From: Devosia sp. LC5
GTDB lineage: Bacteria > Pseudomonadota > Alphaproteobacteria > Rhizobiales > Devosiaceae
NCBI RefSeq assembly: GCF_000735585.1
Contig: NZ_JNNO01000003.1
Coordinates: forward strand, 1-64,000
DNA: 64,000 nt
Direction: 5' to 3'
Under the pieces are notes generated by a model that was not told where the DNA came from, searched no databases, and was given only the letters and a program-made list of their open reading frames with translations. Numbering within the stretch: position 1 is the first letter of the stretch; each line of letters opens with the position of its first letter. A program made the position numbers and the translations under genes. Positions 1 to 64,000 of this stretch are shown here, in pieces.

Positions 1-81
1 CCTGGCCGGGGCGGCCGTGGCCGACGGGGCAGGCGAATCTCTTGGTGGGCGGTTGGAGGGGGGGAGGTTCGCGGCGGGAGG

Positions 82-216
82 CCCCCGATCCATCCCCCTC
101 CCCCTGGAGGGGGGGGCTAGGGTGGGGGTGCTGCGGCTACCTCCCGTTCGATATCTGCGGAGGCTTCAGCACCCCCACCCTCAATCCCTCCCCTCAAGGG
201 GGAGGGAGGCGGATCG
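82..216. repeat. Nested palindromic repeat, family A copy 1
   Basis: Non-coding GC-rich element downstream of the iron-type ABC operon. An inner inverted repeat has AGGGTGGGGGTGCTG at 119-133 and its exact reverse complement at 167-181. It is flanked by C-rich/G-rich outer arms (about 92-118 and 185-209) and GATC near both ends. A related element lies at 29791-29915. The position just after the end of the minus-strand operon would let it act as a transcript 3' structure. This looks like an interspersed extragenic palindrome; the exact ends are uncertain. Confidence 0.7.
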
Positions 217-229
217 TGGCTCTCCGTTC

Positions 230-991
230 TCAAAACAAATAATGGATATGCAGCTTGCCGCTATGCGGCGAGGTTTCGATGTGACAGCGGATGCCGAAAA
301 CCTCACGCAGCAGGTCTTGGGTCAGCACCTCTTCGGGCGTGCCGAGGGCGACGAGCTTGCCCTTGTTCATCACCGCCAGCCGGTCGCAGAACATGGCGGC
401 GTGGTTGAGATCGTGCAGGGCCACGATGCTGGTGACGGGCAGGCCCGCAACGAGTTTGAGGATTTCGATCTGGTGCTGGATATCGAGGTGATTGGTCGGC
501 TCGTCGAGGATGATCTCGGTGGGCGCCTGGGCCAGGGCACGGGCGATATGCACGCGCTGGCGCTCGCCGCCCGATAGCGTCTGCCAGAACTGGCCGCGTC
601 GCTCGGTGAGACCGACACGGCCCAAGGCGGTCTCGACCGCCGTGTCATCGGCCATGGTCCAGGGCGACAGCGCCGAGCGATGCGGTGTGCGGCCCAGCCG
701 GACCACATCGAGCACGGTGACATTGGCGTCGGTATTGGCATGCTGCTCGACCAGGGCAACGCGGCGGGCCAGCGTGCGCCTTCCGATCCGGCCCAAATCC
801 ATGCCGTCCAGCGTGACTTGCCCGCCATGGGCGCGCCGCAGCCCGGCCAAAAGCCGCAGCAGCGAGGATTTTCCCGAGCCGTTCGGGCCAAGCAGGCCCA
901 GCATCTTGCCGGGCTCCGCGGCCAGCGAGACATCGTCCACGATAATGGTCTTGCCCGCCTTCCAGCTGAGATTTTCTGCCCTGATCGTCAT
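230..991 (-). CDS. Iron-siderophore/haem/cobalamin-type ABC transporter ATPase (FecE/BtuD family)
   Basis: Cytoplasmic ATPase of a type II importer, 253 residues, the usual length. Walker A GPNGSGKSS is at about residues 35-43, followed by the signature LSGGERQR and Walker B with DEPTNHLD. The HDLNHA segment holds the switch histidine. It is last in a three-gene minus-strand operon and overlaps the permease by 4 nt. The neighbouring FecCD permease and a TroA/FepB-like binding protein place it in the siderophore/haem/B12 class. The substrate cannot be told from the ATPase, and no TonB-dependent receptor lies in the window to help. Confidence 0.93.
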   Translation of the reverse strand: MTIRAENLSWKAGKTIIVDDVSLAAEPGKMLGLLGPNGSGKSSLLRLLAGLRRAHGGQVTLDGMDLGRIGRRTLARRVALVEQHANTDANVTVLDVVRLGRTPHRSALSPWTMADDTAVETALGRVGLTERRGQFWQTLSGGERQRVHIARALAQAPTEIILDEPTNHLDIQHQIEILKLVAGLPVTSIVALHDLNHAAMFCDRLAVMNKGKLVALGTPEEVLTQDLLREVFGIRCHIETSPHSGKLHIHYLF

Positions 992-2028
992 ACTGCCCGC
1001 CGTGCCCGATAGAGAATGACCGAAAAGAACGGCACCCCGATCAGCGCCGTGACCACCCCGATGGGCAGAATCTGCTGGGGCAGGATGACCCGCGAGACGA
1101 TGTCGGCCAGGACCATGAAAATGGCCCCGGCGGCGACACAGGCTGGTAAGAGCCGCAAATGCAACGGCCCGACAATGAAGCGCGCGGCATGGGGCACGAC
1201 GAGGCCCACAAAGCCGATGGAGCCCACCATGCTGACAATGGTGGCGGTCATCATGGCGGTGACGGCGAACATGATGACCCGCACCCGGCCCACCGAAATG
1301 CCGAGCGAGGAGGCTGCATCATCGCCGAAGGCGAAGGCGTCGAGCGCGCGGGCATAATACATGCAGACGCCAAAGCCGATCAGCACCACGACCAGCACGA
1401 GCTGGAATTCGGGCCAGCGCACGCCGCCGAAACTGCCCAATAGCCAGAACATCACATCGCGCGCCTGCTGCGCATTGGCCGAGGTGCTGACAATGTAGGA
1501 GGTGAGCGCGTTGAACAATTGCGAGGCGGCCACGCCGGCCAGGATGGTGCGATCGGCCCCGCCGCGCGAACCGCTGGCCAGTAGCACCACGAAGAGAAAG
1601 GCGGCGAGCGAGCCGGCAAAGGCTCCTGCCGAGATGCTGACCGTGCCAGCGCCAAAGCCCAGTACGATGATCGCGACCGCGCCGGTGGAGGCACCAGCCG
1701 ACACGCCCAGCACATAGGGTTCGGCCAGCGGATTGCGCAGCAGCGATTGGAGGATCGCGCCGCACAGCGCCAGCCCGGCGCCGCAGCAGGCCGCGACCAG
1801 GGCGCGGCTCAGCCGATAATCCCAGATCACGCTTTCATGGATGCGATCGAGCGGCACCGCGGTCCAGCCCAGGCGATTGGTGATGGCCAGATAGGTGGTA
1901 TTGAGCGGGATCGGCAATTCGCCAATGCCCACGCCCGCGCCAATGGCCAGGGCCAGCAGCACCAGGGCGAGCAGAGCGAGCAGGCCCAGACCGGCCTGCC
2001 CGCCAAAATTGCGGCTGATAAAGCTCAC
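988..2028 (-). CDS. FecCD-family ABC transporter permease
   Basis: Inner-membrane permease of the siderophore/haem/cobalamin importer, 346 residues. It has many hydrophobic segments in the FecCD pattern. The family hallmark region 'NPLAEPYVLGVSAGAS' lies near residues 115-130 and the G-rich cytoplasmic coupling region 'GSIGFVGLVVPHAARF' near 265-282. It overlaps the upstream binding-protein gene and the downstream ATPase gene by 4 nt each, so the three are translationally coupled. Family assignment is firm; the ligand is not determined. Confidence 0.94.
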   Translation of the reverse strand: MSFISRNFGGQAGLGLLALLALVLLALAIGAGVGIGELPIPLNTTYLAITNRLGWTAVPLDRIHESVIWDYRLSRALVAACCGAGLALCGAILQSLLRNPLAEPYVLGVSAGASTGAVAIIVLGFGAGTVSISAGAFAGSLAAFLFVVLLASGSRGGADRTILAGVAASQLFNALTSYIVSTSANAQQARDVMFWLLGSFGGVRWPEFQLVLVVVLIGFGVCMYYARALDAFAFGDDAASSLGISVGRVRVIMFAVTAMMTATIVSMVGSIGFVGLVVPHAARFIVGPLHLRLLPACVAAGAIFMVLADIVSRVILPQQILPIGVVTALIGVPFFSVILYRARRAV

Positions 2029-3062
2029 TTGATCAGACCAAAGGCCTCAAGCTGACCGGCCAGCTCCTCGGCGCCGTAAATGGTGCGGATGGTCGGGTTC
2101 ATGGCCGCGCCGTTCATCACCGCGATACGGCCCTCGCGCACGGCTTGCAGCTGGCTGACCACCGGGTCGGTGGTGACGAAGGCGCGCTTGGTCTCGGCAT
2201 TGTCGAGTTCCCAGCGGTTGCGATCAAGGCTGGCTATGACCAGCACGGTGGGATTGGCCGCCATGATGCCTTCCCAGCTCACCGTCGGCCATTCGGCCTC
2301 GGTGGTGATGGCATTGTGGCCACCCAAAAGGTCCGCGATATAGCCCGAAGCGCCATTCTTGCCGCCCAGATAAGCATCGTCGGACGGGGAGGGGCTGGAG
2401 AACCAGAACACGAAGGACGGGTCGGCATCGCCGCCGGCGACGCGGGCGCGCAGGGCCGCTTCGCGGGCCTTGAACTGGGCAATCACCGCCTGGCCGCGAT
2501 CGGCGACGTCGAAGATCTGGGAAAGCTCGTCGATCTCCTGATAGAGCAGATCCATGTTCCACAGCGCGTCGCGGCTGCCATAGGCGTCGCCGGTATCCTG
2601 GCGGGTATTGCAGATGCCGGGGGCCAGGTAATTGCCGATGCCCAGATTGTTCAGGTCGTCGCGCTTGGCGACCTTGCTGTCGGGGCCGAGCAGGATGGGC
2701 AATTGCGCGGCCACGAAATCGGGCTGTTCGGCCAGGATCGCTTCAAGGCTGGGCGATTCCACGGTCAGCAGCTTGACCTTTTCATTGGCCTCGGCCAGTT
2801 CGGGCAGCACCTTGGTCGGCCAGAAGGCGGTGCCAACCATGCGGTCTTCCAGACCCAGCATCAGCATGATCTCGGCGCTGTTCTGCCCCAGGGCCACAGC
2901 CCGCTCCGGCGCCTTGTCGAAGGTGACCTCGACCCCGCAATTCTCCAACGTCAGCGGATAGCTGGTCGGCGCGGCAAAGGCCGGGGCCGATAGAGCAAGC
3001 GAGAGCAGAATGCTGGAGGCGAGGTAGTTTCGCGCCTGGCCGGCGAACATGGAAGCAAGCAT
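2025..3062 (-). CDS. Periplasmic siderophore/haem-type ABC substrate-binding protein
   Basis: Solute receptor of the importer, 345 residues. The chosen ATG has an AGGAT ribosome site about 6 nt upstream; an in-frame TTG 21 nt further upstream is less likely. The N-terminus carries a hydrophobic signal ending in SAPAFA, about 31 residues in. The mature part has the two-lobed FepB/TroA layout, with 'ALGQNSAEIMLMLGL' in the N lobe and 'PDFVAAQLP' following. It is the first gene of the operon. No clear Fur or riboswitch element could be recognised in the 177 bp upstream. Confidence 0.88.
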   Translation of the reverse strand: MLASMFAGQARNYLASSILLSLALSAPAFAAPTSYPLTLENCGVEVTFDKAPERAVALGQNSAEIMLMLGLEDRMVGTAFWPTKVLPELAEANEKVKLLTVESPSLEAILAEQPDFVAAQLPILLGPDSKVAKRDDLNNLGIGNYLAPGICNTRQDTGDAYGSRDALWNMDLLYQEIDELSQIFDVADRGQAVIAQFKAREAALRARVAGGDADPSFVFWFSSPSPSDDAYLGGKNGASGYIADLLGGHNAITTEAEWPTVSWEGIMAANPTVLVIASLDRNRWELDNAETKRAFVTTDPVVSQLQAVREGRIAVMNGAAMNPTIRTIYGAEELAGQLEAFGLIK

Positions 3063-3239
3063 GAAAGATCCTATTGGCAGCAAGCCGCGCGCAGGAGGCA
3101 GCCGGCTCGCGCGCCATGTATCAAGTCATGCGGGAGAAAAACAAGAGTGTGATGATCATAATTTTTGGGTGTTGCGTGCGTCCACACAACGCGCCCACGG
3201 TGGAGGGGACGGTGCCGGCTGGATATTTCCAGATCGGCG

Positions 3240-4550
<1,311 letters not shown>

Positions 4551-4621
4551 GGTCTTTTCGTCCTTATCCGGCCGGCGGCTTTCAAGGTGATCTGCCCGCT
4601 GCAGCAGGGATCACATCTAGA

Positions 4622-4634
4622 AGTATGACATACT
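4622..4634. promoter_or_regulatory. 13-bp perfect palindrome upstream of the GH1 gene
   Basis: AGTATGACATACT is a perfect dyad with a single central base. It lies about 72 bp before the GH1 start codon and inside the 110-bp gap between the GntR gene and the GH1 gene. FCD-type GntR regulators commonly bind short dyads of this size, so it is a candidate operator for the adjacent regulator. No binding evidence can be seen. Confidence 0.45.
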
Positions 4635-4660
4635 ATGAATTTACGATCTGTCCAGCGATC

Positions 4661-5368
4661 TCAACGCTTGAGGCGGCGATAACGCTTCTGGCTGCCGAGC
4701 AAATGATCCCGCATCGCAGCGCGCGCCGCTTCGGGTTCCTGGTCGGCGATGGCCTCAAGGATTCGCTCATGCTCGGCCAAAACACCCTGCAGATAGCTCT
4801 CGTCATTGGCGCTGGGCAGGGTGGGGAATTGCCCGCGCGGAATCGCGCGCTTGCCGAAGCGGGTGAGCGTATCGGCGAAGTAGAAATTATTGGTGGCCTG
4901 GGCAATGGCCAGATGAAAGGCGAAGTCGGCGTCGATCGTGTCGCTGCCGGCCTCGATCTGGTTGGCCATGTCCTGATTGGCGGTGCGGATGGCTTCTTCC
5001 TGTTGCGCGGAGCGGCGATGGGCGGCAATGGCCGCCGCTTCGGTCTCGACGGCAATGCGAAACTCCAGCATTTCCAGCGTTTGCGGGATGCTCTGGATTT
5101 CGCGCGGGGTCAGCACAATGGCCGGGGTCTGGGAACTGTCGGTGACGAACATGCCCTTGCCCTGAATGGGCGTGACGAGCCCCGCCGCCCGCAATTCGGT
5201 GATCGCCTCGCGCACCACAGTGCGGCTCACCGAGAATTGCGCTTCCAATTGCGGCTCGGTGGGTAATTGTGCGCCCACGGGCAATGCCCCCGCCTCGATC
5301 TGCTGGCGCAGTGTATCGACCAGCGTCTGCGCCATGCGTGGCCGCCGCCTTGTTGCCGTTCTGTCCAT
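4661..5368 (-). CDS. GntR-family regulator with FCD ligand-binding domain
   Basis: Transcription factor of 235 residues. The N-terminal winged helix (about residues 10-78) has the GntR signature, including LPTEPQLEAQFSVSRTVVRE and the wing GKGMFVTDS. The C-terminal two thirds is an all-helical FCD domain (about 90-220), which in this family binds small carboxylates or sugar acids. The start is supported by GGGAGG just upstream. It is divergent from the orphan binding-protein gene at 5496 and upstream of the GH1 gene, so it probably controls both. Confidence 0.92.
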   Translation of the reverse strand: MDRTATRRRPRMAQTLVDTLRQQIEAGALPVGAQLPTEPQLEAQFSVSRTVVREAITELRAAGLVTPIQGKGMFVTDSSQTPAIVLTPREIQSIPQTLEMLEFRIAVETEAAAIAAHRRSAQQEEAIRTANQDMANQIEAGSDTIDADFAFHLAIAQATNNFYFADTLTRFGKRAIPRGQFPTLPSANDESYLQGVLAEHERILEAIADQEPEAARAAMRDHLLGSQKRYRRLKR

Positions 5369-5454
5369 CTCGACCCTCCCCGTCGCTCGGAGGACCTTTT
5401 AGCACAGCACTCTTGCCATTTCCTGCAAAAGCCGTAATCATAATACGAGATACA

Positions 5455-5473
5455 ACCGACATATTATGTTGGT
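5455..5473. promoter_or_regulatory. Imperfect palindrome in the divergent GntR/binding-protein promoter
   Basis: ACCGACATATTATGTTGGT is an imperfect 19-bp dyad around a perfect core, ACATA-T-TATGT. It lies in the 127-bp region between the divergent regulator and the binding-protein gene. It is close to the latter's ribosome site (GGAGGA at 5485-5490), so a bound repressor would block transcription. Its sequence differs from the dyad at 4622. It is a candidate operator only. Confidence 0.4.
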
Positions 5474-5495
5474 GTGGTATTCACGGAGGAAATCA

Positions 5496-7097
5496 ATGAA
5501 GCATTTTTGTTCCCGCCTGGCGGCGGGCGTGGCGCTTGCCGCCATGATCGCCACGGCGCCGGCGGCCTTCGCCGCGACGCCCAATGACCAATTGGTCATC
5601 GGCACCTCGCTGGCCCAGGTCCTGTCGCTCGACCCCCAGCAAGGCACCGAGGTCAAGACCCAGGAAATCCTGGCCAATACCTATGACCGGCTGGTGTTTT
5701 CCGACCAGGCCGACGGCAACACCATCAAACCGCAGCTGGCCGAAAGCTGGGATATCGACGAGACCGGCATCACCTTCCATCTGCGCGAGGCCAAATTCGC
5801 CTCGGGCAATCCGGTGACCGCCAATGACGTGGTATTCTCGCTGGTGCGGCTGATGAAGCTGGACCAATCCTCGGCCACCAATTTCAAGACGGCTGGTTAT
5901 TCCGCCGACAACATCGAGTCCATGGTTTCGGCCATAGACGAGAAGACCTTCCGCATCGAATTCACCGATCAGGTCATCCCCGAGGCGCTGCTGTACCGGC
6001 TGGCCATGGGCGTTTCCAGCGTCGTCGACAGCGTCGAAGTGCAAAAGCACGTCAGCAATGACGATTATGGCAATGAATGGCTGCGCACCAATACGGCCGG
6101 TTCGGGCCCCTATGTGCTGCGCCGCTGGACGCCCAATGACATCGTCATGCTGGAAGCCAATGAGCAATTCTGGGGCGAAGCGCCGGCCATCCGCCGCGTG
6201 CTGATGCGCCACGTGCCCGAAAGCCAGGCCGCCCGCCTGATGCTCGAGCGCGGCGATATCGATATCGCCAATGCCCTGACCGCTTCGGATGTGCGTACCT
6301 TTGAAAACCAGGACGGCTTCGTCATCGATCAGGTCAAGACCGGCGGCTATTACGTGCTGGCGATGAATGCCGGCAAAGAGCCGCTGAGCAATCCGCTGGT
6401 GCGCGAAGCCATTGCCTATGGCATCGACTACAAGGGCATTGCCGACACCATTCTGGGTTCCTATGGCCGCGTACGCAACGTGCCGGTGCCGGAAGACTGG
6501 CTGGGTGCTATCCCAAACCCCGATTGGTCGCTGCAACCCGAAAAGGCCAAGGCATTGCTGGCCGAGGCTGGCTATCCCAATGGTTTCGAGCTGACGCTCA
6601 AGACCATTGCGCAGACGCCGCGCGTGGATATGGCCACCGCCATCCAGGCCAGCCTTGCCGAAATCGGCATCACCGTGAGCATCCAGCAGGGCAATGGCGC
6701 CGATATCGTTGCTTCGCACCGGGCGCGTGATTTCGACCTGCTGATCCCCCAGACCGGCTCGTTCATGCCGACGGCTCTGGGTTCGCTGGACAATTTTGCC
6801 TCCAACCCGGACAATTCGCTGGAAGCCAATAATGCCGGCAATTTCGTGTGGCGCTCGGCCTGGGACATTCCCGAGCTCAACGCCCTGCGGGTGGAAGCCA
6901 ATAGCGAACGCGACGACGACAAGCGCCTCGCCTTGATCCAGCAGATCCAGGAATTGTTCATCGAGCAGAAGCCGGCCGTGCTGCCTATGTTCGAGCGCTT
7001 CGAGCCCATCGTGGTCAATGCCCGTGTGGAGGGCTATGTCGGCCATCCCTGGTCGCTGACCCGCGTCGAAGGCGTCAGCAAGACCGACGCGCAGTAA
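5496..7097 (+). CDS. Family-5 (Dpp/Opp-type) ABC substrate-binding protein, orphan
   Basis: Periplasmic solute receptor of 533 residues with an N-terminal signal ending APAAFAA. The start is set by GGAGGA 5 nt upstream. SBP_bac_5 features are clear: 'LAESWDIDETGITFHLREAKFASGNPVTANDVVFS' near residues 75-110 and a C-terminal domain with FIEQKPAVLPMF. No permease or ATPase gene follows; the next gene is a convergent LacI regulator. Family-5 receptors bind peptides, opines or oligosaccharides. The GH1 gene and GntR regulator nearby make a beta-gluco-oligosaccharide ligand possible. It must borrow transport components from elsewhere, possibly the Dpp-type systems further along the window. Confidence 0.9.
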   Translation: MKHFCSRLAAGVALAAMIATAPAAFAATPNDQLVIGTSLAQVLSLDPQQGTEVKTQEILANTYDRLVFSDQADGNTIKPQLAESWDIDETGITFHLREAKFASGNPVTANDVVFSLVRLMKLDQSSATNFKTAGYSADNIESMVSAIDEKTFRIEFTDQVIPEALLYRLAMGVSSVVDSVEVQKHVSNDDYGNEWLRTNTAGSGPYVLRRWTPNDIVMLEANEQFWGEAPAIRRVLMRHVPESQAARLMLERGDIDIANALTASDVRTFENQDGFVIDQVKTGGYYVLAMNAGKEPLSNPLVREAIAYGIDYKGIADTILGSYGRVRNVPVPEDWLGAIPNPDWSLQPEKAKALLAEAGYPNGFELTLKTIAQTPRVDMATAIQASLAEIGITVSIQQGNGADIVASHRARDFDLLIPQTGSFMPTALGSLDNFASNPDNSLEANNAGNFVWRSAWDIPELNALRVEANSERDDDKRLALIQQIQELFIEQKPAVLPMFERFEPIVVNARVEGYVGHPWSLTRVEGVSKTDAQ

Positions 7098-7104
7098 GCC
7101 GGAC

Positions 7105-7128
7105 GGGCCGCCCCAAGAGAGGCGGCCC
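7105..7128 (+). terminator. Stem-loop after the orphan binding-protein gene
   Basis: GGGCCGCC at 7105-7112 pairs perfectly with GGCGGCCC at 7121-7128 across an 8-nt loop, 8 nt after the stop codon. Only ATTT follows, so the T tract is weak. It lies between two convergent genes and probably ends transcription from the left. Confidence 0.6.
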
Positions 7129-7183
7129 ATTTGGCCCAGAGCGCTGGCCGGTGCTCCCGACCGGCCGGCGCCAGTTCCCCGAT

Positions 7184-8206
7184 CTACCGCCCGACCTGGC
7201 CCACGGAATTGCGCACGATCAACTCGCTGCGCAGCAGCACCTGTTTGCGCTCGACGCTTTTGCCCTGCAGCAGCGCCAGCAGCAGGTCCATGGCTTCCTC
7301 GCCGATCTTGAGGCGGGGTTGCTTCATCGTGGTCAGCGAAGGGGAGACGAAGCTGGCAAAGGTGATGTCGTCAAAGCCCATCACCGAAAACTGGCGCGGC
7401 AGTTCATAGCGCCGGGCGGTCAGTGCGATGATGACGCCCAGCGCAGTGACGTCATTGACGCATAAAAACGCGGTGGGCAGCACGTCGCGCACGAACATAT
7501 GCTCGGTGGCGGCGCGGCCGCTTTCGGTGGTGCCGTCGCCATCGAGGATCAGCCGAGGATCGATGGCGATGCCATGGCCCTCGAGTGCGGCGCGGTAGCC
7601 CTTTTCACGCAGGATATTGACCGCCTTGCTCGTCGATCGCCCGATAAAGGCGATGCGGCGATGGCCCTGGGAAATCAGATGCTCGGCGGCGATGCGCGAA
7701 CCCTCGAAATTGTCGACGCCGACAAAGGGCACGTCGCTATTGGAGACCGGCTCATTGACCGCCACCATGGGCGGCAGGCGGGATTCCCCGGCATCATTGC
7801 CATAGCCATAGGGCAGGTGGCCGGTGAACAGGATCAGCCCATCGGCCTGGTTGGAGCTGATGAAACGCAGGTAATCGGCCTCGCGCGCCGGATCGTTCTG
7901 GGTATTGCCGATCAGCACGCCATAACCGCGCTTGCTGGCCTCGGTTTCGAGCCCCACCAGGATATTGGAGAAGTTCGGGTCGCCCACATCGGGCGCCAGA
8001 ATCAGGATCATGTTGGAGCGGCGCATGCGCAACGAGCGCGCCATGGCATTGGTGGTGTAGCCGGTCTGGGCGATGGCCTCGGTGACGCGGCGGCGCGTTT
8101 CGTCGGCCACCTTGGTGGGCTCGTTGATGGCGCGGCTGACCGTGGCGATCGACACGCCGGCAATCGCCGCAACGTCTTCTATCGTGGCCAGCTTCTGGTG
8201 CTGCAA
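7184..8206 (-). CDS. LacI-family sugar-responsive regulator
   Basis: Transcription factor. From the TTG at 8206 it is 340 residues, the usual LacI length. The DNA-binding HTH begins at once (ATIEDVAAIAGVSIATVSRAINEP) and is followed by the hinge helix region YTTNAMARSLRMRRS. The remainder is a periplasmic-binding-protein-like sensor domain (about residues 62-340). The frame stays open upstream to 8398, but that extension would put the tandem operators at 8317-8351 inside coding sequence and add a non-homologous tail. GGGCGGAG lies 6 nt before the TTG. It is divergent from the ribose-class ABC operon, which it likely represses. Confidence 0.88.
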   Translation of the reverse strand: MQHQKLATIEDVAAIAGVSIATVSRAINEPTKVADETRRRVTEAIAQTGYTTNAMARSLRMRRSNMILILAPDVGDPNFSNILVGLETEASKRGYGVLIGNTQNDPAREADYLRFISSNQADGLILFTGHLPYGYGNDAGESRLPPMVAVNEPVSNSDVPFVGVDNFEGSRIAAEHLISQGHRRIAFIGRSTSKAVNILREKGYRAALEGHGIAIDPRLILDGDGTTESGRAATEHMFVRDVLPTAFLCVNDVTALGVIIALTARRYELPRQFSVMGFDDITFASFVSPSLTTMKQPRLKIGEEAMDLLLALLQGKSVERKQVLLRSELIVRNSVGQVGR

Positions 8207-8316
8207 TTGGCGCTCCGCCCCGCGCGATCCGGCTTGGGCGTCCCGCTTTGCTGCCTTTAGCAGAAGGCGCGGGTTCCGCCATATCCGTCGGCAAGGCTTA
8301 TACACTTTTCTGCCTG

Positions 8317-8351
8317 TGTAAACCTTTACATCAATCATGAAAACCTTTACA
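8317..8351. promoter_or_regulatory. Tandem LacI-type operators
   Basis: TGTAAACCTTTACA at 8317-8330 has perfect 6-bp arms around CC. TGAAAACCTTTACA at 8338-8351 differs by one base. Both resemble the LacI/GalR-family operator TGTAAACGTTTACA. The starts are 21 bp apart, two helical turns, so the two sites would face the same side of DNA. They lie between the divergent LacI gene and the sugar ABC operon that starts at 8414. Confidence 0.72.
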
Positions 8352-8413
8352 TCACTGTTCACGGAACGAAGAGCGGGGGCAACCTGCCGCGTTTTCATGG
8401 GGGAGATGCCACG

Positions 8414-9955
8414 ATGAACAGTGCCGCAGGCACGCCAATGCAGGCCATTCTGTCAGCGCACAGGATTTCCAAGTCGTTCGGCGAAATCCCGGTGCTGTTC
8501 AGTGTCGATTTCGACATCAAGCCGGGCGAAGTGCACGCCATTATCGGCGAGAACGGCGCGGGCAAATCCACCCTGATCAAGATTTTGTCGGGCATCGAAC
8601 AGCCCACCTCCGGCACGATCAGCTATGACGGCCAGACCGTGACGCTGCCGCCCAATGGCGAGGCTGAGGCGCTGGGCATCGTGCTGATCCACCAGGAACT
8701 CAATCTGGCCGAGCACCTGACCGTGGCGGATTCGATCTTTCTCGGCCGCGAACTGAAGAAATTCGGCTTTCTCGACCTGGGCGAAATGCGCAAGCGCGCC
8801 GTCGCCGTGATGGAGCGGCTGCATGTGCATGTCGATCCCGATGCGCGCATCAATACGCTGTCGGTGGCCGACAAGCAGATGGTTGAAATCGCCAAGGCCA
8901 TCAGCCGCGATGCGCGCGTGCTGATCATGGACGAGCCGACCGCCGTGCTGTCGGTGGGGGAAACAGAGACCCTGTTCGAGCAAATCCGGCGGCTGACAGC
9001 GCGCGGCGTGGCGGTGATTTTCATCTCGCACAAGCTCGACGAGATCATGGAGCTGGCCCAGCGCGTCACCGTGCTGCGCGACGGGCAATTGATCGCAACG
9101 GTCGGCACCGAAGCGCTGACGCCCGATTCCATTGCCCAGATGATGGTGGGGCGCGAATTGTCCAACCTGTTCCCGCCCAAGCACGAGCCCGATGTCGATG
9201 CGCCGGTGGTGCTGTCGGTGCGCGGGCTCAAGGCGCCGGGCGTCAAGGACATTTCCTTCGATCTGCGCAAGGGCGAAATCCTGGGCTTTGCCGGGCTGAT
9301 CGGCTCGGGCCGCACCGCGGTGGCCGAGGCCATTGTCGGGCTGACGCATAAAAGCGAGGGCGAGGTTTCCGTTGCCGGCAAAGGCGCCAATTTCGCCCAT
9401 GTGGGGCAATCGGTCGGCGCGGGGCTCGCCTATATGACCAAGGACCGCAAGGGCCGGGGGCTGTTGCTCAATGTGGGCCTGCAGCCGAACCTGACGCTGC
9501 TGACGCTCAAAAAGCACCTCAAAGGCATATTCCTCGACAGCAATAGCGAGGCCAAGGCGCTGGAGCGCGCCGTGCGCCGCTTCGATATTCGGGCCCGCGA
9601 CGCCTCGGTGCGGGTGGGTCAGCTGTCGGGCGGCAATCAGCAGAAGCTGATGCTGGGCAAGATGATGGAAAGCGAGCCGGACATCATCATCATGGATGAG
9701 CCGACCCGCGGCATCGATGTGGGCACCAAGCAGCAAATCTATCACATCATCGCGGCACTGGCCGCCGAGGGCAAATCCATCATCGTTATCTCTTCGGAGA
9801 TGCAGGAGGTGATCGGGCTGAGCCATCGCGTGCTGGTGATGCGGGAGGGGCGCCTGGCGGGCAGGCTCGAAGGCGCCGAAATCGTGGAAGCAGAAATCAT
9901 GCGGTACGCCGCAGGCATCAAGCAGGGTGGGGATGATGAGCGTATCAACGCATGA
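8414..9955 (+). CDS. Ribose-class sugar ABC transporter ATPase (RbsA/XylG/MglA type)
   Basis: Fused double ATPase of 513 residues, as is typical of CUT2 importers. The first half has Walker A GENGAGKST at residues 45-53 and Walker B MDEPTAVLS. The second half has a degenerate P-loop (GLIGSGRTA), LSGGNQQK and MDEPTRGIDVG. It is first in a three-gene operon and is preceded by a GGGGGAG ribosome site. The downstream permease overlaps it by 20-odd nucleotides. The tandem operators at 8317-8351 probably control it. The sugar is not determined. Confidence 0.95.
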   Translation: MNSAAGTPMQAILSAHRISKSFGEIPVLFSVDFDIKPGEVHAIIGENGAGKSTLIKILSGIEQPTSGTISYDGQTVTLPPNGEAEALGIVLIHQELNLAEHLTVADSIFLGRELKKFGFLDLGEMRKRAVAVMERLHVHVDPDARINTLSVADKQMVEIAKAISRDARVLIMDEPTAVLSVGETETLFEQIRRLTARGVAVIFISHKLDEIMELAQRVTVLRDGQLIATVGTEALTPDSIAQMMVGRELSNLFPPKHEPDVDAPVVLSVRGLKAPGVKDISFDLRKGEILGFAGLIGSGRTAVAEAIVGLTHKSEGEVSVAGKGANFAHVGQSVGAGLAYMTKDRKGRGLLLNVGLQPNLTLLTLKKHLKGIFLDSNSEAKALERAVRRFDIRARDASVRVGQLSGGNQQKLMLGKMMESEPDIIIMDEPTRGIDVGTKQQIYHIIAALAAEGKSIIVISSEMQEVIGLSHRVLVMREGRLAGRLEGAEIVEAEIMRYAAGIKQGGDDERINA

Positions 9956-10955
9956 GGCAGCCAAGCCGGTCAAAGGCTTGCGCATCGACTTCAAGACATT
10001 GGGGCCGCTGCTGGCGCTCGTCCTGCTGGTGATCCTGGGCTATTCGCTCAATCCCGCCTTTCTCAACGAAGGCAATGTCACCAATATCCTGACCCGCTCG
10101 GCCTTTATCGGCATTATCGCGGTGGGGGCCACTTTCGTCATCACCGCCGGCGGCATCGATCTGTCGGTGGGCTCGATGGCGGCGTTCATCGCCGGCGTCA
10201 TGATCATCGTCATGAACTGGGCCGTGGGCTCGATGGGCGCCTCGATCTGGACCGTGCTGATCGGCGTCGGCTGTTCGCTGATCCTGGGCGTGGGGGCGGG
10301 GTTCATCAATGGCTTTTTGACCACCAAGGCCAAGATCGAGGCCTTTATCGTGACGCTGGGCACCATGGGCATCTACCGCTCTCTGGTGACCTATTTCGCC
10401 GATGGCGGCACGCTGTCGCTGGCCTCGGGCGCCCGCGATATCTATCGCCCGGTCTATTATGACAGCTTCCTGCGCATCCCCATTCCGGTCTGGGTGTTCA
10501 TCTTCGTGGCTATTATCGGCTGGGTGCTGATGAATCGCACTGCCTTTGGCCGCTATTGCATGGCTATCGGCTCCAACGAGCATGTGGCGCGCTATTCGGC
10601 CATCAAGGTCGATCGCGTCCGCACCGCGACTTTCGTGCTGCAGGGGCTGTGCGTGTCGCTGGCCACCATCATCTATGTGCCGCGTCTGGGCTCGGCTTCG
10701 TCGGCGACGGGCGTGCTGTGGGAACTGGAGGCCATTGCCGCGGTGATCATCGGCGGCACCATGCTCAAGGGCGGCTTCGGGCGTATCGGGGGCACCGTCA
10801 TCGGCGCGCTGATCCTCACCGCCATCGGCAATATTCTCAATCTCACCGAGATCATCTCCAACTACCTCAATGGGGCAGTGCAGGGCGTGATCATCGTGGC
10901 GGCGGTCTATCTGCAGCGCGGCTCGCTCCGCACCAGGCGGAAGAAGGCTGAATAA
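9933..10955 (+). CDS. Ribose-class sugar ABC transporter permease (RbsC type)
   Basis: Inner-membrane permease of about 340 residues with multiple hydrophobic helices. It carries BPD_transp_2 hallmarks: 'GATFVITAGGIDLSVGSMAAF' near residues 60-85 and 'LWELEAIAAVIIGGTMLKGGFGRIGGT' near 270-296. An ATG at 9933 or 9936 and a GTG at 9927 are all possible starts; GGGTGGGG just upstream favours the ATGs. It overlaps the ATPase gene, which implies translational coupling. A single permease is expected to dimerise. Confidence 0.93.
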   Translation: MMSVSTHEAAKPVKGLRIDFKTLGPLLALVLLVILGYSLNPAFLNEGNVTNILTRSAFIGIIAVGATFVITAGGIDLSVGSMAAFIAGVMIIVMNWAVGSMGASIWTVLIGVGCSLILGVGAGFINGFLTTKAKIEAFIVTLGTMGIYRSLVTYFADGGTLSLASGARDIYRPVYYDSFLRIPIPVWVFIFVAIIGWVLMNRTAFGRYCMAIGSNEHVARYSAIKVDRVRTATFVLQGLCVSLATIIYVPRLGSASSATGVLWELEAIAAVIIGGTMLKGGFGRIGGTVIGALILTAIGNILNLTEIISNYLNGAVQGVIIVAAVYLQRGSLRTRRKKAE

Positions 10956-11034
10956 GCAATTCACGCCTTTGCAAGGGGCGGGATCACCGGCGCCATTTTG
11001 CGGCGCCAAACATTGGTAGGGAGGACTTTTAGAT

Positions 11035-11982
11035 ATGTCTTTGAAGGCAATCGCACTGGGCTTATTGGCCACCAGCGCGCTGGTCGGAGCGGCCGTCGCG
11101 CAGGACCAGATCAAGATCGGCGTTTCCATTCCAGCTGCCACCCATGGCTTCATGGGCGGGCTGAACTGGCACGCCGCCGAAGCGGAAAAGCGCCTTGAGG
11201 CCGCTAATCCCAATATCGACATCATCATCGTGACGGCCGACGGCCCGGCCGATCAGGCCAGCGACCTGGAAGACCTGGTTTCGGTGCACCAGATCCAGGC
11301 GCTGGTGGTGTTGCCGTTTGAATCCGAACCGCTGACCGAGCCGGTCCGCGCTGTCGCCGATACCGGTGCCTTCATCACCGTGGTCGACCGTGGCCTGACC
11401 GACCCGTCCATCCAGGACGTCTATGTTTCGGGCAACAACACCGAAATGGGCGTGAACTCCGCCGAATACATGAAGACCCGTCTGGGTGAGGGCGACAACA
11501 TCGTCATCCTGCGCGGTATTCCCACCGTGCTCGACACCGAACGCTTCGACGCTTTCATGGGCGCCATCGAAGGTTCGGGCATCAACGTGCTCGACAACAA
11601 GTTCGCCAACTGGAACCGCGACGACGGCTTCGAAGTGATGCAGGACTTCCTGGCTCGCTTCCCCGATATCGACGGCGTCTGGGCACAGGATGACGACATC
11701 ACCCTGGGCGTGGTCGAGGCCATCAAGCAGGCCGGGCGCGAAAGCGAAATGTTCGTGGTCGGCGGCGCCGGCATGAAGGAAATCGTCAAGGGCGTGATGG
11801 ATGGCGACGCATTGGTCCCCGTCGATGTGCTCTATCCGCCGGCCCAGATCGCCACGGCCATGGACGTGACGGTCAACCACTTCATCTCCAATGGCCCGGT
11901 CACTGGCAGCTATATCCTGGGTTCGCCACTGATCACCCAGGAAAACGCCGAGCAGTTCTACTTCCCGGACAGCCCGTTCTAA
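11035..11982 (+). CDS. Periplasmic sugar-binding protein of the ribose-class importer
   Basis: Receptor of 315 residues with a short signal peptide ending GAAVAQ at about residue 22. The mature domain is a Peripla_BP_4/RbsB fold, starting IKIGVSIPAATHGFMGGLNWHA and containing LEDLVSVHQIQALVVLPFE. The start is set by GGGAGGAC 10 nt upstream. The 79-bp gap after the permease contains a small GGCGCC hairpin (10989-11007), which could protect or tune the more abundant binding-protein message. A strong terminator follows. The cluster order ATPase-permease-receptor is normal for CUT2. Confidence 0.93.
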   Translation: MSLKAIALGLLATSALVGAAVAQDQIKIGVSIPAATHGFMGGLNWHAAEAEKRLEAANPNIDIIIVTADGPADQASDLEDLVSVHQIQALVVLPFESEPLTEPVRAVADTGAFITVVDRGLTDPSIQDVYVSGNNTEMGVNSAEYMKTRLGEGDNIVILRGIPTVLDTERFDAFMGAIEGSGINVLDNKFANWNRDDGFEVMQDFLARFPDIDGVWAQDDDITLGVVEAIKQAGRESEMFVVGGAGMKEIVKGVMDGDALVPVDVLYPPAQIATAMDVTVNHFISNGPVTGSYILGSPLITQENAEQFYFPDSPF

Positions 11983-12000
11983 GTTTTTTGCAATACGCAA

Positions 12001-12025
12001 AGGGGCGCTCAGGCGCCCCTTTTTT
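12001..12025 (+). terminator. Rho-independent terminator of the sugar ABC operon
   Basis: AGGGGCGC at 12001-12008 pairs with GCGCCCCT at 12013-12020 around a TCAG loop. A run of T follows to 12025, and the element starts 18 nt after the stop codon. This is the textbook form. Confidence 0.92.
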
Positions 12026-12096
12026 GTGCCTATGGCAGGGTGGGCGAAGAGCCCTTGTTTTTCGTGGTGGTCGCCGGGCGCGTCGCAACCACGGTT

Positions 12097-12173
12097 CTCC
12101 CTCGGGCTTGACCCGAGGGCCTTTTTCAACCCGGCGCGAACGGCGAGTGGCCCTCGGGTCAGGCCCGAGGGAG
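12097..12173. repeat. Nested palindromic repeat, family D
   Basis: Two 25-nt arms (12097-12121 and 12149-12173) are inverted copies with one mismatch. Each arm is itself a hairpin of the form CCCTCGGG-loop-CCCGAGGG. The element lies between two convergent operons, so it could structure both 3' ends. The CTCGGG...GACCC portion recurs in the hairpin at 56900-56957. Confidence 0.75.
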
Positions 12174-12247
12174 ATGCGGTGGTTGGGAGGCGTTGGTGCC
12201 TCGATCTGCTGGCGATAATCAGATGTGGTGGTTAGGAGGGCTGTGCC

Positions 12248-13246
12248 TTACTCCGGCAAGTACGCGTTGCTGTAGTACGGCCCAAAATCGGGCCGTTCCG
12301 CCACGACAGCGCCATCGGCGTCGCGCAGGATCCCGGCCTTGAACAGATAGTCCCCGGTGGCTTCCATTTTGGCCGGGTCGATCGTGCCGATTACCCCATC
12401 GGCGGTTTGCAGGTAATGGCCGTCAATCAGCGCCTGCAACGACGCGCGGATCAGGGGGCGGTCGAGCATGCCTTCATTGGCCGCCAGCAGGATGTCGGTT
12501 GCTTCATCGGGATGCTCGACGGCAAAGGCGAAGCCGCGCTGGGTCGCCGCCATGAAAGCCGCGGCGGTTTGGGGATTGGCGTCGAGATAGGCCTGGCTCG
12601 AGCCGATAAAGGTGGTGTGCTGGTCCGGCACGCCGAAGTCGGCATAGCGGAAGGCGCGTTGTGCCACGTTTTCGAGCTCAGCCTTGACCCCTTCCCAGGT
12701 ATAGACTTCGAGCGTGAAATCGACCGCGCCATTGGCCAGCGCCTCATAGGCCGAAGTGCCCAAGGTCACGGTTTCGAACTCGCCCTTGCCGCCATCGTGG
12801 CGGATGATGTTGCCGATCAGCGCATTTTCCCAGTCGCTGCCAAAGCCGCCATAGGTGAGGCCGTCTAGGTCTTTGGGGGTCTGGATATCGGTGCGATCAT
12901 CATAGAACACCAGCCGGCCGGTCTCGGTTTGCACCACAGCATAAGTGGCCACCAGATCGGCGCCCGCAGTGCGCTGCGTCATCAGCGATATGGTGCCGAA
13001 AATACCGAAATCGGCGACGTGATTGGCCACCAGCGCACCGGCCGAGGTGTCGCTATAGGGCAGGATATCCACGTCCAGCCCGGCCTCGGCGTAGAAGCCC
13101 TTGGCTTGAGCCACATAGAGGCCGATGTGATTGGTATTGGGCGTCCAGTCGAGCGCCATGGTGACCTTTCGCGTCTGGGCCAAAGCGGGTGTGGCGATCA
13201 GGCTTGTTGCAAGCATGGCGGCGAAAAAACTGCGGCGGGAAAGCAT
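12248..13246 (-). CDS. thiY: ThiY-like periplasmic receptor for a thiamine pyrimidine precursor
   Basis: NMT1/THI5-like binding protein of about 332 residues. It begins with a twin-arginine signal (SRRSFFAAML) ending PALAQ, which suggests Tat rather than Sec export. The mature start KVTMALDWTPNTNHIGLYVAQAKGFYAEAGLDV is characteristic of receptors for formylaminopyrimidine/HMP-type compounds. It is last in the riboswitch-controlled ykoF-thiX-thiZ-thiY operon. An ATG at 13246 is preferred over a GTG at 13252. Ligand assignment rests on family and operon context. Confidence 0.9.
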   Translation of the reverse strand: MLSRRSFFAAMLATSLIATPALAQTRKVTMALDWTPNTNHIGLYVAQAKGFYAEAGLDVDILPYSDTSAGALVANHVADFGIFGTISLMTQRTAGADLVATYAVVQTETGRLVFYDDRTDIQTPKDLDGLTYGGFGSDWENALIGNIIRHDGGKGEFETVTLGTSAYEALANGAVDFTLEVYTWEGVKAELENVAQRAFRYADFGVPDQHTTFIGSSQAYLDANPQTAAAFMAATQRGFAFAVEHPDEATDILLAANEGMLDRPLIRASLQALIDGHYLQTADGVIGTIDPAKMEATGDYLFKAGILRDADGAVVAERPDFGPYYSNAYLPE

Positions 13247-13248
13247 GG

Positions 13249-14004
13249 TCACGTCTCCGATGGGGGATTGAGCAGGGTTTCTAGAATGTCGGCCTCGATG
13301 GCGCTGGCCTCGGGCGAGGCCAGGTCGCGGCGCGGGCGGGAGAGGGGCACGATGATTTCGCGCAGCACCCGGGCCGGGCGCTCGGTCAGCACATAGATGC
13401 GATCGGACAGGAAAACCGCCTCGCGCACATCATGGGTGATCAGCAGGGCGGTCCAATTGTGGTGCTCCCACATGGTTTCCAGCCACCGCTGCATGCCACT
13501 GCGGGTGAGAGCATCGAGCGCGCCGAACGGCTCGTCGAGCAGCAGCATGGCGCGATCCTGTACCACGGTGCGCAGCAAGGCCGCGCGCTGGCGCATGCCG
13601 CCGGACAATTGCGCCGGATAATGCTGCTCGAAGCCATCCAGTCCGAATTCGGCGAACAGGGGCGCAACGCGTTGGCGGGCAGAATCGCGGGCCATGCCCT
13701 GCACTTCAAGACCCAGCGTCGTATTGTCGATGATCCGCCGCCAGGGCATCAGCGCATCGCGCTGCGGCATGAAGGCGAAGGGCTGCGTCTCCTCGGCCAA
13801 GGCCGTTCCGTCGAAGAGGATCTCGCCGCCATCGGGCCGCAATCCGCCGGTCAGCAGCTTGAAAATGGTAGATTTTCCGGCGCCGGAAGGGCCGAGAATG
13901 GAGACGAATTCACCGGGCCGCACTGACAGCGAAATATCGGCCAGCACGTCGAGATCGCCAAAGCGCTTGTGCAGATTGCGCAATTCCAGCTTTGCCGCGC
14001 TCAT
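13249..14004 (-). CDS. thiZ: ThiZ-like ABC transporter ATPase
   Basis: ATPase of 251 residues from the ATG at 14004 (MSAAKLELRNLHKRFG). The frame stays open upstream through the permease gene, but in the wrong frame to be coding there. Walker A GPSGAGKST, signature LSGGMRQR and Walker B LLLDEPFGALD are present, with ITHDVREAVFLSDRI following. This is the nitrate/taurine/HMP-type ATPase class. It overlaps thiX by 4 nt and energises uptake of a pyrimidine precursor of thiamine. Confidence 0.92.
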   Translation of the reverse strand: MSAAKLELRNLHKRFGDLDVLADISLSVRPGEFVSILGPSGAGKSTIFKLLTGGLRPDGGEILFDGTALAEETQPFAFMPQRDALMPWRRIIDNTTLGLEVQGMARDSARQRVAPLFAEFGLDGFEQHYPAQLSGGMRQRAALLRTVVQDRAMLLLDEPFGALDALTRSGMQRWLETMWEHHNWTALLITHDVREAVFLSDRIYVLTERPARVLREIIVPLSRPRRDLASPEASAIEADILETLLNPPSET

Positions 14005-14789
14005 GGCTTGCGCTCCGCGGCCAGCTTGTCCCAGGGCATGGCCAGCCGCTGGATCAGGATTGTGATGCCGAACAACACCAGCGTCAGCGTGGCGCTGATC
14101 AGCACGGCGGCCAGCACCAGATCGGGGCGGAAATTGTTCTTGGCGTTGAGGATGTAGATGCCCAGCCCCTTCGCCGCCCCGGCATATTCGGCAAAGATCG
14201 CGCCGACCACCGCATAGGTGATGGAAATGCGCAGGCCCGCGAAGAAATAGGGCAGGGACGATGGTAGCCGCGCAAGGAGAAATATGCGCATCGGGGAGGC
14301 GCCCATCGAGGCCAGCAAGGACTCGATATCCTCCTCGGTCGCCGCATAACCCTGCACCAGCGCCACCAGCATGGGAAAGAAGGTGACCAAAGCCACCAGC
14401 ATGATCTTGGGCGCCAGCCCGAAGCCGAACCACAGCACGATCAGCGGGGCGATGGCGACCAGCGGCAGCGTCTGGCTGATGATGAAAACCGGAAACAGCG
14501 CCCGCCGCAGCGGTTTGAAAAAGTCGATCAGCACCGAGAAGATGAAGGCCGCAGCCAGTGAGCAGGCAAAGCCCAACAGGGTGGCGCTGATGGTGGGCAG
14601 CGTGTTCTCGAGCAGCGCGGGCCAGTTTTGTACGGCCTGAGCGATAACGCGAGATGGGGCGGGCAGGGTGGTCGGGGAAATGCCGGAGAGGCGGGCATAG
14701 GCTTCCCAGGCGAGGATCAGCGTACCGACCGAGAGCAGGGCCGGGGCGATTCTGCCGAGGCTGGACGCGATTGCGCGCGATGTGGACAT
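14001..14789 (-). CDS. thiX: ThiX-like ABC transporter permease
   Basis: Inner-membrane permease of about 262 residues, type I importer fold. It has roughly six hydrophobic helices, and the coupling EAA-like loop falls in 'LASMGASPMRIFLLARLPSSLPYFFAGLRI' (about residues 155-185). The ATG at 14789 is preferred, but the ribosome site is weak and a TTG at 14822 in the same frame is possible. It is separated from upstream ykoF by 133 bp holding a palindromic repeat. Confidence 0.9.
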   Translation of the reverse strand: MSTSRAIASSLGRIAPALLSVGTLILAWEAYARLSGISPTTLPAPSRVIAQAVQNWPALLENTLPTISATLLGFACSLAAAFIFSVLIDFFKPLRRALFPVFIISQTLPLVAIAPLIVLWFGFGLAPKIMLVALVTFFPMLVALVQGYAATEEDIESLLASMGASPMRIFLLARLPSSLPYFFAGLRISITYAVVGAIFAEYAGAAKGLGIYILNAKNNFRPDLVLAAVLISATLTLVLFGITILIQRLAMPWDKLAAERKP

Positions 14790-14823
14790 GGGGGGATTTT
14801 CCGGGTGGGCGCGATATCCCAAC

Positions 14824-14910
14824 AGACCTCATCCTGAGCTTGTCGAAGGACGAGGCCGTGGCACCATGGCGGGCACGACCTCGTGGTTCGACAGGCTCAC
14901 CATGAGGTCT
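14824..14910. repeat. Palindromic repeat, family C, inside the thi operon
   Basis: Long imperfect inverted repeat. Outer arms AGACCTCAT and ATGAGGTCT bound the element. Inner complementary segments include CTTGTCGAA (left) and TTCGACAGG (right), with ACGAGG/CCTCGT further inside. It fills most of the gap between ykoF and thiX, so it is transcribed with the operon. Similar 'CTTGTCGAAGG...GGTTCGACAGG' palindromes are familiar as dispersed repeats in alphaproteobacteria. Confidence 0.75.
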
Positions 14911-14922
14911 GCTGGGCGTGAG

Positions 14923-15531
14923 CTAGCGCGGGGTCGGGCTGTTGGCGGAGACCGTCAGGTCGATGGTGACGTGTCCCTCGGGCGGGCCAAACCGGCAGAG
15001 CGCTGCCTGCACCGTGGCGAAGACCGCGCCGGCGTCACCGCCCAGCTTGGTGCAGAAATTCTTGGCCCGATCGAAGGTGCCGGACTGCTTGAGGAAGTCG
15101 ATGCAACCGTAGATTTCGTCCATGTGATCATTGGTATCCATCACGTAGAGCGAAAATTGCGCCGCGCTCGGCATGTCGGTCACCGGGGCTGATTGCACGG
15201 AATCCAGCGCCATTTGCTTGCGCTGCTCGAGCGGCAGCACGGGCCCGCCATATTCGGTTGTGTAGCAGACCGCATCGTCGGGCTCGCCCGGGCAGCCACG
15301 CGAAATCGTGGCATGCAGCACGCAATGCTTGCCACTTTTCGCCGCCGCGACGAACAGGTCGCGCATGGCCGGAAACAGCACTTCGGGCGCCCCGACCAAC
15401 AGGGTGGAAATATCGTCGGTCTGCACCTGCAGCCGATCGCGATAGGGATCGAGCGCGCTCAGCGCGCCCAGGATGACGCCGACGAAATCGTCGGCCATAG
15501 GATAGATGGAAATTTGTGCGCCAGAATACAT
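14923..15531 (-). CDS. YkoF-family thiamine/HMP-binding protein
   Basis: Protein of 202 residues with no signal peptide, matching the YkoF architecture of two similar ferredoxin-like halves. The first is about residues 5-85 (GAQISIYPMADDFVGVILGAL) and the second about 110-200 (AAQFSLYVMDTNDHMDEIYGCIDFLKQSGTF). Bacillus YkoF binds thiamine and is linked to HMP-precursor uptake. It is first in the thi operon, 5-10 nt downstream of a TPP riboswitch, which supports the call. Its cytoplasmic role, as thiamine buffer or salvage helper, is inferred. Confidence 0.9.
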   Translation of the reverse strand: MYSGAQISIYPMADDFVGVILGALSALDPYRDRLQVQTDDISTLLVGAPEVLFPAMRDLFVAAAKSGKHCVLHATISRGCPGEPDDAVCYTTEYGGPVLPLEQRKQMALDSVQSAPVTDMPSAAQFSLYVMDTNDHMDEIYGCIDFLKQSGTFDRAKNFCTKLGGDAGAVFATVQAALCRFGPPEGHVTIDLTVSANSPTPR

Positions 15532-15533
15532 AG

Positions 15534-15640
15534 CCCCGCCTCGCTCCGCTGGTATTACCCAGATCAGCTACTAGGGTTTGAAGGCTTGCCGCCCGCGTCT
15601 CAGCCCCGGCTATACGGAGCACCCCTGTGGATGGGCGCAA
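15534..15640 (-). promoter_or_regulatory. TPP riboswitch (THI element)
   Basis: Read on the minus strand, the element has the conserved blocks in order: AGGGGTGCTC, GGGGCTGAGA, AACCCT, then GCTGATCTGGGTAATACC and AGCGGAGCGAGG. These are the P2/P4 core and pyrophosphate-sensing sequences of the thiamine pyrophosphate aptamer. The closing GGCGGGGC strand lies immediately before the ykoF start codon and contains its ribosome-binding purines. Ligand binding would therefore most simply block translation initiation. It controls ykoF-thiX-thiZ-thiY. Confidence 0.96.
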
Positions 15641-15689
15641 TCAATCAGCTTGCGGCGGCAATGGCAAGCCGGTTTGTGACGGAATTTTT

Positions 15690-15989
15690 CTAGCCAATAA
15701 AATGCCGCAACAGCCCCGTGGCGGCGACGGCAACCATCACCGTTGGCAGCATGGACAGGCGCGTAGCCGCCAGCAGGGTGATGGCAATGGCGACCAGATC
15801 GGCAGGATTGTTGGCGACGAAATGCGGCGCGATCACCGAAATCAGCACGCAGCCGGGCGCGGCTTCCATCAGAGCCGTGGCACGCGGGCTGAGCGTGCGA
15901 TTGCGCAGCACCAGATAGCCGATGATCCTTGTGCAATAGGTGGCAGAGGCCATCAGCACGATGGTGAGGACGGTCAGGGGATCGATCAT
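15690..15989 (-). CDS. azlD: AzlD-family branched-chain amino acid exporter subunit
   Basis: Small integral membrane protein of 99 residues with about four hydrophobic helices. 'MASATYCTRIIGYLVLRNRTLSPRATALMEAAPGCVLISVIAP' is typical of AzlD. It starts by a 4-nt overlap with azlC (ATGA-type coupling). The AzlCD pair exports branched-chain amino acids such as valine, leucine or azaleucine. No Lrp-type regulator gene is adjacent. Confidence 0.92.
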   Translation of the reverse strand: MIDPLTVLTIVLMASATYCTRIIGYLVLRNRTLSPRATALMEAAPGCVLISVIAPHFVANNPADLVAIAITLLAATRLSMLPTVMVAVAATGLLRHFIG

Positions 15990-16726
15990 GCATCGTCTCC
16001 TGCCAGCACATAGGCTGCGATCAGGCCGGACACGGCGCCTGCCGCCACATACCAGGCGCCAGGTACGAAGAGATAGGTGAGCGCCGCGACCACCAGGCTC
16101 ACCAGCCACGGCCGGGCGGCAGCAAAGCCCTTCCACATGCCGGCCATCAGCACGAGGAACACGGCCGGAAATGCCATGTCGAAGCCATAGGCTTCCACAT
16201 CGCCCAGCACCGGGCCTAAAGCCGCGCCCAGCGTGGTGAAGCCGACCCAGGCGACATAGAAGACCAGCGCGGTGCCCAGGTAATAGGGCAGGCTGAATGC
16301 CGGCTGCATCCCCTGCTCGGTGCGGGCCTTGGCATCGCTGAGGCCCAGCGCCCAGCTTTCGTCGGTCATGGCGAATAGCGCCGGCAATGCCTTGCGCTTG
16401 GGCAGGTGCCGCAGGAAGGGCGCAATGGCCGCGCCCATCAGCAGATGCCGGCTATTGACCAGGAAGGTAATGGCCACGATCAGCATGATATGCGGGGGCG
16501 AAGTCCAGAGCTGGATGGCGGCAAATTCCGAGCCGCCGGCAAAGTTCAGCCCCGTCATCAACGGCACTTCGATGACGCTCAGACCCTTCTGCGCAGCCTG
16601 CGCGCCCAGCACCAGAGCATAGGGAACAATGCCGAGCAGGACCGGAATGCAGCCCTTGATGCCGCGCCAGAGTTCGGACTGAATGGGGGCTTGCTGCATG
16701 CTCGCCTCGCCTTCCATCGCGCTCAT
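15986..16726 (-). CDS. azlC: AzlC-family branched-chain amino acid exporter subunit
   Basis: Membrane protein of about 246 residues from the ATG at 16726, which has AGGAGA 5 nt upstream. A longer reading to 16858 would run over the terminator of the neighbouring gene. AzlC features are visible: GIKGCIPVLLGIVPYALVLGAQA near the N-terminus and 'NSRHLLMGAAIAPFLRHLP', followed by MTDESWAL. It is the first gene of the azlCD pair. Confidence 0.92.
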   Translation of the reverse strand: MSAMEGEASMQQAPIQSELWRGIKGCIPVLLGIVPYALVLGAQAAQKGLSVIEVPLMTGLNFAGGSEFAAIQLWTSPPHIMLIVAITFLVNSRHLLMGAAIAPFLRHLPKRKALPALFAMTDESWALGLSDAKARTEQGMQPAFSLPYYLGTALVFYVAWVGFTTLGAALGPVLGDVEAYGFDMAFPAVFLVLMAGMWKGFAAARPWLVSLVVAALTYLFVPGAWYVAAGAVSGLIAAYVLAGDDA

Positions 16727-16800
16727 GATAGTCTCCTGCCCGGCCGGGCGGTTGCCCCAAAGGCGGCTCTTGTAATGCAGTTCGGGCGATTGGGGTGTGA

Positions 16801-16834
16801 AAAACGAAAAAATCGGAGCCGAAGCCCCGATTTT
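16801..16834 (-). terminator. Terminator of the outer membrane protein gene
   Basis: AAAATCGG at 16809-16816 pairs perfectly with CCGATTTT at 16827-16834. Read on the minus strand, the stem is followed by TTTTTTCGTTTT. It lies about 60 nt past the stop codon of the omp gene and ends that transcript before azlC. Confidence 0.85.
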
Positions 16835-16896
16835 CCGTGTCGTGCCGATGGAGGTCAATGCACGAGGAGCGGCCGCAATGCAGCGCGGCCGTTATT

Positions 16897-17550
16897 TTAG
16901 AAGCGGTAGTTCACGCCGAGAGTGAAGGCATGGTTGGTCAGATCGTCGGTGCGGCCCACGCCGGCGACGGTGCTGTCCACGTCGAAATAGCGGGTCTGCA
17001 GATATTCGGCGCGCACGCTGATATTGTTGCCCAGATCCTGCTCGACGCCTGCGCCGAACACGGCGCCGGCATAGGTGTCGGTGCCCGAAGTGGTGGTGCC
17101 CGAGGGCTCCAGCTCAGCCAGCGAAACGCCGGCGGTGCCGTAGATCAGGGTGCTGCCCAGCGCCACACCGGCGCGGCCCTTGGCGGCCAGCGACCAGTTC
17201 TGCGTCAGGCCGGCATCGGGGGTGAGTTCGTAGCGCAGCTCATCGCTGAGCGTGCCGGACACTTCGCCGCCGACCACGAACTGGTCGAACTGCTGCAGAT
17301 AGCCGGCCTGCACGCCGCCCGAGAAGCTGCTGTTGTCGAACTCATCGGCGCTGATCATACCGGCATGGGCACCAGCATAAAAGCCGGTCCAGGTGTCGGT
17401 TGCAACGGCCAGGCCCGCATCGGGATAGGCGATCTGGGCGGGCGCCGGGGTATAGAGATCGGCAGCCTGGGTGGCGGAAACCGATGCGACGACGGCAGTG
17501 CCGCTCAGCAGGGCGGCGAGGGTAAGGGTGCGAAGGGACACTTGGGTCAT
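16897..17550 (-). CDS. Outer membrane beta-barrel protein (Omp25/Omp31-like)
   Basis: Exported protein of 217 residues. The signal peptide of about 30 residues ends SATQAAD, followed by LYTPAPAQ as in Rhizobiales Omp25/Omp31/RopB proteins. The mature sequence alternates polar and hydrophobic residues, contains WTGFYAGAHAG and ends in YRF with the C-terminal Phe used by the BAM machinery. It probably forms an 8-stranded barrel. It is monocistronic and has its own terminator. Confidence 0.9.
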   Translation of the reverse strand: MTQVSLRTLTLAALLSGTAVVASVSATQAADLYTPAPAQIAYPDAGLAVATDTWTGFYAGAHAGMISADEFDNSSFSGGVQAGYLQQFDQFVVGGEVSGTLSDELRYELTPDAGLTQNWSLAAKGRAGVALGSTLIYGTAGVSLAELEPSGTTTSGTDTYAGAVFGAGVEQDLGNNISVRAEYLQTRYFDVDSTVAGVGRTDDLTNHAFTLGVNYRF

Positions 17551-17652
17551 ACTCCTGAGAAATCGCTGCGCAGCGGCGGTTTGGTTCGCCTCGGCATGAG
17601 GCGCTTGTCCGCTGTGCTGATGCCAGATTGACCGCCCAAGATTGCGTGGGCC

Positions 17653-19047
17653 TTACAGTGCCGGCTCCAATTCCTTTTTTGTTGCAGCGGCTCGCAACAG
17701 TGGCAGCGTGACGATGACGCTGGCCCCGCCGGAGGGCGCGTCGGCAATGGTGATATAGCCGTGATGGCGCCGCACAATGGCCTCCACCAGGTTGAGGCCC
17801 AATCCCGCGCCGTGTGACGATGGCTTGACGCGATAGAAGGGCTCGAACACCCGGTCGCGCTCGCTGGCGGGAATGCCGGGGCCCTCGTCGCTGACCGCAA
17901 CCGTGCCGTCGCGCCCGACCTCGACAACGATCTCGCCGTGCTTGCCGCCATAAGCGATGGCGTTCTGGATAATATTGGTCAATGCCCGGCTCAGGCTGCT
18001 GCTGTCGCCATGCACCATCACCGGATCGTCAGGCGCATTGAGCGAGAGTTCGTAGCCCGCCGCAATGGCCAGCGGGGCCAGATCGCCCACTACATTGGTC
18101 GCCAGATCGCCCAGGTCCATATCCTCGAAATTGGTGCTGCCCAGATCCATGCGCTGCAGATCGAGCAATTGCCCGGCCATGCTGGCCAGCCGCGCCGCAT
18201 CGACCAGCAATTGACCCTTTTCAGGGAAGGGCTCGGCCATTTCGATGCGCGTCTGCAGGATGGCGATGGGGGTGCGCAATTCATGGGCGGAATCGGCGAG
18301 GAAGCGTTCGCGCTTGGCATAGGAATCATCGAGCCGCGCCAGCCCGTCATTGACCGCCTTGACCAGCGGCTGCACTTCGTCGGGCAGGCTTTCGGTGGAA
18401 AGCCTGGTGCCCCTTGCATCGATGTCGATCAGCTCGGCCTGGTCGGCGGCGCCCTTGAGGCCGCGCATTTCGCGCCGGACGATGATGGGAATGGTGATGG
18501 CGCTGGCCAGGCCCAGCAGAGCCACCATGGCAATCGCCAGCAGTCCCGAAATCCGCTTGATGATACCGGCAACGCCCAGGGTCGGGCCGCCTCCGGTCAT
18601 GACGCGGACCGTCCCGACCGGGGATTGCTCGGTTCGCACCAGGAGCGAACCATAGCTGGGATCCGTGGTGCGCACCTCGACCGATTCCAGCAGCCAGAGC
18701 TGGTCTTCGATGTCCTGGTACATTTGGGGGACGTCCCCGACAGCGGCCCAGGCGCCGGACTGGTTGCGCACGTAAAACCACAGATTGGGATAGTCCCTGC
18801 GCAGGGACTCGAGATCGGGCGAGGCCACGTAATTGATCTGGTCGCCCTCCACATCCACCAGGCTATGGGCAAAGGCCATGGTCGCCCGGGGATCGAGGGG
18901 CTGTGCATCGCCCAGATAATCGACGACGGGGGCAATGACCGTGGGAAATACCCCCAGACCAAAAAACAGCACAAGCGTCAGCAACTGCACCCGGATCATC
19001 TGCTGGGTGAGTTTGCGGGCAAGCGAATTGGGGCTCAGTCGTTTCAC
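17653..19047 (-). CDS. Two-component sensor histidine kinase
   Basis: Membrane kinase of 464 residues. Two transmembrane segments (about 20-42 and 164-190) flank a periplasmic sensor domain of about 120 residues, followed by a HAMP-like linker. The phosphoacceptor is H255 in ADSAHELRTP. The HATPase region has NIIQNAIAYGG, DEGPGIP and GAGLGLNLVEAI. It overlaps the response-regulator gene by 4 nt. The stimulus is unknown; the periplasmic domain is not one I recognise. Confidence 0.94.
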   Translation of the reverse strand: MKRLSPNSLARKLTQQMIRVQLLTLVLFFGLGVFPTVIAPVVDYLGDAQPLDPRATMAFAHSLVDVEGDQINYVASPDLESLRRDYPNLWFYVRNQSGAWAAVGDVPQMYQDIEDQLWLLESVEVRTTDPSYGSLLVRTEQSPVGTVRVMTGGGPTLGVAGIIKRISGLLAIAMVALLGLASAITIPIIVRREMRGLKGAADQAELIDIDARGTRLSTESLPDEVQPLVKAVNDGLARLDDSYAKRERFLADSAHELRTPIAILQTRIEMAEPFPEKGQLLVDAARLASMAGQLLDLQRMDLGSTNFEDMDLGDLATNVVGDLAPLAIAAGYELSLNAPDDPVMVHGDSSSLSRALTNIIQNAIAYGGKHGEIVVEVGRDGTVAVSDEGPGIPASERDRVFEPFYRVKPSSHGAGLGLNLVEAIVRRHHGYITIADAPSGGASVIVTLPLLRAAATKKELEPAL

Positions 19048-19715
19048 GTCAGTTTCAACAAATAGCCGACCCCGCGCACGGGATGGATGATGACCGAGGC
19101 ACCGGCATCCGCCAGCTTGCGGCGCAGCCGCGAGATGTGAGCCTCGAGGGAATTGGACTGGATTTCATCGTCCGAGCCATAGACTTCTTCTTCGAGCAGG
19201 TTGCGCCGCACGGTCCGTCCGGCCCGGCGCATCAGGCTCTCGAGCACCAGATATTCGCGCCGCGGCAGGTCGAGCCGTTCACCAGCAACAAACACCTCGC
19301 CCTGGTTCAGGTCAAATGCCAGGTTGCCCAGGCTCAGCGGCTTGGAGGTCACCTGGCTGGGCCGGCGCAGCACGGCGCGCAAACGCGCCACCAACTCGCT
19401 GACCACGAAGGGCTTGGGCAGATAATCGTCGGCGCCCAGATTGAGCCCTTCCACCCGGTCATTGGCGGAGCCGCGGGCGGAGAGGATCACGATGGGCACA
19501 TTGGGGCGTCTCTTGCGCAGATAGGCGATCAGCGAGGCGCCGTCGCCATCACCCAATTGGCGATCCAGCACCACCAGGTCATGGCTGATGGTTTCGATCG
19601 CCTCAATGGCGACTTCGATCGAGGGCGCGATATCGGTTACGAAGTCATGTTTTTCCAGCGCGCTGCGCAGTAGAGCCGCCATATCGGGCTCATCTTCCAC
19701 CAGCAATAGTCGCAT
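19044..19715 (-). CDS. OmpR-family response regulator
   Basis: DNA-binding response regulator of 223 residues. The receiver domain has the acidic pair E7/D8 and phosphoacceptor D51 in VVLDRQLG. The C-terminal winged helix (about 125-222) has LPRREYLVLESLMRRAGRTVRR and 'SLEAHISRLRRKLADAG'. It is first in the two-gene operon with the kinase. It is divergent from a small exported protein gene across a 494-bp region, which is a plausible target. Confidence 0.95.
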   Translation of the reverse strand: MRLLLVEDEPDMAALLRSALEKHDFVTDIAPSIEVAIEAIETISHDLVVLDRQLGDGDGASLIAYLRKRRPNVPIVILSARGSANDRVEGLNLGADDYLPKPFVVSELVARLRAVLRRPSQVTSKPLSLGNLAFDLNQGEVFVAGERLDLPRREYLVLESLMRRAGRTVRRNLLEEEVYGSDDEIQSNSLEAHISRLRRKLADAGASVIIHPVRGVGYLLKLT

Positions 19716-20209
19716 GCAGACCTGCCTCCCCGGGCATTATTACTCTGAATTGTCCGCGATAAGCCTTGCCGCAACCTTACAGCGCCAGGCTGCACATTTT
19801 GCCGTCCGCTCATGCATTTCACGCTTCCATGGGCCGCGCAATGTTGACGCAAGATTGCCGGCCCACAACCGGCACGTTGCTGTGCCTTGCCACCGGTTTG
19901 TGCCGGACATGTTCTGCGTGGGCGGGCCAGCGACACCCTATTTCTTTTGTCCTCGCCAGCCAGTTCGGCAGTTGCCTGCAGCCCATCCCCATCCGCAGGC
20001 GCGCCACCGGCCGCCTGCCGGATTCGATTGTGGCAGCAATGTGCAAAGGCTTGCGGGGCGCATTCATTACAATGCGTTCATGCTAGAAATAGCATTTTAT
20101 AATCAATAACTTGGTGCCGGTGAAAAGATTTCACTTTGCCGCTGGCCGCAAGGTTCGGGCAATCTTGCGGTCCTAGCTTGGCGTCACCTTCGAGAAAGGA
20201 AGACCCCAA
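19716..20209. other. 494-bp intergenic region with several dyads
   Basis: No convincing coding sequence is seen between the divergent response-regulator and small-protein genes. The right part has three inverted repeats. ATGCTA-GAAA-TAGCAT (20080-20095) is followed by a TTTTAT tract. The 15-bp dyad GTGAAA-AGA-TTTCAC spans 20120-20134. CCGCAAG/CTTGCGG spans 20146-20170. The first could be a small terminator or leader structure and the second an operator. Confidence 0.5.
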
Positions 20210-20566
20210 ATGAAAACCATTACTTTTGCCATTCTTGCTACCGCCGCTGCCGCCTTCGCCCTGCCGGGCATGGCCAATGCCGCCAGCCTCACCACCAGTG
20301 ATGACCTGTTCGGCCATTCCAAGTTCAACATCGAGCGCACCCTTGCCGAACGCGGCATCGAAGCGACCGAGCTTGAAGCCTGGGGCCAGGCGATCCGCGC
20401 CACCGTCACTGCCGCCGATGGCACCACGACGACGCAGTTCTTCGACAAGGACACCTTCCAGCCGGTTCGTCCGAACGGCCAGTCGCTGAACAATGGCACC
20501 GGCACCGGCGAATCCTATGGCCGCGGCGAATTCGGCACCCCCGAAACGCTGTCGAGCAGCAGCTAA
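20210..20566 (+). CDS. Small exported protein of unknown function
   Basis: Protein of 118 residues with a clear signal peptide (MKTITFAILATAAAAFALPG, cleavage after GMANA about residue 24). The start has GAAAGGA upstream. The mature part is about 94 residues: a charged helix (HSKFNIERTLAERGIEATELEAWGQ), a short segment ending FFDKDTFQPVRP, and a low-complexity Gly/Ser/Thr tail. It has no Cys and no lipobox. I do not recognise the family. It may belong to the neighbouring two-component regulon, since it is divergent from it. Confidence 0.82.
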   Translation: MKTITFAILATAAAAFALPGMANAASLTTSDDLFGHSKFNIERTLAERGIEATELEAWGQAIRATVTAADGTTTTQFFDKDTFQPVRPNGQSLNNGTGTGESYGRGEFGTPETLSSSS

Positions 20567-20622
20567 GCCTTGAGGCACTGGGGGCGGCCCGGCGATTGCG
20601 CCATCTGCCCCCGAGCCCTCTG

Positions 20623-21408
20623 CTAGATCGAGCGGATCATTCCGCCATCGATCCTGATGCGTGAGCCGGTTATATAACCGGCCCGCTCGCTGACCAGAAA
20701 AACCACCGCATCGGCCAGTTCCTCCGGGCGTCCATAACGGCCCGCTGGAATGGTCGCGATGGAAGCCCGGCGCACCGCGTCGATCTCCATATTCTGCCGT
20801 TTTGCCGCAGCCGCGTCGAGTTCATCGACGCGGTCGGTATGGATGCGGCCCTGTACCACCACATTGACAGTGATCCCGGACGCAGCGACCTCGCTCGCCA
20901 GCGTCTTGGACCACCCCACCAATGCCTGCCGCAAGGCATTGGAAATCGCCAGCCGGGCGATGGGCGCTTCGACGCCCGACGATGTGAGGGTCACGATGCG
21001 CCCCCAGCCGCGCGCGGCCATGGCCGGCAGCAGCGCCTGATTGAGCGCGATGATATTGGCCACCATGGATTCGAACCCGGCATTCCAGGCCGAAAGCGGC
21101 ACATTGGCGGCTTCGCCCGGCGCCGGTCCGCCCGAATTGTTGATGATGATATCGACGCCGCCCTCGGCGGCCAGCGCCTCGCTGAGCGCTGAAACCGATT
21201 GCCCGTCCGCCAGATCGAGCTTGCGGCCGGTGATCGAGCCATTGAGGCTCTTGTCGACCTGACCGTCCAGCGCTGTGACCAGATCCACGCTGCGCGCGGC
21301 GCCGATCACCTGCGCGCCTTCATTGGCCAGGCCCAGCGCAATCGCCGCGCCCAGCCCCTTGCTGGCGCCCAATACCAGCGCGCGTTTGCCTTCCAGTCCA
21401 AGTTTCAT
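20623..21408 (-). CDS. SDR-family oxidoreductase with atypical active site
   Basis: Short-chain dehydrogenase-like protein of 261 residues. The cofactor motif GASKGLG is at 14-20 and NNSGG (classical NNAG) near 90. Ser143/144 lie in LTSSG, but the usual Tyr-x3-Lys is absent: the corresponding stretch reads LAISN at 153-157. The C-terminus (GRYGRPEELADAVVFLVSERAGYITGSRIRIDGGM) is normal. Some sugar-acid SDRs share the LxxSN form. It is last in an operon with the lactonase-like and dehydratase genes, so it may oxidise or reduce a sugar-acid intermediate. Confidence 0.88.
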   Translation of the reverse strand: MKLGLEGKRALVLGASKGLGAAIALGLANEGAQVIGAARSVDLVTALDGQVDKSLNGSITGRKLDLADGQSVSALSEALAAEGGVDIIINNSGGPAPGEAANVPLSAWNAGFESMVANIIALNQALLPAMAARGWGRIVTLTSSGVEAPIARLAISNALRQALVGWSKTLASEVAASGITVNVVVQGRIHTDRVDELDAAAAKRQNMEIDAVRRASIATIPAGRYGRPEELADAVVFLVSERAGYITGSRIRIDGGMIRSI

Positions 21409-21427
21409 CAGTCAAATCTCCTCGCGG

Positions 21428-22285
21428 TCAGCGACCGAAAAACAGCGACAAGGGCGTATCGACGAAGACCTGCCGCCGCACTTGCGGGCCAGGGAGCCAT
21501 GTTTCGTACGCCGAAAGCAAATCGCCGTCCTCGGGCATCTTGTCCCACAATTCAGTATGCGGCCAATCGCTGCCCCAGAGCAGGCGATGGGGATGCGATG
21601 CCGCCAATGCGGTGATGGCCGCGCCCGCATCGGCATAATCGGCGCTGGCCGTCAGCCGGTAGGGCGCCGAAATCTTGGTGTAGATATTGGGCCGGTCGAG
21701 CAGGCGCCGCAGCGCGTCCAGCCGTGCGCCGGTATCGGATTCGCCAAAGCGGATAAAGGCCAGATGGTCCAGCACCAGCGGCGTCTCGCCATGCTCCAGC
21801 GCGGCCACATCGGCCAATTGCTCGGCCCGCAGCTGAAACTGCACCGACCAGCCCAGCGGGGCGACCTTGCCGAGCAACTGGCCCACTGCGTCCAGCGCCA
21901 CTCCCGCCTTGTTGCGGGTATTGATGCGGATGCCGCGCACGCCGCCCGCATCCAGCTCGTGCAAGGCCCGGGTGGAAATATCCGGTGCCACCACCGCAAT
22001 GCCGCGCAGGCGCTGCGGATCGCTGGCAATCGCGCGCAGCATGACGCTATTGTCGAACCCATAGACGCTGGGCTGCACCAGCACGCCGCGCGCAATGCCC
22101 GCCGCCTCGGCATAGAACTGCCAATCGGCAATGGTCAGAATCTGCGGCGTGTAGCTGCGCGGGAACGCCAGCGGCGCGCCGGCATCGAATACGTGGAAGT
22201 GGCTATCGCAGGCGCCCTCGGGCAGGCGGGGCAGGGCACCGAGCGGCCTGGGCGGCAGGCAGAGCGGCGCTTCGGTCTGGCTCAC
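21428..22285 (-). CDS. COG3618-type amidohydrolase, probable sugar-acid lactonase or lactone isomerase
   Basis: TIM-barrel hydrolase of 285 residues without signal peptide. Family motifs are HFHVFD near residue 29, KISAPYRL in the middle, GSDWPH near 240 and VDTPLSLFF at the C-terminus. Relatives include 2-pyrone-4,6-dicarboxylate lactonase, L-rhamnono/fuconolactonases and D-galactarolactone isomerase. It overlaps the upstream dehydratase gene by 4 nt and precedes the SDR gene, so it likely acts on a sugar-acid lactone in an oxidative pathway. The specific substrate is not clear. Confidence 0.85.
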   Translation of the reverse strand: MSQTEAPLCLPPRPLGALPRLPEGACDSHFHVFDAGAPLAFPRSYTPQILTIADWQFYAEAAGIARGVLVQPSVYGFDNSVMLRAIASDPQRLRGIAVVAPDISTRALHELDAGGVRGIRINTRNKAGVALDAVGQLLGKVAPLGWSVQFQLRAEQLADVAALEHGETPLVLDHLAFIRFGESDTGARLDALRRLLDRPNIYTKISAPYRLTASADYADAGAAITALAASHPHRLLWGSDWPHTELWDKMPEDGDLLSAYETWLPGPQVRRQVFVDTPLSLFFGR

Positions 22286-23976
22286 CGCTTGGCCTGCAGG
22301 AAATCGAAATCGGCGCCCTCATCGGCCTGCATCACATGCTCATGATAAAGCCGGTCATAGCCGCGCCGTGCCGTCTCCGCCGGTGGCGGTAGCGCCGCCA
22401 AGCGCCGCTCGAATTCGGCGGCCGGGATATCGAGATTGAGTGTGCGTGCGGGCACGTCCAGCGTGATGCGGTCCCCGGTCTGCACGATGGCCAGCGGCCC
22501 GCCGGCGGCAGCTTCGGGGGAAATATGCAGGATCACCGTGCCAAAGGCCGTGCCGCTCATCCGGGCGTCGGAAATCCGCACCATGTCCTTAACGCCCTGA
22601 CGCGCCAGCTTGCGCGGAATGGGCAGATAGCCCGCCTCCGGCATGCCCGGCGCCCCTTTGGGCCCGGCATTGCGCAGCACCAGCACATCGTCGGCCGCCA
22701 CATCGAGGTCGTCGCTGTCGATCCGATTGGACAGGTCCTCGACGCTCTCGAACACCACGGCGCGGCCGGTATGCTGCATCAGTGCCTTGGAGGCGGCCGA
22801 TTGCTTGATGATCGCCCCGCGCGGCGCCAGATTGCCCTTGAGCACGGCCAGCGTGCCGATCGGCTTGAGCGGGGCGGCGACACTGCGGATAATGGTCTGG
22901 CCCGGCTCATCCACCACGGCATCGATCATCTCGCCAATGCTGGCGCCATGGATGGTCGGCGCGCTCAGGTCGAGCTCGCCCCGGATTTCCTTGAGCAGGG
23001 CGGGCACGCCACCGGCCTTGTGGAATTGCTCCATATAATGCTGGCCGGAAGGCTGCAAATCGACCAGCAGCGGCACGCGGTGGCCCAATTCGTCCAGCAG
23101 CGCGATATCCAGCGGAATGCCCAGCCGGCCGCAAATGGCGGCCAGATGCACCACTGCATTGGTCGAGCCACCCATGGCCTGCAAAGCCACCAGCCCATTG
23201 CGGATCGCTGCTGGTGTCAGAAGGTCCTTGACGGTCGGCCCGCCCTCGGTGGCGAGCTTGGCGGCAAGGCTGCCGGTGGCTTCCGACAGGCGCACGCGTT
23301 CTGCCTCGGTCGCCGGGGCAGAGCCGGCGCGCGGCAGGCACAGACCCATCACCTCGGTCAGATTGGCCATGGTACTGGCCGTGCCCATCACCGTGCAGGT
23401 GCCCACCGAACTCACCAGCCGATTATTGACCTCGCTGATTTCGGCCTCGTCGATCTCCCCGGCCCGGAATCGCCCCCAGAAGCGGCGGCAATCGGTGCAG
23501 GCGCCCAGCCGTTCGCCCTTGTGGTGGCCGGTCGCCATCGGGCCGGTCGGCAGGAACACGGCGGGAATTTCGCTGCTGGCGGCAGCCATGATCTGCGCGG
23601 GCAGGGTCTTGTCGCAACCCCCGATCAGGATGACGCTATCCATGGGCTGGGCGCGGATCATCTCCTCGGTTTCCATCGCCATCAGATTGCGCAGATACAT
23701 CGAGGTGGGCGAGGCAAAGCTCTCGTGGATGGAAATGGTGGGAAAGACCATGGGCAGCGCCCCGCCCAGCATGACCCCGCGCTTGGCTGCCTCGATCAAT
23801 TGCGGCACATTGCCGTGGCACGGATTATAGTCGGAATAGGTATTGGCAATGCCCACAATGGGGCGGTCCAGCGCGTCATCGGAATAGCCCATGGCCTTGA
23901 TGAAGGCCTTGCGCAGGAACAGGGAAAAGCCCTGGTCGCCATAGCTGGTCAATTTCCGACGAAGGCCGTTTGACAC
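22282..23976 (-). CDS. IlvD/Edd-family sugar-acid dehydratase
   Basis: Cytoplasmic Fe-S dehydratase of 564 residues. Cluster-ligand cysteines are visible as C53 (NPCHGN), C121 (GGCDKT) and C194 (GTCTVMGT). Length and the two sugar-pathway partners downstream fit the pentonate/hexonate dehydratase subgroup (for example L-arabonate or D-xylonate dehydratase) better than branched-chain IlvD. It would convert an aldonate to a 2-keto-3-deoxy acid. It is first of three minus-strand genes and is divergent from the Gfo/Idh-GntR pair. Confidence 0.92.
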   Translation of the reverse strand: MSNGLRRKLTSYGDQGFSLFLRKAFIKAMGYSDDALDRPIVGIANTYSDYNPCHGNVPQLIEAAKRGVMLGGALPMVFPTISIHESFASPTSMYLRNLMAMETEEMIRAQPMDSVILIGGCDKTLPAQIMAAASSEIPAVFLPTGPMATGHHKGERLGACTDCRRFWGRFRAGEIDEAEISEVNNRLVSSVGTCTVMGTASTMANLTEVMGLCLPRAGSAPATEAERVRLSEATGSLAAKLATEGGPTVKDLLTPAAIRNGLVALQAMGGSTNAVVHLAAICGRLGIPLDIALLDELGHRVPLLVDLQPSGQHYMEQFHKAGGVPALLKEIRGELDLSAPTIHGASIGEMIDAVVDEPGQTIIRSVAAPLKPIGTLAVLKGNLAPRGAIIKQSAASKALMQHTGRAVVFESVEDLSNRIDSDDLDVAADDVLVLRNAGPKGAPGMPEAGYLPIPRKLARQGVKDMVRISDARMSGTAFGTVILHISPEAAAGGPLAIVQTGDRITLDVPARTLNLDIPAAEFERRLAALPPPAETARRGYDRLYHEHVMQADEGADFDFLQAKR

Positions 23977-24037
23977 GCGATACTCCCGTTCCGGCTACTG
24001 GTTCGCCGCATGCCCGGTAAGCTAGTGGCTCCACGAG

Positions 24038-24075
24038 GATTGTCAATAAAGAAGCGCTGCGCTAAAACGACAATC
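24038..24075. promoter_or_regulatory. Inverted repeat between the dehydratase and oxidoreductase genes
   Basis: GATTGTC at 24038-24044 and GACAATC at 24069-24075 are perfect 7-bp inverted arms. The left arm is part of TTGTCAATAAAG (24040-24051), a motif that recurs at 27619 and 27726 upstream of the GH39 and binding-protein genes. The site is central to the 181-bp divergent promoter region. It is a candidate binding site for the GntR regulator encoded at 25199. Confidence 0.45.
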
Positions 24076-24157
24076 ACGCTAGATAGCCGAAATTTCTCGC
24101 TTCCTTCCGCGGATGCCTTTCATTATTATTGATAAATCAGTATGAGGGTGCAGGTAT

Positions 24158-25171
24158 ATGCAGAAGCGACGAGTGGGCGTGATCGGTGCGGGATGGGTCA
24201 GCGCCTATCACCTGCCAGCCTGGCAGAAACGCAGCGCGCAGGTCGAAATTGTCGCCATAGCCGATCCGTTCGGAGTTGCTGCACAGGCGCGCGCCGAGGC
24301 TTTTGGTATCCCCGCCATCTATGGCGACGCCGCCACCATGCTGGCGCAGGAAGATCTCGACATTGTCGATATCTGTGCGCCGCGCGAGACTCATGCCGAA
24401 CTGGTGCGCCTTGCTGCGCGGGCGAAGGTGGCCATCATCTGCCAGAAGCCGCTGGCCACCGACTTCGCCTCGGCCAAGGCGCTGGTTGCCGATGTTATCG
24501 GCACGACGCTGATGGTGCACGAAAATTGGCGCTTCCGTGCGTGGTATCGCCGCCTGCGGGAATGGCTCGATGCCGGCGTGATCGGTGACATCCGTCAGGC
24601 CAGCCTCGAATTCTTGTCCAGCGGCATGATCGCCGGGCCGGATGGCCAGCGGCCGGCACTGGTGCGCCAGCCCTTCTTTCGCACTCAACAGCGGCTGCTG
24701 GTCATGGAAGTGCTGATCCATCACCTGGATACGCTGCGTTTCCTGCTCGGCGAAATGGACGTCGTCGCCGCCCGGCTCGAGCGCAGCAATGCCGATATCG
24801 TGGCCGAGGATGTCGCCGCGATCACCCTGCGCCGCCGTAGCGATGGTGTGCTGGTTCACATTACCGGAAACCTGGCCGTCCACGGCGCGCCGCCTGCACC
24901 GCGCGATCACCTGCGTATTTTCGGCGCAAGCGGCACGATCGAACTTGACGGCAATCAGCTTGCCGCCCGTGGCGCGCAGCCGCAGGTTGAACAGTTCGAC
25001 GCCGACATGGTCTATCAGGGCTCCTATGACGCTGCGATCGGCCATTTTCTCGATTGCCTCGATAGCGGAAAACCGTTCGAAACTGCCCCGGCCGACAATA
25101 TGGAAACCCTGCGCCTGGTCGAAGCCATTTATGCGCTGGCACAATTCGACCCGGAGCAAGAACCGCGATAG
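24158..25171 (+). CDS. Gfo/Idh/MocA-family oxidoreductase
   Basis: NAD(P)-dependent oxidoreductase of 337 residues. The N-terminal Rossmann motif VGVIGAGWVSAYHLPA spans 6-21. The catalytic-loop Lys lies in CQKPLAT (usual EKP) near residue 98. The C-terminal domain holds HHLDTLRFLLGEMD, with the conserved His pair. Family members oxidise sugars, inositols or sugar acids. It is divergent from the dehydratase operon and followed 27 bp later by a GntR regulator gene, consistent with a first oxidation step in a sugar pathway. Confidence 0.92.
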   Translation: MQKRRVGVIGAGWVSAYHLPAWQKRSAQVEIVAIADPFGVAAQARAEAFGIPAIYGDAATMLAQEDLDIVDICAPRETHAELVRLAARAKVAIICQKPLATDFASAKALVADVIGTTLMVHENWRFRAWYRRLREWLDAGVIGDIRQASLEFLSSGMIAGPDGQRPALVRQPFFRTQQRLLVMEVLIHHLDTLRFLLGEMDVVAARLERSNADIVAEDVAAITLRRRSDGVLVHITGNLAVHGAPPAPRDHLRIFGASGTIELDGNQLAARGAQPQVEQFDADMVYQGSYDAAIGHFLDCLDSGKPFETAPADNMETLRLVEAIYALAQFDPEQEPR

Positions 25172-25198
25172 ACTGGTGCCGTAATCCAGGAGCAGCCT

Positions 25199-25858
25199 TT
25201 GGATAGCTTGACCGAAACCGCCACCACCGAGCACGACGACCTCTCCATCGCCCGGGCACTGGAGGAAGACATCATCTTCGGTCGCCTCGCGCCCGGCACG
25301 CGGCTCACCGAGGATATGCTGCTGGCGCGTTTCGCCGTCACCCGCCATTTCGCCCGCCAGGCGCTGGTGCAGCTGGAATCCATGGGCATCGTGGTGCGCG
25401 AGCGCAACCGCGGCGCTACGGTCCGCTCGCTGACCGCCGGGCAGGTCAAGGAAATCTACGCCGTCCGCGAATTGCTGCAGCGCCAGGCCGCGCTGTGGAT
25501 TCCCCTGCCGGCCCCCGACAGCCTCATCGCCGAACTCAACGCCATTCACGAAGAACACGGCCGCCATATCGAAGCCGGCTTCCTGCGTGGCGTGCACGAA
25601 ACCAATGACCGTTTCCACCTGACGCTGTTTGGCGCTTGCGGCAATAGCCATCTGGTGCAATCCATCGAACTCTACATGCGCCTCAGCCTGCCGGTACGGG
25701 CCAATTCCATGGCCAATACGGCGTCGCTGCGGGTGTCGCATGAGCATCACCGGTTGATGATCGACATGCTCAAGGGGACGGATAATTGGGTGCTGGCGCA
25801 ATTGTGCGTGGATCACCTGCAGCCGAGCAAGGCGCGGTATCTGGATCGGGTGGGGTAG
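25199..25858 (+). CDS. GntR-family regulator with FCD domain
   Basis: Regulator of 219 residues from a TTG start with AGGAG 8 nt upstream. The winged helix (about 15-78) has FGRLAPGTRLTEDMLLARFAVTRHFARQALVQLESMGIV. The FCD effector domain (about 90-215) contains the helical region with likely metal/ligand histidines (HEEHGRHIEAG, NDRFHLTLF, HEHHRLM). It is co-transcribed with the Gfo/Idh gene. By context it senses a sugar acid and controls the surrounding carbohydrate genes. Confidence 0.92.
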   Translation: MDSLTETATTEHDDLSIARALEEDIIFGRLAPGTRLTEDMLLARFAVTRHFARQALVQLESMGIVVRERNRGATVRSLTAGQVKEIYAVRELLQRQAALWIPLPAPDSLIAELNAIHEEHGRHIEAGFLRGVHETNDRFHLTLFGACGNSHLVQSIELYMRLSLPVRANSMANTASLRVSHEHHRLMIDMLKGTDNWVLAQLCVDHLQPSKARYLDRVG

Positions 25859-25896
25859 GGGGTACTCCGATCCCCGTCTCACCCCCAAAACAAAAC

Positions 25897-25927
25897 GAGC
25901 GCGCCCGGGAGGAAGGGCGCGCTCTTT
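25897..25927. terminator. Bidirectional terminator between convergent genes
   Basis: GAGCGCGCCC at 25897-25906 pairs perfectly with GGGCGCGCTC at 25915-25924. On the plus strand TTT follows; on the minus strand the stem is followed by GTTTTGTTTT. It sits between the ends of the GntR gene (plus) and the GH39 gene (minus) and can serve both. Confidence 0.88.
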
Positions 25928-25933
25928 GCCGCA

Positions 25934-27538
25934 TTACCAGTCGAGGCGAAGCAGGGAGACGCCTTGCCGGGGGAGGGTAGTGCGGAGTTCGATTTTGCCG
26001 TTCTCGACGGCAACGCTGGCCTGGTCCTCGATCTGGGCCAGCTTGCCGGCCGCTTCGAGCCTGGCGTAATCGGCGCCTTGCGGATTTTCGGGCTTGCCCA
26101 TCGCCTTCCATACGCCGAAGGCGTTGGAATGGGTCTCGTCCATCCGGAAGTGCTTGAGGCTGGCGGGCTTGCCGCCCCAGCCTTCGATGGCAATCGATAC
26201 CTCGGCATCCGGCCCGGCCGTATCGTCATCATGATAATGCCAGACCAGCACGCTCACGCCCTTGTCGTCGCGGGTGGCGACGATATTGACGTCGGGCTCG
26301 TCGCGCACGCCATGCTGCATGATCTCGGCGATGTCACGGCGGTGCGTGCTGGCGGTTTCCAGCCATTCGCCGCCGAGCATGCCCAGCATGCGGAAGCCGT
26401 TGAGCACCGCCTTGTCTACGCCATTGGTGGCCAGGTCCCGGAAGCCGTCGAACCAGGGCTGGTCATCGAACATGAAGGCCCAGGTCACCGCGCCCTCGAT
26501 CTCGATATTGGCGCGCCGGCTGAGCTCATAGGTGCGCAGCATGCTTTCGACGACATAGACGCCATAGAGCGGGCCATTGCGATAGCCGTTCTGCGGATGC
26601 ACCCGGGCCGAACAGGCAGCGCATCCTTCGGGATCGGATTCCCCGATGATCACCGGCAAATGCGTCAGCGAAGGGAATTCGTTGATGATGGCCAGGTTCG
26701 CTTCGATATCGCGCAGATGCTTGTGCAGCCCCATCCGCACATGATCCTGCCAGATCACGGGATTGCCCTTGGCGTGGAAGGCGATGAAGTCGATGGGGGA
26801 ATTATTGTCCACCACATGCTTGAGGAAGGCCCGCAAAAAGGTCTGCGCCTTGGGATTGGAAAATGCCCCGCATGTATGCGGTCCACCGACCCGCGCATCG
26901 GGCAGCACCTTCTTCACCGCCCGTGCGCTCACATCATACATGGCGCAGAATTCGGGGATGGTGCCGGTCCAGTAATGCCCGTCCGGTTCGTTCCAGACTT
27001 CCCACGGCCAGGTGCTGACTTTCTCCTTGCCATAGCGATCGGCCAGATGCTGCGCCCAGGCCTCGATCAGCGCGCCCCATTTTTTCAGATCATTCGGCGG
27101 CGCGGCCCAGCCGGTGAGAATGGTGGCATATTTGTTCGCCGGCTCCCAGCTGTGCTGATAGGGGCCGGTATCGTCCGACAGTGCCTCGGGGGTGAACCCG
27201 ATCTGCACCAGCGGGGTATTGCCCGCCTCGGCATAGGCGTCGAAAATCTGGTCCATGATGGTCCAGTCATAGACCGGGTTGCCATTGGCATCTTCGGTAT
27301 AGGCATTGGTCGAGCCCCATTTGAGCGCCGGCACGCCATCGCCCGAGGTCAGCAGATTATGCGTGCGGATATGGGGAGAGACCGGGCTGAGCTCGGTCAG
27401 CTCGGCCAGCAGCTTCTTGCCGTGCTTGCTATAGGTGTAATTGGGTTCGTCATAGCCGAACCAGGCCCATAGCGGCTTGTATACCCCCGTCGGGCGGTCG
27501 GCGCGAACACTCGTCGTGACATCGATATTCTGGCTCAT
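25934..27538 (-). CDS. Glycoside hydrolase family 39-like enzyme
   Basis: Predicted cytoplasmic glycosidase of 534 residues with no signal peptide. The clan A acid/base motif is WNEPDGHYW with E184, and the likely nucleophile is E300 in VIIGESDPEG. Overall order and length match GH39 beta-xylosidases. The C-terminal about 130 residues look like the accessory beta domain of this family. It is divergent from a complete family-5 ABC importer, so it probably hydrolyses an imported xylo- or uronic-acid-containing oligosaccharide. GH39 also includes alpha-iduronidases, so the linkage is uncertain. Confidence 0.85.
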   Translation of the reverse strand: MSQNIDVTTSVRADRPTGVYKPLWAWFGYDEPNYTYSKHGKKLLAELTELSPVSPHIRTHNLLTSGDGVPALKWGSTNAYTEDANGNPVYDWTIMDQIFDAYAEAGNTPLVQIGFTPEALSDDTGPYQHSWEPANKYATILTGWAAPPNDLKKWGALIEAWAQHLADRYGKEKVSTWPWEVWNEPDGHYWTGTIPEFCAMYDVSARAVKKVLPDARVGGPHTCGAFSNPKAQTFLRAFLKHVVDNNSPIDFIAFHAKGNPVIWQDHVRMGLHKHLRDIEANLAIINEFPSLTHLPVIIGESDPEGCAACSARVHPQNGYRNGPLYGVYVVESMLRTYELSRRANIEIEGAVTWAFMFDDQPWFDGFRDLATNGVDKAVLNGFRMLGMLGGEWLETASTHRRDIAEIMQHGVRDEPDVNIVATRDDKGVSVLVWHYHDDDTAGPDAEVSIAIEGWGGKPASLKHFRMDETHSNAFGVWKAMGKPENPQGADYARLEAAGKLAQIEDQASVAVENGKIELRTTLPRQGVSLLRLDW

Positions 27539-27872
27539 CGGTCTTCCTCAGGAGGCGGGCGCGCAGGGCTGCGCTGGGGGCAGGTTATGGTGCAGGCAAA
27601 CTAAGTCAGCCAGCCGCTTTGTCAATAATAAGATGCGCGGATTATCGTTAGTCCAGATGCGATCGCGCAAAAATCCGCGCAAAATATCGAATTATTGAAA
27701 CTAGCGGTTGTGGTGTGCACAAAAATTGTCGATAAAGATGCCGCAACGACGAAATCCGCGAGGAGAGGTTCAGTGTCTTTCGGGGCGCGGCGCGGACGGA
27801 CGGAGCGATGAGGCTGGGTGCCTCGACGATCACGGGAATTCATCGCGTCAAACGCGCTTAGGGAGGATACCT
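27539..27872. promoter_or_regulatory. Divergent promoter region of GH39 and the oligosaccharide ABC operon
   Basis: This 334-bp region holds no gene. It is unusually AT-rich around 27615-27740. It contains two copies of the motif seen at 24040: TTGTCAATAA at 27619-27628 and TTGTCGATAAAG at 27726-27737. A dyad, TTGTG-N5-CACAA, lies at 27708-27722. Together these suggest control by the same regulator as the dehydratase/Gfo region. A GGGAGG ribosome site (27861-27866) precedes the binding-protein start. Confidence 0.5.
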
Positions 27873-29762
27873 ATGAGCTTGTTCAAGAAAATCGCCATTG
27901 CGGCGGTCGCGTCCATGCTGGCGCTGCCGGCATTGGCGCAGGATTTCATTGCCGGCATTCCCCGCAACGAGGCGCTGATCATACAGGGGCCGACGGCGCA
28001 GAATGCGGATTGGTTCAATATCTGGGCGCCCGGCGGCGGCTCCAACACCAATGGCCTGCAGCAACTGACCACCGACACTTTGTGGTTCATCAATCCCGAA
28101 GGCGGGCCGGACGCCTGGCAGAATGCGCTGGCCGCCGAGCCGCCCATCTATAATGACGACTTCACTGAAATGACGGTGAAGCTGCGCGAGGGCATTTTCT
28201 GGAGCGACGGCGTCGAATTCACCGCCGATGACCTGGTCTACACGGTCCAGACCCAGATCGATCATCCCGGCATGGGCTGGAGCGCGCCATTCTCCATCAA
28301 TGTGGCCAGTATGGAGCAGCCCGACCGCAATACGGTGATCTTCAAGCTCAAGGCGCCGAACTCGCGCTTCCACACGCTCTTTACCGTGCGCTGGAATGCC
28401 GCCTGGATCATGCCCAAGCATGTCTTCGAAAAGGTTGAGGACCCGCTGGCCTTCAACAACAATCCACCGATCTCGCTCAGCGCCTATGTGCTGCACAATT
28501 ACGACAAGGCCGGCAATTGGGCGATCTGGAAACTGCGTGACGACTGGCAACGCACCTCGATCGGCATGGACTGGGGCCAGCCCGAGGTCAAATATGTGGT
28601 CTACGCCGCTTCGGGCAATCCCGAAGCCCGTGTGATCGCCCAGCGCAATCACAATCTCGATGTCATCAACGACATCGCCCCCGAAGGCATGTTCTCGATC
28701 ATGCGCGATGCCCCGAGCACGGCCGCCTGGCTGCCCGGTTTCCCCTTTGCCCACCCCGATCCGACCCTGCCCTCGGTGCTGTTCAACCTGCAGAAGGAGC
28801 CCTTCAACAACAAGGACGTGCGCTGGGCGCTGACTCTGCTCATCGACATCCGGGCGGTAGCGCTCGGCTCCTATCGTGGCGCGGCTAATCTTTCGGCGCT
28901 CGCCGTGCCGCCGACCGGCTCGGCTCCTGACGACTATTTCGTGCCCATGCAGGATTGGCTGGCCAATTTCGAGCTCGACACCGGCGCGCGTACCATCAAG
29001 CCCTATGATCCGGGCCTGGCCGGCCAGCTGGCCAATATGGTGCGCGGCCAATGGCCCGATATTCCGACTGACGAAGCCCAGTTGCAGCGCATGTTCGGCT
29101 TCGGCTGGTGGAAGCAGGACGTGCAGGCGGCAACCGAATTGCTGCAGAAGGCCGGCTTTACCAAAAACGGCAACCAATGGCTCAAGCCCGACGGCACCCC
29201 GTTCGAAATTCGCGTCCAGGTCGAGGGCGACGCCATCCCCACGCTGGCGCGTGCCGGCACGGTGATTGCCCAGCAATGGAGCCAGGCCGGCATCAAGGCC
29301 ACGGTCGATGTCGCCGGCCCCACCCATGGCCAGCGCATGGGCACCGGAGACTTTGAAACCGCCATCTTCTGGACAGTCGAAACCTGGGGCGGTCACCCCG
29401 ATCTCAGCTTCTTCCTCGACAGCTACCGGTCCGATTTCATCAAGCCGCTGGGCGAAATCCAGCCGCCGCGCAATCTGCAGCGCTGGGAGGATCCGCGCCT
29501 CGACGAGATCATCGACAAGAACCGTTCGCTGGCCTTCGACTCGCAGGAAGTAACCGCCCTTGGCATCGATTTCCTCAAGCTCGCCGTCGAGGAAATGCCG
29601 ATGATCCCGCTGATGGCCTACAACAAGTTTGCCCCGTTCGACACGACCTATTGGACCAACTACCCCTCCGCCGCAAATCCCTATGCGGCCTCGGGCCCGT
29701 TCTGGTCGAACCTGCGCTACATGGTGGTCAGCCTCAAGGCCAATCCGGATGCGCCCAAGTAA
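27873..29762 (+). CDS. Family-5 ABC substrate-binding protein, probably for an oligosaccharide
   Basis: Periplasmic receptor of 629 residues, larger than peptide receptors (about 520-540). The signal peptide is short and ends ALPALAQ. The start is fixed by GGGAGG 7 nt upstream. SBP_bac_5 blocks are visible: 'MTVKLREGIFWSDGVEFTADDLVYTVQTQ' in the N part and FLKLAVEEMPMIPLMAYN near the C-terminus. Large family-5 receptors in thermophiles and Rhizobiales bind cello-/xylo-oligosaccharides. The divergent GH39 gene supports that here. It is the first gene of a five-gene importer operon. Confidence 0.9.
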   Translation: MSLFKKIAIAAVASMLALPALAQDFIAGIPRNEALIIQGPTAQNADWFNIWAPGGGSNTNGLQQLTTDTLWFINPEGGPDAWQNALAAEPPIYNDDFTEMTVKLREGIFWSDGVEFTADDLVYTVQTQIDHPGMGWSAPFSINVASMEQPDRNTVIFKLKAPNSRFHTLFTVRWNAAWIMPKHVFEKVEDPLAFNNNPPISLSAYVLHNYDKAGNWAIWKLRDDWQRTSIGMDWGQPEVKYVVYAASGNPEARVIAQRNHNLDVINDIAPEGMFSIMRDAPSTAAWLPGFPFAHPDPTLPSVLFNLQKEPFNNKDVRWALTLLIDIRAVALGSYRGAANLSALAVPPTGSAPDDYFVPMQDWLANFELDTGARTIKPYDPGLAGQLANMVRGQWPDIPTDEAQLQRMFGFGWWKQDVQAATELLQKAGFTKNGNQWLKPDGTPFEIRVQVEGDAIPTLARAGTVIAQQWSQAGIKATVDVAGPTHGQRMGTGDFETAIFWTVETWGGHPDLSFFLDSYRSDFIKPLGEIQPPRNLQRWEDPRLDEIIDKNRSLAFDSQEVTALGIDFLKLAVEEMPMIPLMAYNKFAPFDTTYWTNYPSAANPYAASGPFWSNLRYMVVSLKANPDAPK

Positions 29763-29790
29763 GGGCGGGGGCGGCCATACTTCGAGAGCC

Positions 29791-29915
29791 CCGATCTGCC
29801 TCCCTCCCCCTTGAGGGGAGGGATTGAGGTGGGGGTGCTGAACCCTCCAACGGCATCGAGCATGTTGGGACCGCAGCACCCCACCCTAGCCCTTCCCTCA
29901 AGGGGGAGGGGACTG
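29791..29915. repeat. Nested palindromic repeat, family A copy 2, inside an ABC operon
   Basis: Related to the element at 82-216. Left arms contain CCTCCCCCTTGAGGGGAGGG and GAGGTGGGGGTGCTG; right arms contain CAGCACCCCACCCTAGCCC and CCCTCAAGGGGGAGGGG. The loop region differs between copies. It fills the gap between the binding-protein stop (29762) and the permease start (30004), so the operon message would carry a large structure there. Confidence 0.75.
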
Positions 29916-30003
29916 CATCGCGTTTTTGGCGCGCTGGGTGGCAAGCCACAAGGCGCAAGACGATGGAGTACCGCATGTCGAACACTATTGGGCGCAAACG
30001 GAT

Positions 30004-31008
30004 ATGAACGGCTATCTCACTTACGTCGCCAAGCGTTTCGGACAGTTCATCTTTGTCGTCGTCACCGGCGTCACCCTGGCCTTTCTGATCGCCCATTTCT
30101 CGCCGGTCGATCCGATCGAGCAGACCGTATCGCTGTTGACCAATTTCGGCTCGACCGATCCGCGGAGCGTGGAAATCCTGCGCCAGTCCCTGCGCGAGCT
30201 GTACGGCACCGATGGCTCGTTGCTGGAGCAATACCTGACTTTCTGGGGCCGCGTGATCCGGGGCGATTTCGGCCCGTCGCTGTCGGCCTTCCCCACCCCG
30301 GTCATGACCATTATCAGCCGCGCTCTGCCCTGGACCGTGGGCCTGCTGACACTGGCTACCATCATCTCCTGGGTACTTGGGAACACGCTTGGCGCCATTG
30401 CCGGCTATTTCCGCAATAACCGCGCCATGAAAGTGGTGGGCGTGCTGGTCATGGCCATGCAGCCCATCCCCACCTACATCACGGGCCTGACCCTGGTCAT
30501 CGTCTTCGGCTTCCTCTGGCCCATCCTGCCCATCAGCGGCGGCGCCCAGCTCAATCTCGACCCGGCCATGACCTGGACCTATATCCAGTCCGTCATCACC
30601 CACGGCACCCTGCCGGCGCTGACCCTGGTGCTGGTGGGCATGGGCGGCTGGTTTATCGCCATGCGCTCGCTGGTCTCCAACATCGTCACCGATGATTATG
30701 TGGTCTATGCCGAATTGGGCGGCGTGCCCTCGCGCACCATCTTTTCCCAATATGTCGCCCGCAACGCCATGCTGCCCCAGATCACGGGCCTCGCGCTCAG
30801 CCTGGGCAATGTGTTCGGCGGCGCCGTCATCGTCGAGTTCATCTTCAACTATCCCGGCATCGGCAAACTGATGGTCGCGGGCATTTATGCCGGCGATTAC
30901 AGCCTGGTGCTGGGGGTGACCACCATTTCCATCATCGCCGTGGCCGCCGCCGTGTTCCTCATCGACATTCTCTACCCCCTGATCGACCCCCGCGTGAAAC
31001 TGGGATAG
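30004..31008 (+). CDS. Dpp/Opp-type ABC permease (subunit B)
   Basis: Inner-membrane permease of 334 residues. The start at 30004 gives the normal N-terminus MNGYLTYVAKRFGQFIFVVVTGVTLAF. DppB-type features are the periplasmic loop after TM1 and the EAA-like coupling loop in 'YVVYAELGGVPSRTIFSQYVARNAMLPQITGLAL' (about residues 235-270). It is followed 5 nt later by the second permease. It transports the ligand delivered by the 629-residue receptor. Confidence 0.93.
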   Translation: MNGYLTYVAKRFGQFIFVVVTGVTLAFLIAHFSPVDPIEQTVSLLTNFGSTDPRSVEILRQSLRELYGTDGSLLEQYLTFWGRVIRGDFGPSLSAFPTPVMTIISRALPWTVGLLTLATIISWVLGNTLGAIAGYFRNNRAMKVVGVLVMAMQPIPTYITGLTLVIVFGFLWPILPISGGAQLNLDPAMTWTYIQSVITHGTLPALTLVLVGMGGWFIAMRSLVSNIVTDDYVVYAELGGVPSRTIFSQYVARNAMLPQITGLALSLGNVFGGAVIVEFIFNYPGIGKLMVAGIYAGDYSLVLGVTTISIIAVAAAVFLIDILYPLIDPRVKLG

Positions 31009-31013
31009 CGCTC

Positions 31014-31871
31014 ATGTTCAAAGTCCTGTTCGACCTGCTGCGCTACAATCGCGAGTTCCTCTTGGGAACCCTGCTGATCCTGATCATTCTCGCGCTGATC
31101 GCCTGCTCGTTTTTTGCCCCCTATGGCGAAAACGACATCTATGTGGTGATCCCCGACATGCCGCCCTCGGCCGAACATTGGCTGGGCACCAATTCGCGCG
31201 GGCAGGAGATTTTCTGGCAACTCTCCATCTCCATGCGCAATACGCTGATGTTCGGCGTCGTCGTGGCTGCCATCAGCCGCGTCATCGCCATCGTCGTGGG
31301 CCTCGTCTCGGGCTATATCGGGGGCCGCACCGACCAGATCATCATGGCGGTCAACGACACGCTGGGCGCCTTGCCCAATATCCCCATCCTGCTGCTGCTG
31401 GTCTTCGTGCTGCGCGACCAGATGACCTGGCCGGTGCTGGCGCTGACCGCCGCGCTGCTGGGCTGGACCCACGATAGCCGCCTGATCCGCTCGGTGGCGC
31501 TTTCCCTGCGCACCCGCGAATTCACCCGCCACGCCGCCTTTTCCGGCATGCGTACCGGCCAGATCCTGTTCCGCGAACACCTGCCCTATGTCATGCCGAT
31601 CGTGTTCTTCACCACCATGAACAACCTCATCTGGGCCATTGGCCTCGAGGTCACGCTGTCCATCCTGGGCTTTTCCGACATCAACCGCCCCACCATTGGC
31701 GGCATGATCTATTGGGCCAATGCCCACTCGGCCATGGTCGCCGGCATCTGGTGGTGGATCGCGGTGCCGATGATCTTCGTGGTCATCCTGTTCCTCGGCC
31801 TGTTCCTGCTCGCCATGTCCGTCAACGAATATATCGACCCCCGCAGCCGCCTCGCGCGCATGGGAGCCTGA
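31014..31871 (+). CDS. Dpp/Opp-type ABC permease (subunit C)
   Basis: Permease of 285 residues. The N-terminal helix is followed by a periplasmic segment with HWLGTNSRGQEIFWQL, the LGTD-like DppC signature. The coupling loop is in 'REFTRHAAFSGMRTGQILFREHLPYVMPIV' (about 165-195). The C-terminal amphipathic end (VNEYIDPRSR) is standard. The ATPase gene begins 1 nt after its stop. Confidence 0.93.
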   Translation: MFKVLFDLLRYNREFLLGTLLILIILALIACSFFAPYGENDIYVVIPDMPPSAEHWLGTNSRGQEIFWQLSISMRNTLMFGVVVAAISRVIAIVVGLVSGYIGGRTDQIIMAVNDTLGALPNIPILLLLVFVLRDQMTWPVLALTAALLGWTHDSRLIRSVALSLRTREFTRHAAFSGMRTGQILFREHLPYVMPIVFFTTMNNLIWAIGLEVTLSILGFSDINRPTIGGMIYWANAHSAMVAGIWWWIAVPMIFVVILFLGLFLLAMSVNEYIDPRSRLARMGA

Positions 31872-31872
31872 G

Positions 31873-32907
31873 ATGATGAACGCCACACTCGCCCCCGAAC
31901 GCCCCGCCACGACCGCGCCCGTCGATGTCCTCACCATCAAGGACCTCAAGGCCTATTATATCAACGAGCATTTCGGCGTGCGCCGCGAGGTCCGCGCCGT
32001 CGATGGCATCGATCTCACGGTCCGCCGCAACGAGGTCTATGGCATTGCCGGGGAATCCTCCTCGGGCAAGACCTCGCTGATCAAGACCTTGGCCGGCGCC
32101 ATCCGCCCGCCCATGCGCGTGGTCGAAGGATCGGTAAAATTCGATTTCGGCGGCAAGCATATCGATGTTTATGGCGAGCCCGCCAAGATGCAGGCCGCGC
32201 GCTGGCAGCATCTGAGCTACATCATGCAGGGCTCGATGAGCGTGCTGAACCCGGTGCGCCGCATCAAGCACGCCTTCAACAATTTCGCTTATCGCCATAT
32301 GGGGCTGGATGCGACTGCGTTCCGCCGGCGCGTCGAAAGCCATCTCGATCGGCTGGGGCTGGACGCCAGCGTGCTCGAAGCCTTTCCGCACCAGCTGTCC
32401 GGCGGCATGCGCCAGCGCGTCACCATCGCCCTGGCCACCGTCTGCGAACCCGAATTCATCATTGCCGACGAGCCCACCACCGCGCTGGATGTGCTGGTGC
32501 AGCAGGACGTGCTGGGCCTGATCAAGGAAGTGCAGGGGCGGCTGGGCTCATCGGTGGTGTTCGTCACCCACGACATGTCCGTCCACGCCGCTATCACCGA
32601 TCGCCTCGCCATTATGTATGCCGGGCGCCTGGCGGAGGAGGGGCCCACCCAGGCCCTGTTCGACAGGCCGCAGCATCCCTATACCGCCCATTTGATCGCG
32701 AGCCTGCCGCGCATCGGCGATGTCTCGACCCGCAAGAGCCTGGCCGGCAAACCGCCCAGCCTTGCCAACCCACCATCGGGCTGCCGCTTCCATCCGCGCT
32801 GTCCCATCGCCATCGAGCGCTGCTCAAAAGAGGTGCCGCAAATGCTGCCTAGCGCCACCGGCGGCCGCGTCGCCTGTTTCCGGGCCGGGGAGGTATCGAT
32901 GCAATGA
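31873..32907 (+). CDS. Dpp/Opp-type ABC transporter ATPase (subunit D)
   Basis: ATPase of 344 residues. Walker A is GESSSGKTS (about 59-67), the signature LSGGMRQR and Walker B IADEPTTALD. The C-terminal oligopeptide-transporter extension has the Cys-containing SGCRFHPRCPIAIERCSKEVP, which in DppD-type subunits binds an Fe-S cluster. It overlaps the next ATPase gene by 4 nt. It energises the heterodimeric importer. Confidence 0.93.
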   Translation: MMNATLAPERPATTAPVDVLTIKDLKAYYINEHFGVRREVRAVDGIDLTVRRNEVYGIAGESSSGKTSLIKTLAGAIRPPMRVVEGSVKFDFGGKHIDVYGEPAKMQAARWQHLSYIMQGSMSVLNPVRRIKHAFNNFAYRHMGLDATAFRRRVESHLDRLGLDASVLEAFPHQLSGGMRQRVTIALATVCEPEFIIADEPTTALDVLVQQDVLGLIKEVQGRLGSSVVFVTHDMSVHAAITDRLAIMYAGRLAEEGPTQALFDRPQHPYTAHLIASLPRIGDVSTRKSLAGKPPSLANPPSGCRFHPRCPIAIERCSKEVPQMLPSATGGRVACFRAGEVSMQ

Positions 32908-33755
32908 GCCAGAATCTGCTCGAACTCGATCACGTCACCAAGCGTTATGGGGTAGGAGGGCTCTTCTCCCACCAGTCCATCACCGCCGTCAACGATGTCA
33001 GCTTCTCGCTGGCCAGCGACACGCCGGAAATCTTCGCCATTGTGGGCGAATCCGGCAGCGGCAAATCCACCATGGCCAAGATGATCCTGGGCAATGAAGT
33101 GCCCGATGGTGGGCGCCTGGTGTTCGACGGCACCGATATCGGCACCATCCGCACCCGCGCCCAGCGCGAGGCTTTCATGACGCGGGTGCAGCCGGTGTTC
33201 CAGAACCCCTTCGAGGCGTTCAATCCGCTCACTCATGTCGATACCTATCTCTACGCCACCGCCCGCCGCTTCACCGGCGCCGATACGCGCATCCAGCAGG
33301 AAGCCAAGGCCGACGAAGCCCTGCAACGCGTCGGCCTGTCCCTCGCCGAACTCAAGGGCCGCTTCTCGCACGAACTCTCGGGCGGCCAACTCCAGCGCGT
33401 GGCCGTCGCCCGCGCCCTGATCCCGTCTCCCAAGCTGATCGTGGCCGACGAACCCGTCTCGATGGTCGACGCAAGCCTGCGCATGTCCATCGTCAACCTC
33501 TTCCGCAGCCTGCGCGACGAGCTCAAAGTCTCGATCATTTACATCACGCACGATCTGGCGACGGCCTATTACATCTCCGACCGCGTCATCATCATGCAGA
33601 AAGGCGTGGTCATCGAAAGCGGCGGCGCGAGGGCGGTGCTGGACAATCCCACCCACCCCTATTCCATCGCGCTCAAAAACGCAGTTCTACCACCCGACCC
33701 CAAGGCGGCAGCGGCAGCGATCCGGCAGAGAAGGGCATTGGTGGAGGGGGCGTAA
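32904..33755 (+). CDS. Dpp/Opp-type ABC transporter ATPase (subunit F)
   Basis: ATPase of 283 residues. Walker A is GESGSGKST, the signature LSGGQLQR and Walker B VADEPVSMVD, with THDLATAYYISDR after it. It lacks the C-terminal Cys motif present in the partner subunit, so it is shorter than many DppF proteins. It is the last gene of the operon; a palindromic repeat follows. Confidence 0.92.
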   Translation: MSQNLLELDHVTKRYGVGGLFSHQSITAVNDVSFSLASDTPEIFAIVGESGSGKSTMAKMILGNEVPDGGRLVFDGTDIGTIRTRAQREAFMTRVQPVFQNPFEAFNPLTHVDTYLYATARRFTGADTRIQQEAKADEALQRVGLSLAELKGRFSHELSGGQLQRVAVARALIPSPKLIVADEPVSMVDASLRMSIVNLFRSLRDELKVSIIYITHDLATAYYISDRVIIMQKGVVIESGGARAVLDNPTHPYSIALKNAVLPPDPKAAAAAIRQRRALVEGA

Positions 33756-33805
33756 GTCCCGATATCCTCCGGTCGAGCGAATGACTGCTCGCATAACCGG
33801 GATCA

Positions 33806-33925
33806 CCTCGCCCCTCAGGGGAGAGGTCGACGGCGAAGCCGTCGGGTGAGGGGTGCGATGCTGCAACAGCTCAAATGTCCCAGCATCGCACCCCTCACCC
33901 TGGCCCTCTCCCCTGAGGGGCGAGG
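33806..33925. repeat. Nested palindromic repeat, family B copy 1
   Basis: Outer arms of 21 nt at 33806-33826 and 33905-33925 are perfect inverted copies, each with its own CCCCTCAGGGG hairpin. Inner arms GGTGAGGGGTGCGATGCTG (33845-33863) and its exact complement (33881-33899) enclose a 17-nt loop. It lies between the convergent ABC operon and uxuA. A near-identical element is at 52910-53030 and half of one at 51534-51584. Confidence 0.85.
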
Positions 33926-33993
33926 GGACGATGGAGTACATCGATTAGTGATAGTCGTCGCCAAGGGATAGTGCGACTTCGGCGCAGGCGCCC

Positions 33994-35172
33994 TCACCCC
34001 TGCAACTGATCCACTGCCGCAATAATCCCGCGCAGTTCCGCCAGGCCCTTGAGGCGGCCGATCAGCGAATAGCCAGGATTGGTTTTCTTGTGGATGTCAT
34101 CGGCCAGCAAATGCCCGTGGTCGGGCCGCATCGGGATGACGCTGTCACTTCGCCCGCTCGCCACACGCCGCCGCTCTTCGGCCCGCAGGATGCTGATCAT
34201 GTCAACCATGTTGACGTCGCCGCCCAGATGCTCGGCCTCGTTGAACGAGCGGTCCGGCTCGACGCTGACATTGCGCAGATGCACGAAATTGATCCTGTGG
34301 GCGAATTCGCGCGCCATGCCCACCACATTATTATCGACCCGCGAACCCAGCGATCCCGCGCAGAATGACAGGCCATTGGCTATGCTGTCCACCGCACCCA
34401 GCACCGAGCGCATATCCTGCGCCGTCGAGACCACGCGTGGCAGGCCAAACAGCGAAAACGGCGGATCATCGGGGTGAATGCCCAGCCGCACGCCTTCTTC
34501 TTCTGCCACCGGCACGACTTCACGCAGGAATTCCACCAGGTTTGAGCGCATGTCATCGGCGCTGACATCGTCGAACTCGGCGATCCGCCGGCGAATGCCC
34601 TCGCGGTCATAGCTGTCCTCGCCGCCCGGCAGGCCGGCAATGATATTGGTCTCGAGCGTCGCGATGGCGCTCTCGCTCATCCCGGCCAGCTTGCTCTGTG
34701 CGGCCGCGAGCAGTTCAGGCGCATAATCGCCCTCCGCACCCGCGCGCTTGAGCACGAAGGCATCATAGGCAACGAATTCGACCATGTCGAAGCGCAGCGC
34801 CAGCCCCGTCGTCGGCATGGCATAGCGCAGATCGGTACGCGTCCAATCCACCACCGGCATGAAATTGTAGCAAACCACGGGCACCCCGGCGCGGCCCAGA
34901 TTGGCGAGACTCACCTTCCAATTGTCGATGAATTCCCGGTGCGGCCCCCGGCGCAGCTTGATCGAAGTATGCACCGGGATCGATTCGCAGACCGACCAGA
35001 TCAGGCCCGCGGCCTCGATCGCCGTCTTGCGTTCGGCAATATCGGCAGGCGTCCAGGCGCGACCGTCATAAATGTGGTGCAGCGCCGTAACGATTCCACT
35101 CGCCCCCGCCTGCCGCACCTGATCGAGCGTCACCGGATCATTGGGTCCAAACCACCGCCAAGACTGCAGCAC
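33994..35172 (-). CDS. uxuA: Mannonate dehydratase
   Basis: Converts D-mannonate to 2-keto-3-deoxygluconate in glucuronate catabolism. The protein is 392 residues, the normal UxuA length. Family hallmarks include [21 protein letters not shown] at the N-terminus, [19 protein letters not shown] near 100, [19 protein letters not shown] with the metal-site His, and FCAGSLGSR. The start is GTG with GGGAGGA upstream. It is monocistronic in the window, with a 16-bp palindrome upstream. No uxaB/uxuB or kdgK neighbour is present. Confidence 0.95.
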
Positions 35173-35484
35173 GCATTCCTCCCGTATAAAAATACGCTAA
35201 CATGTTAGCGGCAGGACCGGGCGCCGCCAAGGATAATCGGGCCCTTTGCCCGCCTATGATCCCGATATTGCTGAATTTTCGAGCGCCGGCCTTGGCCAGC
35301 CATTTGCGGACCACCGTCTTGGGCATTCAGATATTTCCTGTCAGCTTGGCGCAAGCTAGACGTGGCAGTTCTGCGTCAGTCCGGGCAAAAGGCAGTGCGC
35401 TTTCCCCTTCAAGACTAGCGAAATAGCGGTTTTGCGACATATAATTAGCAAGGCAGCCGTTTCTGGTGCGTCGGTAAAGGCATA
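35173..35484. promoter_or_regulatory. uxuA/MCE divergent promoter region with a 16-bp palindrome
   Basis: CGCTAACATGTTAGCG at 35195-35210 is a perfect 16-bp palindrome about 22 bp before the uxuA start. It is well placed to act as an operator near the promoter. The rest of this 312-bp gap, up to the lipid-transport permease at 35485, shows no gene or further strong dyad. The regulator is not identified; it does not match the TTGTCRATAA motif seen upstream of the GH39 gene. Confidence 0.6.
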
Positions 35485-36609
35485 ATGGAACGGCAGACCA
35501 GTATTGAAACCAGCGCTGCAAGTGGATCGCTGATCCGCTGTTCCGGGGACTGGACTTCAGCCACTGCCCAATCATTGGAACGTGAACTGGCCGGCCTGTC
35601 GCTGCCCGGTTCCGAGTCCGGTATTCGCGTCGATCTCGACGGCATCAGCCGGCTCGATACGGTCGGTGCCTGGCTGCTGACCGATTTCCGCCAGCGCCTG
35701 GGTGATGCCCGCGTCGAACTCGTCGGCGGCACCGAACAGCATCGCCAACTGCTCGAGCGCATCGGCGAAACCCCGCAGGAACAGGTCGAGCCGCCCAAGC
35801 ATCCCAATTTCCTGGTGCTGCCGTTCGATCAACTCGGCCGCGCCATCGTCGGGGCCGGGCAGGATATTTTCAACGCCAATGTCGTGCAGGGCCGCATCAT
35901 CACCGCCTTTGCCCGCACCATGACGTTCCAGGCGCCGCTGCGGTTTCCCAGCTTCGTCAACCAGTTCGAACAGATCGTGCTGCGCGCCATTCCCATCGTG
36001 GCGCTGATCTCGCTGGTTGTCGGCGCCATCATCACCCAGCAGACCATCCTGCAATTGCGCAATTTCGGCGCGGTGATATTGGTGGTCGATCTGGCCGCCA
36101 TCCTGATGTTCCGCGAAATCGGTGTATTGCTTGCCGCCATCATGGTGGCGGGCCGCTCAGGCTCGGCCATCACGGCCGAAGTCGGCGCCATGCGCATGCG
36201 CGAGGAATTCGACGCCCTCCAGGTCATGGGCGTCGATCCCTATCAGGCCCTCCTGCTGCCGCGTATCGTGGCTTTGGTGGCTGGATTGCCGCTGCTGGCT
36301 TTTGTGGGCTCCATGTCGGGCCTGGTCGGGGCGGCCATCGTTGCCAGGGTCTATGGCGATATCCCCTTCGACACCTTTATCGGCCGCCTGCAGGGTGCCA
36401 TGAGCATCCAGAGCGTGGTCGTGGGCATGATCAAGGCGCCGGTCATGGCGTTCCTGGTGGGCCTGATCGCTTCCATCGAAGGCCTCAAGGTCGAGGGTTC
36501 CTCCGAATCCCTGGGGCGCCGTACCACCTCCTCGGTGGTCAAATCGATCTTCATCGTCATCGTCGCCGATGGCCTGTTTGCCGTCTTCTTCGCGGCGATC
36601 GGGGTCTAG
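35485..36609 (+). CDS. mlaE: MlaE-family lipid ABC permease with N-terminal STAS domain
   Basis: Inner-membrane permease of 374 residues. The first about 105 residues form a STAS-like domain (ESGIRVDLDGISRLDTVGAWLLTDFRQRL). The permease part follows, with RAIPIVALISLVVGAIIT and 'GRSGSAITAEVGAMRMREEFDALQVMG' (about 225-255) characteristic of MlaE/YrbE. In Gram-negatives this complex moves phospholipids between inner and outer membranes. In E. coli the STAS subunit (MlaB) is separate; here it is fused. It is first in a four-gene operon. Confidence 0.92.
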   Translation: MERQTSIETSAASGSLIRCSGDWTSATAQSLERELAGLSLPGSESGIRVDLDGISRLDTVGAWLLTDFRQRLGDARVELVGGTEQHRQLLERIGETPQEQVEPPKHPNFLVLPFDQLGRAIVGAGQDIFNANVVQGRIITAFARTMTFQAPLRFPSFVNQFEQIVLRAIPIVALISLVVGAIITQQTILQLRNFGAVILVVDLAAILMFREIGVLLAAIMVAGRSGSAITAEVGAMRMREEFDALQVMGVDPYQALLLPRIVALVAGLPLLAFVGSMSGLVGAAIVARVYGDIPFDTFIGRLQGAMSIQSVVVGMIKAPVMAFLVGLIASIEGLKVEGSSESLGRRTTSSVVKSIFIVIVADGLFAVFFAAIGV

Positions 36610-36612
36610 CGC

Positions 36613-37383
36613 ATGACCGGGACTTCCGAAAATCCGCCCGTACTCAGCGTGCATGATCTCAAGGTCGAGATCGATGGCCGCCAGATCATCAACGGCATGA
36701 ATTTTGAGGCCCAGCGCGGCGAAATCCTGGGGCTGATCGGGCCGTCCGGTTCGGGCAAGTCCGTCACCATGCGCGCCATTGTGCGGTTGCTCCCCAGCAC
36801 GGGCGAGATCCGGATTCTGGGCCGCAACTATGCCGAGCTGGACCGCGAGGAACGCGTCGCCACCCAGCGAAAATGGGGCATCCTGTTCCAGCAGGGCGCA
36901 TTGTTTTCGTCCCTGAGCGTGCTGGAGAACATCGAATTTCCCATGCGCGAGCACTTGCATCTGTCCTCTGGCCTGCGCAGCGACATCGCCCGGCTCAAGC
37001 TCGATCTGGTCGGCCTGCCGGCCAAGGCGGCCCAGCTTTACCCGTCCGAATTGTCGGGCGGCATGATCAAGCGCGCCGCTTTGGCGCGCGCCCTGGCGCT
37101 CGATCCGCAAATTCTGTTTCTCGACGAGCCCACGGCCGGGCTCGACCCCATCGGGGCGGGCAAGTTCGATGAACTTATTGTCACGCTGCGTGACACGCTC
37201 GATCTGACAGTGCTTATGGTAACCCACGATCTGGACAGTCTGGCCACGGCCTGTGACCGGATCGTGGCATTGGCGGATGGCAAATTGCTGCTGGCAGGTA
37301 CAATGGCCGAAATGCGGGCAAGCACGCATCCCTGGCTTCGCGACTATTTCCACGGGCCGCGCGCCCACGGCCTTGAAGGTTAG
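36613..37383 (+). CDS. mlaF: MlaF-like lipid transport ATPase
   Basis: ATPase of 256 residues. Walker A GPSGSGKSV (about 43-51), signature LSGGMIKR and Walker B FLDEPTAGLD are present. The variant signature with GGMIKR is typical of MlaF/Mkl proteins. It starts 3 nt after the permease gene and is followed 4 nt later by the MCE protein gene. It energises lipid transport together with the STAS-permease. Confidence 0.94.
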   Translation: MTGTSENPPVLSVHDLKVEIDGRQIINGMNFEAQRGEILGLIGPSGSGKSVTMRAIVRLLPSTGEIRILGRNYAELDREERVATQRKWGILFQQGALFSSLSVLENIEFPMREHLHLSSGLRSDIARLKLDLVGLPAKAAQLYPSELSGGMIKRAALARALALDPQILFLDEPTAGLDPIGAGKFDELIVTLRDTLDLTVLMVTHDLDSLATACDRIVALADGKLLLAGTMAEMRASTHPWLRDYFHGPRAHGLEG

Positions 37384-37387
37384 CCCT

Positions 37388-38701
37388 ATGGAAAACAACG
37401 CAAATTATGCATTGGTCGGGGTGCTGGCAGCCGCAGTTTTCGCCGCGCTCTTTGCCTTCGTCTACTGGTTTGCAGCCCCCGCCGCCAATATCGCGCTCAA
37501 ACCCTATGATATCGTCTTCACCGGTACCGTCAGCGGCATTGCCCGCGGCACGGACGTGACCTTCAACGGCATCCGCATCGGCCAGGTCAATACGGTCCAG
37601 CTCGACCCCCAGGATTCCAACCGCGTCGTCGCCCGGGTCGAGGTGGACGCTACCGTCCCCGTCCACGCCGATACCAAGGTCGTGACCGGCTTTCAGGGGC
37701 TGACCGGCGGCGGCTCGGTGCAGCTGAGCGGCGGCACCATTGCGGCAGGCGATCCGCCGATCGGGCCAGGGCACGACGTGCCTACGCTTTACGCCGAGGT
37801 CTCCGATTTCCAATCGATCATCGATGGCCTTTCCTCCACGGTCAACGGCGCCTCCACAGCCGTCAGCCGCATCAATTCCCTGCTCGATGCCAATGACGAC
37901 AAGATCAACACGACCCTCGCCAATATCGAGAGCTTCAGCTCGGCCCTCGCCGTGAATTCCGATGGCGTGCAGAGCGCCCTCGCCAGTATTTCCGAAGCCG
38001 GCCAGCAGATCGGCCCGATGGCCGAGCAGATCGGGGAACTTTCGGCCAAGGTGAGTGCCCTGGTCGATGCCGTGCCGCCCGAGGATGTCGCCAAGGTGGT
38101 GGCCGACGTCACCATCTTCTCCGATAGCCTGGCGCGCAATTCCGACCAGATCGACAAATTCTTCGCCACCACCGCGGTGCTGTCGGACAATCTCACCCAA
38201 TTGACCGAGGGCCTGCACAGCGCCGTTGCGGTGATCGATCAGGTTGCCGCCGAAATCGACCCCACCATTGTCGGCCGCGTGATGGACAATGTGGACAAGT
38301 TCGCTGCCACGCTCGGCAAGAATACGGACAATGTCGATATCATCGTGGCCAATGTGACGTCGGTGACCGACCAGCTGACGCGCTCGGTCGAAAAAGTGGA
38401 TTCCATCCTGGCCCAGGTCGATTCTTCGGTATCGAGCGCAGAAGGGCAGGGCCTGTTCAACGATATCGCGGAGGCGGCCCAATCCGTGCGCGCCCTGGCC
38501 GACCAGCTCAATGCCAGCACTTCGCGCATCGCCTCGGGATTGAACGATTTCACCTCGCGCGGGTTGTCCGAGTACACAGCGCTTGCCGTGGATGCCCGCG
38601 GCACGCTGCAGCGGCTTGACCGGGTGGTGCGGAACCTTGAAAACAATCCGCAGGGACTCATCTTTGGGGGAGAAACAGTTCGTGACTATACCAAGCAATA
38701 A
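37388..38701 (+). CDS. mlaD: MCE-domain (MlaD-like) lipid-binding protein
   Basis: Membrane-anchored periplasmic protein of 437 residues. An N-terminal transmembrane helix (about 7-30) precedes a single MCE domain (about 38-118) with FTGTVSGIARGTDVTFNGIRIGQV and FQGLTGGGSVQLSGG. The remaining about 300 residues are helical with repeated 'V..I....D.........V' segments, as in long PqiB/YebT-like or actinobacterial Mce tails. The length is well above E. coli MlaD (183 residues), so it may form a longer periplasmic tube. Its gene frame extends further upstream but overlaps mlaF; the ATG at 37388 is the normal start. Confidence 0.9.
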   Translation: MENNANYALVGVLAAAVFAALFAFVYWFAAPAANIALKPYDIVFTGTVSGIARGTDVTFNGIRIGQVNTVQLDPQDSNRVVARVEVDATVPVHADTKVVTGFQGLTGGGSVQLSGGTIAAGDPPIGPGHDVPTLYAEVSDFQSIIDGLSSTVNGASTAVSRINSLLDANDDKINTTLANIESFSSALAVNSDGVQSALASISEAGQQIGPMAEQIGELSAKVSALVDAVPPEDVAKVVADVTIFSDSLARNSDQIDKFFATTAVLSDNLTQLTEGLHSAVAVIDQVAAEIDPTIVGRVMDNVDKFAATLGKNTDNVDIIVANVTSVTDQLTRSVEKVDSILAQVDSSVSSAEGQGLFNDIAEAAQSVRALADQLNASTSRIASGLNDFTSRGLSEYTALAVDARGTLQRLDRVVRNLENNPQGLIFGGETVRDYTKQ

Positions 38702-38710
38702 GGTCCCCCG

Positions 38711-39301
38711 ATGAGCCTGGCGCGTCGTTCATTCATGGCCGGAGGGGCCTCTATCCTCGCCCTGGGACTGGCCGGCTGCTTTGGCGTACGCGCCCCGATC
38801 ACCTATGATCTGGGCAGTGTCGACGGGCTTAACACGCGCCGCCGCTCCTCGCGCGTCGTGGTCATCACCCTGCCCAAGACGGTACAGACCTATGATTCCC
38901 AGCGCATCGTCATTCGCGACGCGGGCAATGTGCTGAGCTACCTGCCCGAAGCCCAGCTCTCCGATACCTTGCCCCGGCTGGTGCAGACCCGCCTGTTGCA
39001 GACCTTCGAAGCCAGCAACTTCCCCAATATCGGCAGGCCCGACGATCAGTTGCGCGTCGACGTGACATTGGCGACCGAATTGCGCGCCTTCGAGATCGAT
39101 GTCGGCAAAGGAGGCCTCGCCACCGTCACGATCAATGCCAAGCTGGTCGATGAACAGCGCGGCGCCATCTTCGCCAGCCAGGTCTTCACCGCTACCCGCC
39201 CCGGCGTGGTCACCCCTGCCGTCGCCGCCATCGCCGCGCTCGATGGCGCGCTGGCCGATGTGATGAGCCAGATATTGGTCTGGACCGCCCGCAACGCGTG
39301 A
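38711..39301 (+). CDS. ABC-type transport auxiliary lipoprotein (PqiC/LptE-like)
   Basis: Lipoprotein of 196 residues with a lipobox LAGC at about residues 19-22 after a twin-arginine-like RRSFMAGGAS signal. The mature part matches the auxiliary lipoprotein family of MCE systems (YDLG...RVVVITLPKTVQTYDSQRIVIRDAGNVLSYLPEAQLSDTLPRLVQTRL). PqiC, the best-known member, links MCE complexes to the outer membrane. It closes the mlaE-F-D operon, 9 nt after mlaD. Confidence 0.9.
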   Translation: MSLARRSFMAGGASILALGLAGCFGVRAPITYDLGSVDGLNTRRRSSRVVVITLPKTVQTYDSQRIVIRDAGNVLSYLPEAQLSDTLPRLVQTRLLQTFEASNFPNIGRPDDQLRVDVTLATELRAFEIDVGKGGLATVTINAKLVDEQRGAIFASQVFTATRPGVVTPAVAAIAALDGALADVMSQILVWTARNA

Positions 39302-39461
39302 GGTCGCGCTAGCGTCATTTTCTCGCGGCCAGCATAGCCATCGCATGCCACTGCGGGTCCCACTGGAACTCGGCCACACCGGCCCACGTTGTTGCTGCGT
39401 GAACAGCGCAAGCAAAACATGGCTGGGTAAGCTCGCTGCAATAAAGGTCCCATCCAGCCGG

Positions 39462-40304
39462 ATGGAAACCATGACTGAACCGGGGGTCAACCTCGAGCAG
39501 ATCCGCCTCTTTCCGCCCGCCACCGCCCTGTGGTCGCTGGAGCGCGGCACCTCGCCCATTATCGGCACTGCCATTCATAATGGTCACCATATCCGCGCCG
39601 AAGCGCTCGATCGCATGGCGCTCGATGATGCCGGTCGCCTGCACGAAGAGGCTCCCTTCACCGCCTATGCCATCCTTGACGTGCCCAATCGCATCGTCGT
39701 GCACCGCTCCCGCTTTGAGATCGACCTCAACCGGGCGCGCGACGCCTCGGTCTATCTGAAGCCCGAACAATCCTGGGGCCTGCAGGTGTGGCGGGAGCGG
39801 CCATCGCCGGCCATCATCGCGCGCTCGTTGCGCATCCACGACGCCTATTACGCCATGCTGCGGCAGGTCCTGGCGGGCATCGAGGCCGAGCACGGCCAAT
39901 TCGTCTTGCTCGATATTCATAGCTACAATCACCGCCGCGCCGGCCCCGGCGGGTCGCCGACCGACCCGGAGCAGGCGCCCGATATCAATATCGGCACCTT
40001 CTCCATGGATCGTGAGCGCTGGGCGCATATTCTCGACCCATTCATGGAAAACCTTGGCAGCCTGCGCTTCCGCGGCCGCTTCATGGATGTGCGCGAGAAT
40101 GTGGTGTCCGAGGGCCGGGGCGAGCAGACCCGTTTCGTGCATGAACATTTCCCGCAGACCGGCTGCGCCATTGCGGTCGAATTCAAGAAATTCTTCATGG
40201 ACGAATGGACAGGCGAGCCCGACCTGGAGGCGCTCGATGCCATGCGCGCCGTCATCGCCTCGGCCATCCCAGTGCTCGAAACTGCATTGCGGGCGGACAG
40301 ATAG
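39462..40304 (+). CDS. N-formylglutamate amidohydrolase family protein
   Basis: Zn-dependent amidohydrolase-fold protein of about 280 residues (ATG at 39462; ATG at 39471 is also possible and has a GGAAA before it). LLDIHSYNHRRAGPGG in the middle carries the probable metal-binding DxHSY motif. FVHEHFPQTGCAIAVEFKKFFMDEWTG lies near the C-terminus. The family deformylates N-formylglutamate in histidine degradation, but related members act on other N-acyl amino acids. No other hut genes are nearby. It stands alone, convergent with the DUF885-like gene. Confidence 0.82.
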   Translation: METMTEPGVNLEQIRLFPPATALWSLERGTSPIIGTAIHNGHHIRAEALDRMALDDAGRLHEEAPFTAYAILDVPNRIVVHRSRFEIDLNRARDASVYLKPEQSWGLQVWRERPSPAIIARSLRIHDAYYAMLRQVLAGIEAEHGQFVLLDIHSYNHRRAGPGGSPTDPEQAPDINIGTFSMDRERWAHILDPFMENLGSLRFRGRFMDVRENVVSEGRGEQTRFVHEHFPQTGCAIAVEFKKFFMDEWTGEPDLEALDAMRAVIASAIPVLETALRADR

Positions 40305-40432
40305 GCACCGCCAGCCTGCCGGGCGGTCTCAACAACCTCTCGGACATGTACGACACCAGTTTCTGCGACAGCCAAGCTGACCACTTGCGATGCCTATGGC
40401 CCACCCCTGACCAACTGCGCCCTGGCGACGCT

Positions 40433-41596
40433 CTAGGACCAGTGCTCGGCCAGCGTTTTGGGCGTGTGCATATTGCCGTAGAGATAGTCCCAGAATTCGG
40501 CGCGCCGCTCCTTCGGCACACTCTTCCAGACCTCATGCACGGCGACATCGCCACACCAATAGGCATAGACGAATGGCGCCCGCAGGCTATGCCCGAGAAA
40601 CGCCAGCCGCGACCGCGCCGTTACTGGATCCTGAAACCCGCCCTCGGCCATCACCGGCACGATTTCGTCCAAGGTCTTGCCCTGGCTATGCATCATCCAG
40701 GCCGCATTGCAGCGCAGGGCGCCGCGTAAACGCTGCAACGCCACGCCCAATTCGTCCTCCGGCCCCTCGATCCAGTCGAGGAAGAACATGCCATTGTCCG
40801 CAATGCCCTCGAACAGCGCGCTGCTGGCCGAAGAGGTCACCACTTGCGCGCCATCCAGCGGCATCCGGCCCTCGGCCACATAGCGTTCCCGCAGCGCCAG
40901 ATGCACCAGATGCCCCGGAAAGACCTCGTGTGTTGCCAGATGCTTGAGGGCAAACCGCGTATAGGGAAAGTCCAGATTCATCAGCACCTTGCGGGCCGGA
41001 TAATCGCAATAGGCCGAGAACGGCACAGCGCTTACGCCGACCGGCTCCATCCATTGATCGGCCATCGGATACATGCGCGCACTGACGCGCCCACGGGCTT
41101 CCAGGGTCAGCGCCCGCATGGTTTCCAGTACCGCATCGGCGGGTACGCGAACCTGGTCCTCCCACCGCGCCAGATCATCCGCCAGCGCCCCGCCGGCAAA
41201 GCCCATTTCATTGAGTTTTTCGCGGATAATGGCGCGATAACCATCCAGCACATCATCGCCCACCAATTGCGTATCGACCCGGATTTGCCGCCGCACCCGC
41301 TCGGCAAAGGAAATCTCCCTCTCCGCAAAGGTCGCCACCAGCGCGAGCAGGGAATCCACCATCTCATCGAGATAATCCCGCCGCAGCGCCGACTCCGCCT
41401 CGGCCGCCAGCCGGCCGCGCAAGGCTAGCAATTCCGCCGCCGCCTCATCATAATCCCGCAATTGACGCGGCTCGACTGCCTCCACCGCAACCGGGATCAA
41501 CCCCTCACGGTCGAGAAATCCATCGCTGCGCGGCGTGCTGCGGTAGAGCTGATCAATGCCGGCGGTGAGTTCGGCCAGTTCCTTGCCAAGTTTCAT
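40433..41596 (-). CDS. DUF885-like putative zinc metallopeptidase
   Basis: Cytoplasmic protein of 387 residues, mostly helical. A zinc motif HEVFPGH (H223, E224, H229) is followed 34 residues later by LFEGIADNG with E263, the usual third ligand arrangement in DUF885 proteins (HExxPGH...EGWA). It lacks the N-terminal extension of longer DUF885 members. It is 10 nt downstream of the aldo/keto reductase on the same strand. The substrate is unknown; a peptide role fits the neighbourhood. Confidence 0.82.
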   Translation of the reverse strand: MKLGKELAELTAGIDQLYRSTPRSDGFLDREGLIPVAVEAVEPRQLRDYDEAAAELLALRGRLAAEAESALRRDYLDEMVDSLLALVATFAEREISFAERVRRQIRVDTQLVGDDVLDGYRAIIREKLNEMGFAGGALADDLARWEDQVRVPADAVLETMRALTLEARGRVSARMYPMADQWMEPVGVSAVPFSAYCDYPARKVLMNLDFPYTRFALKHLATHEVFPGHLVHLALRERYVAEGRMPLDGAQVVTSSASSALFEGIADNGMFFLDWIEGPEDELGVALQRLRGALRCNAAWMMHSQGKTLDEIVPVMAEGGFQDPVTARSRLAFLGHSLRAPFVYAYWCGDVAVHEVWKSVPKERRAEFWDYLYGNMHTPKTLAEHWS

Positions 41597-41606
41597 GGCA
41601 TGACCC

Positions 41607-42578
41607 TCACATATGCCCGGCGACGGGCTTGGGATGGTAGGGCGCCTCCATCAAGGCGACGTCCTCATCGCTGAGCTTGACCTCGAGCGCCGCCACCGCA
41701 TCATCAAACTGATGCAGCTTGGAAATCCCCACGATCGGCGCCGAAATGCCCGGCCGGCTGACAACCCAGGCATAGGCGATCTGCGCCGGCGGCCTGCCAT
41801 GGCGCTCCGCCACATGCCGCACAGCGGCGACCACCGCGTCGTCCTGCTCCTTGGAGCGGTCATAGAGTGCAGCAGCCGTCTTGTCGGTCTGCGAGCGCGT
41901 GGAGGCATCGCCACTGCGGCCCGCCAGCCGCCCGCGCGCCAGGGGGCTCCAGGGGATTACCCCGATCCCCTCGGACCGGCATAGCGGCAGCATTTCGCGC
42001 TCTTCCTCGCGATAGATTAGGTTGTAATGCGGCTGCATCGATACGAATGGCGCCCAGCCGTTCGCGCGTTGCAGGCCCAGCGCCTTCATGAATTGCCAGG
42101 CATGCATCGAGGAGGCACCCAGATAGCGCACCTTGCCCGCCCGCACCACGTCGTTCAGCGCATCCAGAGTCTCTTCCAGCGGCGTATCATAGTCGAAACG
42201 GTGCAACTGATAGAGATCGATATAGTCGGTTCCAAGCCGCTTGAGGCTGCCATCCACCGCCTCGAAAACATGCTTGCGCGATAGTCCGCGATCGTTGGGA
42301 TCTGCGCTCATCGGATTATAGAGCTTGGTCGCCAGCACCAGTTTGTGGCGCGGCATGGGGGCCAGCACGCGGCCTACCACCTCCTCGCTCGCGCCCAGCG
42401 AATACATGTCCGCCAGGTCGAAAAAGTTGATGCCCAGCGCCACGGCCTTTTCGATGATCGGCCGGGAGGTGTCTTCGTTTAACACCCATGGCGCCCAATC
42501 GGGTGAGCCGAACGTCATGCAACCCAGCGCCAGTCGCGAAATTTTCAGGCCCGTCCGGCCAAGGTTGATATAGTCCAT
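41607..42578 (-). CDS. Aldo/keto reductase
   Basis: NADPH-dependent reductase of 323 residues. The start at 42578 (MDYINLGRTGLKISRLALGCMTFG) has AGAAGG upstream. Catalytic residues are in the usual places: D in FFDLADMYSLGASE, K in LVLATKLY and H in DLYQLHRFDYDTPLEETL. It is first in a two-gene operon with the DUF885-like peptidase, divergent from the GntR gene. The substrate is unknown. Confidence 0.92.
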   Translation of the reverse strand: MDYINLGRTGLKISRLALGCMTFGSPDWAPWVLNEDTSRPIIEKAVALGINFFDLADMYSLGASEEVVGRVLAPMPRHKLVLATKLYNPMSADPNDRGLSRKHVFEAVDGSLKRLGTDYIDLYQLHRFDYDTPLEETLDALNDVVRAGKVRYLGASSMHAWQFMKALGLQRANGWAPFVSMQPHYNLIYREEEREMLPLCRSEGIGVIPWSPLARGRLAGRSGDASTRSQTDKTAAALYDRSKEQDDAVVAAVRHVAERHGRPPAQIAYAWVVSRPGISAPIVGISKLHQFDDAVAALEVKLSDEDVALMEAPYHPKPVAGHM

Positions 42579-42792
42579 TAGTACACCTTCTAGAGCTGAC
42601 CATTCGCCTGCTGGCCGCATTTTCGTATGATTTGCCAGCCACATCAGCGCATTCGTCGATAGTGAAGCGCTTGCAAGGAATATTTCTGCACAGATTTTCG
42701 GCGAATGCAAACTGTGTACAAAAAACTCCCAGACCCTATTGCGCTCAGGAAATGCGGTGTTACGCTTGGTGTGTACTGAACTGGTAGAACAC
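42579..42792. promoter_or_regulatory. Divergent promoter region of the AKR and GntR-transport operons
   Basis: 214 bp without a gene. GTGTAC-type hexamers occur as GTACAC next to the AKR start (about 42580) and as TGTGTAC near 42713 and 42769. At the right end TGTGT...ACACA (about 42769-42793) makes an inverted pair across the proposed GntR start. YtrA-like GntR proteins bind GTGTAC-containing dyads, so these are candidate operators. Evidence is weak. Confidence 0.35.
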
Positions 42793-43821
42793 ATGTTCCC
42801 CATAGACGCATCCAGCATTGATAAGTCGCTGCCCGTTCCCGTGGGCACGCAATTACATGGCCTGCTGAGCTACACGCTGGCCTTTGGCGACATGGTCTAT
42901 GGCACCAGATTGCCCTCGGTGCGCCAGCTCGCCGCCGAACTGGGCATTGCGCCCATGACGGTCAGCCAGGTCTATCAACAGCTGCGCGATGCCGGCCTGA
43001 TCGAGATGCGCCAGGGCCTGGGCGCCTTCACGGCGCGCGATCCGGGCCAGAGCGTGGATGAGCGGCAGCCAATCAATGCGCTGCGCGGCGATATCGAGGC
43101 CATTGTCGGCCGGGCCGAGGCGCTGGGCGTCTCCACCATGGAGCTGGTCTCCATGATCAATGCCCAGGCTCAGTTGCGCCGCCCCTCGGTCGGGCTTTCC
43201 ATGGTTTTCGTCTGTATCTTCGAGGGGCCGGGCCGCGACTATGTCGAGCAGATCCGCCCTGCGCTCGGCGCCAATGACAGCATGCAACTGGTAACGCTGG
43301 ATAGCCTGCGCCAGCCCGGCGCCGAACGCGATGCCTGCCGCCGTGCCGATCTGGTGATCACCTTCCTGCACCGCGAGGCCGAAGTGCGCGGCCTGGCCGG
43401 GATCGACCATGTGCTCGGCCTGCGTTTCATTCCGTCCCAGCGCACGCGGCAAAACCTGGCCGGGCTCGATCCGCGCACGCGTGTCGCCGCGGTGACGCAC
43501 TTCCAGGAATACATCGCCATCATGCGCCCCAGTGTGCGCGAATTTGCCCCGCACGTCTCCGATATCCGGGTCACCTGGTCATCGGCGCCCGATCTCAAGG
43601 AGATCATCGCCGGGTGCGACGCGGTGATCTACGCCTCGGGCGCCGACCATGTGGCCGATCTGGTGCGCCCCAACGTGCGCTGTTTCGAATATCGCCACGC
43701 GCCTGATCCGGGGGCGCTGGAAAATACGCTCGCCCCGCATCTAGCCGAACTCCGGCAGCGGCGGATCGCCCGGGAGCCGGAGAATCAGGCCGCTGCCCTC
43801 GAGGGAATGGCGCCAGCCTGA
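42793..43821 (+). CDS. GntR regulator with a C-terminal sugar/ligand-binding-like domain
   Basis: Regulator of about 342 residues from the ATG at 42793. The winged helix (about 20-90) contains YGTRLPSVRQLAAELGIAPMTVSQVYQQLRDAGLI. The rest (about 130-320) has alternating alpha/beta segments such as LSMVFVCIFEGPGRDYVEQIRPAL and IIAGCDAVIYASGADHV, resembling a periplasmic-binding-like sensor rather than an FCD or UTRA domain. It ends 40 bp before the binding-protein gene of the Dpp-type operon and probably controls it. Confidence 0.85.
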   Translation: MFPIDASSIDKSLPVPVGTQLHGLLSYTLAFGDMVYGTRLPSVRQLAAELGIAPMTVSQVYQQLRDAGLIEMRQGLGAFTARDPGQSVDERQPINALRGDIEAIVGRAEALGVSTMELVSMINAQAQLRRPSVGLSMVFVCIFEGPGRDYVEQIRPALGANDSMQLVTLDSLRQPGAERDACRRADLVITFLHREAEVRGLAGIDHVLGLRFIPSQRTRQNLAGLDPRTRVAAVTHFQEYIAIMRPSVREFAPHVSDIRVTWSSAPDLKEIIAGCDAVIYASGADHVADLVRPNVRCFEYRHAPDPGALENTLAPHLAELRQRRIAREPENQAAALEGMAPA

Positions 43822-43861
43822 CGCTGCTTCCGCACACTTCATGCAAAGGGAAAACAGGGAA

Positions 43862-45400
43862 ATGAAGAGCTTTCTTTTGACCACCAGCGCCATCGTGGCG
43901 CTCAGCTTCATGCCGGCGCAAATCGCCATGGCGCAGGATGCCCAGACCGTCGTCGTGGGCACCGATGTCGATGCCGGCACGCTCGACCCGCGCCTCACCC
44001 GCGACACCACCGCTTCGCGCACGGCCGACCTGATTTATGCGGGCCTGGTCCACATCACCCCGACGCTGGAGCCGGTGCCGGACCTGGCCGAAAGCTGGGA
44101 AAATCCAGATCCGCAGACCTTCATCTTCAAGCTGCGCCCCGACCTCAAGTTCTCCGATGGCAGCCCGCTGACCGCCGATGACGTGGTGTTCACCTATACC
44201 AGTCTGATCGATCCCGATTTCAACGCCCCCGCCCGCGCGCTCTATACCCCGATCAGTGCCGTCGAGGCCGTCGATCCGCAGACAGTCAAATTCACCCTCA
44301 GCGCCCCCTATGCGCCGCTGCTGAGCTATATGGATGTCGGCATCGTGCCCAAGGCGCTGGTCGAAGGCGGCGCCGATCTGGCGCTCAATCCAGTTGGCGC
44401 CGGTCCGATGAAGCTGGTGTCGTGGAACCGCGGCAGCGAAATTGCCCTCGAGGCCAATGCCAATTACTGGCGCGGCGCGCCGGAAATCGAAAACGTCACC
44501 ATCAAGATCATCGGCGACAATTCGGCCCGCGCCCAGGCCTTCGAAGCCGGCGATCTCGACGTCATCCAGTCCCCGCTCTCTCCGCAGGATATCGAGCGCC
44601 TCAAGGCCGATGACCGTTTCGGCAATGTCATCACCGCCGGCCTTGGCGTGAACTATCTCAACTTCAACACCAAGGACCCGCTGCTGTCCGACCCCAAAAT
44701 GCGCCAGGCCTTCGCCATGCTGGTGGATCAGGACACCATCGTCAACGACATCTACCAGGGCGTCGATCAGGTCGCGCATTCGATCATCCTGCCCTCGTCC
44801 TGGGCCTATTCCGACACGATCGCACAGCCGACCTTCAACATCGAAGGCGCCGTCGCCCTGTTCAACGAACTGGGCTGGACCGACAGCAATGGCGATGGCG
44901 TGCTCGACAAGGACGGTGCCGATCTCGCCGTGACGCTCGCGACCCACAGCGAAGACCCCAATCGCGTCCAGACCGTGGAATATATGCAGGCCATCTTTGA
45001 ATCGGCCGGCGTCAAGGCGACCGCGCAGATTTCCGATTGGCCATCCTTCTCGACGAATTACGTGCAGAAGAGCATGCACCAGATCGCGCTGCTCGGCTGG
45101 CTCAATATCGTCGATCCCGATCGGCTGATGTTCGCCCAGCTCACCACCGGCGGCTCGACCAATTGGGGCGGCTATTCCAACCCCGAAGTCGATGCCCTCC
45201 TGCAGGACGGCCGCTCGACGCTCGACCAGGCCGAACGCGCCACGGATTACCAGGCCGCCGCCACTATCCTGGCGCAGGATCTGCCCTATTACATCGTCTC
45301 GGCCCAAGGCTACCAGATGTTCTATTCCAAGGACATTCCGGTGAGCGTGCAGGCTACCCCGCGCGGCAATCTGCGCGGCCTTATCGGTTTCACCGATTGA
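43862..45400 (+). CDS. Family-5 (Dpp-type) ABC substrate-binding protein
   Basis: Periplasmic receptor of 512 residues. The ATG at 43862 gives a clean signal peptide (MKSFLLTTSAIVALSFMPAQIAMAQ); AAACAGGGAAA lies upstream. SBP_bac_5 blocks are 'LAESWENPDPQTFIFKLRPDLKFSDGSPLTADDVVFTYTS' near residues 77-117 and a C-terminal AQGYQMFYSKDIPVSVQ. It heads an operon that also encodes an M24-fold protein, two permeases, a deacylase, two ATPases and an M38 amidohydrolase. The ligand is unknown, probably an N-acyl or cyclic amino compound or peptide. Confidence 0.93.
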   Translation: MKSFLLTTSAIVALSFMPAQIAMAQDAQTVVVGTDVDAGTLDPRLTRDTTASRTADLIYAGLVHITPTLEPVPDLAESWENPDPQTFIFKLRPDLKFSDGSPLTADDVVFTYTSLIDPDFNAPARALYTPISAVEAVDPQTVKFTLSAPYAPLLSYMDVGIVPKALVEGGADLALNPVGAGPMKLVSWNRGSEIALEANANYWRGAPEIENVTIKIIGDNSARAQAFEAGDLDVIQSPLSPQDIERLKADDRFGNVITAGLGVNYLNFNTKDPLLSDPKMRQAFAMLVDQDTIVNDIYQGVDQVAHSIILPSSWAYSDTIAQPTFNIEGAVALFNELGWTDSNGDGVLDKDGADLAVTLATHSEDPNRVQTVEYMQAIFESAGVKATAQISDWPSFSTNYVQKSMHQIALLGWLNIVDPDRLMFAQLTTGGSTNWGGYSNPEVDALLQDGRSTLDQAERATDYQAAATILAQDLPYYIVSAQGYQMFYSKDIPVSVQATPRGNLRGLIGFTD

Positions 45401-45413
45401 TTCCTGACCACTG

Positions 45414-45449
45414 CGGCCGGCATCCCCCGCGGTGCCGGCCGGCTTTTTT
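45414..45449 (+). terminator. Stem-loop after the binding-protein gene (probable attenuator)
   Basis: CGGCCGGCA at 45414-45422 pairs perfectly with TGCCGGCCG at 45433-45441, followed by a T run to 45449. It lies 14 nt past the receptor stop codon and 20 nt before the M24 gene on the same strand. Partial termination would favour receptor message over the enzymes and membrane parts. Confidence 0.88.
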
Positions 45450-45469
45450 CCAGGTTTATGAGACGATAG

Positions 45470-46654
45470 ATGGCGTTCCACCAGGTCCTCGGACACGACT
45501 ATTATGCCAAGGTTCACGCCGATATCCGCAAGCGCATGGCCGCTGCGGGCATCGATCTGCTGCTGCTCGATTCCAATGACGACGTGATCTATACGACCGG
45601 CTTTTCGCACTACACCACCGAGCGCCCGGTGGTCTTTGCCATCAGCCATGACGGCGCCTGGCTCCTGCTGCCCAAGCTCGAAGAGAGCCATGCGGCCCAC
45701 CAGAATATCGCGGCCGAACCCATCGTCTATTTCGAATTCCCCGGCGTGGACCGGCCCTTCGACGTACTCGGGCGCGCCTTCCCCGACATGAGCGGCGTCG
45801 TCGCCTATAGCCACGCCATTTCGCTCGCGCGCGTCAGCCAGATCGAGGCTGCTTTCCCCAATGCCAGCCGCGTCGTACCGGCCAATATCGTCCAGCAGAT
45901 GCGGCTGATCAAATATCCCGAGGAAATCGTGCTGCACCGCGAGGCTGCGCGGATTTCCGACGAGATGGTGGTGGCCGGCGTCGGCCTGATTGCCGATGCC
46001 ATGGCCTCGGGCGGCACGCTGCCCAGCGAAATCGAAATCGAATCCTTCGTCTCTCGCCACGCCATGAAGATCATGCATGAAGAACACGCCGATCTGATGC
46101 TGGTGCAGGGGCTGGCCAGTGGCCTGGTCTATTCCGGCGCCCGCTCGGCCTTCCCCCATGGCATGCCGACCGGCAATCCCGTCAAGCGCGGCGAGAGCAT
46201 CATTCTCTCGCTCGGTTGCCGCGTTGGTGGCCGCGCCGCCGAAAGCGAACGTACCCTGTTCATCGGCGAACCCAACAAAATCCAGCTCGATCATTACGCG
46301 GTCGCCTACGAGGCCCAGCGCATGGCAACCGCGGCGCTGATCGCCGGCCACACCTGCGCCTCCGCCGACAATCTGGCCCTCGCTTTCATCCGCGATAGCG
46401 GCATGAGCGATTATCTGCTGCATCGCGTCGGTCATGGCATGGGCGTCATGTTCCACGAGGCGCCATGGGTGGAGGCGGGCGACGAGACCATTCTCGAGCC
46501 CGGCATGATCACCTCGAGCGAGCCGGCAATCTTCGTGCCCGGCTTTGCCGGCTACCGCATTGCCGACACCGTGCTGATCACCGCCGAAGGCCCCGACAGC
46601 ATGACCCATTACCCCCGCAAGATCGACGACGTCGTCATCGGCTCGACCTCATGA
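45470..46654 (+). CDS. M24-fold protein lacking metal ligands (creatinase/ectoine hydrolase-like)
   Basis: 394 residues: creatinase N domain (about 10-140) and pita-bread domain (about 150-385). Against aminopeptidase P the five ligands should be Asp, Asp, His, Glu, Glu. Here they are S247 (ILSLG), E258 (AAESERT), H322 (RVGHGMG), E351 (TSSEPA) and A365 (YRIADT), so three are changed and metal binding is unlikely. Creatinase and the ectoine hydrolase EutD/DoeA are M24 members of this kind that hydrolyse amidine-like C-N bonds. The FPHG at 228-231 supports a substrate-binding His. It overlaps the next permease by 4 nt (ATGA). It might instead be a peptidase with altered metal use, but that is less likely. 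Confidence 0.88.
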   Translation: MAFHQVLGHDYYAKVHADIRKRMAAAGIDLLLLDSNDDVIYTTGFSHYTTERPVVFAISHDGAWLLLPKLEESHAAHQNIAAEPIVYFEFPGVDRPFDVLGRAFPDMSGVVAYSHAISLARVSQIEAAFPNASRVVPANIVQQMRLIKYPEEIVLHREAARISDEMVVAGVGLIADAMASGGTLPSEIEIESFVSRHAMKIMHEEHADLMLVQGLASGLVYSGARSAFPHGMPTGNPVKRGESIILSLGCRVGGRAAESERTLFIGEPNKIQLDHYAVAYEAQRMATAALIAGHTCASADNLALAFIRDSGMSDYLLHRVGHGMGVMFHEAPWVEAGDETILEPGMITSSEPAIFVPGFAGYRIADTVLITAEGPDSMTHYPRKIDDVVIGSTS

Positions 46655-47631
46655 TCGCCTATATCGTCCGCCGGCTATTGCTGCTCATCCCCATGGCCAT
46701 TGGCATGGTCGTGGTGACATTCGGCCTGTTGCTGCTCATCCCCGGCGACCCGGCCGCGGTCCTCCTCGGACAGGACGCGACGCCCGAAGCCATCCTCAAT
46801 CTGCGCAATGCGCTGGGCCTCAACGATCCCTGGTATGTCCGCCTCTGGGACTATTTCGCCGCGCTGCTCCGTGGCGACATGGGTACCTCGATCTTCCAGA
46901 ACCAGCCCGTCGCCGAAATCATCGCCGGCCGGCTCGGCGCGACCATCGAATTGGCCGTGGTGTCGCTGCTGCTCGCCACGCTGATCGGGCTGACGCTCGG
47001 GGTATTGGCCGCCATCCGCCAGGGCTCGTTCATCGATACGGCCACCATGCTCTTCGCCCAGCTCGGCGTCTCCATGCCGGTCTATTGGCTGGGCCTGCTG
47101 CTTATGCTGCTCTTTGCCGTGCAACTCGGCTGGCTCCCGGCCATCGGCCGCGGCGTGCCGCTGCATGAAGCCTTGTTCGCCGCGCTCACCGGTCGTCCGC
47201 AGGTGCTGTGGGATTCGGTCAGCCATATCGCCCTGCCGGCACTGGCGCTGGCCGCCAATTCGGCCGCCATCATCTCCCGGCTGGTGCGCGCCTCCATGCT
47301 CGAAGTGCTGCGCGAGGATTTCGTACGCACCGCCTATGCCAAGGGCTTGCGCAAGGGCAGGGTGGTCGTCCGCCACGCCCTGCGCAATGCCCTGCTGCCC
47401 GTGCTCAGCGTCATCGGCCTGCGCTTTGGCGCCCTGCTGGGCGGCGCGGTGCTGACCGAATCCATCTTTGCCTGGCCGGGCCTGGGCCAGCTCACCATCG
47501 CGGCCATTTCGCAGCGCGACCTGCCGCTCATTCAGGGCATCGTGCTGACCTTCGCCATCGTCTTCGCGCTGGTCAATCTGGTGGTCGATCTCCTCTATGC
47601 CGCGGTCGATCCGCGCATCCGCCTCGGGTGA
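46651..47631 (+). CDS. Dpp-type ABC permease (subunit B)
   Basis: Inner-membrane permease of 326 residues starting within the end of the M24 gene. The N-terminal MIAYIVRRLLLLIPMAIGMVVVTFGLLLLIPGDPA is standard for DppB. The coupling loop lies in 'REDFVRTAYAKGLRKGRVVVRHALRNALLPVLS' (about 220-252). The next permease gene starts 6 nt after the stop. It is tightly coupled with the enzyme genes on either side, which implies a shared substrate. Confidence 0.94.
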   Translation: MIAYIVRRLLLLIPMAIGMVVVTFGLLLLIPGDPAAVLLGQDATPEAILNLRNALGLNDPWYVRLWDYFAALLRGDMGTSIFQNQPVAEIIAGRLGATIELAVVSLLLATLIGLTLGVLAAIRQGSFIDTATMLFAQLGVSMPVYWLGLLLMLLFAVQLGWLPAIGRGVPLHEALFAALTGRPQVLWDSVSHIALPALALAANSAAIISRLVRASMLEVLREDFVRTAYAKGLRKGRVVVRHALRNALLPVLSVIGLRFGALLGGAVLTESIFAWPGLGQLTIAAISQRDLPLIQGIVLTFAIVFALVNLVVDLLYAAVDPRIRLG

Positions 47632-47636
47632 CCTCC

Positions 47637-48482
47637 ATGCGATTGCCAAAAGCCTTCCAGAATACCTCGCTCATGGTCGGGGCCGCGATTTCCCTCGCCA
47701 TCATCCTCTGCGCCATTTTCGCGCCCTATGTGGCCACCCATGGCGTCGAGCAGATGGACATGCGCAACCGCTTTGCCCTGCCCAATGCCGGGCACCTGTT
47801 GGGCACCGATAATTTCGGCCGTGATCTGTGGTCGCGCATGGTGTTCGGGGCCCGCATCTCGCTGACCATCGCCATCATCTCGGTGGTCTGCTCGGCTGTC
47901 GTCGGCACCGTTGTTGGCCTCGTCGCCGGCTATTTCGGCGGCTGGGTCGACCAGCTCCTGATGCGCATCACCGACATCTTCCTCGGCTTCCCCGCTATCG
48001 TTCTGGCGCTGGCCATCGTCGCGGTACTCGGCCCCGGCGTGCTCAACGTATCCTTCGCCATCATCGTCGTGGCCTGGACCGAATATGCCCGCGTCGTCCG
48101 CTCGACGACCCTGGTGCTGCGCGAACAAAACTACGTGCAGGCCGCCCGCGCGCTGGGCGCCAGCCCCATCCGCATCATCTTCAAGGAAATCCTGCCCAAC
48201 GCCCTGGGCCCGATCATCGTGCTCGCCTCGCTGGGCCTCGGCACCGCCATCATCTCCGAATCCGCGCTGAGCTTTCTCGGCTTCGGCCTGCCGCCGCCTA
48301 CGCCCACCTGGGGCTGGACGCTCTCCTACGGCACCAAATTCATGCGTGACGCGCCGTGGCTCTCCATCATTTCGGGCGCGACCATCATGGTCACCGTGCT
48401 CGGTTTCAACCTCCTGGGCGATGGGCTCAGGGACGTTCTCGATCCTCGCCAGCTGTCGCGTGGCGGGGCCAAGACCAAGTAA
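47637..48482 (+). CDS. Dpp-type ABC permease (subunit C)
   Basis: Permease of 281 residues from the ATG at 47637. It has the DppC signature HLLGTDNFGRDLWSRMVFGARISL (about 62-85), the coupling loop REQNYVQAARALGASPIRIIFKEILPN and a C-terminal LGDGLRDVLDPR. Longer upstream readings would overlap the first permease and are not needed. The deacylase gene follows after 16 bp. Confidence 0.94.
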   Translation: MRLPKAFQNTSLMVGAAISLAIILCAIFAPYVATHGVEQMDMRNRFALPNAGHLLGTDNFGRDLWSRMVFGARISLTIAIISVVCSAVVGTVVGLVAGYFGGWVDQLLMRITDIFLGFPAIVLALAIVAVLGPGVLNVSFAIIVVAWTEYARVVRSTTLVLREQNYVQAARALGASPIRIIFKEILPNALGPIIVLASLGLGTAIISESALSFLGFGLPPPTPTWGWTLSYGTKFMRDAPWLSIISGATIMVTVLGFNLLGDGLRDVLDPRQLSRGGAKTK

Positions 48483-48498
48483 CTAAAGGAATAATCGA

Positions 48499-49443
48499 AT
48501 GGTAAAGTCCATCAACCAGCTTCGTCCCAAGTTCACCACCAATGCCGATGGCAGCGATGCCGTATTGTTCGTGCACGAGCTGGTGGGCGAAGAAGATGGC
48601 CCCACCATCGGCATCTCGGCCTCGATCCATGGCAATGAGAATACCGGCTCGCAGGCAATTCTCGAACTCTACCGCATCCTCAAGGACATACCCCTCAAGG
48701 GCCGCATCCTGCTGCTGCCGGTCGCCAATCCGTCCGCCTTCGCGGTCAATGAGCGCTTTGCCACCATCGACAAGGTCGATCTCAATCGACAATTCCCCGG
48801 CAGCCCCAAGGGCACCTATAGCCAGCAGCTCGCCCATGCGCTGACCGAGCATTATTTCAACGTCATCGACATGCATATCGACCTGCATAGCGGCACCGAT
48901 CGCCCCACCGTCGACTACGTCTATATCTGGAACGACGAGCAGCTTTCCCGCGCCTTCGGCTCCAAGCTCCTCTACCGCCCGGTCGAGAACAAGCAGGGCA
49001 CCGTCTTTGGCGGCACCACCAAATCCGTCACCCTCGACAAGCGCAATATCCCGGTCTCGGTCATCGAACTGGGCGGCGGCATTCTGGACCAGACCCCCTA
49101 TATCAAGCGCACTGTCGATGGCGTGCTCAATATGCTGCGCACTAAGGGCGTCATCCCTGGCACGCCGTGGGACAATCCCAAGCAGATCGTGGTCAACGAA
49201 CTGGCCGGCATCCGCCCCAGCCAGGGCGGTTGGCTTGAGCCGCTTTGCCCCGCCAATGGCGAGGTCATCAAGGCCGGGCAGCTGCTGGGCCGCGTCGTCA
49301 GCCCCTACAATTTCGAGGTGCTCGAAGAGATCGCCACCCCGTTCGCCAATGGCGTGATGATCATGCAGCACCTCACGCGCAACCTCGTTCAGAGTGGTGA
49401 TTACGGCTTCATGGTGGGCAATCTCGAAGGCGCCACCGACTGA
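48499..49443 (+). CDS. AstE/AspA-type zinc deacylase
   Basis: Carboxypeptidase-fold deacylase of 314 residues, cytoplasmic. Zinc ligands are H44 and E47 (ASIHGNENTG) and H130 (IDLHSG); DLNRQFPG at 94-101 is the substrate-binding stretch and E190 (VIELGGG) the likely catalytic Glu. Relatives cleave N-succinyl-glutamate, N-acetyl-aspartate or, in EutE/DoeB, N-acetyl-diaminobutyrate. Its pairing with the M24-fold protein and a transporter suggests removal of an acyl group from an imported compound or from the product of the M24 enzyme. Confidence 0.9.
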   Translation: MVKSINQLRPKFTTNADGSDAVLFVHELVGEEDGPTIGISASIHGNENTGSQAILELYRILKDIPLKGRILLLPVANPSAFAVNERFATIDKVDLNRQFPGSPKGTYSQQLAHALTEHYFNVIDMHIDLHSGTDRPTVDYVYIWNDEQLSRAFGSKLLYRPVENKQGTVFGGTTKSVTLDKRNIPVSVIELGGGILDQTPYIKRTVDGVLNMLRTKGVIPGTPWDNPKQIVVNELAGIRPSQGGWLEPLCPANGEVIKAGQLLGRVVSPYNFEVLEEIATPFANGVMIMQHLTRNLVQSGDYGFMVGNLEGATD

Positions 49444-49499
49444 TCAGGAGTTAGCATCGCATTCGATTCTGTGATGCTCAAGCCAAGGAAACGACAACG

Positions 49500-50504
49500 A
49501 TGAGTGTCCTCCCACACGCTTCCCAGGCGCCTGTGCTCCAAGTCATGGATCTCGACATCGAGATCCGTGGCGCCAATGGATCATTCGCTGTCGTTTCCGA
49601 CATGAACCTTTCGGTGCGGGCAGGGGAGACCCTCTGCATCGTGGGGGAGAGCGGCTGCGGCAAGTCGATGACTGCCCTCGCTTTGCTGCGCCTCTTGCCG
49701 GAGGCGGCCAAGGTCGCCTCCGGCAAGATTCTGATCGATGGCGTGGATTTCCTCGCCATGAACCAGCGCCAGGTCGAGGACTTTCGCGGCGAGCAGATCG
49801 CCATGATCTTCCAGGAGCCGCTCACCGCGCTCAATCCGGTACTCAAGATCGGCGAACAGATCGCCGAAGCCGTGCGCCAGCATCGCAAGTGCAACCATAA
49901 ACAGGCCCGCGCCCGCGCCATCGAAGCCCTGCAACTGGTGCAGATGCCCGATCCCGAACGCCGCGCCGGGCAATATCCGCACGAACTGTCCGGCGGCATG
50001 CGCCAGCGCGCCATGATTGCATTGGCTTTGTCCTGCGACCCCAAGATCATCATTGCCGACGAGCCGACCACCGCGCTCGACGTGACCATTCAGGCCCAGA
50101 TTCTGGGCCTGATCTCGGACCTGCAAAAGCGCCTCGGCACCGCGCAAATCCTCATCACCCACGATCTGGGCGTGGTGTCGGAAGTCGCCGACCGGGTCAT
50201 CGTCATGTATGCCGGCCGCAAGGTCGAGGAAGCCAGTATCTACGATCTCTTCGACCGTCCCTTCCATCCCTACACAATCGGGCTGATGGGCGCCGTGCCG
50301 CGTGCCGGCGCGTCAAGCGAAGCCGGTGATCGGCTGGCCGATATCTCCGGCACGGTGCCGCCCCTTTGGGATCTGCCCAGGGGCTGCGCCTTTGCCCCGC
50401 GCTGCCCCAATGCCTCGGCGCGCTGCCTTTCCGAGCGCCCGCCATTCGAAGAAAAACGCCCCGGTCACTGGGCCGCCTGCTGGGAGCACGACGATGCAGC
50501 CTGA
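49500..50504 (+). CDS. Dpp-type ABC transporter ATPase (subunit D)
   Basis: ATPase of 334 residues. Walker [10 protein letters not shown] (about 50-58), signature LSGGMRQR, Walker B IADEPTTALD and the C-terminal Cys-containing segment RGCAFAPRCPNASARCLSERP are present. It is 56 bp after the deacylase gene and overlaps the second ATPase by 11 nt. Together they power the importer that spans the two permeases encoded just upstream. Confidence 0.93.
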   Translation: MSVLPHASQAPVLQVMDLDIEIRGANGSFAVVSDMNLSVRAGETLCIVGESGCGKSMTALALLRLLPEAAKVASGKILIDGVDFLAMNQRQVEDFRGEQIAMIFQEPLTALNPVLKIGEQIAEAVRQHRKCNHKQARARAIEALQLVQMPDPERRAGQYPHELSGGMRQRAMIALALSCDPKIIIADEPTTALDVTIQAQILGLISDLQKRLGTAQILITHDLGVVSEVADRVIVMYAGRKVEEASIYDLFDRPFHPYTIGLMGAVPRAGASSEAGDRLADISGTVPPLWDLPRGCAFAPRCPNASARCLSERPPFEEKRPGHWAACWEHDDAA

Positions 50505-51468
50505 TCAAACGCCCTTGCTCAGCGTCGATAATCTGCAAGTCCATTTCCCCGTAAGGGCCGGCGTCTTGCAGCGCCAGGTCGGTGCGGTCAAAGCCGTCGA
50601 TGGCGTCAGCTTCACCTTGGCGCGCGGCGAAACGCTCAGCCTTGTGGGCGAAAGCGGCTGCGGCAAATCCACCACCGGCCTTGCGCTGATGGGCCTCGTC
50701 AAACCGACCGGCGGGCAGGTCAATTTCGACGGCCAGGAAATCCGCAGCTTCAATCGCGCCGCGCTCAAATCCTATCGCCGCCGCATGCAGATCGTGTTTC
50801 AGGACCCGTTCTCGTCCCTCAATCCGCGCCAGCGCGTCCGTGACATCATCCGCGCCCCGCTCGACATCCACAATGTCGGCACCAAGGCCGAACGCACGGA
50901 ACGCGTTGCCGAATTGATGCAGCGCGTCGGCCTGCGCCCCGATCAGGCCGACAATTTCGCCCACCAATTTTCCGGCGGCCAGCGCCAGCGCATCGGCATC
51001 GCCCGGGCTCTCGCGCTCAATCCCGATATCATCGTTTGCGACGAGCCGGTCTCGGCGCTCGACGTGTCCGTGCAGGCGCAAATCCTCAACCTGCTGAGTG
51101 ATTTGCAGCGCGATCTGGGCGTGTCCTATCTGGCGGTCTCGCATGATCTGGGCGTGGTGGAATATATCTCCCACCGCGTCGCGGTCATGTATCTGGGCCG
51201 CATTGTCGAGATCGCCCCCAAGACCAAGATTTTCGCCAATCCGGCCCATCCCTATACCGAGCTATTGATGCGCTCGGCGCCCTCGCACGACCCGCGCAAG
51301 CGCCACCAATTCAGCGCCACCAATGACGATATCCCCAGCGCCACCCGCAAACCCTCCGGCTGCGCCTTCCACACCCGCTGCCCGCTGGCGACGGATGTGT
51401 GCAAGACAGTGGATCCGCAATTGAGTGCCCGCGACGAAGGCCGTTTCGTCGCCTGCCATCACAGATAG
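50494..51468 (+). CDS. Dpp-type ABC transporter ATPase (subunit F)
   Basis: ATPase of 324 residues from the ATG at 50494. Walker [10 protein letters not shown], signature FSGGQRQR and Walker [11 protein letters not shown] are present. The C-terminal extension has [16 protein letters not shown]. It is the partner of the ATPase encoded just upstream. A half palindromic repeat separates it from the amidohydrolase gene. Confidence 0.93.
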
Positions 51469-51533
51469 GTCATGCTATGGGCACGCTCAGGGCAGTGCCA
51501 TCTCATATGAAACCGGCGCGTCGGTTCTATCGT

Positions 51534-51584
51534 CCCTCACCCGCCGGCTTCGCCGTCGACCTCTCCCCTGAGGGGCGAGGTGAG
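51534..51584. repeat. Half copy of palindromic repeat family B
   Basis: This stretch matches one side of the family B element in inverted orientation: CCCTCACCCGCCGGCTTCGC, a GTCGACCTCTCCCC segment, and the TGAGGGGCGAGG end. The other half is missing, so only one stem remains. It lies between the second ATPase and the amidohydrolase gene of the same operon. Confidence 0.75.
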
Positions 51585-51655
51585 ACCCCCGCCATTTGCG
51601 ATAGCCCTTTCCTCAGTAGAGGGGGCTTGCCGAGATCAATATTCCGAGGATTGTC

Positions 51656-52891
51656 ATGACCAATAGCTATCTTTTCACCGGCGGCCGCGTCCTCGACGTT
51701 GAAGCAGGCACCCTGCGTGACGGCCTCGACGTGCTGGTCACGGGCGACCGCATCGCCGCCGTCGGCACGAGTCTCACCGTCCCCTCCAATACCACCGAAA
51801 TCCCGCTGGGCGGCCGCACGATCATGCCCGGCCTGATCGATTGCCACGTCCATGTCGTGGCCGAAACGCTCGACCTCTGGGCTAATATGACCGCCCCGTC
51901 CTCGCTCGCCGCCCTGCGCGCCGCCGGCGTGATGAACGACGCCCTGCGCCGTGGCTTCACCACCCTGCGTGATCTGGGCGGTGCCGATCACGGCCTGGTG
52001 CGCGCGGTCAATGAGGGCCTGATCCCCGGTCCGCGCCTCGTCATCTGCGGCAAGGGTCTGACCACGACCGGCGGCCATGCCGATCTGCGCTCCCGCACCG
52101 ATAACCGGCCCGGCATATTCTCGGACCGGCTGGGCTCGATGGGCCTCATTGTCGATGGCGTCGACAATGTCCGCGCCGCCTGCCGCACCATGATCAAGGA
52201 GGGCGCCAATTTCATCAAGGTCATGGCCAATGGCGGCGTGTCCTCGCCCAATGACCCGATCCATTCCATCCAATATTCGCGCGAGGAAATCCTCGCCATG
52301 GTGGAAGAGGCCGACAATGCCGGGCTCTATGTTTCGGCCCATGTCTATACCGACAAAGCCATTCGCCGCTGCGTCGAGCTGGGCGTGCATTCGCTCGAAC
52401 ATTGCAACCTGATCGAACCCGAAACCGCCAGGCTCGCGGCCGAAAAAGGCTGCATCGCCGTGCCCACGCTCGTCGCCTATGACGCGCTGGCGCTCGAAGG
52501 CGAAGCGCTCGGTCTCGGCGCCGCCGAATTCGCCAAGATCGAGGTGGTCCGCAGCGGCGGCCTGCGCTCACTGCAAGTCATGCGCGACGCCGGCCTGCCC
52601 ATGGCCTTCGGCTCCGACCTTTTGGGCCAGCTCCGCAAATATCACTGCATGGAATTCGAAATCCTCGCCAAGGTACTCACCCCAGCCGAAATCATCCGCT
52701 CCGCTACCATAATCGGCGCAAAGCTCTGCCGCCTCGAAGGCGAAGCCGGTATCATCGCCCCCGGCGCCTCCGCGGATCTCCTGGTCATCAACGGCAATCC
52801 CCTCAGCGACATCGGTCTGCTGCAAGGCGATGGCGCGCATATGTCCGCCATCATGGCGCGTGGCACCTTCGCCAAGAACCACCTGCTATAG
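51656..52891 (+). CDS. M38/amidohydrolase-family enzyme (prolidase- or imidazolonepropionase-like)
   Basis: Metal-dependent amidohydrolase of 411 residues, without signal peptide. The N-terminal strand domain precedes H64/H66 (DCHVHV). Further likely ligands are the carboxylated K188 (FIKVMANGG), H229 (SAHVYTD), H249 (LEHCN) and D321 (FGSDLLG), the binuclear subtype I arrangement. Relatives include Xaa-Pro and Xaa-Arg/Lys carboxypeptidases and other cyclic-amide hydrolases. By position it ends the transporter-hydrolase-deacylase operon and may process the same compound. Confidence 0.92.
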   Translation: MTNSYLFTGGRVLDVEAGTLRDGLDVLVTGDRIAAVGTSLTVPSNTTEIPLGGRTIMPGLIDCHVHVVAETLDLWANMTAPSSLAALRAAGVMNDALRRGFTTLRDLGGADHGLVRAVNEGLIPGPRLVICGKGLTTTGGHADLRSRTDNRPGIFSDRLGSMGLIVDGVDNVRAACRTMIKEGANFIKVMANGGVSSPNDPIHSIQYSREEILAMVEEADNAGLYVSAHVYTDKAIRRCVELGVHSLEHCNLIEPETARLAAEKGCIAVPTLVAYDALALEGEALGLGAAEFAKIEVVRSGGLRSLQVMRDAGLPMAFGSDLLGQLRKYHCMEFEILAKVLTPAEIIRSATIIGAKLCRLEGEAGIIAPGASADLLVINGNPLSDIGLLQGDGAHMSAIMARGTFAKNHLL

Positions 52892-53202
52892 GCCAATCCA
52901 CAGGGCTCACCTCGCCCCTCAGGGGAGAGGTCGACGGCGCAGCCGGCGGGTGAGGGGTGCGATGCTGCAACAAAGTGAAATGTCCCGGCATCGCACCCCT
53001 CACCCTGGCCCTCTCCCCTGAGGGGCGAGGGGACGAAAGAGCCTCTGCATCGGTCCATATTCGATTGCCCCGATTGCCCGCCGGGTCATCCCGGCGCAGG
53101 CCGGAATCCATGCTGAAGGTCATCCTCACCACCCAGATTGAGGAGCGGTGACAGCAAGCAACCACGCCGTGCTAGCTTTCAGCACCCAATCAGGAGTCGC
53201 CC
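52892..53202. repeat. Palindromic repeat family B copy 2 and remaining intergenic region
   Basis: The 311-bp gap holds the second nearly full family B element at 52910-53030. Its 21-nt outer arms (52910-52930, 53010-53030) are perfect inverted copies. The inner arms (52949-52967, 52986-53004) have one mismatch, and the loop differs from copy 1. The rest, about 53031-53202, shows no gene. It separates the amidohydrolase from the LrgA-like gene. Confidence 0.85.
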
Positions 53203-53583
53203 ATGCTCTTCGGACTATTCATCCTGCTCGCCTGCCAACTCGCCGGCGAGATCATCGCGCGGAGCCTGGGCCTGCCCATTCCCGGTCCGGTCATCGGCAT
53301 AGTCCTGCTCTTCGCCCTGCTCGCCCTCCAGGGCTGGCGCCAGGGCGCCGCCTCCGCCGAAACCGGCCCCGTCGCAAAATCCGCTGATGGCCTCCTCGCC
53401 AATCTGGGTCTGGTCTTCATTCCCGCCGGCGTCGGCATTTCCCAGAATTACCAATTGGTCTTCGACAATGGCCTGGCCCTCGTCGCCGCGCTGGTCATTT
53501 CGACCGTGCTGACGCTGATCGTCACCGTCGCCATCTTCCGCTTCGTCAGCCGCCTGCTTCCCGGCAAGGAGGCACAGCCATGA
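53203..53583 (+). CDS. lrgA: LrgA/CidA-family membrane protein
   Basis: Small membrane protein of 126 residues with about four transmembrane helices. LACQLAGEIIARSLGLPIPGPVIGIVLLFALL is the typical LrgA/CidA N-terminus and GLLANLGLVFIPAGVGI is its central motif. LrgAB/CidAB pairs affect cell lysis, pyruvate transport or plastid glycolate export in other organisms. The gene overlaps lrgB by 4 nt. Confidence 0.9.
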   Translation: MLFGLFILLACQLAGEIIARSLGLPIPGPVIGIVLLFALLALQGWRQGAASAETGPVAKSADGLLANLGLVFIPAGVGISQNYQLVFDNGLALVAALVISTVLTLIVTVAIFRFVSRLLPGKEAQP

Positions 53584-54296
53584 CCACCAATTTCGACCTC
53601 TGGGTCTATCTCGCCGCCAGCCCCTTGCTCTGGCTCACGCTCACCATCGGCACCTTCCTCGCCGCCCAATGGATCGCCAAGCGCAGCTTCTACCACCCCG
53701 TGGTCAATCCGGTGCTGATCACCATCGTCGTGGTCGTCCTCGTCCTGCGCCTGACCGGCACCAGTTACGACACCTATTTCGACGGCGCCCAGTTCATCCA
53801 CTTCATCCTTGGCCCGGCAACCGTGGCCCTCGCCATCCCCCTCTACCGCAGCCGCCAATTGGTCAAAGCCAAAGCCCTGCCGATCCTCGCCTCCCTTGCC
53901 ATCGGCGCCCCCTTCGCCATGCTCTCGGCCACCGGTATCGCCATAGTGCTCGGCGGCGCCCCCGCCATCGTGCTGGCGCTGGTCCCCAAATCGGTCACTG
54001 CGGGCATTGCGGTGGGTATTGCCGGCCAGATCGGGGGCGAACCGGCCCTCACCGCGGTCCTCGTCATCGCCACCGGCATATTGGGCGCGGTCGTGGTCAC
54101 CCCCCTCATGAACGCCCTGAAAATCACCGACTATGCCGCAAGAGGCTTCGCCGCCGGCCTCACCTCGCACGGCATCGGCACCGCCCGCGCCTTCCAGGTC
54201 AATTCCGTCGCTGGAACCTTCGCCGGCCTCGCCATGGCCCTGAACGGCCTCGCCACAGCCTTTCTCGCCCCACTGATCTTCGGCTTTTTCAGCTAG
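53580..54296 (+). CDS. lrgB: LrgB-family membrane protein
   Basis: Membrane protein of 238 residues. Family features include 'ISKRSFYHPVVNPVLI'-like text (here AKRSFYHPVVNPVLITIVVV, about 35-54), FILGPATVALAIPLYR and 'KSVTAGIAVGIAGQIGGEPALTAVLVIATGILGAV'. It is the partner of LrgA. Overlapping stop/start codons imply coupled translation. The transported molecule in this organism is unknown. Confidence 0.92.
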   Translation: MTTNFDLWVYLAASPLLWLTLTIGTFLAAQWIAKRSFYHPVVNPVLITIVVVVLVLRLTGTSYDTYFDGAQFIHFILGPATVALAIPLYRSRQLVKAKALPILASLAIGAPFAMLSATGIAIVLGGAPAIVLALVPKSVTAGIAVGIAGQIGGEPALTAVLVIATGILGAVVVTPLMNALKITDYAARGFAAGLTSHGIGTARAFQVNSVAGTFAGLAMALNGLATAFLAPLIFGFFS

Positions 54297-54361
54297 GCCA
54301 GCGGCCTTGCCAGACCGCCCAATCGACGTATGCTCACGCACCATTTCTGACTGGACATTCC

Positions 54362-55387
54362 ATGACCTACAGCGCCGCTTCCGGCCGTTACGAAACCATG
54401 CAATATCGCCATGCCGGCCGCTCGGGGCTCAAGCTCCCCGTCATCAGCCTGGGCCTGTGGCAGAACTTCGGCGGCACGCGCGACTATCCCTCCGCCTTCG
54501 AAATCCTGGGCGCCGCCTTCGATGCCGGCATCACCCATTTCGATCTTGCCAACAATTACGGCCCCCCTCCCGGCTCGGCCGAGGAGCTGTTCGGCCTGGT
54601 CATGGCCCGCGATTTCCGCCCCTATCGCGATGAAATCATCGTCTCGTCCAAGGCCGGCTACAATATGTGGGAGGGCCCCTATGGCGAATGGGGCAGCCGC
54701 AAGAACCTGATCGCCAGCTGCGACCAGAGCCTGAAACGCCTGGGCCTCGACTACCTCGATATCTTTTATTCCCACCGCTTCGATCCCAATACGCCACTGG
54801 AAGAAACCATGGGCGCGCTCGCCCATATCGTGGCCCAGGGCAAGGCGCTCTATGTCGGCATTTCCAACTATCCGGTCGAGGAAACCCGCCAGGCCCATGC
54901 CATCCTCAAATCCCTGGGCGTCCCCTGCATGCTGCACCAGCCCAGCTATTCCATGCTCAACCGCTGGATCGAGAACGACAGCACCATCGACGCCTGTGGC
55001 GAGCTGGGCATCGGCATGATCGCCTTCTCGCCGCTGGCGCAGGGCATTCTCTCGGGCAAATACAATACCGGCGACACCGATGGCGCCCGCGGCACCAGCA
55101 ATAATCCCTTCCTCAAGGCCGCCAATATACGGCCCGAAACGCTTGAGGCCGTGGGCAAGCTCGCCGCCATCGCCAAGGCCCGCGGCCAGAGCCTGCCCCA
55201 ACTCGCGCTGGCCTGGGTGCTGCGCCGCAAGGAGATGACCTCGGCATTGATCGGCGTGCGCACATTGGCCCAGCTGCATGACAATCTGGGCGCCCTGCAG
55301 CAGCTCGATTTCTCCCCCGAGGAACTGGCCGCCATCGAAGCCGCAACCGCGGGCGGGATGATGGACGGCAAGCCGCGCTGGAGCTGA
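54362..55387 (+). CDS. Aldo/keto reductase, YghZ-like
   Basis: NADPH-dependent reductase of 341 residues from the ATG at 54362. Landmarks are HFDLANNYGPPPGSAEELFG (catalytic D/Y), IIVSSKAGYNMW with Lys, FYSHRFDPNTPLEET with His and LIGVRTLAQLHDNL at the cofactor end. The PPGSAE and AGYNMW segments match the subgroup of L-glyceraldehyde-3-phosphate reductase (YghZ). It follows lrgB after 65 bp and may be independent of it. Confidence 0.92.
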   Translation: MTYSAASGRYETMQYRHAGRSGLKLPVISLGLWQNFGGTRDYPSAFEILGAAFDAGITHFDLANNYGPPPGSAEELFGLVMARDFRPYRDEIIVSSKAGYNMWEGPYGEWGSRKNLIASCDQSLKRLGLDYLDIFYSHRFDPNTPLEETMGALAHIVAQGKALYVGISNYPVEETRQAHAILKSLGVPCMLHQPSYSMLNRWIENDSTIDACGELGIGMIAFSPLAQGILSGKYNTGDTDGARGTSNNPFLKAANIRPETLEAVGKLAAIAKARGQSLPQLALAWVLRRKEMTSALIGVRTLAQLHDNLGALQQLDFSPEELAAIEAATAGGMMDGKPRWS

Positions 55388-55548
55388 TCGGATACTTATC
55401 CTGCCAATAGCTGCAACCAACCCCGATTTCCCGTGGACGTAATCCCCGTGGAATGGCAGAAAACTATTCCCGCCCAGCGCGATCGTCTGCGCTTGCACAG
55501 CACCTCAAAAACAATCGGGCACCAATCCGCCCACTGGGAGAAAAGTCT

Positions 55549-56862
55549 ATGACTGGGAACGGTTTTCTTGTCCTTGTCGTCTTGGTCATATTGATCGCCG
55601 GCATCGTTTGGTATCTGCGCGGCCGCAACCGCAATGGCGTCAACCTGCCGGCCGCCATGGGCACCAATCCGGCCATTCCCGCTGCCGTGTCGCAGGGCAG
55701 CCTGCCGGTCATGAAAACGCCCAAGGCCATGGGCTGGCAGCCCGGCCACAAGCCCTCCGTTGCCAAGGGCCTGGCGGTTACGGCCTTTGCCACCAAGCTG
55801 ATCCACCCCCGCTGGATTTATGTCCTGCCCAATGGCGATGTGCTGGTCGCCGAATCCGCGTCCTTGCCGCAGCAGGTCAAGGGCGTGGTCGATTGGTTCC
55901 GCAATCGCGTCATGCGGCGGGTTGGCGCGCTGGAAATCAACGCCAACCGCATCACGCTGCTGCGCGACACCAATGGCGACGGCGTGCCGGAAATCCGCGA
56001 GATTTTTCTTGAGAACCTGAGCCAGCCCTTCGGCATGGCCCTGGTGGGCGACACTTTCTATGTCGGCAACACCGATGGCGTGGTGGCCTTCCCTTATGTG
56101 GAGGGCGAAACCCGCATCACCGCGCCGGGCCGCAAGCTGCTCGATCTCAAGCCCGGCGGCCACTGGACGCGCAGCCTGCTCGCCAGCCCCGATGGCACCA
56201 AGTTGTTCATCGGCGTCGGCTCGCAGAGCAACATCGCCGAAAACGGCATGGAAGAAGAGGAAAACCGCGCCGCCATCCACGAACTGGACCTGGTGACCGG
56301 CCAGAGCCGCATCTTCGCCTCGGGCTTGCGCAACCCCGTCGGCATGGCCTTCGAGCCAACCACCGGCATTCTGCATACCGTGGTCAATGAACGCGACGGC
56401 ATCGGCGACGAAACCCCGCCCGATTACCTCACCTCCGTCAAGGATGGCGGCTTTTACGGCTGGCCCTATTGCTATTGGGGGCAGACCGTCGACGACCGCG
56501 TACCGCAGGACCCGGCCCTCGTTGCCAAGGCCCTTACGCCAGACTATGCGCTGGGCGGCCACACCGCCTCGCTGGGCCTCTGCTGGGTGCCGGCCGGCAC
56601 GCTGCCGGGCATTCCCGAGGGCATGGCCATCGGCCAGCACGGCTCCTGGAACCGCAGCATCCTCAGCGGCTACAAGGTCATTCTCGTGCCCTTCGTCGAT
56701 GGCCGCCCGACCGGCAATCCCGTCGAATTGCTCAGCGGCTTCCTCGCGCCAGACGAAAAGACCTCCTATGGCCGCCCGGTCGGTGTCACCCTTGGCGCCG
56801 ATGGCAGCCTGCTGGTTGCCGACGACGTCGGCGACGTCGTCTGGCGGCTAACCGGCGTCTGA
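55549..56862 (+). CDS. Membrane-anchored beta-propeller sugar dehydrogenase-like protein
   Basis: Protein of 437 residues from the ATG at 55549. An N-terminal transmembrane anchor (about 4-22) is followed by a periplasmic domain with propeller-like repeats: IYVLPNGDVLVAESA, 'LLRDTNGDGVPEIREIFLENLSQPFGMALVGDTFYVGNTDGV', GLRNPVGMAFEP and RPVGVTLGADGSLLVADD. This is the PQQ-dependent sorbosone/glucose dehydrogenase-like family. No PQQ biosynthesis gene is nearby, so cofactor use is uncertain. Confidence 0.85.
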   Translation: MTGNGFLVLVVLVILIAGIVWYLRGRNRNGVNLPAAMGTNPAIPAAVSQGSLPVMKTPKAMGWQPGHKPSVAKGLAVTAFATKLIHPRWIYVLPNGDVLVAESASLPQQVKGVVDWFRNRVMRRVGALEINANRITLLRDTNGDGVPEIREIFLENLSQPFGMALVGDTFYVGNTDGVVAFPYVEGETRITAPGRKLLDLKPGGHWTRSLLASPDGTKLFIGVGSQSNIAENGMEEEENRAAIHELDLVTGQSRIFASGLRNPVGMAFEPTTGILHTVVNERDGIGDETPPDYLTSVKDGGFYGWPYCYWGQTVDDRVPQDPALVAKALTPDYALGGHTASLGLCWVPAGTLPGIPEGMAIGQHGSWNRSILSGYKVILVPFVDGRPTGNPVELLSGFLAPDEKTSYGRPVGVTLGADGSLLVADDVGDVVWRLTGV

Positions 56863-57201
56863 GGGTAGGGGCCTTGCCCCAATAGCCTCCCACCATCTCC
56901 CTCGGGCTCGACCCACTGCTGTCCAGAAATCTTAACCGGACAGCAGTGGGTCAAGCCCCAGGAAGCGAGCGTGGTCATGGCTGGCCAGTGCCCACCACTC
57001 CCCCACTTCCAAACCCGGCGAATTTGCGGCCGCGTTACGGCGCGGAATTATTTTTTGCTTCCGATAACAAATCAATCGATATGTTTCGCTGTTTGAAAGA
57101 ACATGGCGTGGCATGTTGTCAGTATCAAATGTGACATCGTTAGTTGATCTATCAAGAAGTGGCGTCGGGTTTCTTCTTTAAACTGGCAAGTATTGGTCGA
57201 T
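56863..57201. repeat. Intergenic region with a large hairpin related to family D
   Basis: GACCCACTGCTGTCC at 56910-56924 and its exact complement at 56938-56952 form a 15-bp stem with a 13-nt loop. Pairing continues imperfectly outward to about 56900-56957, where CTCGGGCTCGACCC resembles the family D arm at 12097. A small GGGGC-CTT-GCCCC hairpin is at 56868-56880, right after the upstream stop. The remainder up to the promoter at 57202 is AT-rich with no gene seen. Confidence 0.75.
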
Positions 57202-57230
57202 TTGACAGGGTGTGACTGCATCCCTATGGT
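57202..57230 (+). promoter_or_regulatory. Sigma-70-type promoter of the betaine transporter operon
   Basis: TTGACA at 57202-57207 and TATGGT at 57225-57230 are separated by 17 bp. The likely transcription start is near 57237, giving a short leader before GGAG and the ATG at 57263. It is the closest to consensus I noticed in the window. Confidence 0.7.
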
Positions 57231-57262
57231 TCGTCCATCACATAAATCCAGGAGACGACCTG

Positions 57263-58288
57263 ATGATATTGAAATCCGGTGGCATTGCCGCCGCGATCGC
57301 ATTTGCCCTTTTGTCTGTCGCTAGTGTACCCGCGATCGCCCAGGACAGCGCCGAAGCCGCCTGTGGCACCGACCGCACTATCGACATTGCCGAGATGACC
57401 TGGCCCTCTGCGGCCGCCTTGGCTCATATCCACGCAAAAATTCTGGAAACCGGTTTCGAGTGCGATGTCGCCATCGTCACCGGCGATACGGTTCCCACCA
57501 CCAGTTCCATGGTGACGCGCGGTTCGCCCGCAATTGCGCCCGAGCTGTGGACCAGCACCGTGCAAGACCAATGGGATTCGGCCCTGGCCGAAGGCTCGGT
57601 GACCAAGCTGGGCGATGCCATCACCGATGGCACGATCGAGGGCTGGTTCATTCCCCGTTATACCCAGGAAGCTCACCCCGAGATCGTCAGTGCCGAGACC
57701 GCGATTGCCAATCCCGGCGTCTTCCCCGATCCCGAGGATTCCAGCAAGGGCCGCCTCTATTCCTGCCCGCCGGGCTGGGGCTGCGAATTGGCCACCTCGG
57801 CCCTGTTCGACGCTTATGACATGAGTGGGAATTGGAACCTGTTCTCGCCCGGCTCGGGCGGCGCACTCGATGCCTCCATTGCCCGTGCCTTCACCCGCGA
57901 AGAGCCGATCCTGTTCTACTATTGGGGTCCAACCGCCATTCTCGGCAAGTATGACGCCGTGGCGCTCGACATGGGCGAGACCAAGCCCGAGGTTTATGCC
58001 TGCAACACCGATCCCGATTGCGACGAGCCGGCCGGCATCACCGCCTATCCGTCTTCGCCCGCAATCGTCGGGGCCGCAGCCTGGATCAGTGAAGAAGCGC
58101 CCAATGTGGCTGACTATCTCTCCAAGGTCGGCCTGACCAATGCCGAGATCAGCGAATTGCTGGTCTATGGCGACGAAAACCAGGCCGACGCTGCCGCCAC
58201 CGCCGAAAACTTCCTCAAGACCAAGGAAGATGTCTGGAGCGCCTGGGTGCCTGCCGATGTCGCCGAAAAGGTGAAGGCGAGCCTCTAA
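57263..58288 (+). CDS. Glycine betaine/proline-type ABC substrate-binding protein
   Basis: Periplasmic receptor (OpuAC fold) of 341 residues from the ATG at 57263, with GGAG upstream. The signal peptide ends VPAIAQ. The mature N-terminus has CGTDRTIDIAEMTWPSAAALAHIHAKILE, the usual start of ProX-like receptors, with several aromatic/Trp residues (APELWTSTVQDQW, YWGPT) that could form the quaternary-ammonium box. Cysteine pairs (PPGWGCE, CNTDPDC) may be disulfide-linked. The ligand could be betaine, proline betaine or choline. Confidence 0.9.
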   Translation: MILKSGGIAAAIAFALLSVASVPAIAQDSAEAACGTDRTIDIAEMTWPSAAALAHIHAKILETGFECDVAIVTGDTVPTTSSMVTRGSPAIAPELWTSTVQDQWDSALAEGSVTKLGDAITDGTIEGWFIPRYTQEAHPEIVSAETAIANPGVFPDPEDSSKGRLYSCPPGWGCELATSALFDAYDMSGNWNLFSPGSGGALDASIARAFTREEPILFYYWGPTAILGKYDAVALDMGETKPEVYACNTDPDCDEPAGITAYPSSPAIVGAAAWISEEAPNVADYLSKVGLTNAEISELLVYGDENQADAAATAENFLKTKEDVWSAWVPADVAEKVKASL

Positions 58289-58320
58289 GAGGCGAGCCAC
58301 CAGCATCGATATGAATTCTG

Positions 58321-58346
58321 CGGCCGGACGTCAGTCCGGCCGTTTT
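58321..58346 (+). terminator. Stem-loop after the betaine-receptor gene (probable attenuator)
   Basis: CGGCCGGAC at 58321-58329 pairs perfectly with GTCCGGCCG at 58334-58342, followed by TTTT. It lies 32 nt after the stop and about 90 nt before the permease gene on the same strand. Like the element at 45414, it would make the receptor message more abundant than the rest of the operon. Confidence 0.85.
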
Positions 58347-58436
58347 CCGCGTGATCCCCAAGCGTGCCTCTCCGGCGCCCTTCGGGATCGTGCTGAACAA
58401 GTTTGCCCCTTTCGGGCCAGAAGAAAGTGACAAAAA

Positions 58437-59306
58437 TTGTTTCCGCAACTGATTGATACCAAGCCCTTGCGCCGGGCTATCGACGATGGCCTCAATTGGG
58501 TCGTGCGCTATTGGGGCGACGGCTTCGAGGCCGCTGCCTATCCGCTGCTCATGCTGCTCAAGGCCATCGAGGACCTGCTGATCGCCACGCCATGGTGGCT
58601 CATCGTGGCCATTCTCACCGGCATTGCCTGGCTCGCCTCGCGCAGCTGGAAATTGCCCGCTATCGTGCTGTTCTCGCTGCTGTTTCTGGGTGTTATGGAA
58701 CTGTGGGAGGACGCCATGACTACCATGGCCCTGATGCTCGCCGCCACCATCACCGCCATTGTCGTGTCGATCCCGGTCGGCGTCTCCATGTCGCGCTCCG
58801 CGCGGGTGCGCCAGCTCATCACGCCAGTGCTCGACCTGATGCAGACGCTGCCCAGCTTCGTCTACCTCATCCCCACGGTGATGATTTTCGGCCCCGGCAA
58901 AATCCCGGCGCTGATCGCCACCATCGTCTATGCCGCCCCGCCGCTGGTGCGGCTGACCGATCTGGGCCTGCGCTCGGTCGATCCGGCGGTGATGGAGGCC
59001 AGCCGCGCCTTTGGCACCAACCCGACCCAGCGCCTGTTCGGGGTGCAAATTCCCTTGGCGCTACCGACCATCCTGGCCGGCATCAACCAGACCACGATGA
59101 TGGCGCTCTCCATGGTCGTCATTGCCTCGATGATCGGCGCTGGAGGCCTGGGCTATCAGGTCCTGCAGGGCATCGGCCGGCTCGAAGTCAGCCGCGGCCT
59201 TTTCGCCGGGCTCGGCATCGTCGCGCTCGCCATCGTCTTCGATCGTATCACCCAGTCTTTCGGCAAACAGCTTCAGGGCCGCATCGGCCTGGCGGAGGCC
59301 AAATAA
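58437..59306 (+). CDS. Glycine betaine/proline-type ABC permease (ProW-like)
   Basis: Inner-membrane permease of 289 residues. The proposed start is TTG at 58437, as no suitable ATG precedes the conserved start FPQLIDTKPLRRAIDDGLNWVVRYWG. ProW features: LLKAIEDLLIATPWWLI, 'DLMQTLPSFVYLIPTVMIFGPGKIPALIATIVYAAPPLVRLTDLGLRSVD' (about 140-190) and a coupling loop around 'EASRAFGTNPTQRLFGVQIPLALPTI'. The ATPase gene begins immediately after its stop. Confidence 0.92.
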   Translation: MFPQLIDTKPLRRAIDDGLNWVVRYWGDGFEAAAYPLLMLLKAIEDLLIATPWWLIVAILTGIAWLASRSWKLPAIVLFSLLFLGVMELWEDAMTTMALMLAATITAIVVSIPVGVSMSRSARVRQLITPVLDLMQTLPSFVYLIPTVMIFGPGKIPALIATIVYAAPPLVRLTDLGLRSVDPAVMEASRAFGTNPTQRLFGVQIPLALPTILAGINQTTMMALSMVVIASMIGAGGLGYQVLQGIGRLEVSRGLFAGLGIVALAIVFDRITQSFGKQLQGRIGLAEAK

Positions 59307-60362
59307 GTGAACGCCATGACATCCATGCAAACGCAAACCACAACCGATCTGGCGATCGCCATGCGCGGCGTCACCAAGATTTTCGGCAGCGACCCGCAGG
59401 CCGCGCTCGCGCTGCTGCAGTCAGGCAAGTCCAAGGCCGAGGTGCAGGCGCAAACCGATCACGTCGTCGGCCTCGACAATGTCTCGCTCGATATCGAGCG
59501 TGGACAGATTTTTGTGGTCATGGGGCTATCGGGGTCGGGCAAATCCACCCTCATTCGCCATGTGAACCGCCTGATCGAGCCGACAGCGGGTGAAATCGTC
59601 GTCGAGGGTAACAGTGTGTTGGCATTAAGCCTCGACGAGCTACGCAAATACCGCCGCACCAAGGTGGCGATGGTGTTCCAGAAATTCGGTCTGCTACCGC
59701 ACCGTTCGGTCATCGACAATGTCGCTTATGGCCTTGAAGTGCGCGGCGTCGGCCGCGAGGAACGGCTCGAAAAAGCCGCCAAATGGATCGCCACTGTGGG
59801 CCTCTCCGGCTACGAAAACAGCCGCACCCGCCAGCTCTCCGGCGGCCAGCAACAACGCGTCGGCCTCGCCCGGGCACTGGCCATGGATACCGATATCATC
59901 TTGATGGATGAGGCTTTTTCGGCGCTGGACCCCCTGATCCGCTCGGGCATGCAGGACCAGTTGATCGAGCTGCAACAAAGCCTGAACAAGACCATCCTGT
60001 TCATCACGCACGACTTCGACGAAGCCCTCAAAATCGGCAATCGCATTGCCGTTCTGAAAGATGGCGCGGTGCAACAGGTTGGAAAACCTGAGGAAATCGT
60101 CCTCAAGCCGGCCAATGCCCATATCGAGGAATTCGTGCGCGAAGTGAACAAGGCCCGCGCCATCTACGTCCGCTCCATCATGGAACGCGGCGACGTCGAG
60201 CCCTGCGAATACTCCGTCCCGATGAACGCAAGGTGCGAAGATGTGCTGCCGCTGTTCGCCGAGCATGAATGGGTCGGCGTGCTGAACGATGAGGGCCACC
60301 AGATCGGCCGGGTGACGGCCAAGCAGGTGATCATGGCGCTGGCCCGGCATAGCCCCGCTTGA
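59307..60362 (+). CDS. Glycine betaine/proline-type ABC ATPase (ProV-like)
   Basis: ATPase of 351 residues with a GTG start. Before the P-loop is the ProV-specific insertion 'IFGSDPQAALALLQSGKSKAEVQAQTDHVVGLDNVSLDI'. Walker A is GLSGSGKST, the signature LSGGQQQR and Walker B MDEAFSALD. The C-terminal about 90 residues resemble a CBS-type region (EYSVPMNARCEDVLPLFAEHEWVGVLNDEGHQIGRVTA), which in ProV/OpuA senses ionic strength. It completes the receptor-permease-ATPase operon. Confidence 0.93.
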   Translation: MNAMTSMQTQTTTDLAIAMRGVTKIFGSDPQAALALLQSGKSKAEVQAQTDHVVGLDNVSLDIERGQIFVVMGLSGSGKSTLIRHVNRLIEPTAGEIVVEGNSVLALSLDELRKYRRTKVAMVFQKFGLLPHRSVIDNVAYGLEVRGVGREERLEKAAKWIATVGLSGYENSRTRQLSGGQQQRVGLARALAMDTDIILMDEAFSALDPLIRSGMQDQLIELQQSLNKTILFITHDFDEALKIGNRIAVLKDGAVQQVGKPEEIVLKPANAHIEEFVREVNKARAIYVRSIMERGDVEPCEYSVPMNARCEDVLPLFAEHEWVGVLNDEGHQIGRVTAKQVIMALARHSPA

Positions 60363-60461
60363 CTCAAAGATGACAAAAATACTCGACTTTGTTGTCGAAA
60401 ACGGGCAATGGGTAACCATGGCGGCAGCGCAAGATGCTGCCGCCGCACTCGAGAGGGTCCC

Positions 60462-60779
60462 ATGCCACATGATTCCGAAAAGCCCGATGCCGCCTTCACC
60501 GCCATCCGCGCGGCGCTGATGGCATCCTATTCCGGCACACTGGCAACAACCCGTCTATCACCCCTCGACGCGCTCGAATACCTGGCGGCCGCCATCGGCT
60601 CGATCTACCGCGAAGTGGCCAACGCCCATCTCGATCCCGATGGCTGCCCTTGCGGCTGGGAGCCCTGCGACGTGCTCGACATAGTTGCGCTACAGCAGGC
60701 AATTGCGGCAAATGCTGCCATTGCCGATGAGGCGGACCCGTTCGACCTGCGCATGCTGGCGCCGGCCGGCCACGGCTGA
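60462..60779 (+). CDS. Small Cys-containing protein of unknown function
   Basis: Predicted cytoplasmic protein of 105 residues from the ATG at 60462, with GAGAGG upstream. A helical N half (AFTAIRAALMASYSGTLATTRLSPLDALEYLAAAIGSIYREVANA) is followed by DPDGCPCGWEPCDVLDIVALQQAIAANA. The CxCx3C group (C67/C69/C73 approximately) could bind a metal. It lies between the betaine ATPase and an ABC exporter, all on the plus strand, with a 99-bp gap before it. I do not recognise the family. Confidence 0.72.
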   Translation: MPHDSEKPDAAFTAIRAALMASYSGTLATTRLSPLDALEYLAAAIGSIYREVANAHLDPDGCPCGWEPCDVLDIVALQQAIAANAAIADEADPFDLRMLAPAGHG

Positions 60780-60805
60780 ACCGCCGGACTGAATTGACCT
60801 GATCC

Positions 60806-62533
60806 ATGCTGGCTCGTTTTTTCTCTTACTATGCCCCCTATAAGGGGCTGTTTGCGCTCGATTTCGGCTGCGCCATCGTTGCAGGCCTGCTCGAACTGGC
60901 CTTCCCCATGGCGGTGGCCTATTTCATCGACCAATTGCTGCCCCGCTCCGAATTCGGCTTCATCCTGATTGCCGGGGCCGCGTTGCTGGCCATCTATATT
61001 TTCAATGCCGTGCTGATGGGCGTGGTCAATTATTTCGGCCATATGCTGGGCATCAGCATTGAAACCGACATGCGCCGCCAGGTGTTCGACCACCTGCAAA
61101 AGCTCAGCTTCCGCTTCTTCGACAATAACAAGACCGGCCATTTGATCACCCATGTGACCAAGGATCTGGAAGATGTGGGCGAAGTGGCGCATCACGGCCC
61201 CGAAGACGTCTTCATCGCCGTCATGACTTTCCTCGGCGCCTTCGCCCTGATGTTCACGGTCAATTGGCAGCTGGCGCTGATCACCACGCTGATCGTGCCG
61301 GTCATGACCTGGCTGGTCAGCCGGTACGGCGCCAAGATGACGCAGAACTGGCGAACCCTGTTCCGGCAGGTCGGCGAGTTCAATACCCGTATCGAGGACT
61401 CGATCGGCGGCATCCGGGTGGTCAAGGCCTTCGCCAACGAACCACATGAGGCCAATCTCTTCGCTGGCAATAACAGCAATTACCGCAAGACCAAATTGCA
61501 GGCCTATGCCTTTATGACGGCCAGCATCACCATCACCTATCTCAGTACGCGCCTGGTGCAGCTTGTCGTCATGCTGGTTGGTGCGTGGCTGGTGGTGCAG
61601 GGCGATCTGACCAATGGCGGCTTTGTCAGCTTCCTGCTGCTGGTCAATGTGTTCATGCGCCCGGTCGACAAGATCACCGGTGTTCTGGAAAGCTATCCCA
61701 AGGGCATTGCCGGCTTCCGCCGATTCACCACGCTGATCGATACGGAACCGGATATTGCCGACCGGCCCAATGCCAAGGCCGTGCGCAGTCTTAGGGGCGA
61801 CATTGTCTTTGCCGATGCCGGATTTTCCTACGAGCACGGCCGCAAGGTGCTCGACGGGCTTAACCTGACGATCAAGGCTGGGGAAACCGTGGCCGTGGTC
61901 GGCCCATCGGGCGCGGGCAAGACCACGCTCTGCTCGCTGCTGCCGCGTTTTTACGAGCTTGATAGCGGCTCGATCAGCATCGACGGCATGGATATTCGCG
62001 ACATGACGCAGGCTTCCCTGCGCAGCCAGATCGGCATCGTGCAGCAGGATGTATTTCTGTTCGGCGGCACGATCCGCGAGAACATCGCCTATGGCCAGCT
62101 TGGTGCCTCCGACGAGGCGATCTGGGAAGCGGCTACGCGCGCCCGCTTCGATACCGTCATCAAGCGGCTTTCCGATGGGCTGGATACGATGGTAGGCGAA
62201 CGCGGCGTCAAGCTGTCAGGCGGGCAGAAGCAGCGCGTGGCGATCGCGCGGATTTTCCTCAAGAACCCGCCGATCCTGATCCTGGATGAGGCGACCTCGG
62301 CGCTCGATACGGCAACTGAAGTGGCCATCCAGCAATCGCTTGCCGAACTATCCAGGGGCCGCACGACGCTGGTGATCGCCCACCGGCTGGCGACGATCCA
62401 GCATGCGGATCGGATTGTGGTGCTCGATGAGACCGGCATTGTCGAGCAGGGGGCGCATGCCGATCTGCTGGCCCGCAAGGGAGCTTACGCGCGGCTGCAC
62501 GATGCGCAATTCGGGTACTTGCCGGGAGCGTGA
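60806..62533 (+). CDS. ABC-type exporter, fused transmembrane and ATPase domains
   Basis: Half-transporter of 575 residues that should dimerise. The transmembrane domain (about 1-310) has six predicted helices and the coupling region DHLQKLSFRFFDNNKTGHLITHVTKDLEDV. The ATPase domain has Walker A GPSGAGKTT (about 367-375), the Q-loop QIGIVQQDVFLF, signature LSGGQKQR and Walker B LDEATSALD. This is the lipid/multidrug exporter class (MsbA-like). It is 26 bp after the small Cys-containing protein; a link is possible but not shown. Confidence 0.93.
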   Translation: MLARFFSYYAPYKGLFALDFGCAIVAGLLELAFPMAVAYFIDQLLPRSEFGFILIAGAALLAIYIFNAVLMGVVNYFGHMLGISIETDMRRQVFDHLQKLSFRFFDNNKTGHLITHVTKDLEDVGEVAHHGPEDVFIAVMTFLGAFALMFTVNWQLALITTLIVPVMTWLVSRYGAKMTQNWRTLFRQVGEFNTRIEDSIGGIRVVKAFANEPHEANLFAGNNSNYRKTKLQAYAFMTASITITYLSTRLVQLVVMLVGAWLVVQGDLTNGGFVSFLLLVNVFMRPVDKITGVLESYPKGIAGFRRFTTLIDTEPDIADRPNAKAVRSLRGDIVFADAGFSYEHGRKVLDGLNLTIKAGETVAVVGPSGAGKTTLCSLLPRFYELDSGSISIDGMDIRDMTQASLRSQIGIVQQDVFLFGGTIRENIAYGQLGASDEAIWEAATRARFDTVIKRLSDGLDTMVGERGVKLSGGQKQRVAIARIFLKNPPILILDEATSALDTATEVAIQQSLAELSRGRTTLVIAHRLATIQHADRIVVLDETGIVEQGAHADLLARKGAYARLHDAQFGYLPGA

Positions 62534-62867
62534 GGGAGCGGATCCAATTCCCGCCCCGCACCAGCGAGCCCGAATTCCCAACAAATCCCGATGCACGCAA
62601 ACGCCCGGTCCGTGGGCCATGCCCATACCTATGCGCCTGGCGGCCATCGGCTACGCGGCGGACCTGCCCTAAACCTGCCCCAAACTTTACCGACATATCA
62701 CGACAACGCGAGCAACCCTTGCCGTCAACGGATCGTTAAGGGTTCGTCGCGGCTCACCGGGAGCCATGCGGTACCTGCATGGCGCCCATGCGTCAACTTT
62801 TCCGGCTATCCGGCGTTCGAATTAAGCCGGAAACCATGCAATACAACACCGAACGGGTAGTGTTTTC
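62534..62867. promoter_or_regulatory. opgG/opgD promoter and leader with two hairpins
   Basis: This 334-bp gap has no gene. AACCCTT at 62714-62720 pairs with AAGGGTT at 62738-62744. TTTCCGGCT at 62799-62807 pairs perfectly with AGCCGGAAA at 62825-62833 around a 17-nt loop, ending 34 nt before the proposed start codon. The second hairpin is well placed to affect translation of the glucan gene or end an upstream transcript. The first could be an operator or leader element. Confidence 0.5.
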
Positions 62868-64000
62868 TTGAAGCGTCACATCAACAGTCTGCCGAATCGC
62901 CGCGATGTCCTTTTCGGGATAGGCGCAGTCGCCCTCTTGTCGACCACAGCGCTCAGCACCAAAGCCTTCGCACAGGCCGAACTGCCCGACCAATTTGCTT
63001 TCGATTTCGACTCCTTCAGCGCTCGCATGAAGGATTTGGCGGCCAGCCCATTCCAGCCGGTGACGTTCCAATTGCCCGAGGGGCTGCAGGGCCTCGATTA
63101 TGACGCCCATATGCGCATCCAGTTCCGGCCCGACCACGGTGTGTGGGCCAAGGAAAACCTGGGTTATCAGGTGCAGGCCTTCCATATGGGCTGGCTGTTC
63201 AAGGAGCCGGTCAAGCTCTACGAGCTTATGGATGGCCAAGCCAAGCTCGTGACCTTCACGGCCGCCGATTTTGACTATCATGACGCCGAAACCGCAGCGC
63301 GTGTCGCCACCGTGGGCGAATTCCCCGGTGTCGCCGGCATACGTCTCAATTATCCGCTCAATATTGCCGACAAGTATGACGAGCTTGCGACATTCCTGGG
63401 CGCCAGCTATTTCCGGGCGCTGGGCCGCAACAATGTCTATGGCCAGAGCGCCCGCGGCATTGTGCTGAATTCCTGGCTGGATGTGCCAGAAGAGTTCCCG
63501 GTCTTTTCCGAATTCTACGTCGAAAAGCCCGCCTCGGCCGATGTGCCGATGACGCTTTACGCTGCCATGGAAGGCCCCAGCGTGACGGGCGCCTATCGTT
63601 TCGTGATCTCCCCGCCGCATGGTGAGCAGCAGGAAACCATCATGGACGTGACGGCGCGGCTCAATTTCCGCAGCGATGTCAAGGAGCTGGGCGTCGCCCC
63701 GCTGACCTCGATGTTCCTGTTCGGCGATGCCAATCGCGGTAGCTTCGACGATTACCGCCCCCAGGTGCACGACACCAATGGCCTGCTGATCGAGCGAGAA
63801 AATGGGGAAGTGATGTGGCGGGCGCTCAACAACGCGACGACGCTGGGCAATTCCTATCTTTGGGAAGCCAATCCCAAGGCATATGGCCTCTACCAGCGCG
63901 GCCGTGACTTCGAGACCTATCAGGATGCCGGCGCCCATTATGAACGCCGCCCTTCGCTGCGCGTGGAGCCTACCAATAGCTGGGGGCAGGGGCATGTGCG
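62868..64000 (+). CDS. opgG: Periplasmic glucan biosynthesis protein OpgG/OpgD (MdoG family), 3' end outside the window
   Basis: Open from the TTG at 62868 to the window edge, so at least 377 residues of an expected about 500. The N-terminus LKRHINSLPNRRDVLFGIGAVALL carries a twin-arginine motif and ends in a cleavage region TKAFAQ, suggesting Tat export as for OpgD. The MdoG domain follows: FQPVTFQLPEGLQGLDYDAHMRIQFRP, VQAFHMGWLFKEPV, RFVISPPHGEQQETIMDVTARLNFR and TSMFLFGDANRGSFDDYRPQVHD. The protein acts in synthesis of osmoregulated periplasmic glucans; opgH would be expected next. Confidence 0.9.
   Translation, partial: MKRHINSLPNRRDVLFGIGAVALLSTTALSTKAFAQAELPDQFAFDFDSFSARMKDLAASPFQPVTFQLPEGLQGLDYDAHMRIQFRPDHGVWAKENLGYQVQAFHMGWLFKEPVKLYELMDGQAKLVTFTAADFDYHDAETAARVATVGEFPGVAGIRLNYPLNIADKYDELATFLGASYFRALGRNNVYGQSARGIVLNSWLDVPEEFPVFSEFYVEKPASADVPMTLYAAMEGPSVTGAYRFVISPPHGEQQETIMDVTARLNFRSDVKELGVAPLTSMFLFGDANRGSFDDYRPQVHDTNGLLIERENGEVMWRALNNATTLGNSYLWEANPKAYGLYQRGRDFETYQDAGAHYERRPSLRVEPTNSWGQGHV

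Follow-up and report, generated by a model that had tools for sequence, protein, structure and literature searches.

The window analysed here, a 64,000-nucleotide stretch of the Devosia sp. LC5 genome, carries a gene for an M24-fold protein among genes for an oligopeptide-type ABC importer and other predicted enzymes (Table 1). The reading frame runs from ATG to TGA without interruption and encodes 394 residues, with an N-terminal Creatinase_N domain (PF01321, 60 bits, cut-off 22) and a C-terminal Peptidase_M24 domain (PF00557, 134.2 bits, cut-off 23) that place it in the M24 pita-bread superfamily. It lies between the genes for the binding protein and the permeases, and its TGA overlaps the ATG of the DppB/OppB-type permease (ATGA), so the M24 gene is very likely part of the operon.

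Table 1. Genes at and around the M24 locus of the window.
Coordinates	Strand	Feature	Basis or remark
37253-38701	+	presumably an MCE/MlaD-type lipid transport protein	resemblance
38711-39301	+	presumably an ABC auxiliary lipoprotein	resemblance
39345-40304	+	N-formylglutamate amidohydrolase-like protein	PF05013; beside DUF885
40433-41596	-	DUF885-like protein, usually beside the operon	19.5 bits, cut-off 32.4
41607-42596	-	aldo-keto reductase, divergent from the operon	PF00248, 252 bits; ORF extends to 42848, start not fixed
42739-43821	+	GntR-family regulator, HTH and long C-terminal part	PF00392, 39.8 bits
43841-45400	+	periplasmic solute-binding protein family 5, oligopeptide/nickel type	PF00496, 310 bits
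45470-46654	+	M24-fold hydrolase, E-x-E-R-T type	ORF reading, Pfam, alignments
46651-47631	+	ABC permease, DppB/OppB type	PF00528; start from sequence
47637-48482	+	ABC permease, DppC/OppC type	position and translation; ATG 47637, GTG 47628 also possible
48499-49443	+	AstE/AspA-type deacylase	best NCBIfam model DoeB/EutE, 80.4 bits, cut-off 402.7
49500-50504	+	ABC ATPase, DppD/OppD type	translation
50494-51468	+	ABC ATPase, DppF/OppF type	translation
51656-52891	+	amidohydrolase-superfamily enzyme, prolidase or N-acyl-proline hydrolase type	closest PDB chains
53203-54296	+	presumably an LrgA/LrgB (CidA/CidB) pair	resemblance; two overlapping membrane-protein ORFs

Among the loci compared, the N-formylglutamate amidohydrolase-like gene occurs only in three close relatives (L045, L079 and L032) and therefore lies outside the conserved operon. 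Within the operon, H44, E47 and H130 of the AstE-type deacylase, which we take to be metal ligands, are kept in 43/43 rows, and the HxH, Lys, His, His and Asp motif of the amidohydrolase, which we assume to form its metal site, in 39/39 (both counts include some genomes twice). Judged by these residues, the two neighbours look like working metalloenzymes, unlike the M24 site. The PDB chains closest to the amidohydrolase are 3mkv (375.5 bits) and 3feq/3n2c (370.4 bits), and its best NCBIfam model is Xaa-Pro dipeptidase, at 242 bits against a cut-off of 500. These chains are Sgx9260b and Sgx9260c, whose substrates are given in the excerpted sources as Xaa-Pro dipeptides and N-acyl-prolines (PMC11511702, PMC11342369). 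Any prolidase in the operon is more likely to be the amidohydrolase than the M24 protein.

Residue changes at the M24 metal site

Alignment with prolidases by phmmer places the five metal positions, canonically Asp-Asp-His-Glu-Glu, at S247, E258, H322, E351 and A365, exactly the residues counted in the preliminary description of this DNA. Against 1pv9 and 6xmr the surroundings of the ligands align without gaps, with spacings in both proteins of 11 between the first two ligands and 14 between the last two, which rules out a miscount and leaves no other Asp or Glu at any of the five positions. The same description counted three of the five ligands as lost. This holds outright for S247 and A365, but E258 is a conservative Asp-to-Glu change that retains the carboxylate and could still bind metal.

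The best sequence matches of the protein, its best PDB matches included, are prolidases, and a Terrarubrum relative with 52% identity is annotated as a 'Xaa-Pro peptidase family protein', the label that automated annotation had been expected to give. Such matches favour an ordinary Xaa-Pro dipeptidase or aminopeptidase whose metal site tolerates changes, a reading that we nevertheless consider very improbable. The protein lacks the five-ligand set of a metal-dependent M24B Xaa-Pro peptidase, two ligands being absent and one changed in a form that is fixed in the family, and it scores 149.7 bits against the NCBIfam PepQ model, for which the cut-off is 630; the earlier doubt that it is a Xaa-Pro aminopeptidase was well placed. 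Additionally, other M24 proteins of the same genome have the canonical ligands (L001 and L003, and L002 by motif; the motif filter gave no ORF for L004 and L006, which were left out of the ligand reading).

The altered site is constant across the close family. Protein searches of 61 related genomes and plasmids yielded 18 ORFs of more than 45% identity (one partial), not selected by pattern, and all 18 read S-E-H-E with A (14) or S (4) as the fifth residue. Among 84,980 species genomes scanned there were 114 relatives, of which the best 80 were taken on; these yielded 79 named loci, all belonging to Alphaproteobacteria and Actinomycetes. The resulting 83 rows, made up of the window protein and 82 tblastn matches of more than 330 residues without a stop (some species are also in the 18-ORF set), all show S-E-H-E followed by A (41) or S (42). 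As the two peptide patterns of the scan span residues 257-266 or 360-369, columns 258-262 and 365 were partly selected; columns 230, 247, 322 and 351 were free of that selection. Left out were four loci with a stop within the tblastn match (L048, L067, L085 and L108), L079, which is in four pieces, and the second L062 copy, which is in two. With the pocket constant in 83/83 rows, gene decay is ruled out. The nearest named loci among the best 80 of 114 come from a Rhizobiales genome (98% identity) and D. subaequoris (L046, 88%); the M24 gene of Devosia sp. A8/3-2 (L079) is 85-98% identical to that of the window, in pieces.

Aligning 50 rows of the close family leaves 72 of 394 columns without variation, and the charged or histidine columns among these include H230, R255, E258, E260, H318, H322, H329, E330, E351 and R363. 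Eleven rows from four phyla, picked by motif, share 28 invariant columns, among them H230, H318, H322, H329, E351 and R363, none of which played a part in choosing the rows. The close family is patchy, as shown by sparse matches at several levels: an order-wide profile search of 199 genomes at E 1e-70 returned only the window's own gene, matches of more than 45% identity were found in 12/37 genomes of the same genus (its own included) and 0/24 others, and a phylum search at E 1e-32 matched 6/398 genomes, its own included, the five others being four canonical and one of a type reading G-E-H-E-I.

Two residues past E258 lies E260, which the preliminary description did not mention and which strengthens its comparison with creatinase. 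The protein reads E-x-E-R-T where canonical members read S/A-D-I/M-T/S-R, and because residues two apart on a beta-strand face the same side, E260 is expected to be directed towards what was the metal site. Deinococcus, haloarchaea, Persicobacter and Cupriavidus carry the motif too; no canonical relative in the samples has it. In a MAFFT alignment the first and fifth positions vary among these distant members, which read G-E-H-E-S (Deinococcus), I-E-H-E-S (haloarchaea), L-E-H-E-S (Leisingera and Persicobacter) and L-E-H-E-D (Rhizobium NXC24 and Cupriavidus). When 398 genomes of the phylum were searched with a profile, 91 had a match at E 1e-45, and the best loci returned, leaving aside the window's own, numbered 29: 21 canonical D-D-H-E-E, 3 E-x-E-R-T, 4 of creatinase type (N-A-H-E-H in that alignment) and 1 G-E-H-E-I. 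Position 260 is Thr or Ser in 21/21 canonical rows, Gly in the G-E-H-E-I row and Glu in 4/4 creatinase-type and 3/3 E-x-E-R-T rows. It is likewise Thr or Ser in 10/10 canonical rows of the MAFFT set, four places being common to both samples. In these samples, therefore, Glu260 is not seen beside an intact metal site.

Two variants of the arrangement were also seen. The G-E-H-E-I type, at L019 and at a G397 locus (L131/L148), has 'ESGVT' replacing E-x-E-R-T. A plasmid of Haladaptatus pallidirubidus (L031, 7977-12594) has two E-x-E-R-T M24 genes in a row, and in the same stretch an amidohydrolase with 35% identity to that of the window and, on the other strand, a canonical D-D-H-E-E M24 gene; the pairing of altered M24 and amidohydrolase thus also occurs in an archaeon. 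Among the matches listed from open-licence PMC titles and abstracts, none dealt with the E-x-E-R-T group and none with an operon of M24, oligopeptide importer and AstE genes, which does not imply absence elsewhere.

E258, H322 and E351 occupy what we take to be three of the four M1 ligand positions, with Asp replaced by Glu, and could hold a single metal ion, A365 or S365 leaving room for water or substrate. The three residues are constant in 83/83 and 11/11 rows (E258 partly by selection). The fifth position is still acidic in some relatives (Rhizobium NXC24, Cupriavidus and three phylum-search loci, with E-H-E-D), so a one-metal site would be complete there. However, the fifth ligand is A or S in 83/83 rows, and E260 matches a creatinase residue that binds substrate, not metal; a mononuclear metallohydrolase seems to us unlikely, though credible.

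Operon conservation and tandem copies

The 79 loci split into 36 of class 1 and 43 of class 2. Of the class-1 loci, 28 extend 5 kb or more upstream and 7.5 kb or more downstream, and all of these contain the regulator, binding protein, both permeases, AstE-type enzyme and both ATPases (matches of more than 45% identity); the amidohydrolase is present in 26/28, and the aldo-keto reductase and DUF885 in 25/28 each. Class 2, which comprises actinomycetes and some Devosia, has the binding protein and both permeases in 42/43 loci, and no AstE match was found among the 43. Among 47 loci compared (the 43 of class 2 and L028-L031), the ORF after the M24 gene of L089 has homologues in 43 other loci and the ORF before its binding-protein gene in 35. 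Pfam assigns the representatives scanned to the alpha/beta hydrolases and the M19 membrane dipeptidases, respectively. The alpha/beta hydrolases resemble prolyl-iminopeptidase, scoring at most 112.4 bits where the cut-off is 167.65.

A tandem second M24 copy is present in 9/36 class-1 loci (L050, L053, L055-L057 and L062-L065), and those that are readable, 8/8, keep the full pocket. This count excludes gene pieces and, in L067, a distant M24 gene on the other strand. Tandem copies in G029 and Neorhizobium records bear the same altered site. A canonical copy beside the window gene, which might have formed a mixed pair with it, was expected but not found. The tandem copies are one point in favour of a non-catalytic M24 protein, which would partner the importer, the AstE-type enzyme or a tandem M24 copy in a binding, scaffolding or regulatory role. 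Another is that other M24-fold proteins have lost catalysis: Spt16 structures are among the structural matches described below, and LmaPA2G4 is termed a pseudoenzyme in the excerpted source (PMC3888471). Against this, the residues of the pocket do not vary, E260 has become fixed as a specific replacement, and the eight readable second copies retain the whole pocket, which makes a loss of catalysis decidedly unlikely in our estimation.

Several loci differ in detail. The second copies of L050, L053, L055-L057 and L063-L065 show 55-58% identity, with the same altered site. In single-copy Devosia loci such as those of D. soli (L069) and N26CT (L078), the M24 gene at the same place shows 59-66% identity and the other operon genes 68-94%; together, the tandem and single-copy identities suggest differential loss or replacement of copies. 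L032 (G006) has, from about 7759 to the intact M24 gene at 8802, extra partial M24 pieces, one of them on the opposite strand, and extra partial pieces of the first permease gene as well, within an otherwise intact operon, perhaps as the result of a recent rearrangement. In L079 (Devosia sp. A8/3-2) and L027 (N. galegae VafX2) the operon genes are split over several frames, for which sequencing errors seem likelier than decay.

Predicted fold and relationships

The AF2 model of the window protein has a pLDDT of 93.3 and a pTM of 0.92. Three creatinase entries head the VIA list of structural matches, with Z of 43.9-44.5 and an rmsd of 1.8-1.9 Å over 375-376 residues, ahead of the best Xaa-Pro dipeptidase (Z 42.4), DoeA (39.7) and the Spt16 structures (34.0 and below). 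This ranking is that of the window model alone, the gap is modest in a fold common to all, and Z may be raised for creatinase by a chain longer than that of most prolidases. In Foldseek the 12 best E-values belong to prolidases or dipeptidases, and the top query TM-scores, 0.87-0.89 among the 50 rows listed, to creatinases.

At the level of residues, Glu262 of the creatinase 'ALERT' motif corresponds to E260, His232 to H230, His324 to H322 and Glu358 to E351 (numbering follows the 1chm letters, one ahead of the chain index, as the structural-match range suggests). H230, H322 and E351 are common to ordinary prolidases, and of the shared residues only E260 separates the window protein toward creatinase. 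In creatinase, Glu262 and Glu358 hold the positively charged guanidinium of creatine, His232 is the proton shuttle and Arg335 binds the creatine carboxylate; the catalytic roles of the pocket residues were reportedly described by Coll et al. in 1990. The ERT Glu and the equivalents of His232, His324 and Glu358 are all present in the window protein. The residues that we take to define the creatine pocket, Ala260, Arg335 and His376, are not, E258, W333 and A365 standing in their places. The hairpin before ERT is two residues longer in creatinase, where the letter read at the first ligand depends on gap placement. No creatininase or sarcosine gene was found among the nine neighbourhood proteins scanned, and with these three pocket differences we rejected a true creatinase.

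Two unrooted trees were compared. A 44-row tree puts the E-x-E-R-T, creatinase and G-E-H-E-I rows on one side, with weak support (57/81), and the canonical and DoeA rows on the other. A second tree, built after removal of the five trait columns and of the long-branched L031_Halad_2, has the 10 canonical rows on one side (93/91) and all altered types on the other; it groups creatinase with Leisingera, Persicobacter, Deinococcus and haloarchaeal rows (86/81) and joins the L-E-H-E-D rows to DoeA and canonical rows (95/90). The window clade of 16 rows is firm in both (100/98 and 100/99), with the G-E-H-E-I type as its sister in each, and its joins to the known creatinases are weak or conflicting. 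In neither tree does E-x-E-R-T form one side of a branch; the motif requires 3 and 4 changes and is recovered in 0% of 200 bootstraps, a scatter that tells against a simple clade. Alternatively, the motif may have arisen once and later been converted to the creatinase, G-E-H-E-I and, in the second tree, DoeA types; the trees would also permit the canonical site to have been lost only once, creatinase and others branching off afterwards.

Proposed function and comparison with known systems

Our best explanation, which we hold to be probable with some reserve, is that the window M24 protein hydrolyses C-N bonds in the manner of creatinase, independently of metal, as one step of a pathway for uptake and breakdown; metal-free M24 enzymes already have precedents. 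In the mechanism we infer, the two-metal centre would be replaced by E258, E260 and E351 set among H230, H318, H322 and H329. E260 and E351 would act in the places of Glu262 and Glu358 and H230 in that of His232, the glutamates gripping a cationic or amidine/amide-like group and H230 moving a proton, such that acid-base chemistry could cleave a C-N bond with no metal pair activating water. The importer would bring in a small nitrogen compound, which the M24 protein would open or cleave before the AstE-type enzyme removed an acyl group, and the amidohydrolase, its metal residues kept, would carry out Xaa-Pro or N-acyl-Pro hydrolysis. By analogy with the substrates of the amidohydrolase's relatives, the imported compound may be peptide-like or an imino-acid derivative.

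A narrower form of this explanation would have the M24 protein open the ring or release the acyl group of a proline-type compound, such as a cyclic or N-acylated Xaa-Pro, with the amidohydrolase finishing as a prolidase. It draws on the Xaa-Pro and N-acyl-proline activities of Sgx9260b/c in the excerpts cited (PMC11511702, PMC11342369), on the prolyl-iminopeptidase-like alpha/beta hydrolase and M19 dipeptidase of the class-2 representatives, and on ectoine hydrolase, an M24 enzyme whose ring opening, in the excerpted sources, precedes the action of an AstE-type deacetylase (PMC5924519, PMC3187862). An acidic pocket, however, fits cations better than neutral diketopiperazines, and the amidohydrolase falls well below the Xaa-Pro dipeptidase cut-off. 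We regard this version as unlikely. In open-licence PMC literature on cyclic-dipeptide hydrolases the sole match listed concerned caprolactam. Returning to the metal-independent hydrolase in its general form, the conserved solute-binding protein beside the M24 gene makes the question of substrate directly testable by ligand screening.

More broadly, and only tentatively, the E-x-E-R-T M24 proteins could be a large unnamed branch, spread over Pseudomonadota, Actinomycetota, Deinococcota, Bacteroidota and haloarchaea, in which the two-metal centre gave way to a glutamate cluster and of which creatinase, and perhaps ectoine hydrolase, would be specialised offshoots. Databases would then be filing, as Xaa-Pro peptidases, a whole store of metal-free C-N hydrolases that act on imported nitrogen compounds. 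If so, a set of proteins annotated as Xaa-Pro peptidases would be metal-free hydrolases tied to dedicated importers, and the series of pockets from D-D-H-E-E through L-E-H-E-D, G/I/L-E-H-E-S and S-E-H-E-A to the creatinase pattern would permit a stepwise study of how a two-metal centre is lost. What makes the group interesting is how widely and regularly the E-x-E-R-T pattern occurs and how readily a substrate could be sought.

Set beside the classes of M24 enzyme already described, the window protein lacks the ligands of a canonical Xaa-Pro peptidase, the pocket of creatinase, and both the model score and the pocket of ectoine hydrolase. With Xaa-Pro dipeptidase (PepQ, M24B) it shares the fold, the N-terminal domain, H230, H322 and E351; it differs in the two missing ligands, the one changed and the Glu that replaces Thr/Ser in D-x-T/S-R. 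DddP, an M24-fold non-peptidase, keeps its two metals according to the excerpt consulted (PMC4108388), and the excerpted text of PMC13188858 contains nothing on the M24 pocket. With creatinase (1chm, 1kp0 and 7yto) it has in common the M24 fold and the loss of the canonical metal ligands, at 21-23% identity.

The preliminary description had offered both creatinase and ectoine hydrolase as metal-independent comparators, and the second has proved the weaker. DoeA/EutD resembles the window protein in being an M24 protein without the canonical ligands that is encoded beside an AstE-type deacylase (DoeB/EutE) in a catabolic cluster, and such a neighbour is present here and in 28/28 class-1 loci. 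The excerpted sources liken the M24 protein DoeA to creatinase (PMC3187862) and have DoeB/EutE deacetylate the ring-opened product after it (PMC5924519). However, DoeA reads E-P-Y-M-T where the window protein reads S-E-H-E-A, a difference at all five positions (MAFFT, with three DoeA rows that exceed the family cut-off). Against TIGR02993 (cut-off 613) and NF038259 (cut-off 575) the window protein reaches 56.1 and 53.4 bits, respectively, so a straight ectoine hydrolase was rejected. Finally, Sgx9260b and Sgx9260c (3mkv and 3n2c) are the nearest solved relatives of the operon's amidohydrolase, which keeps the metal-site residues; this likeness concerns a protein distinct from the M24 protein, one that may carry the operon's prolidase role.
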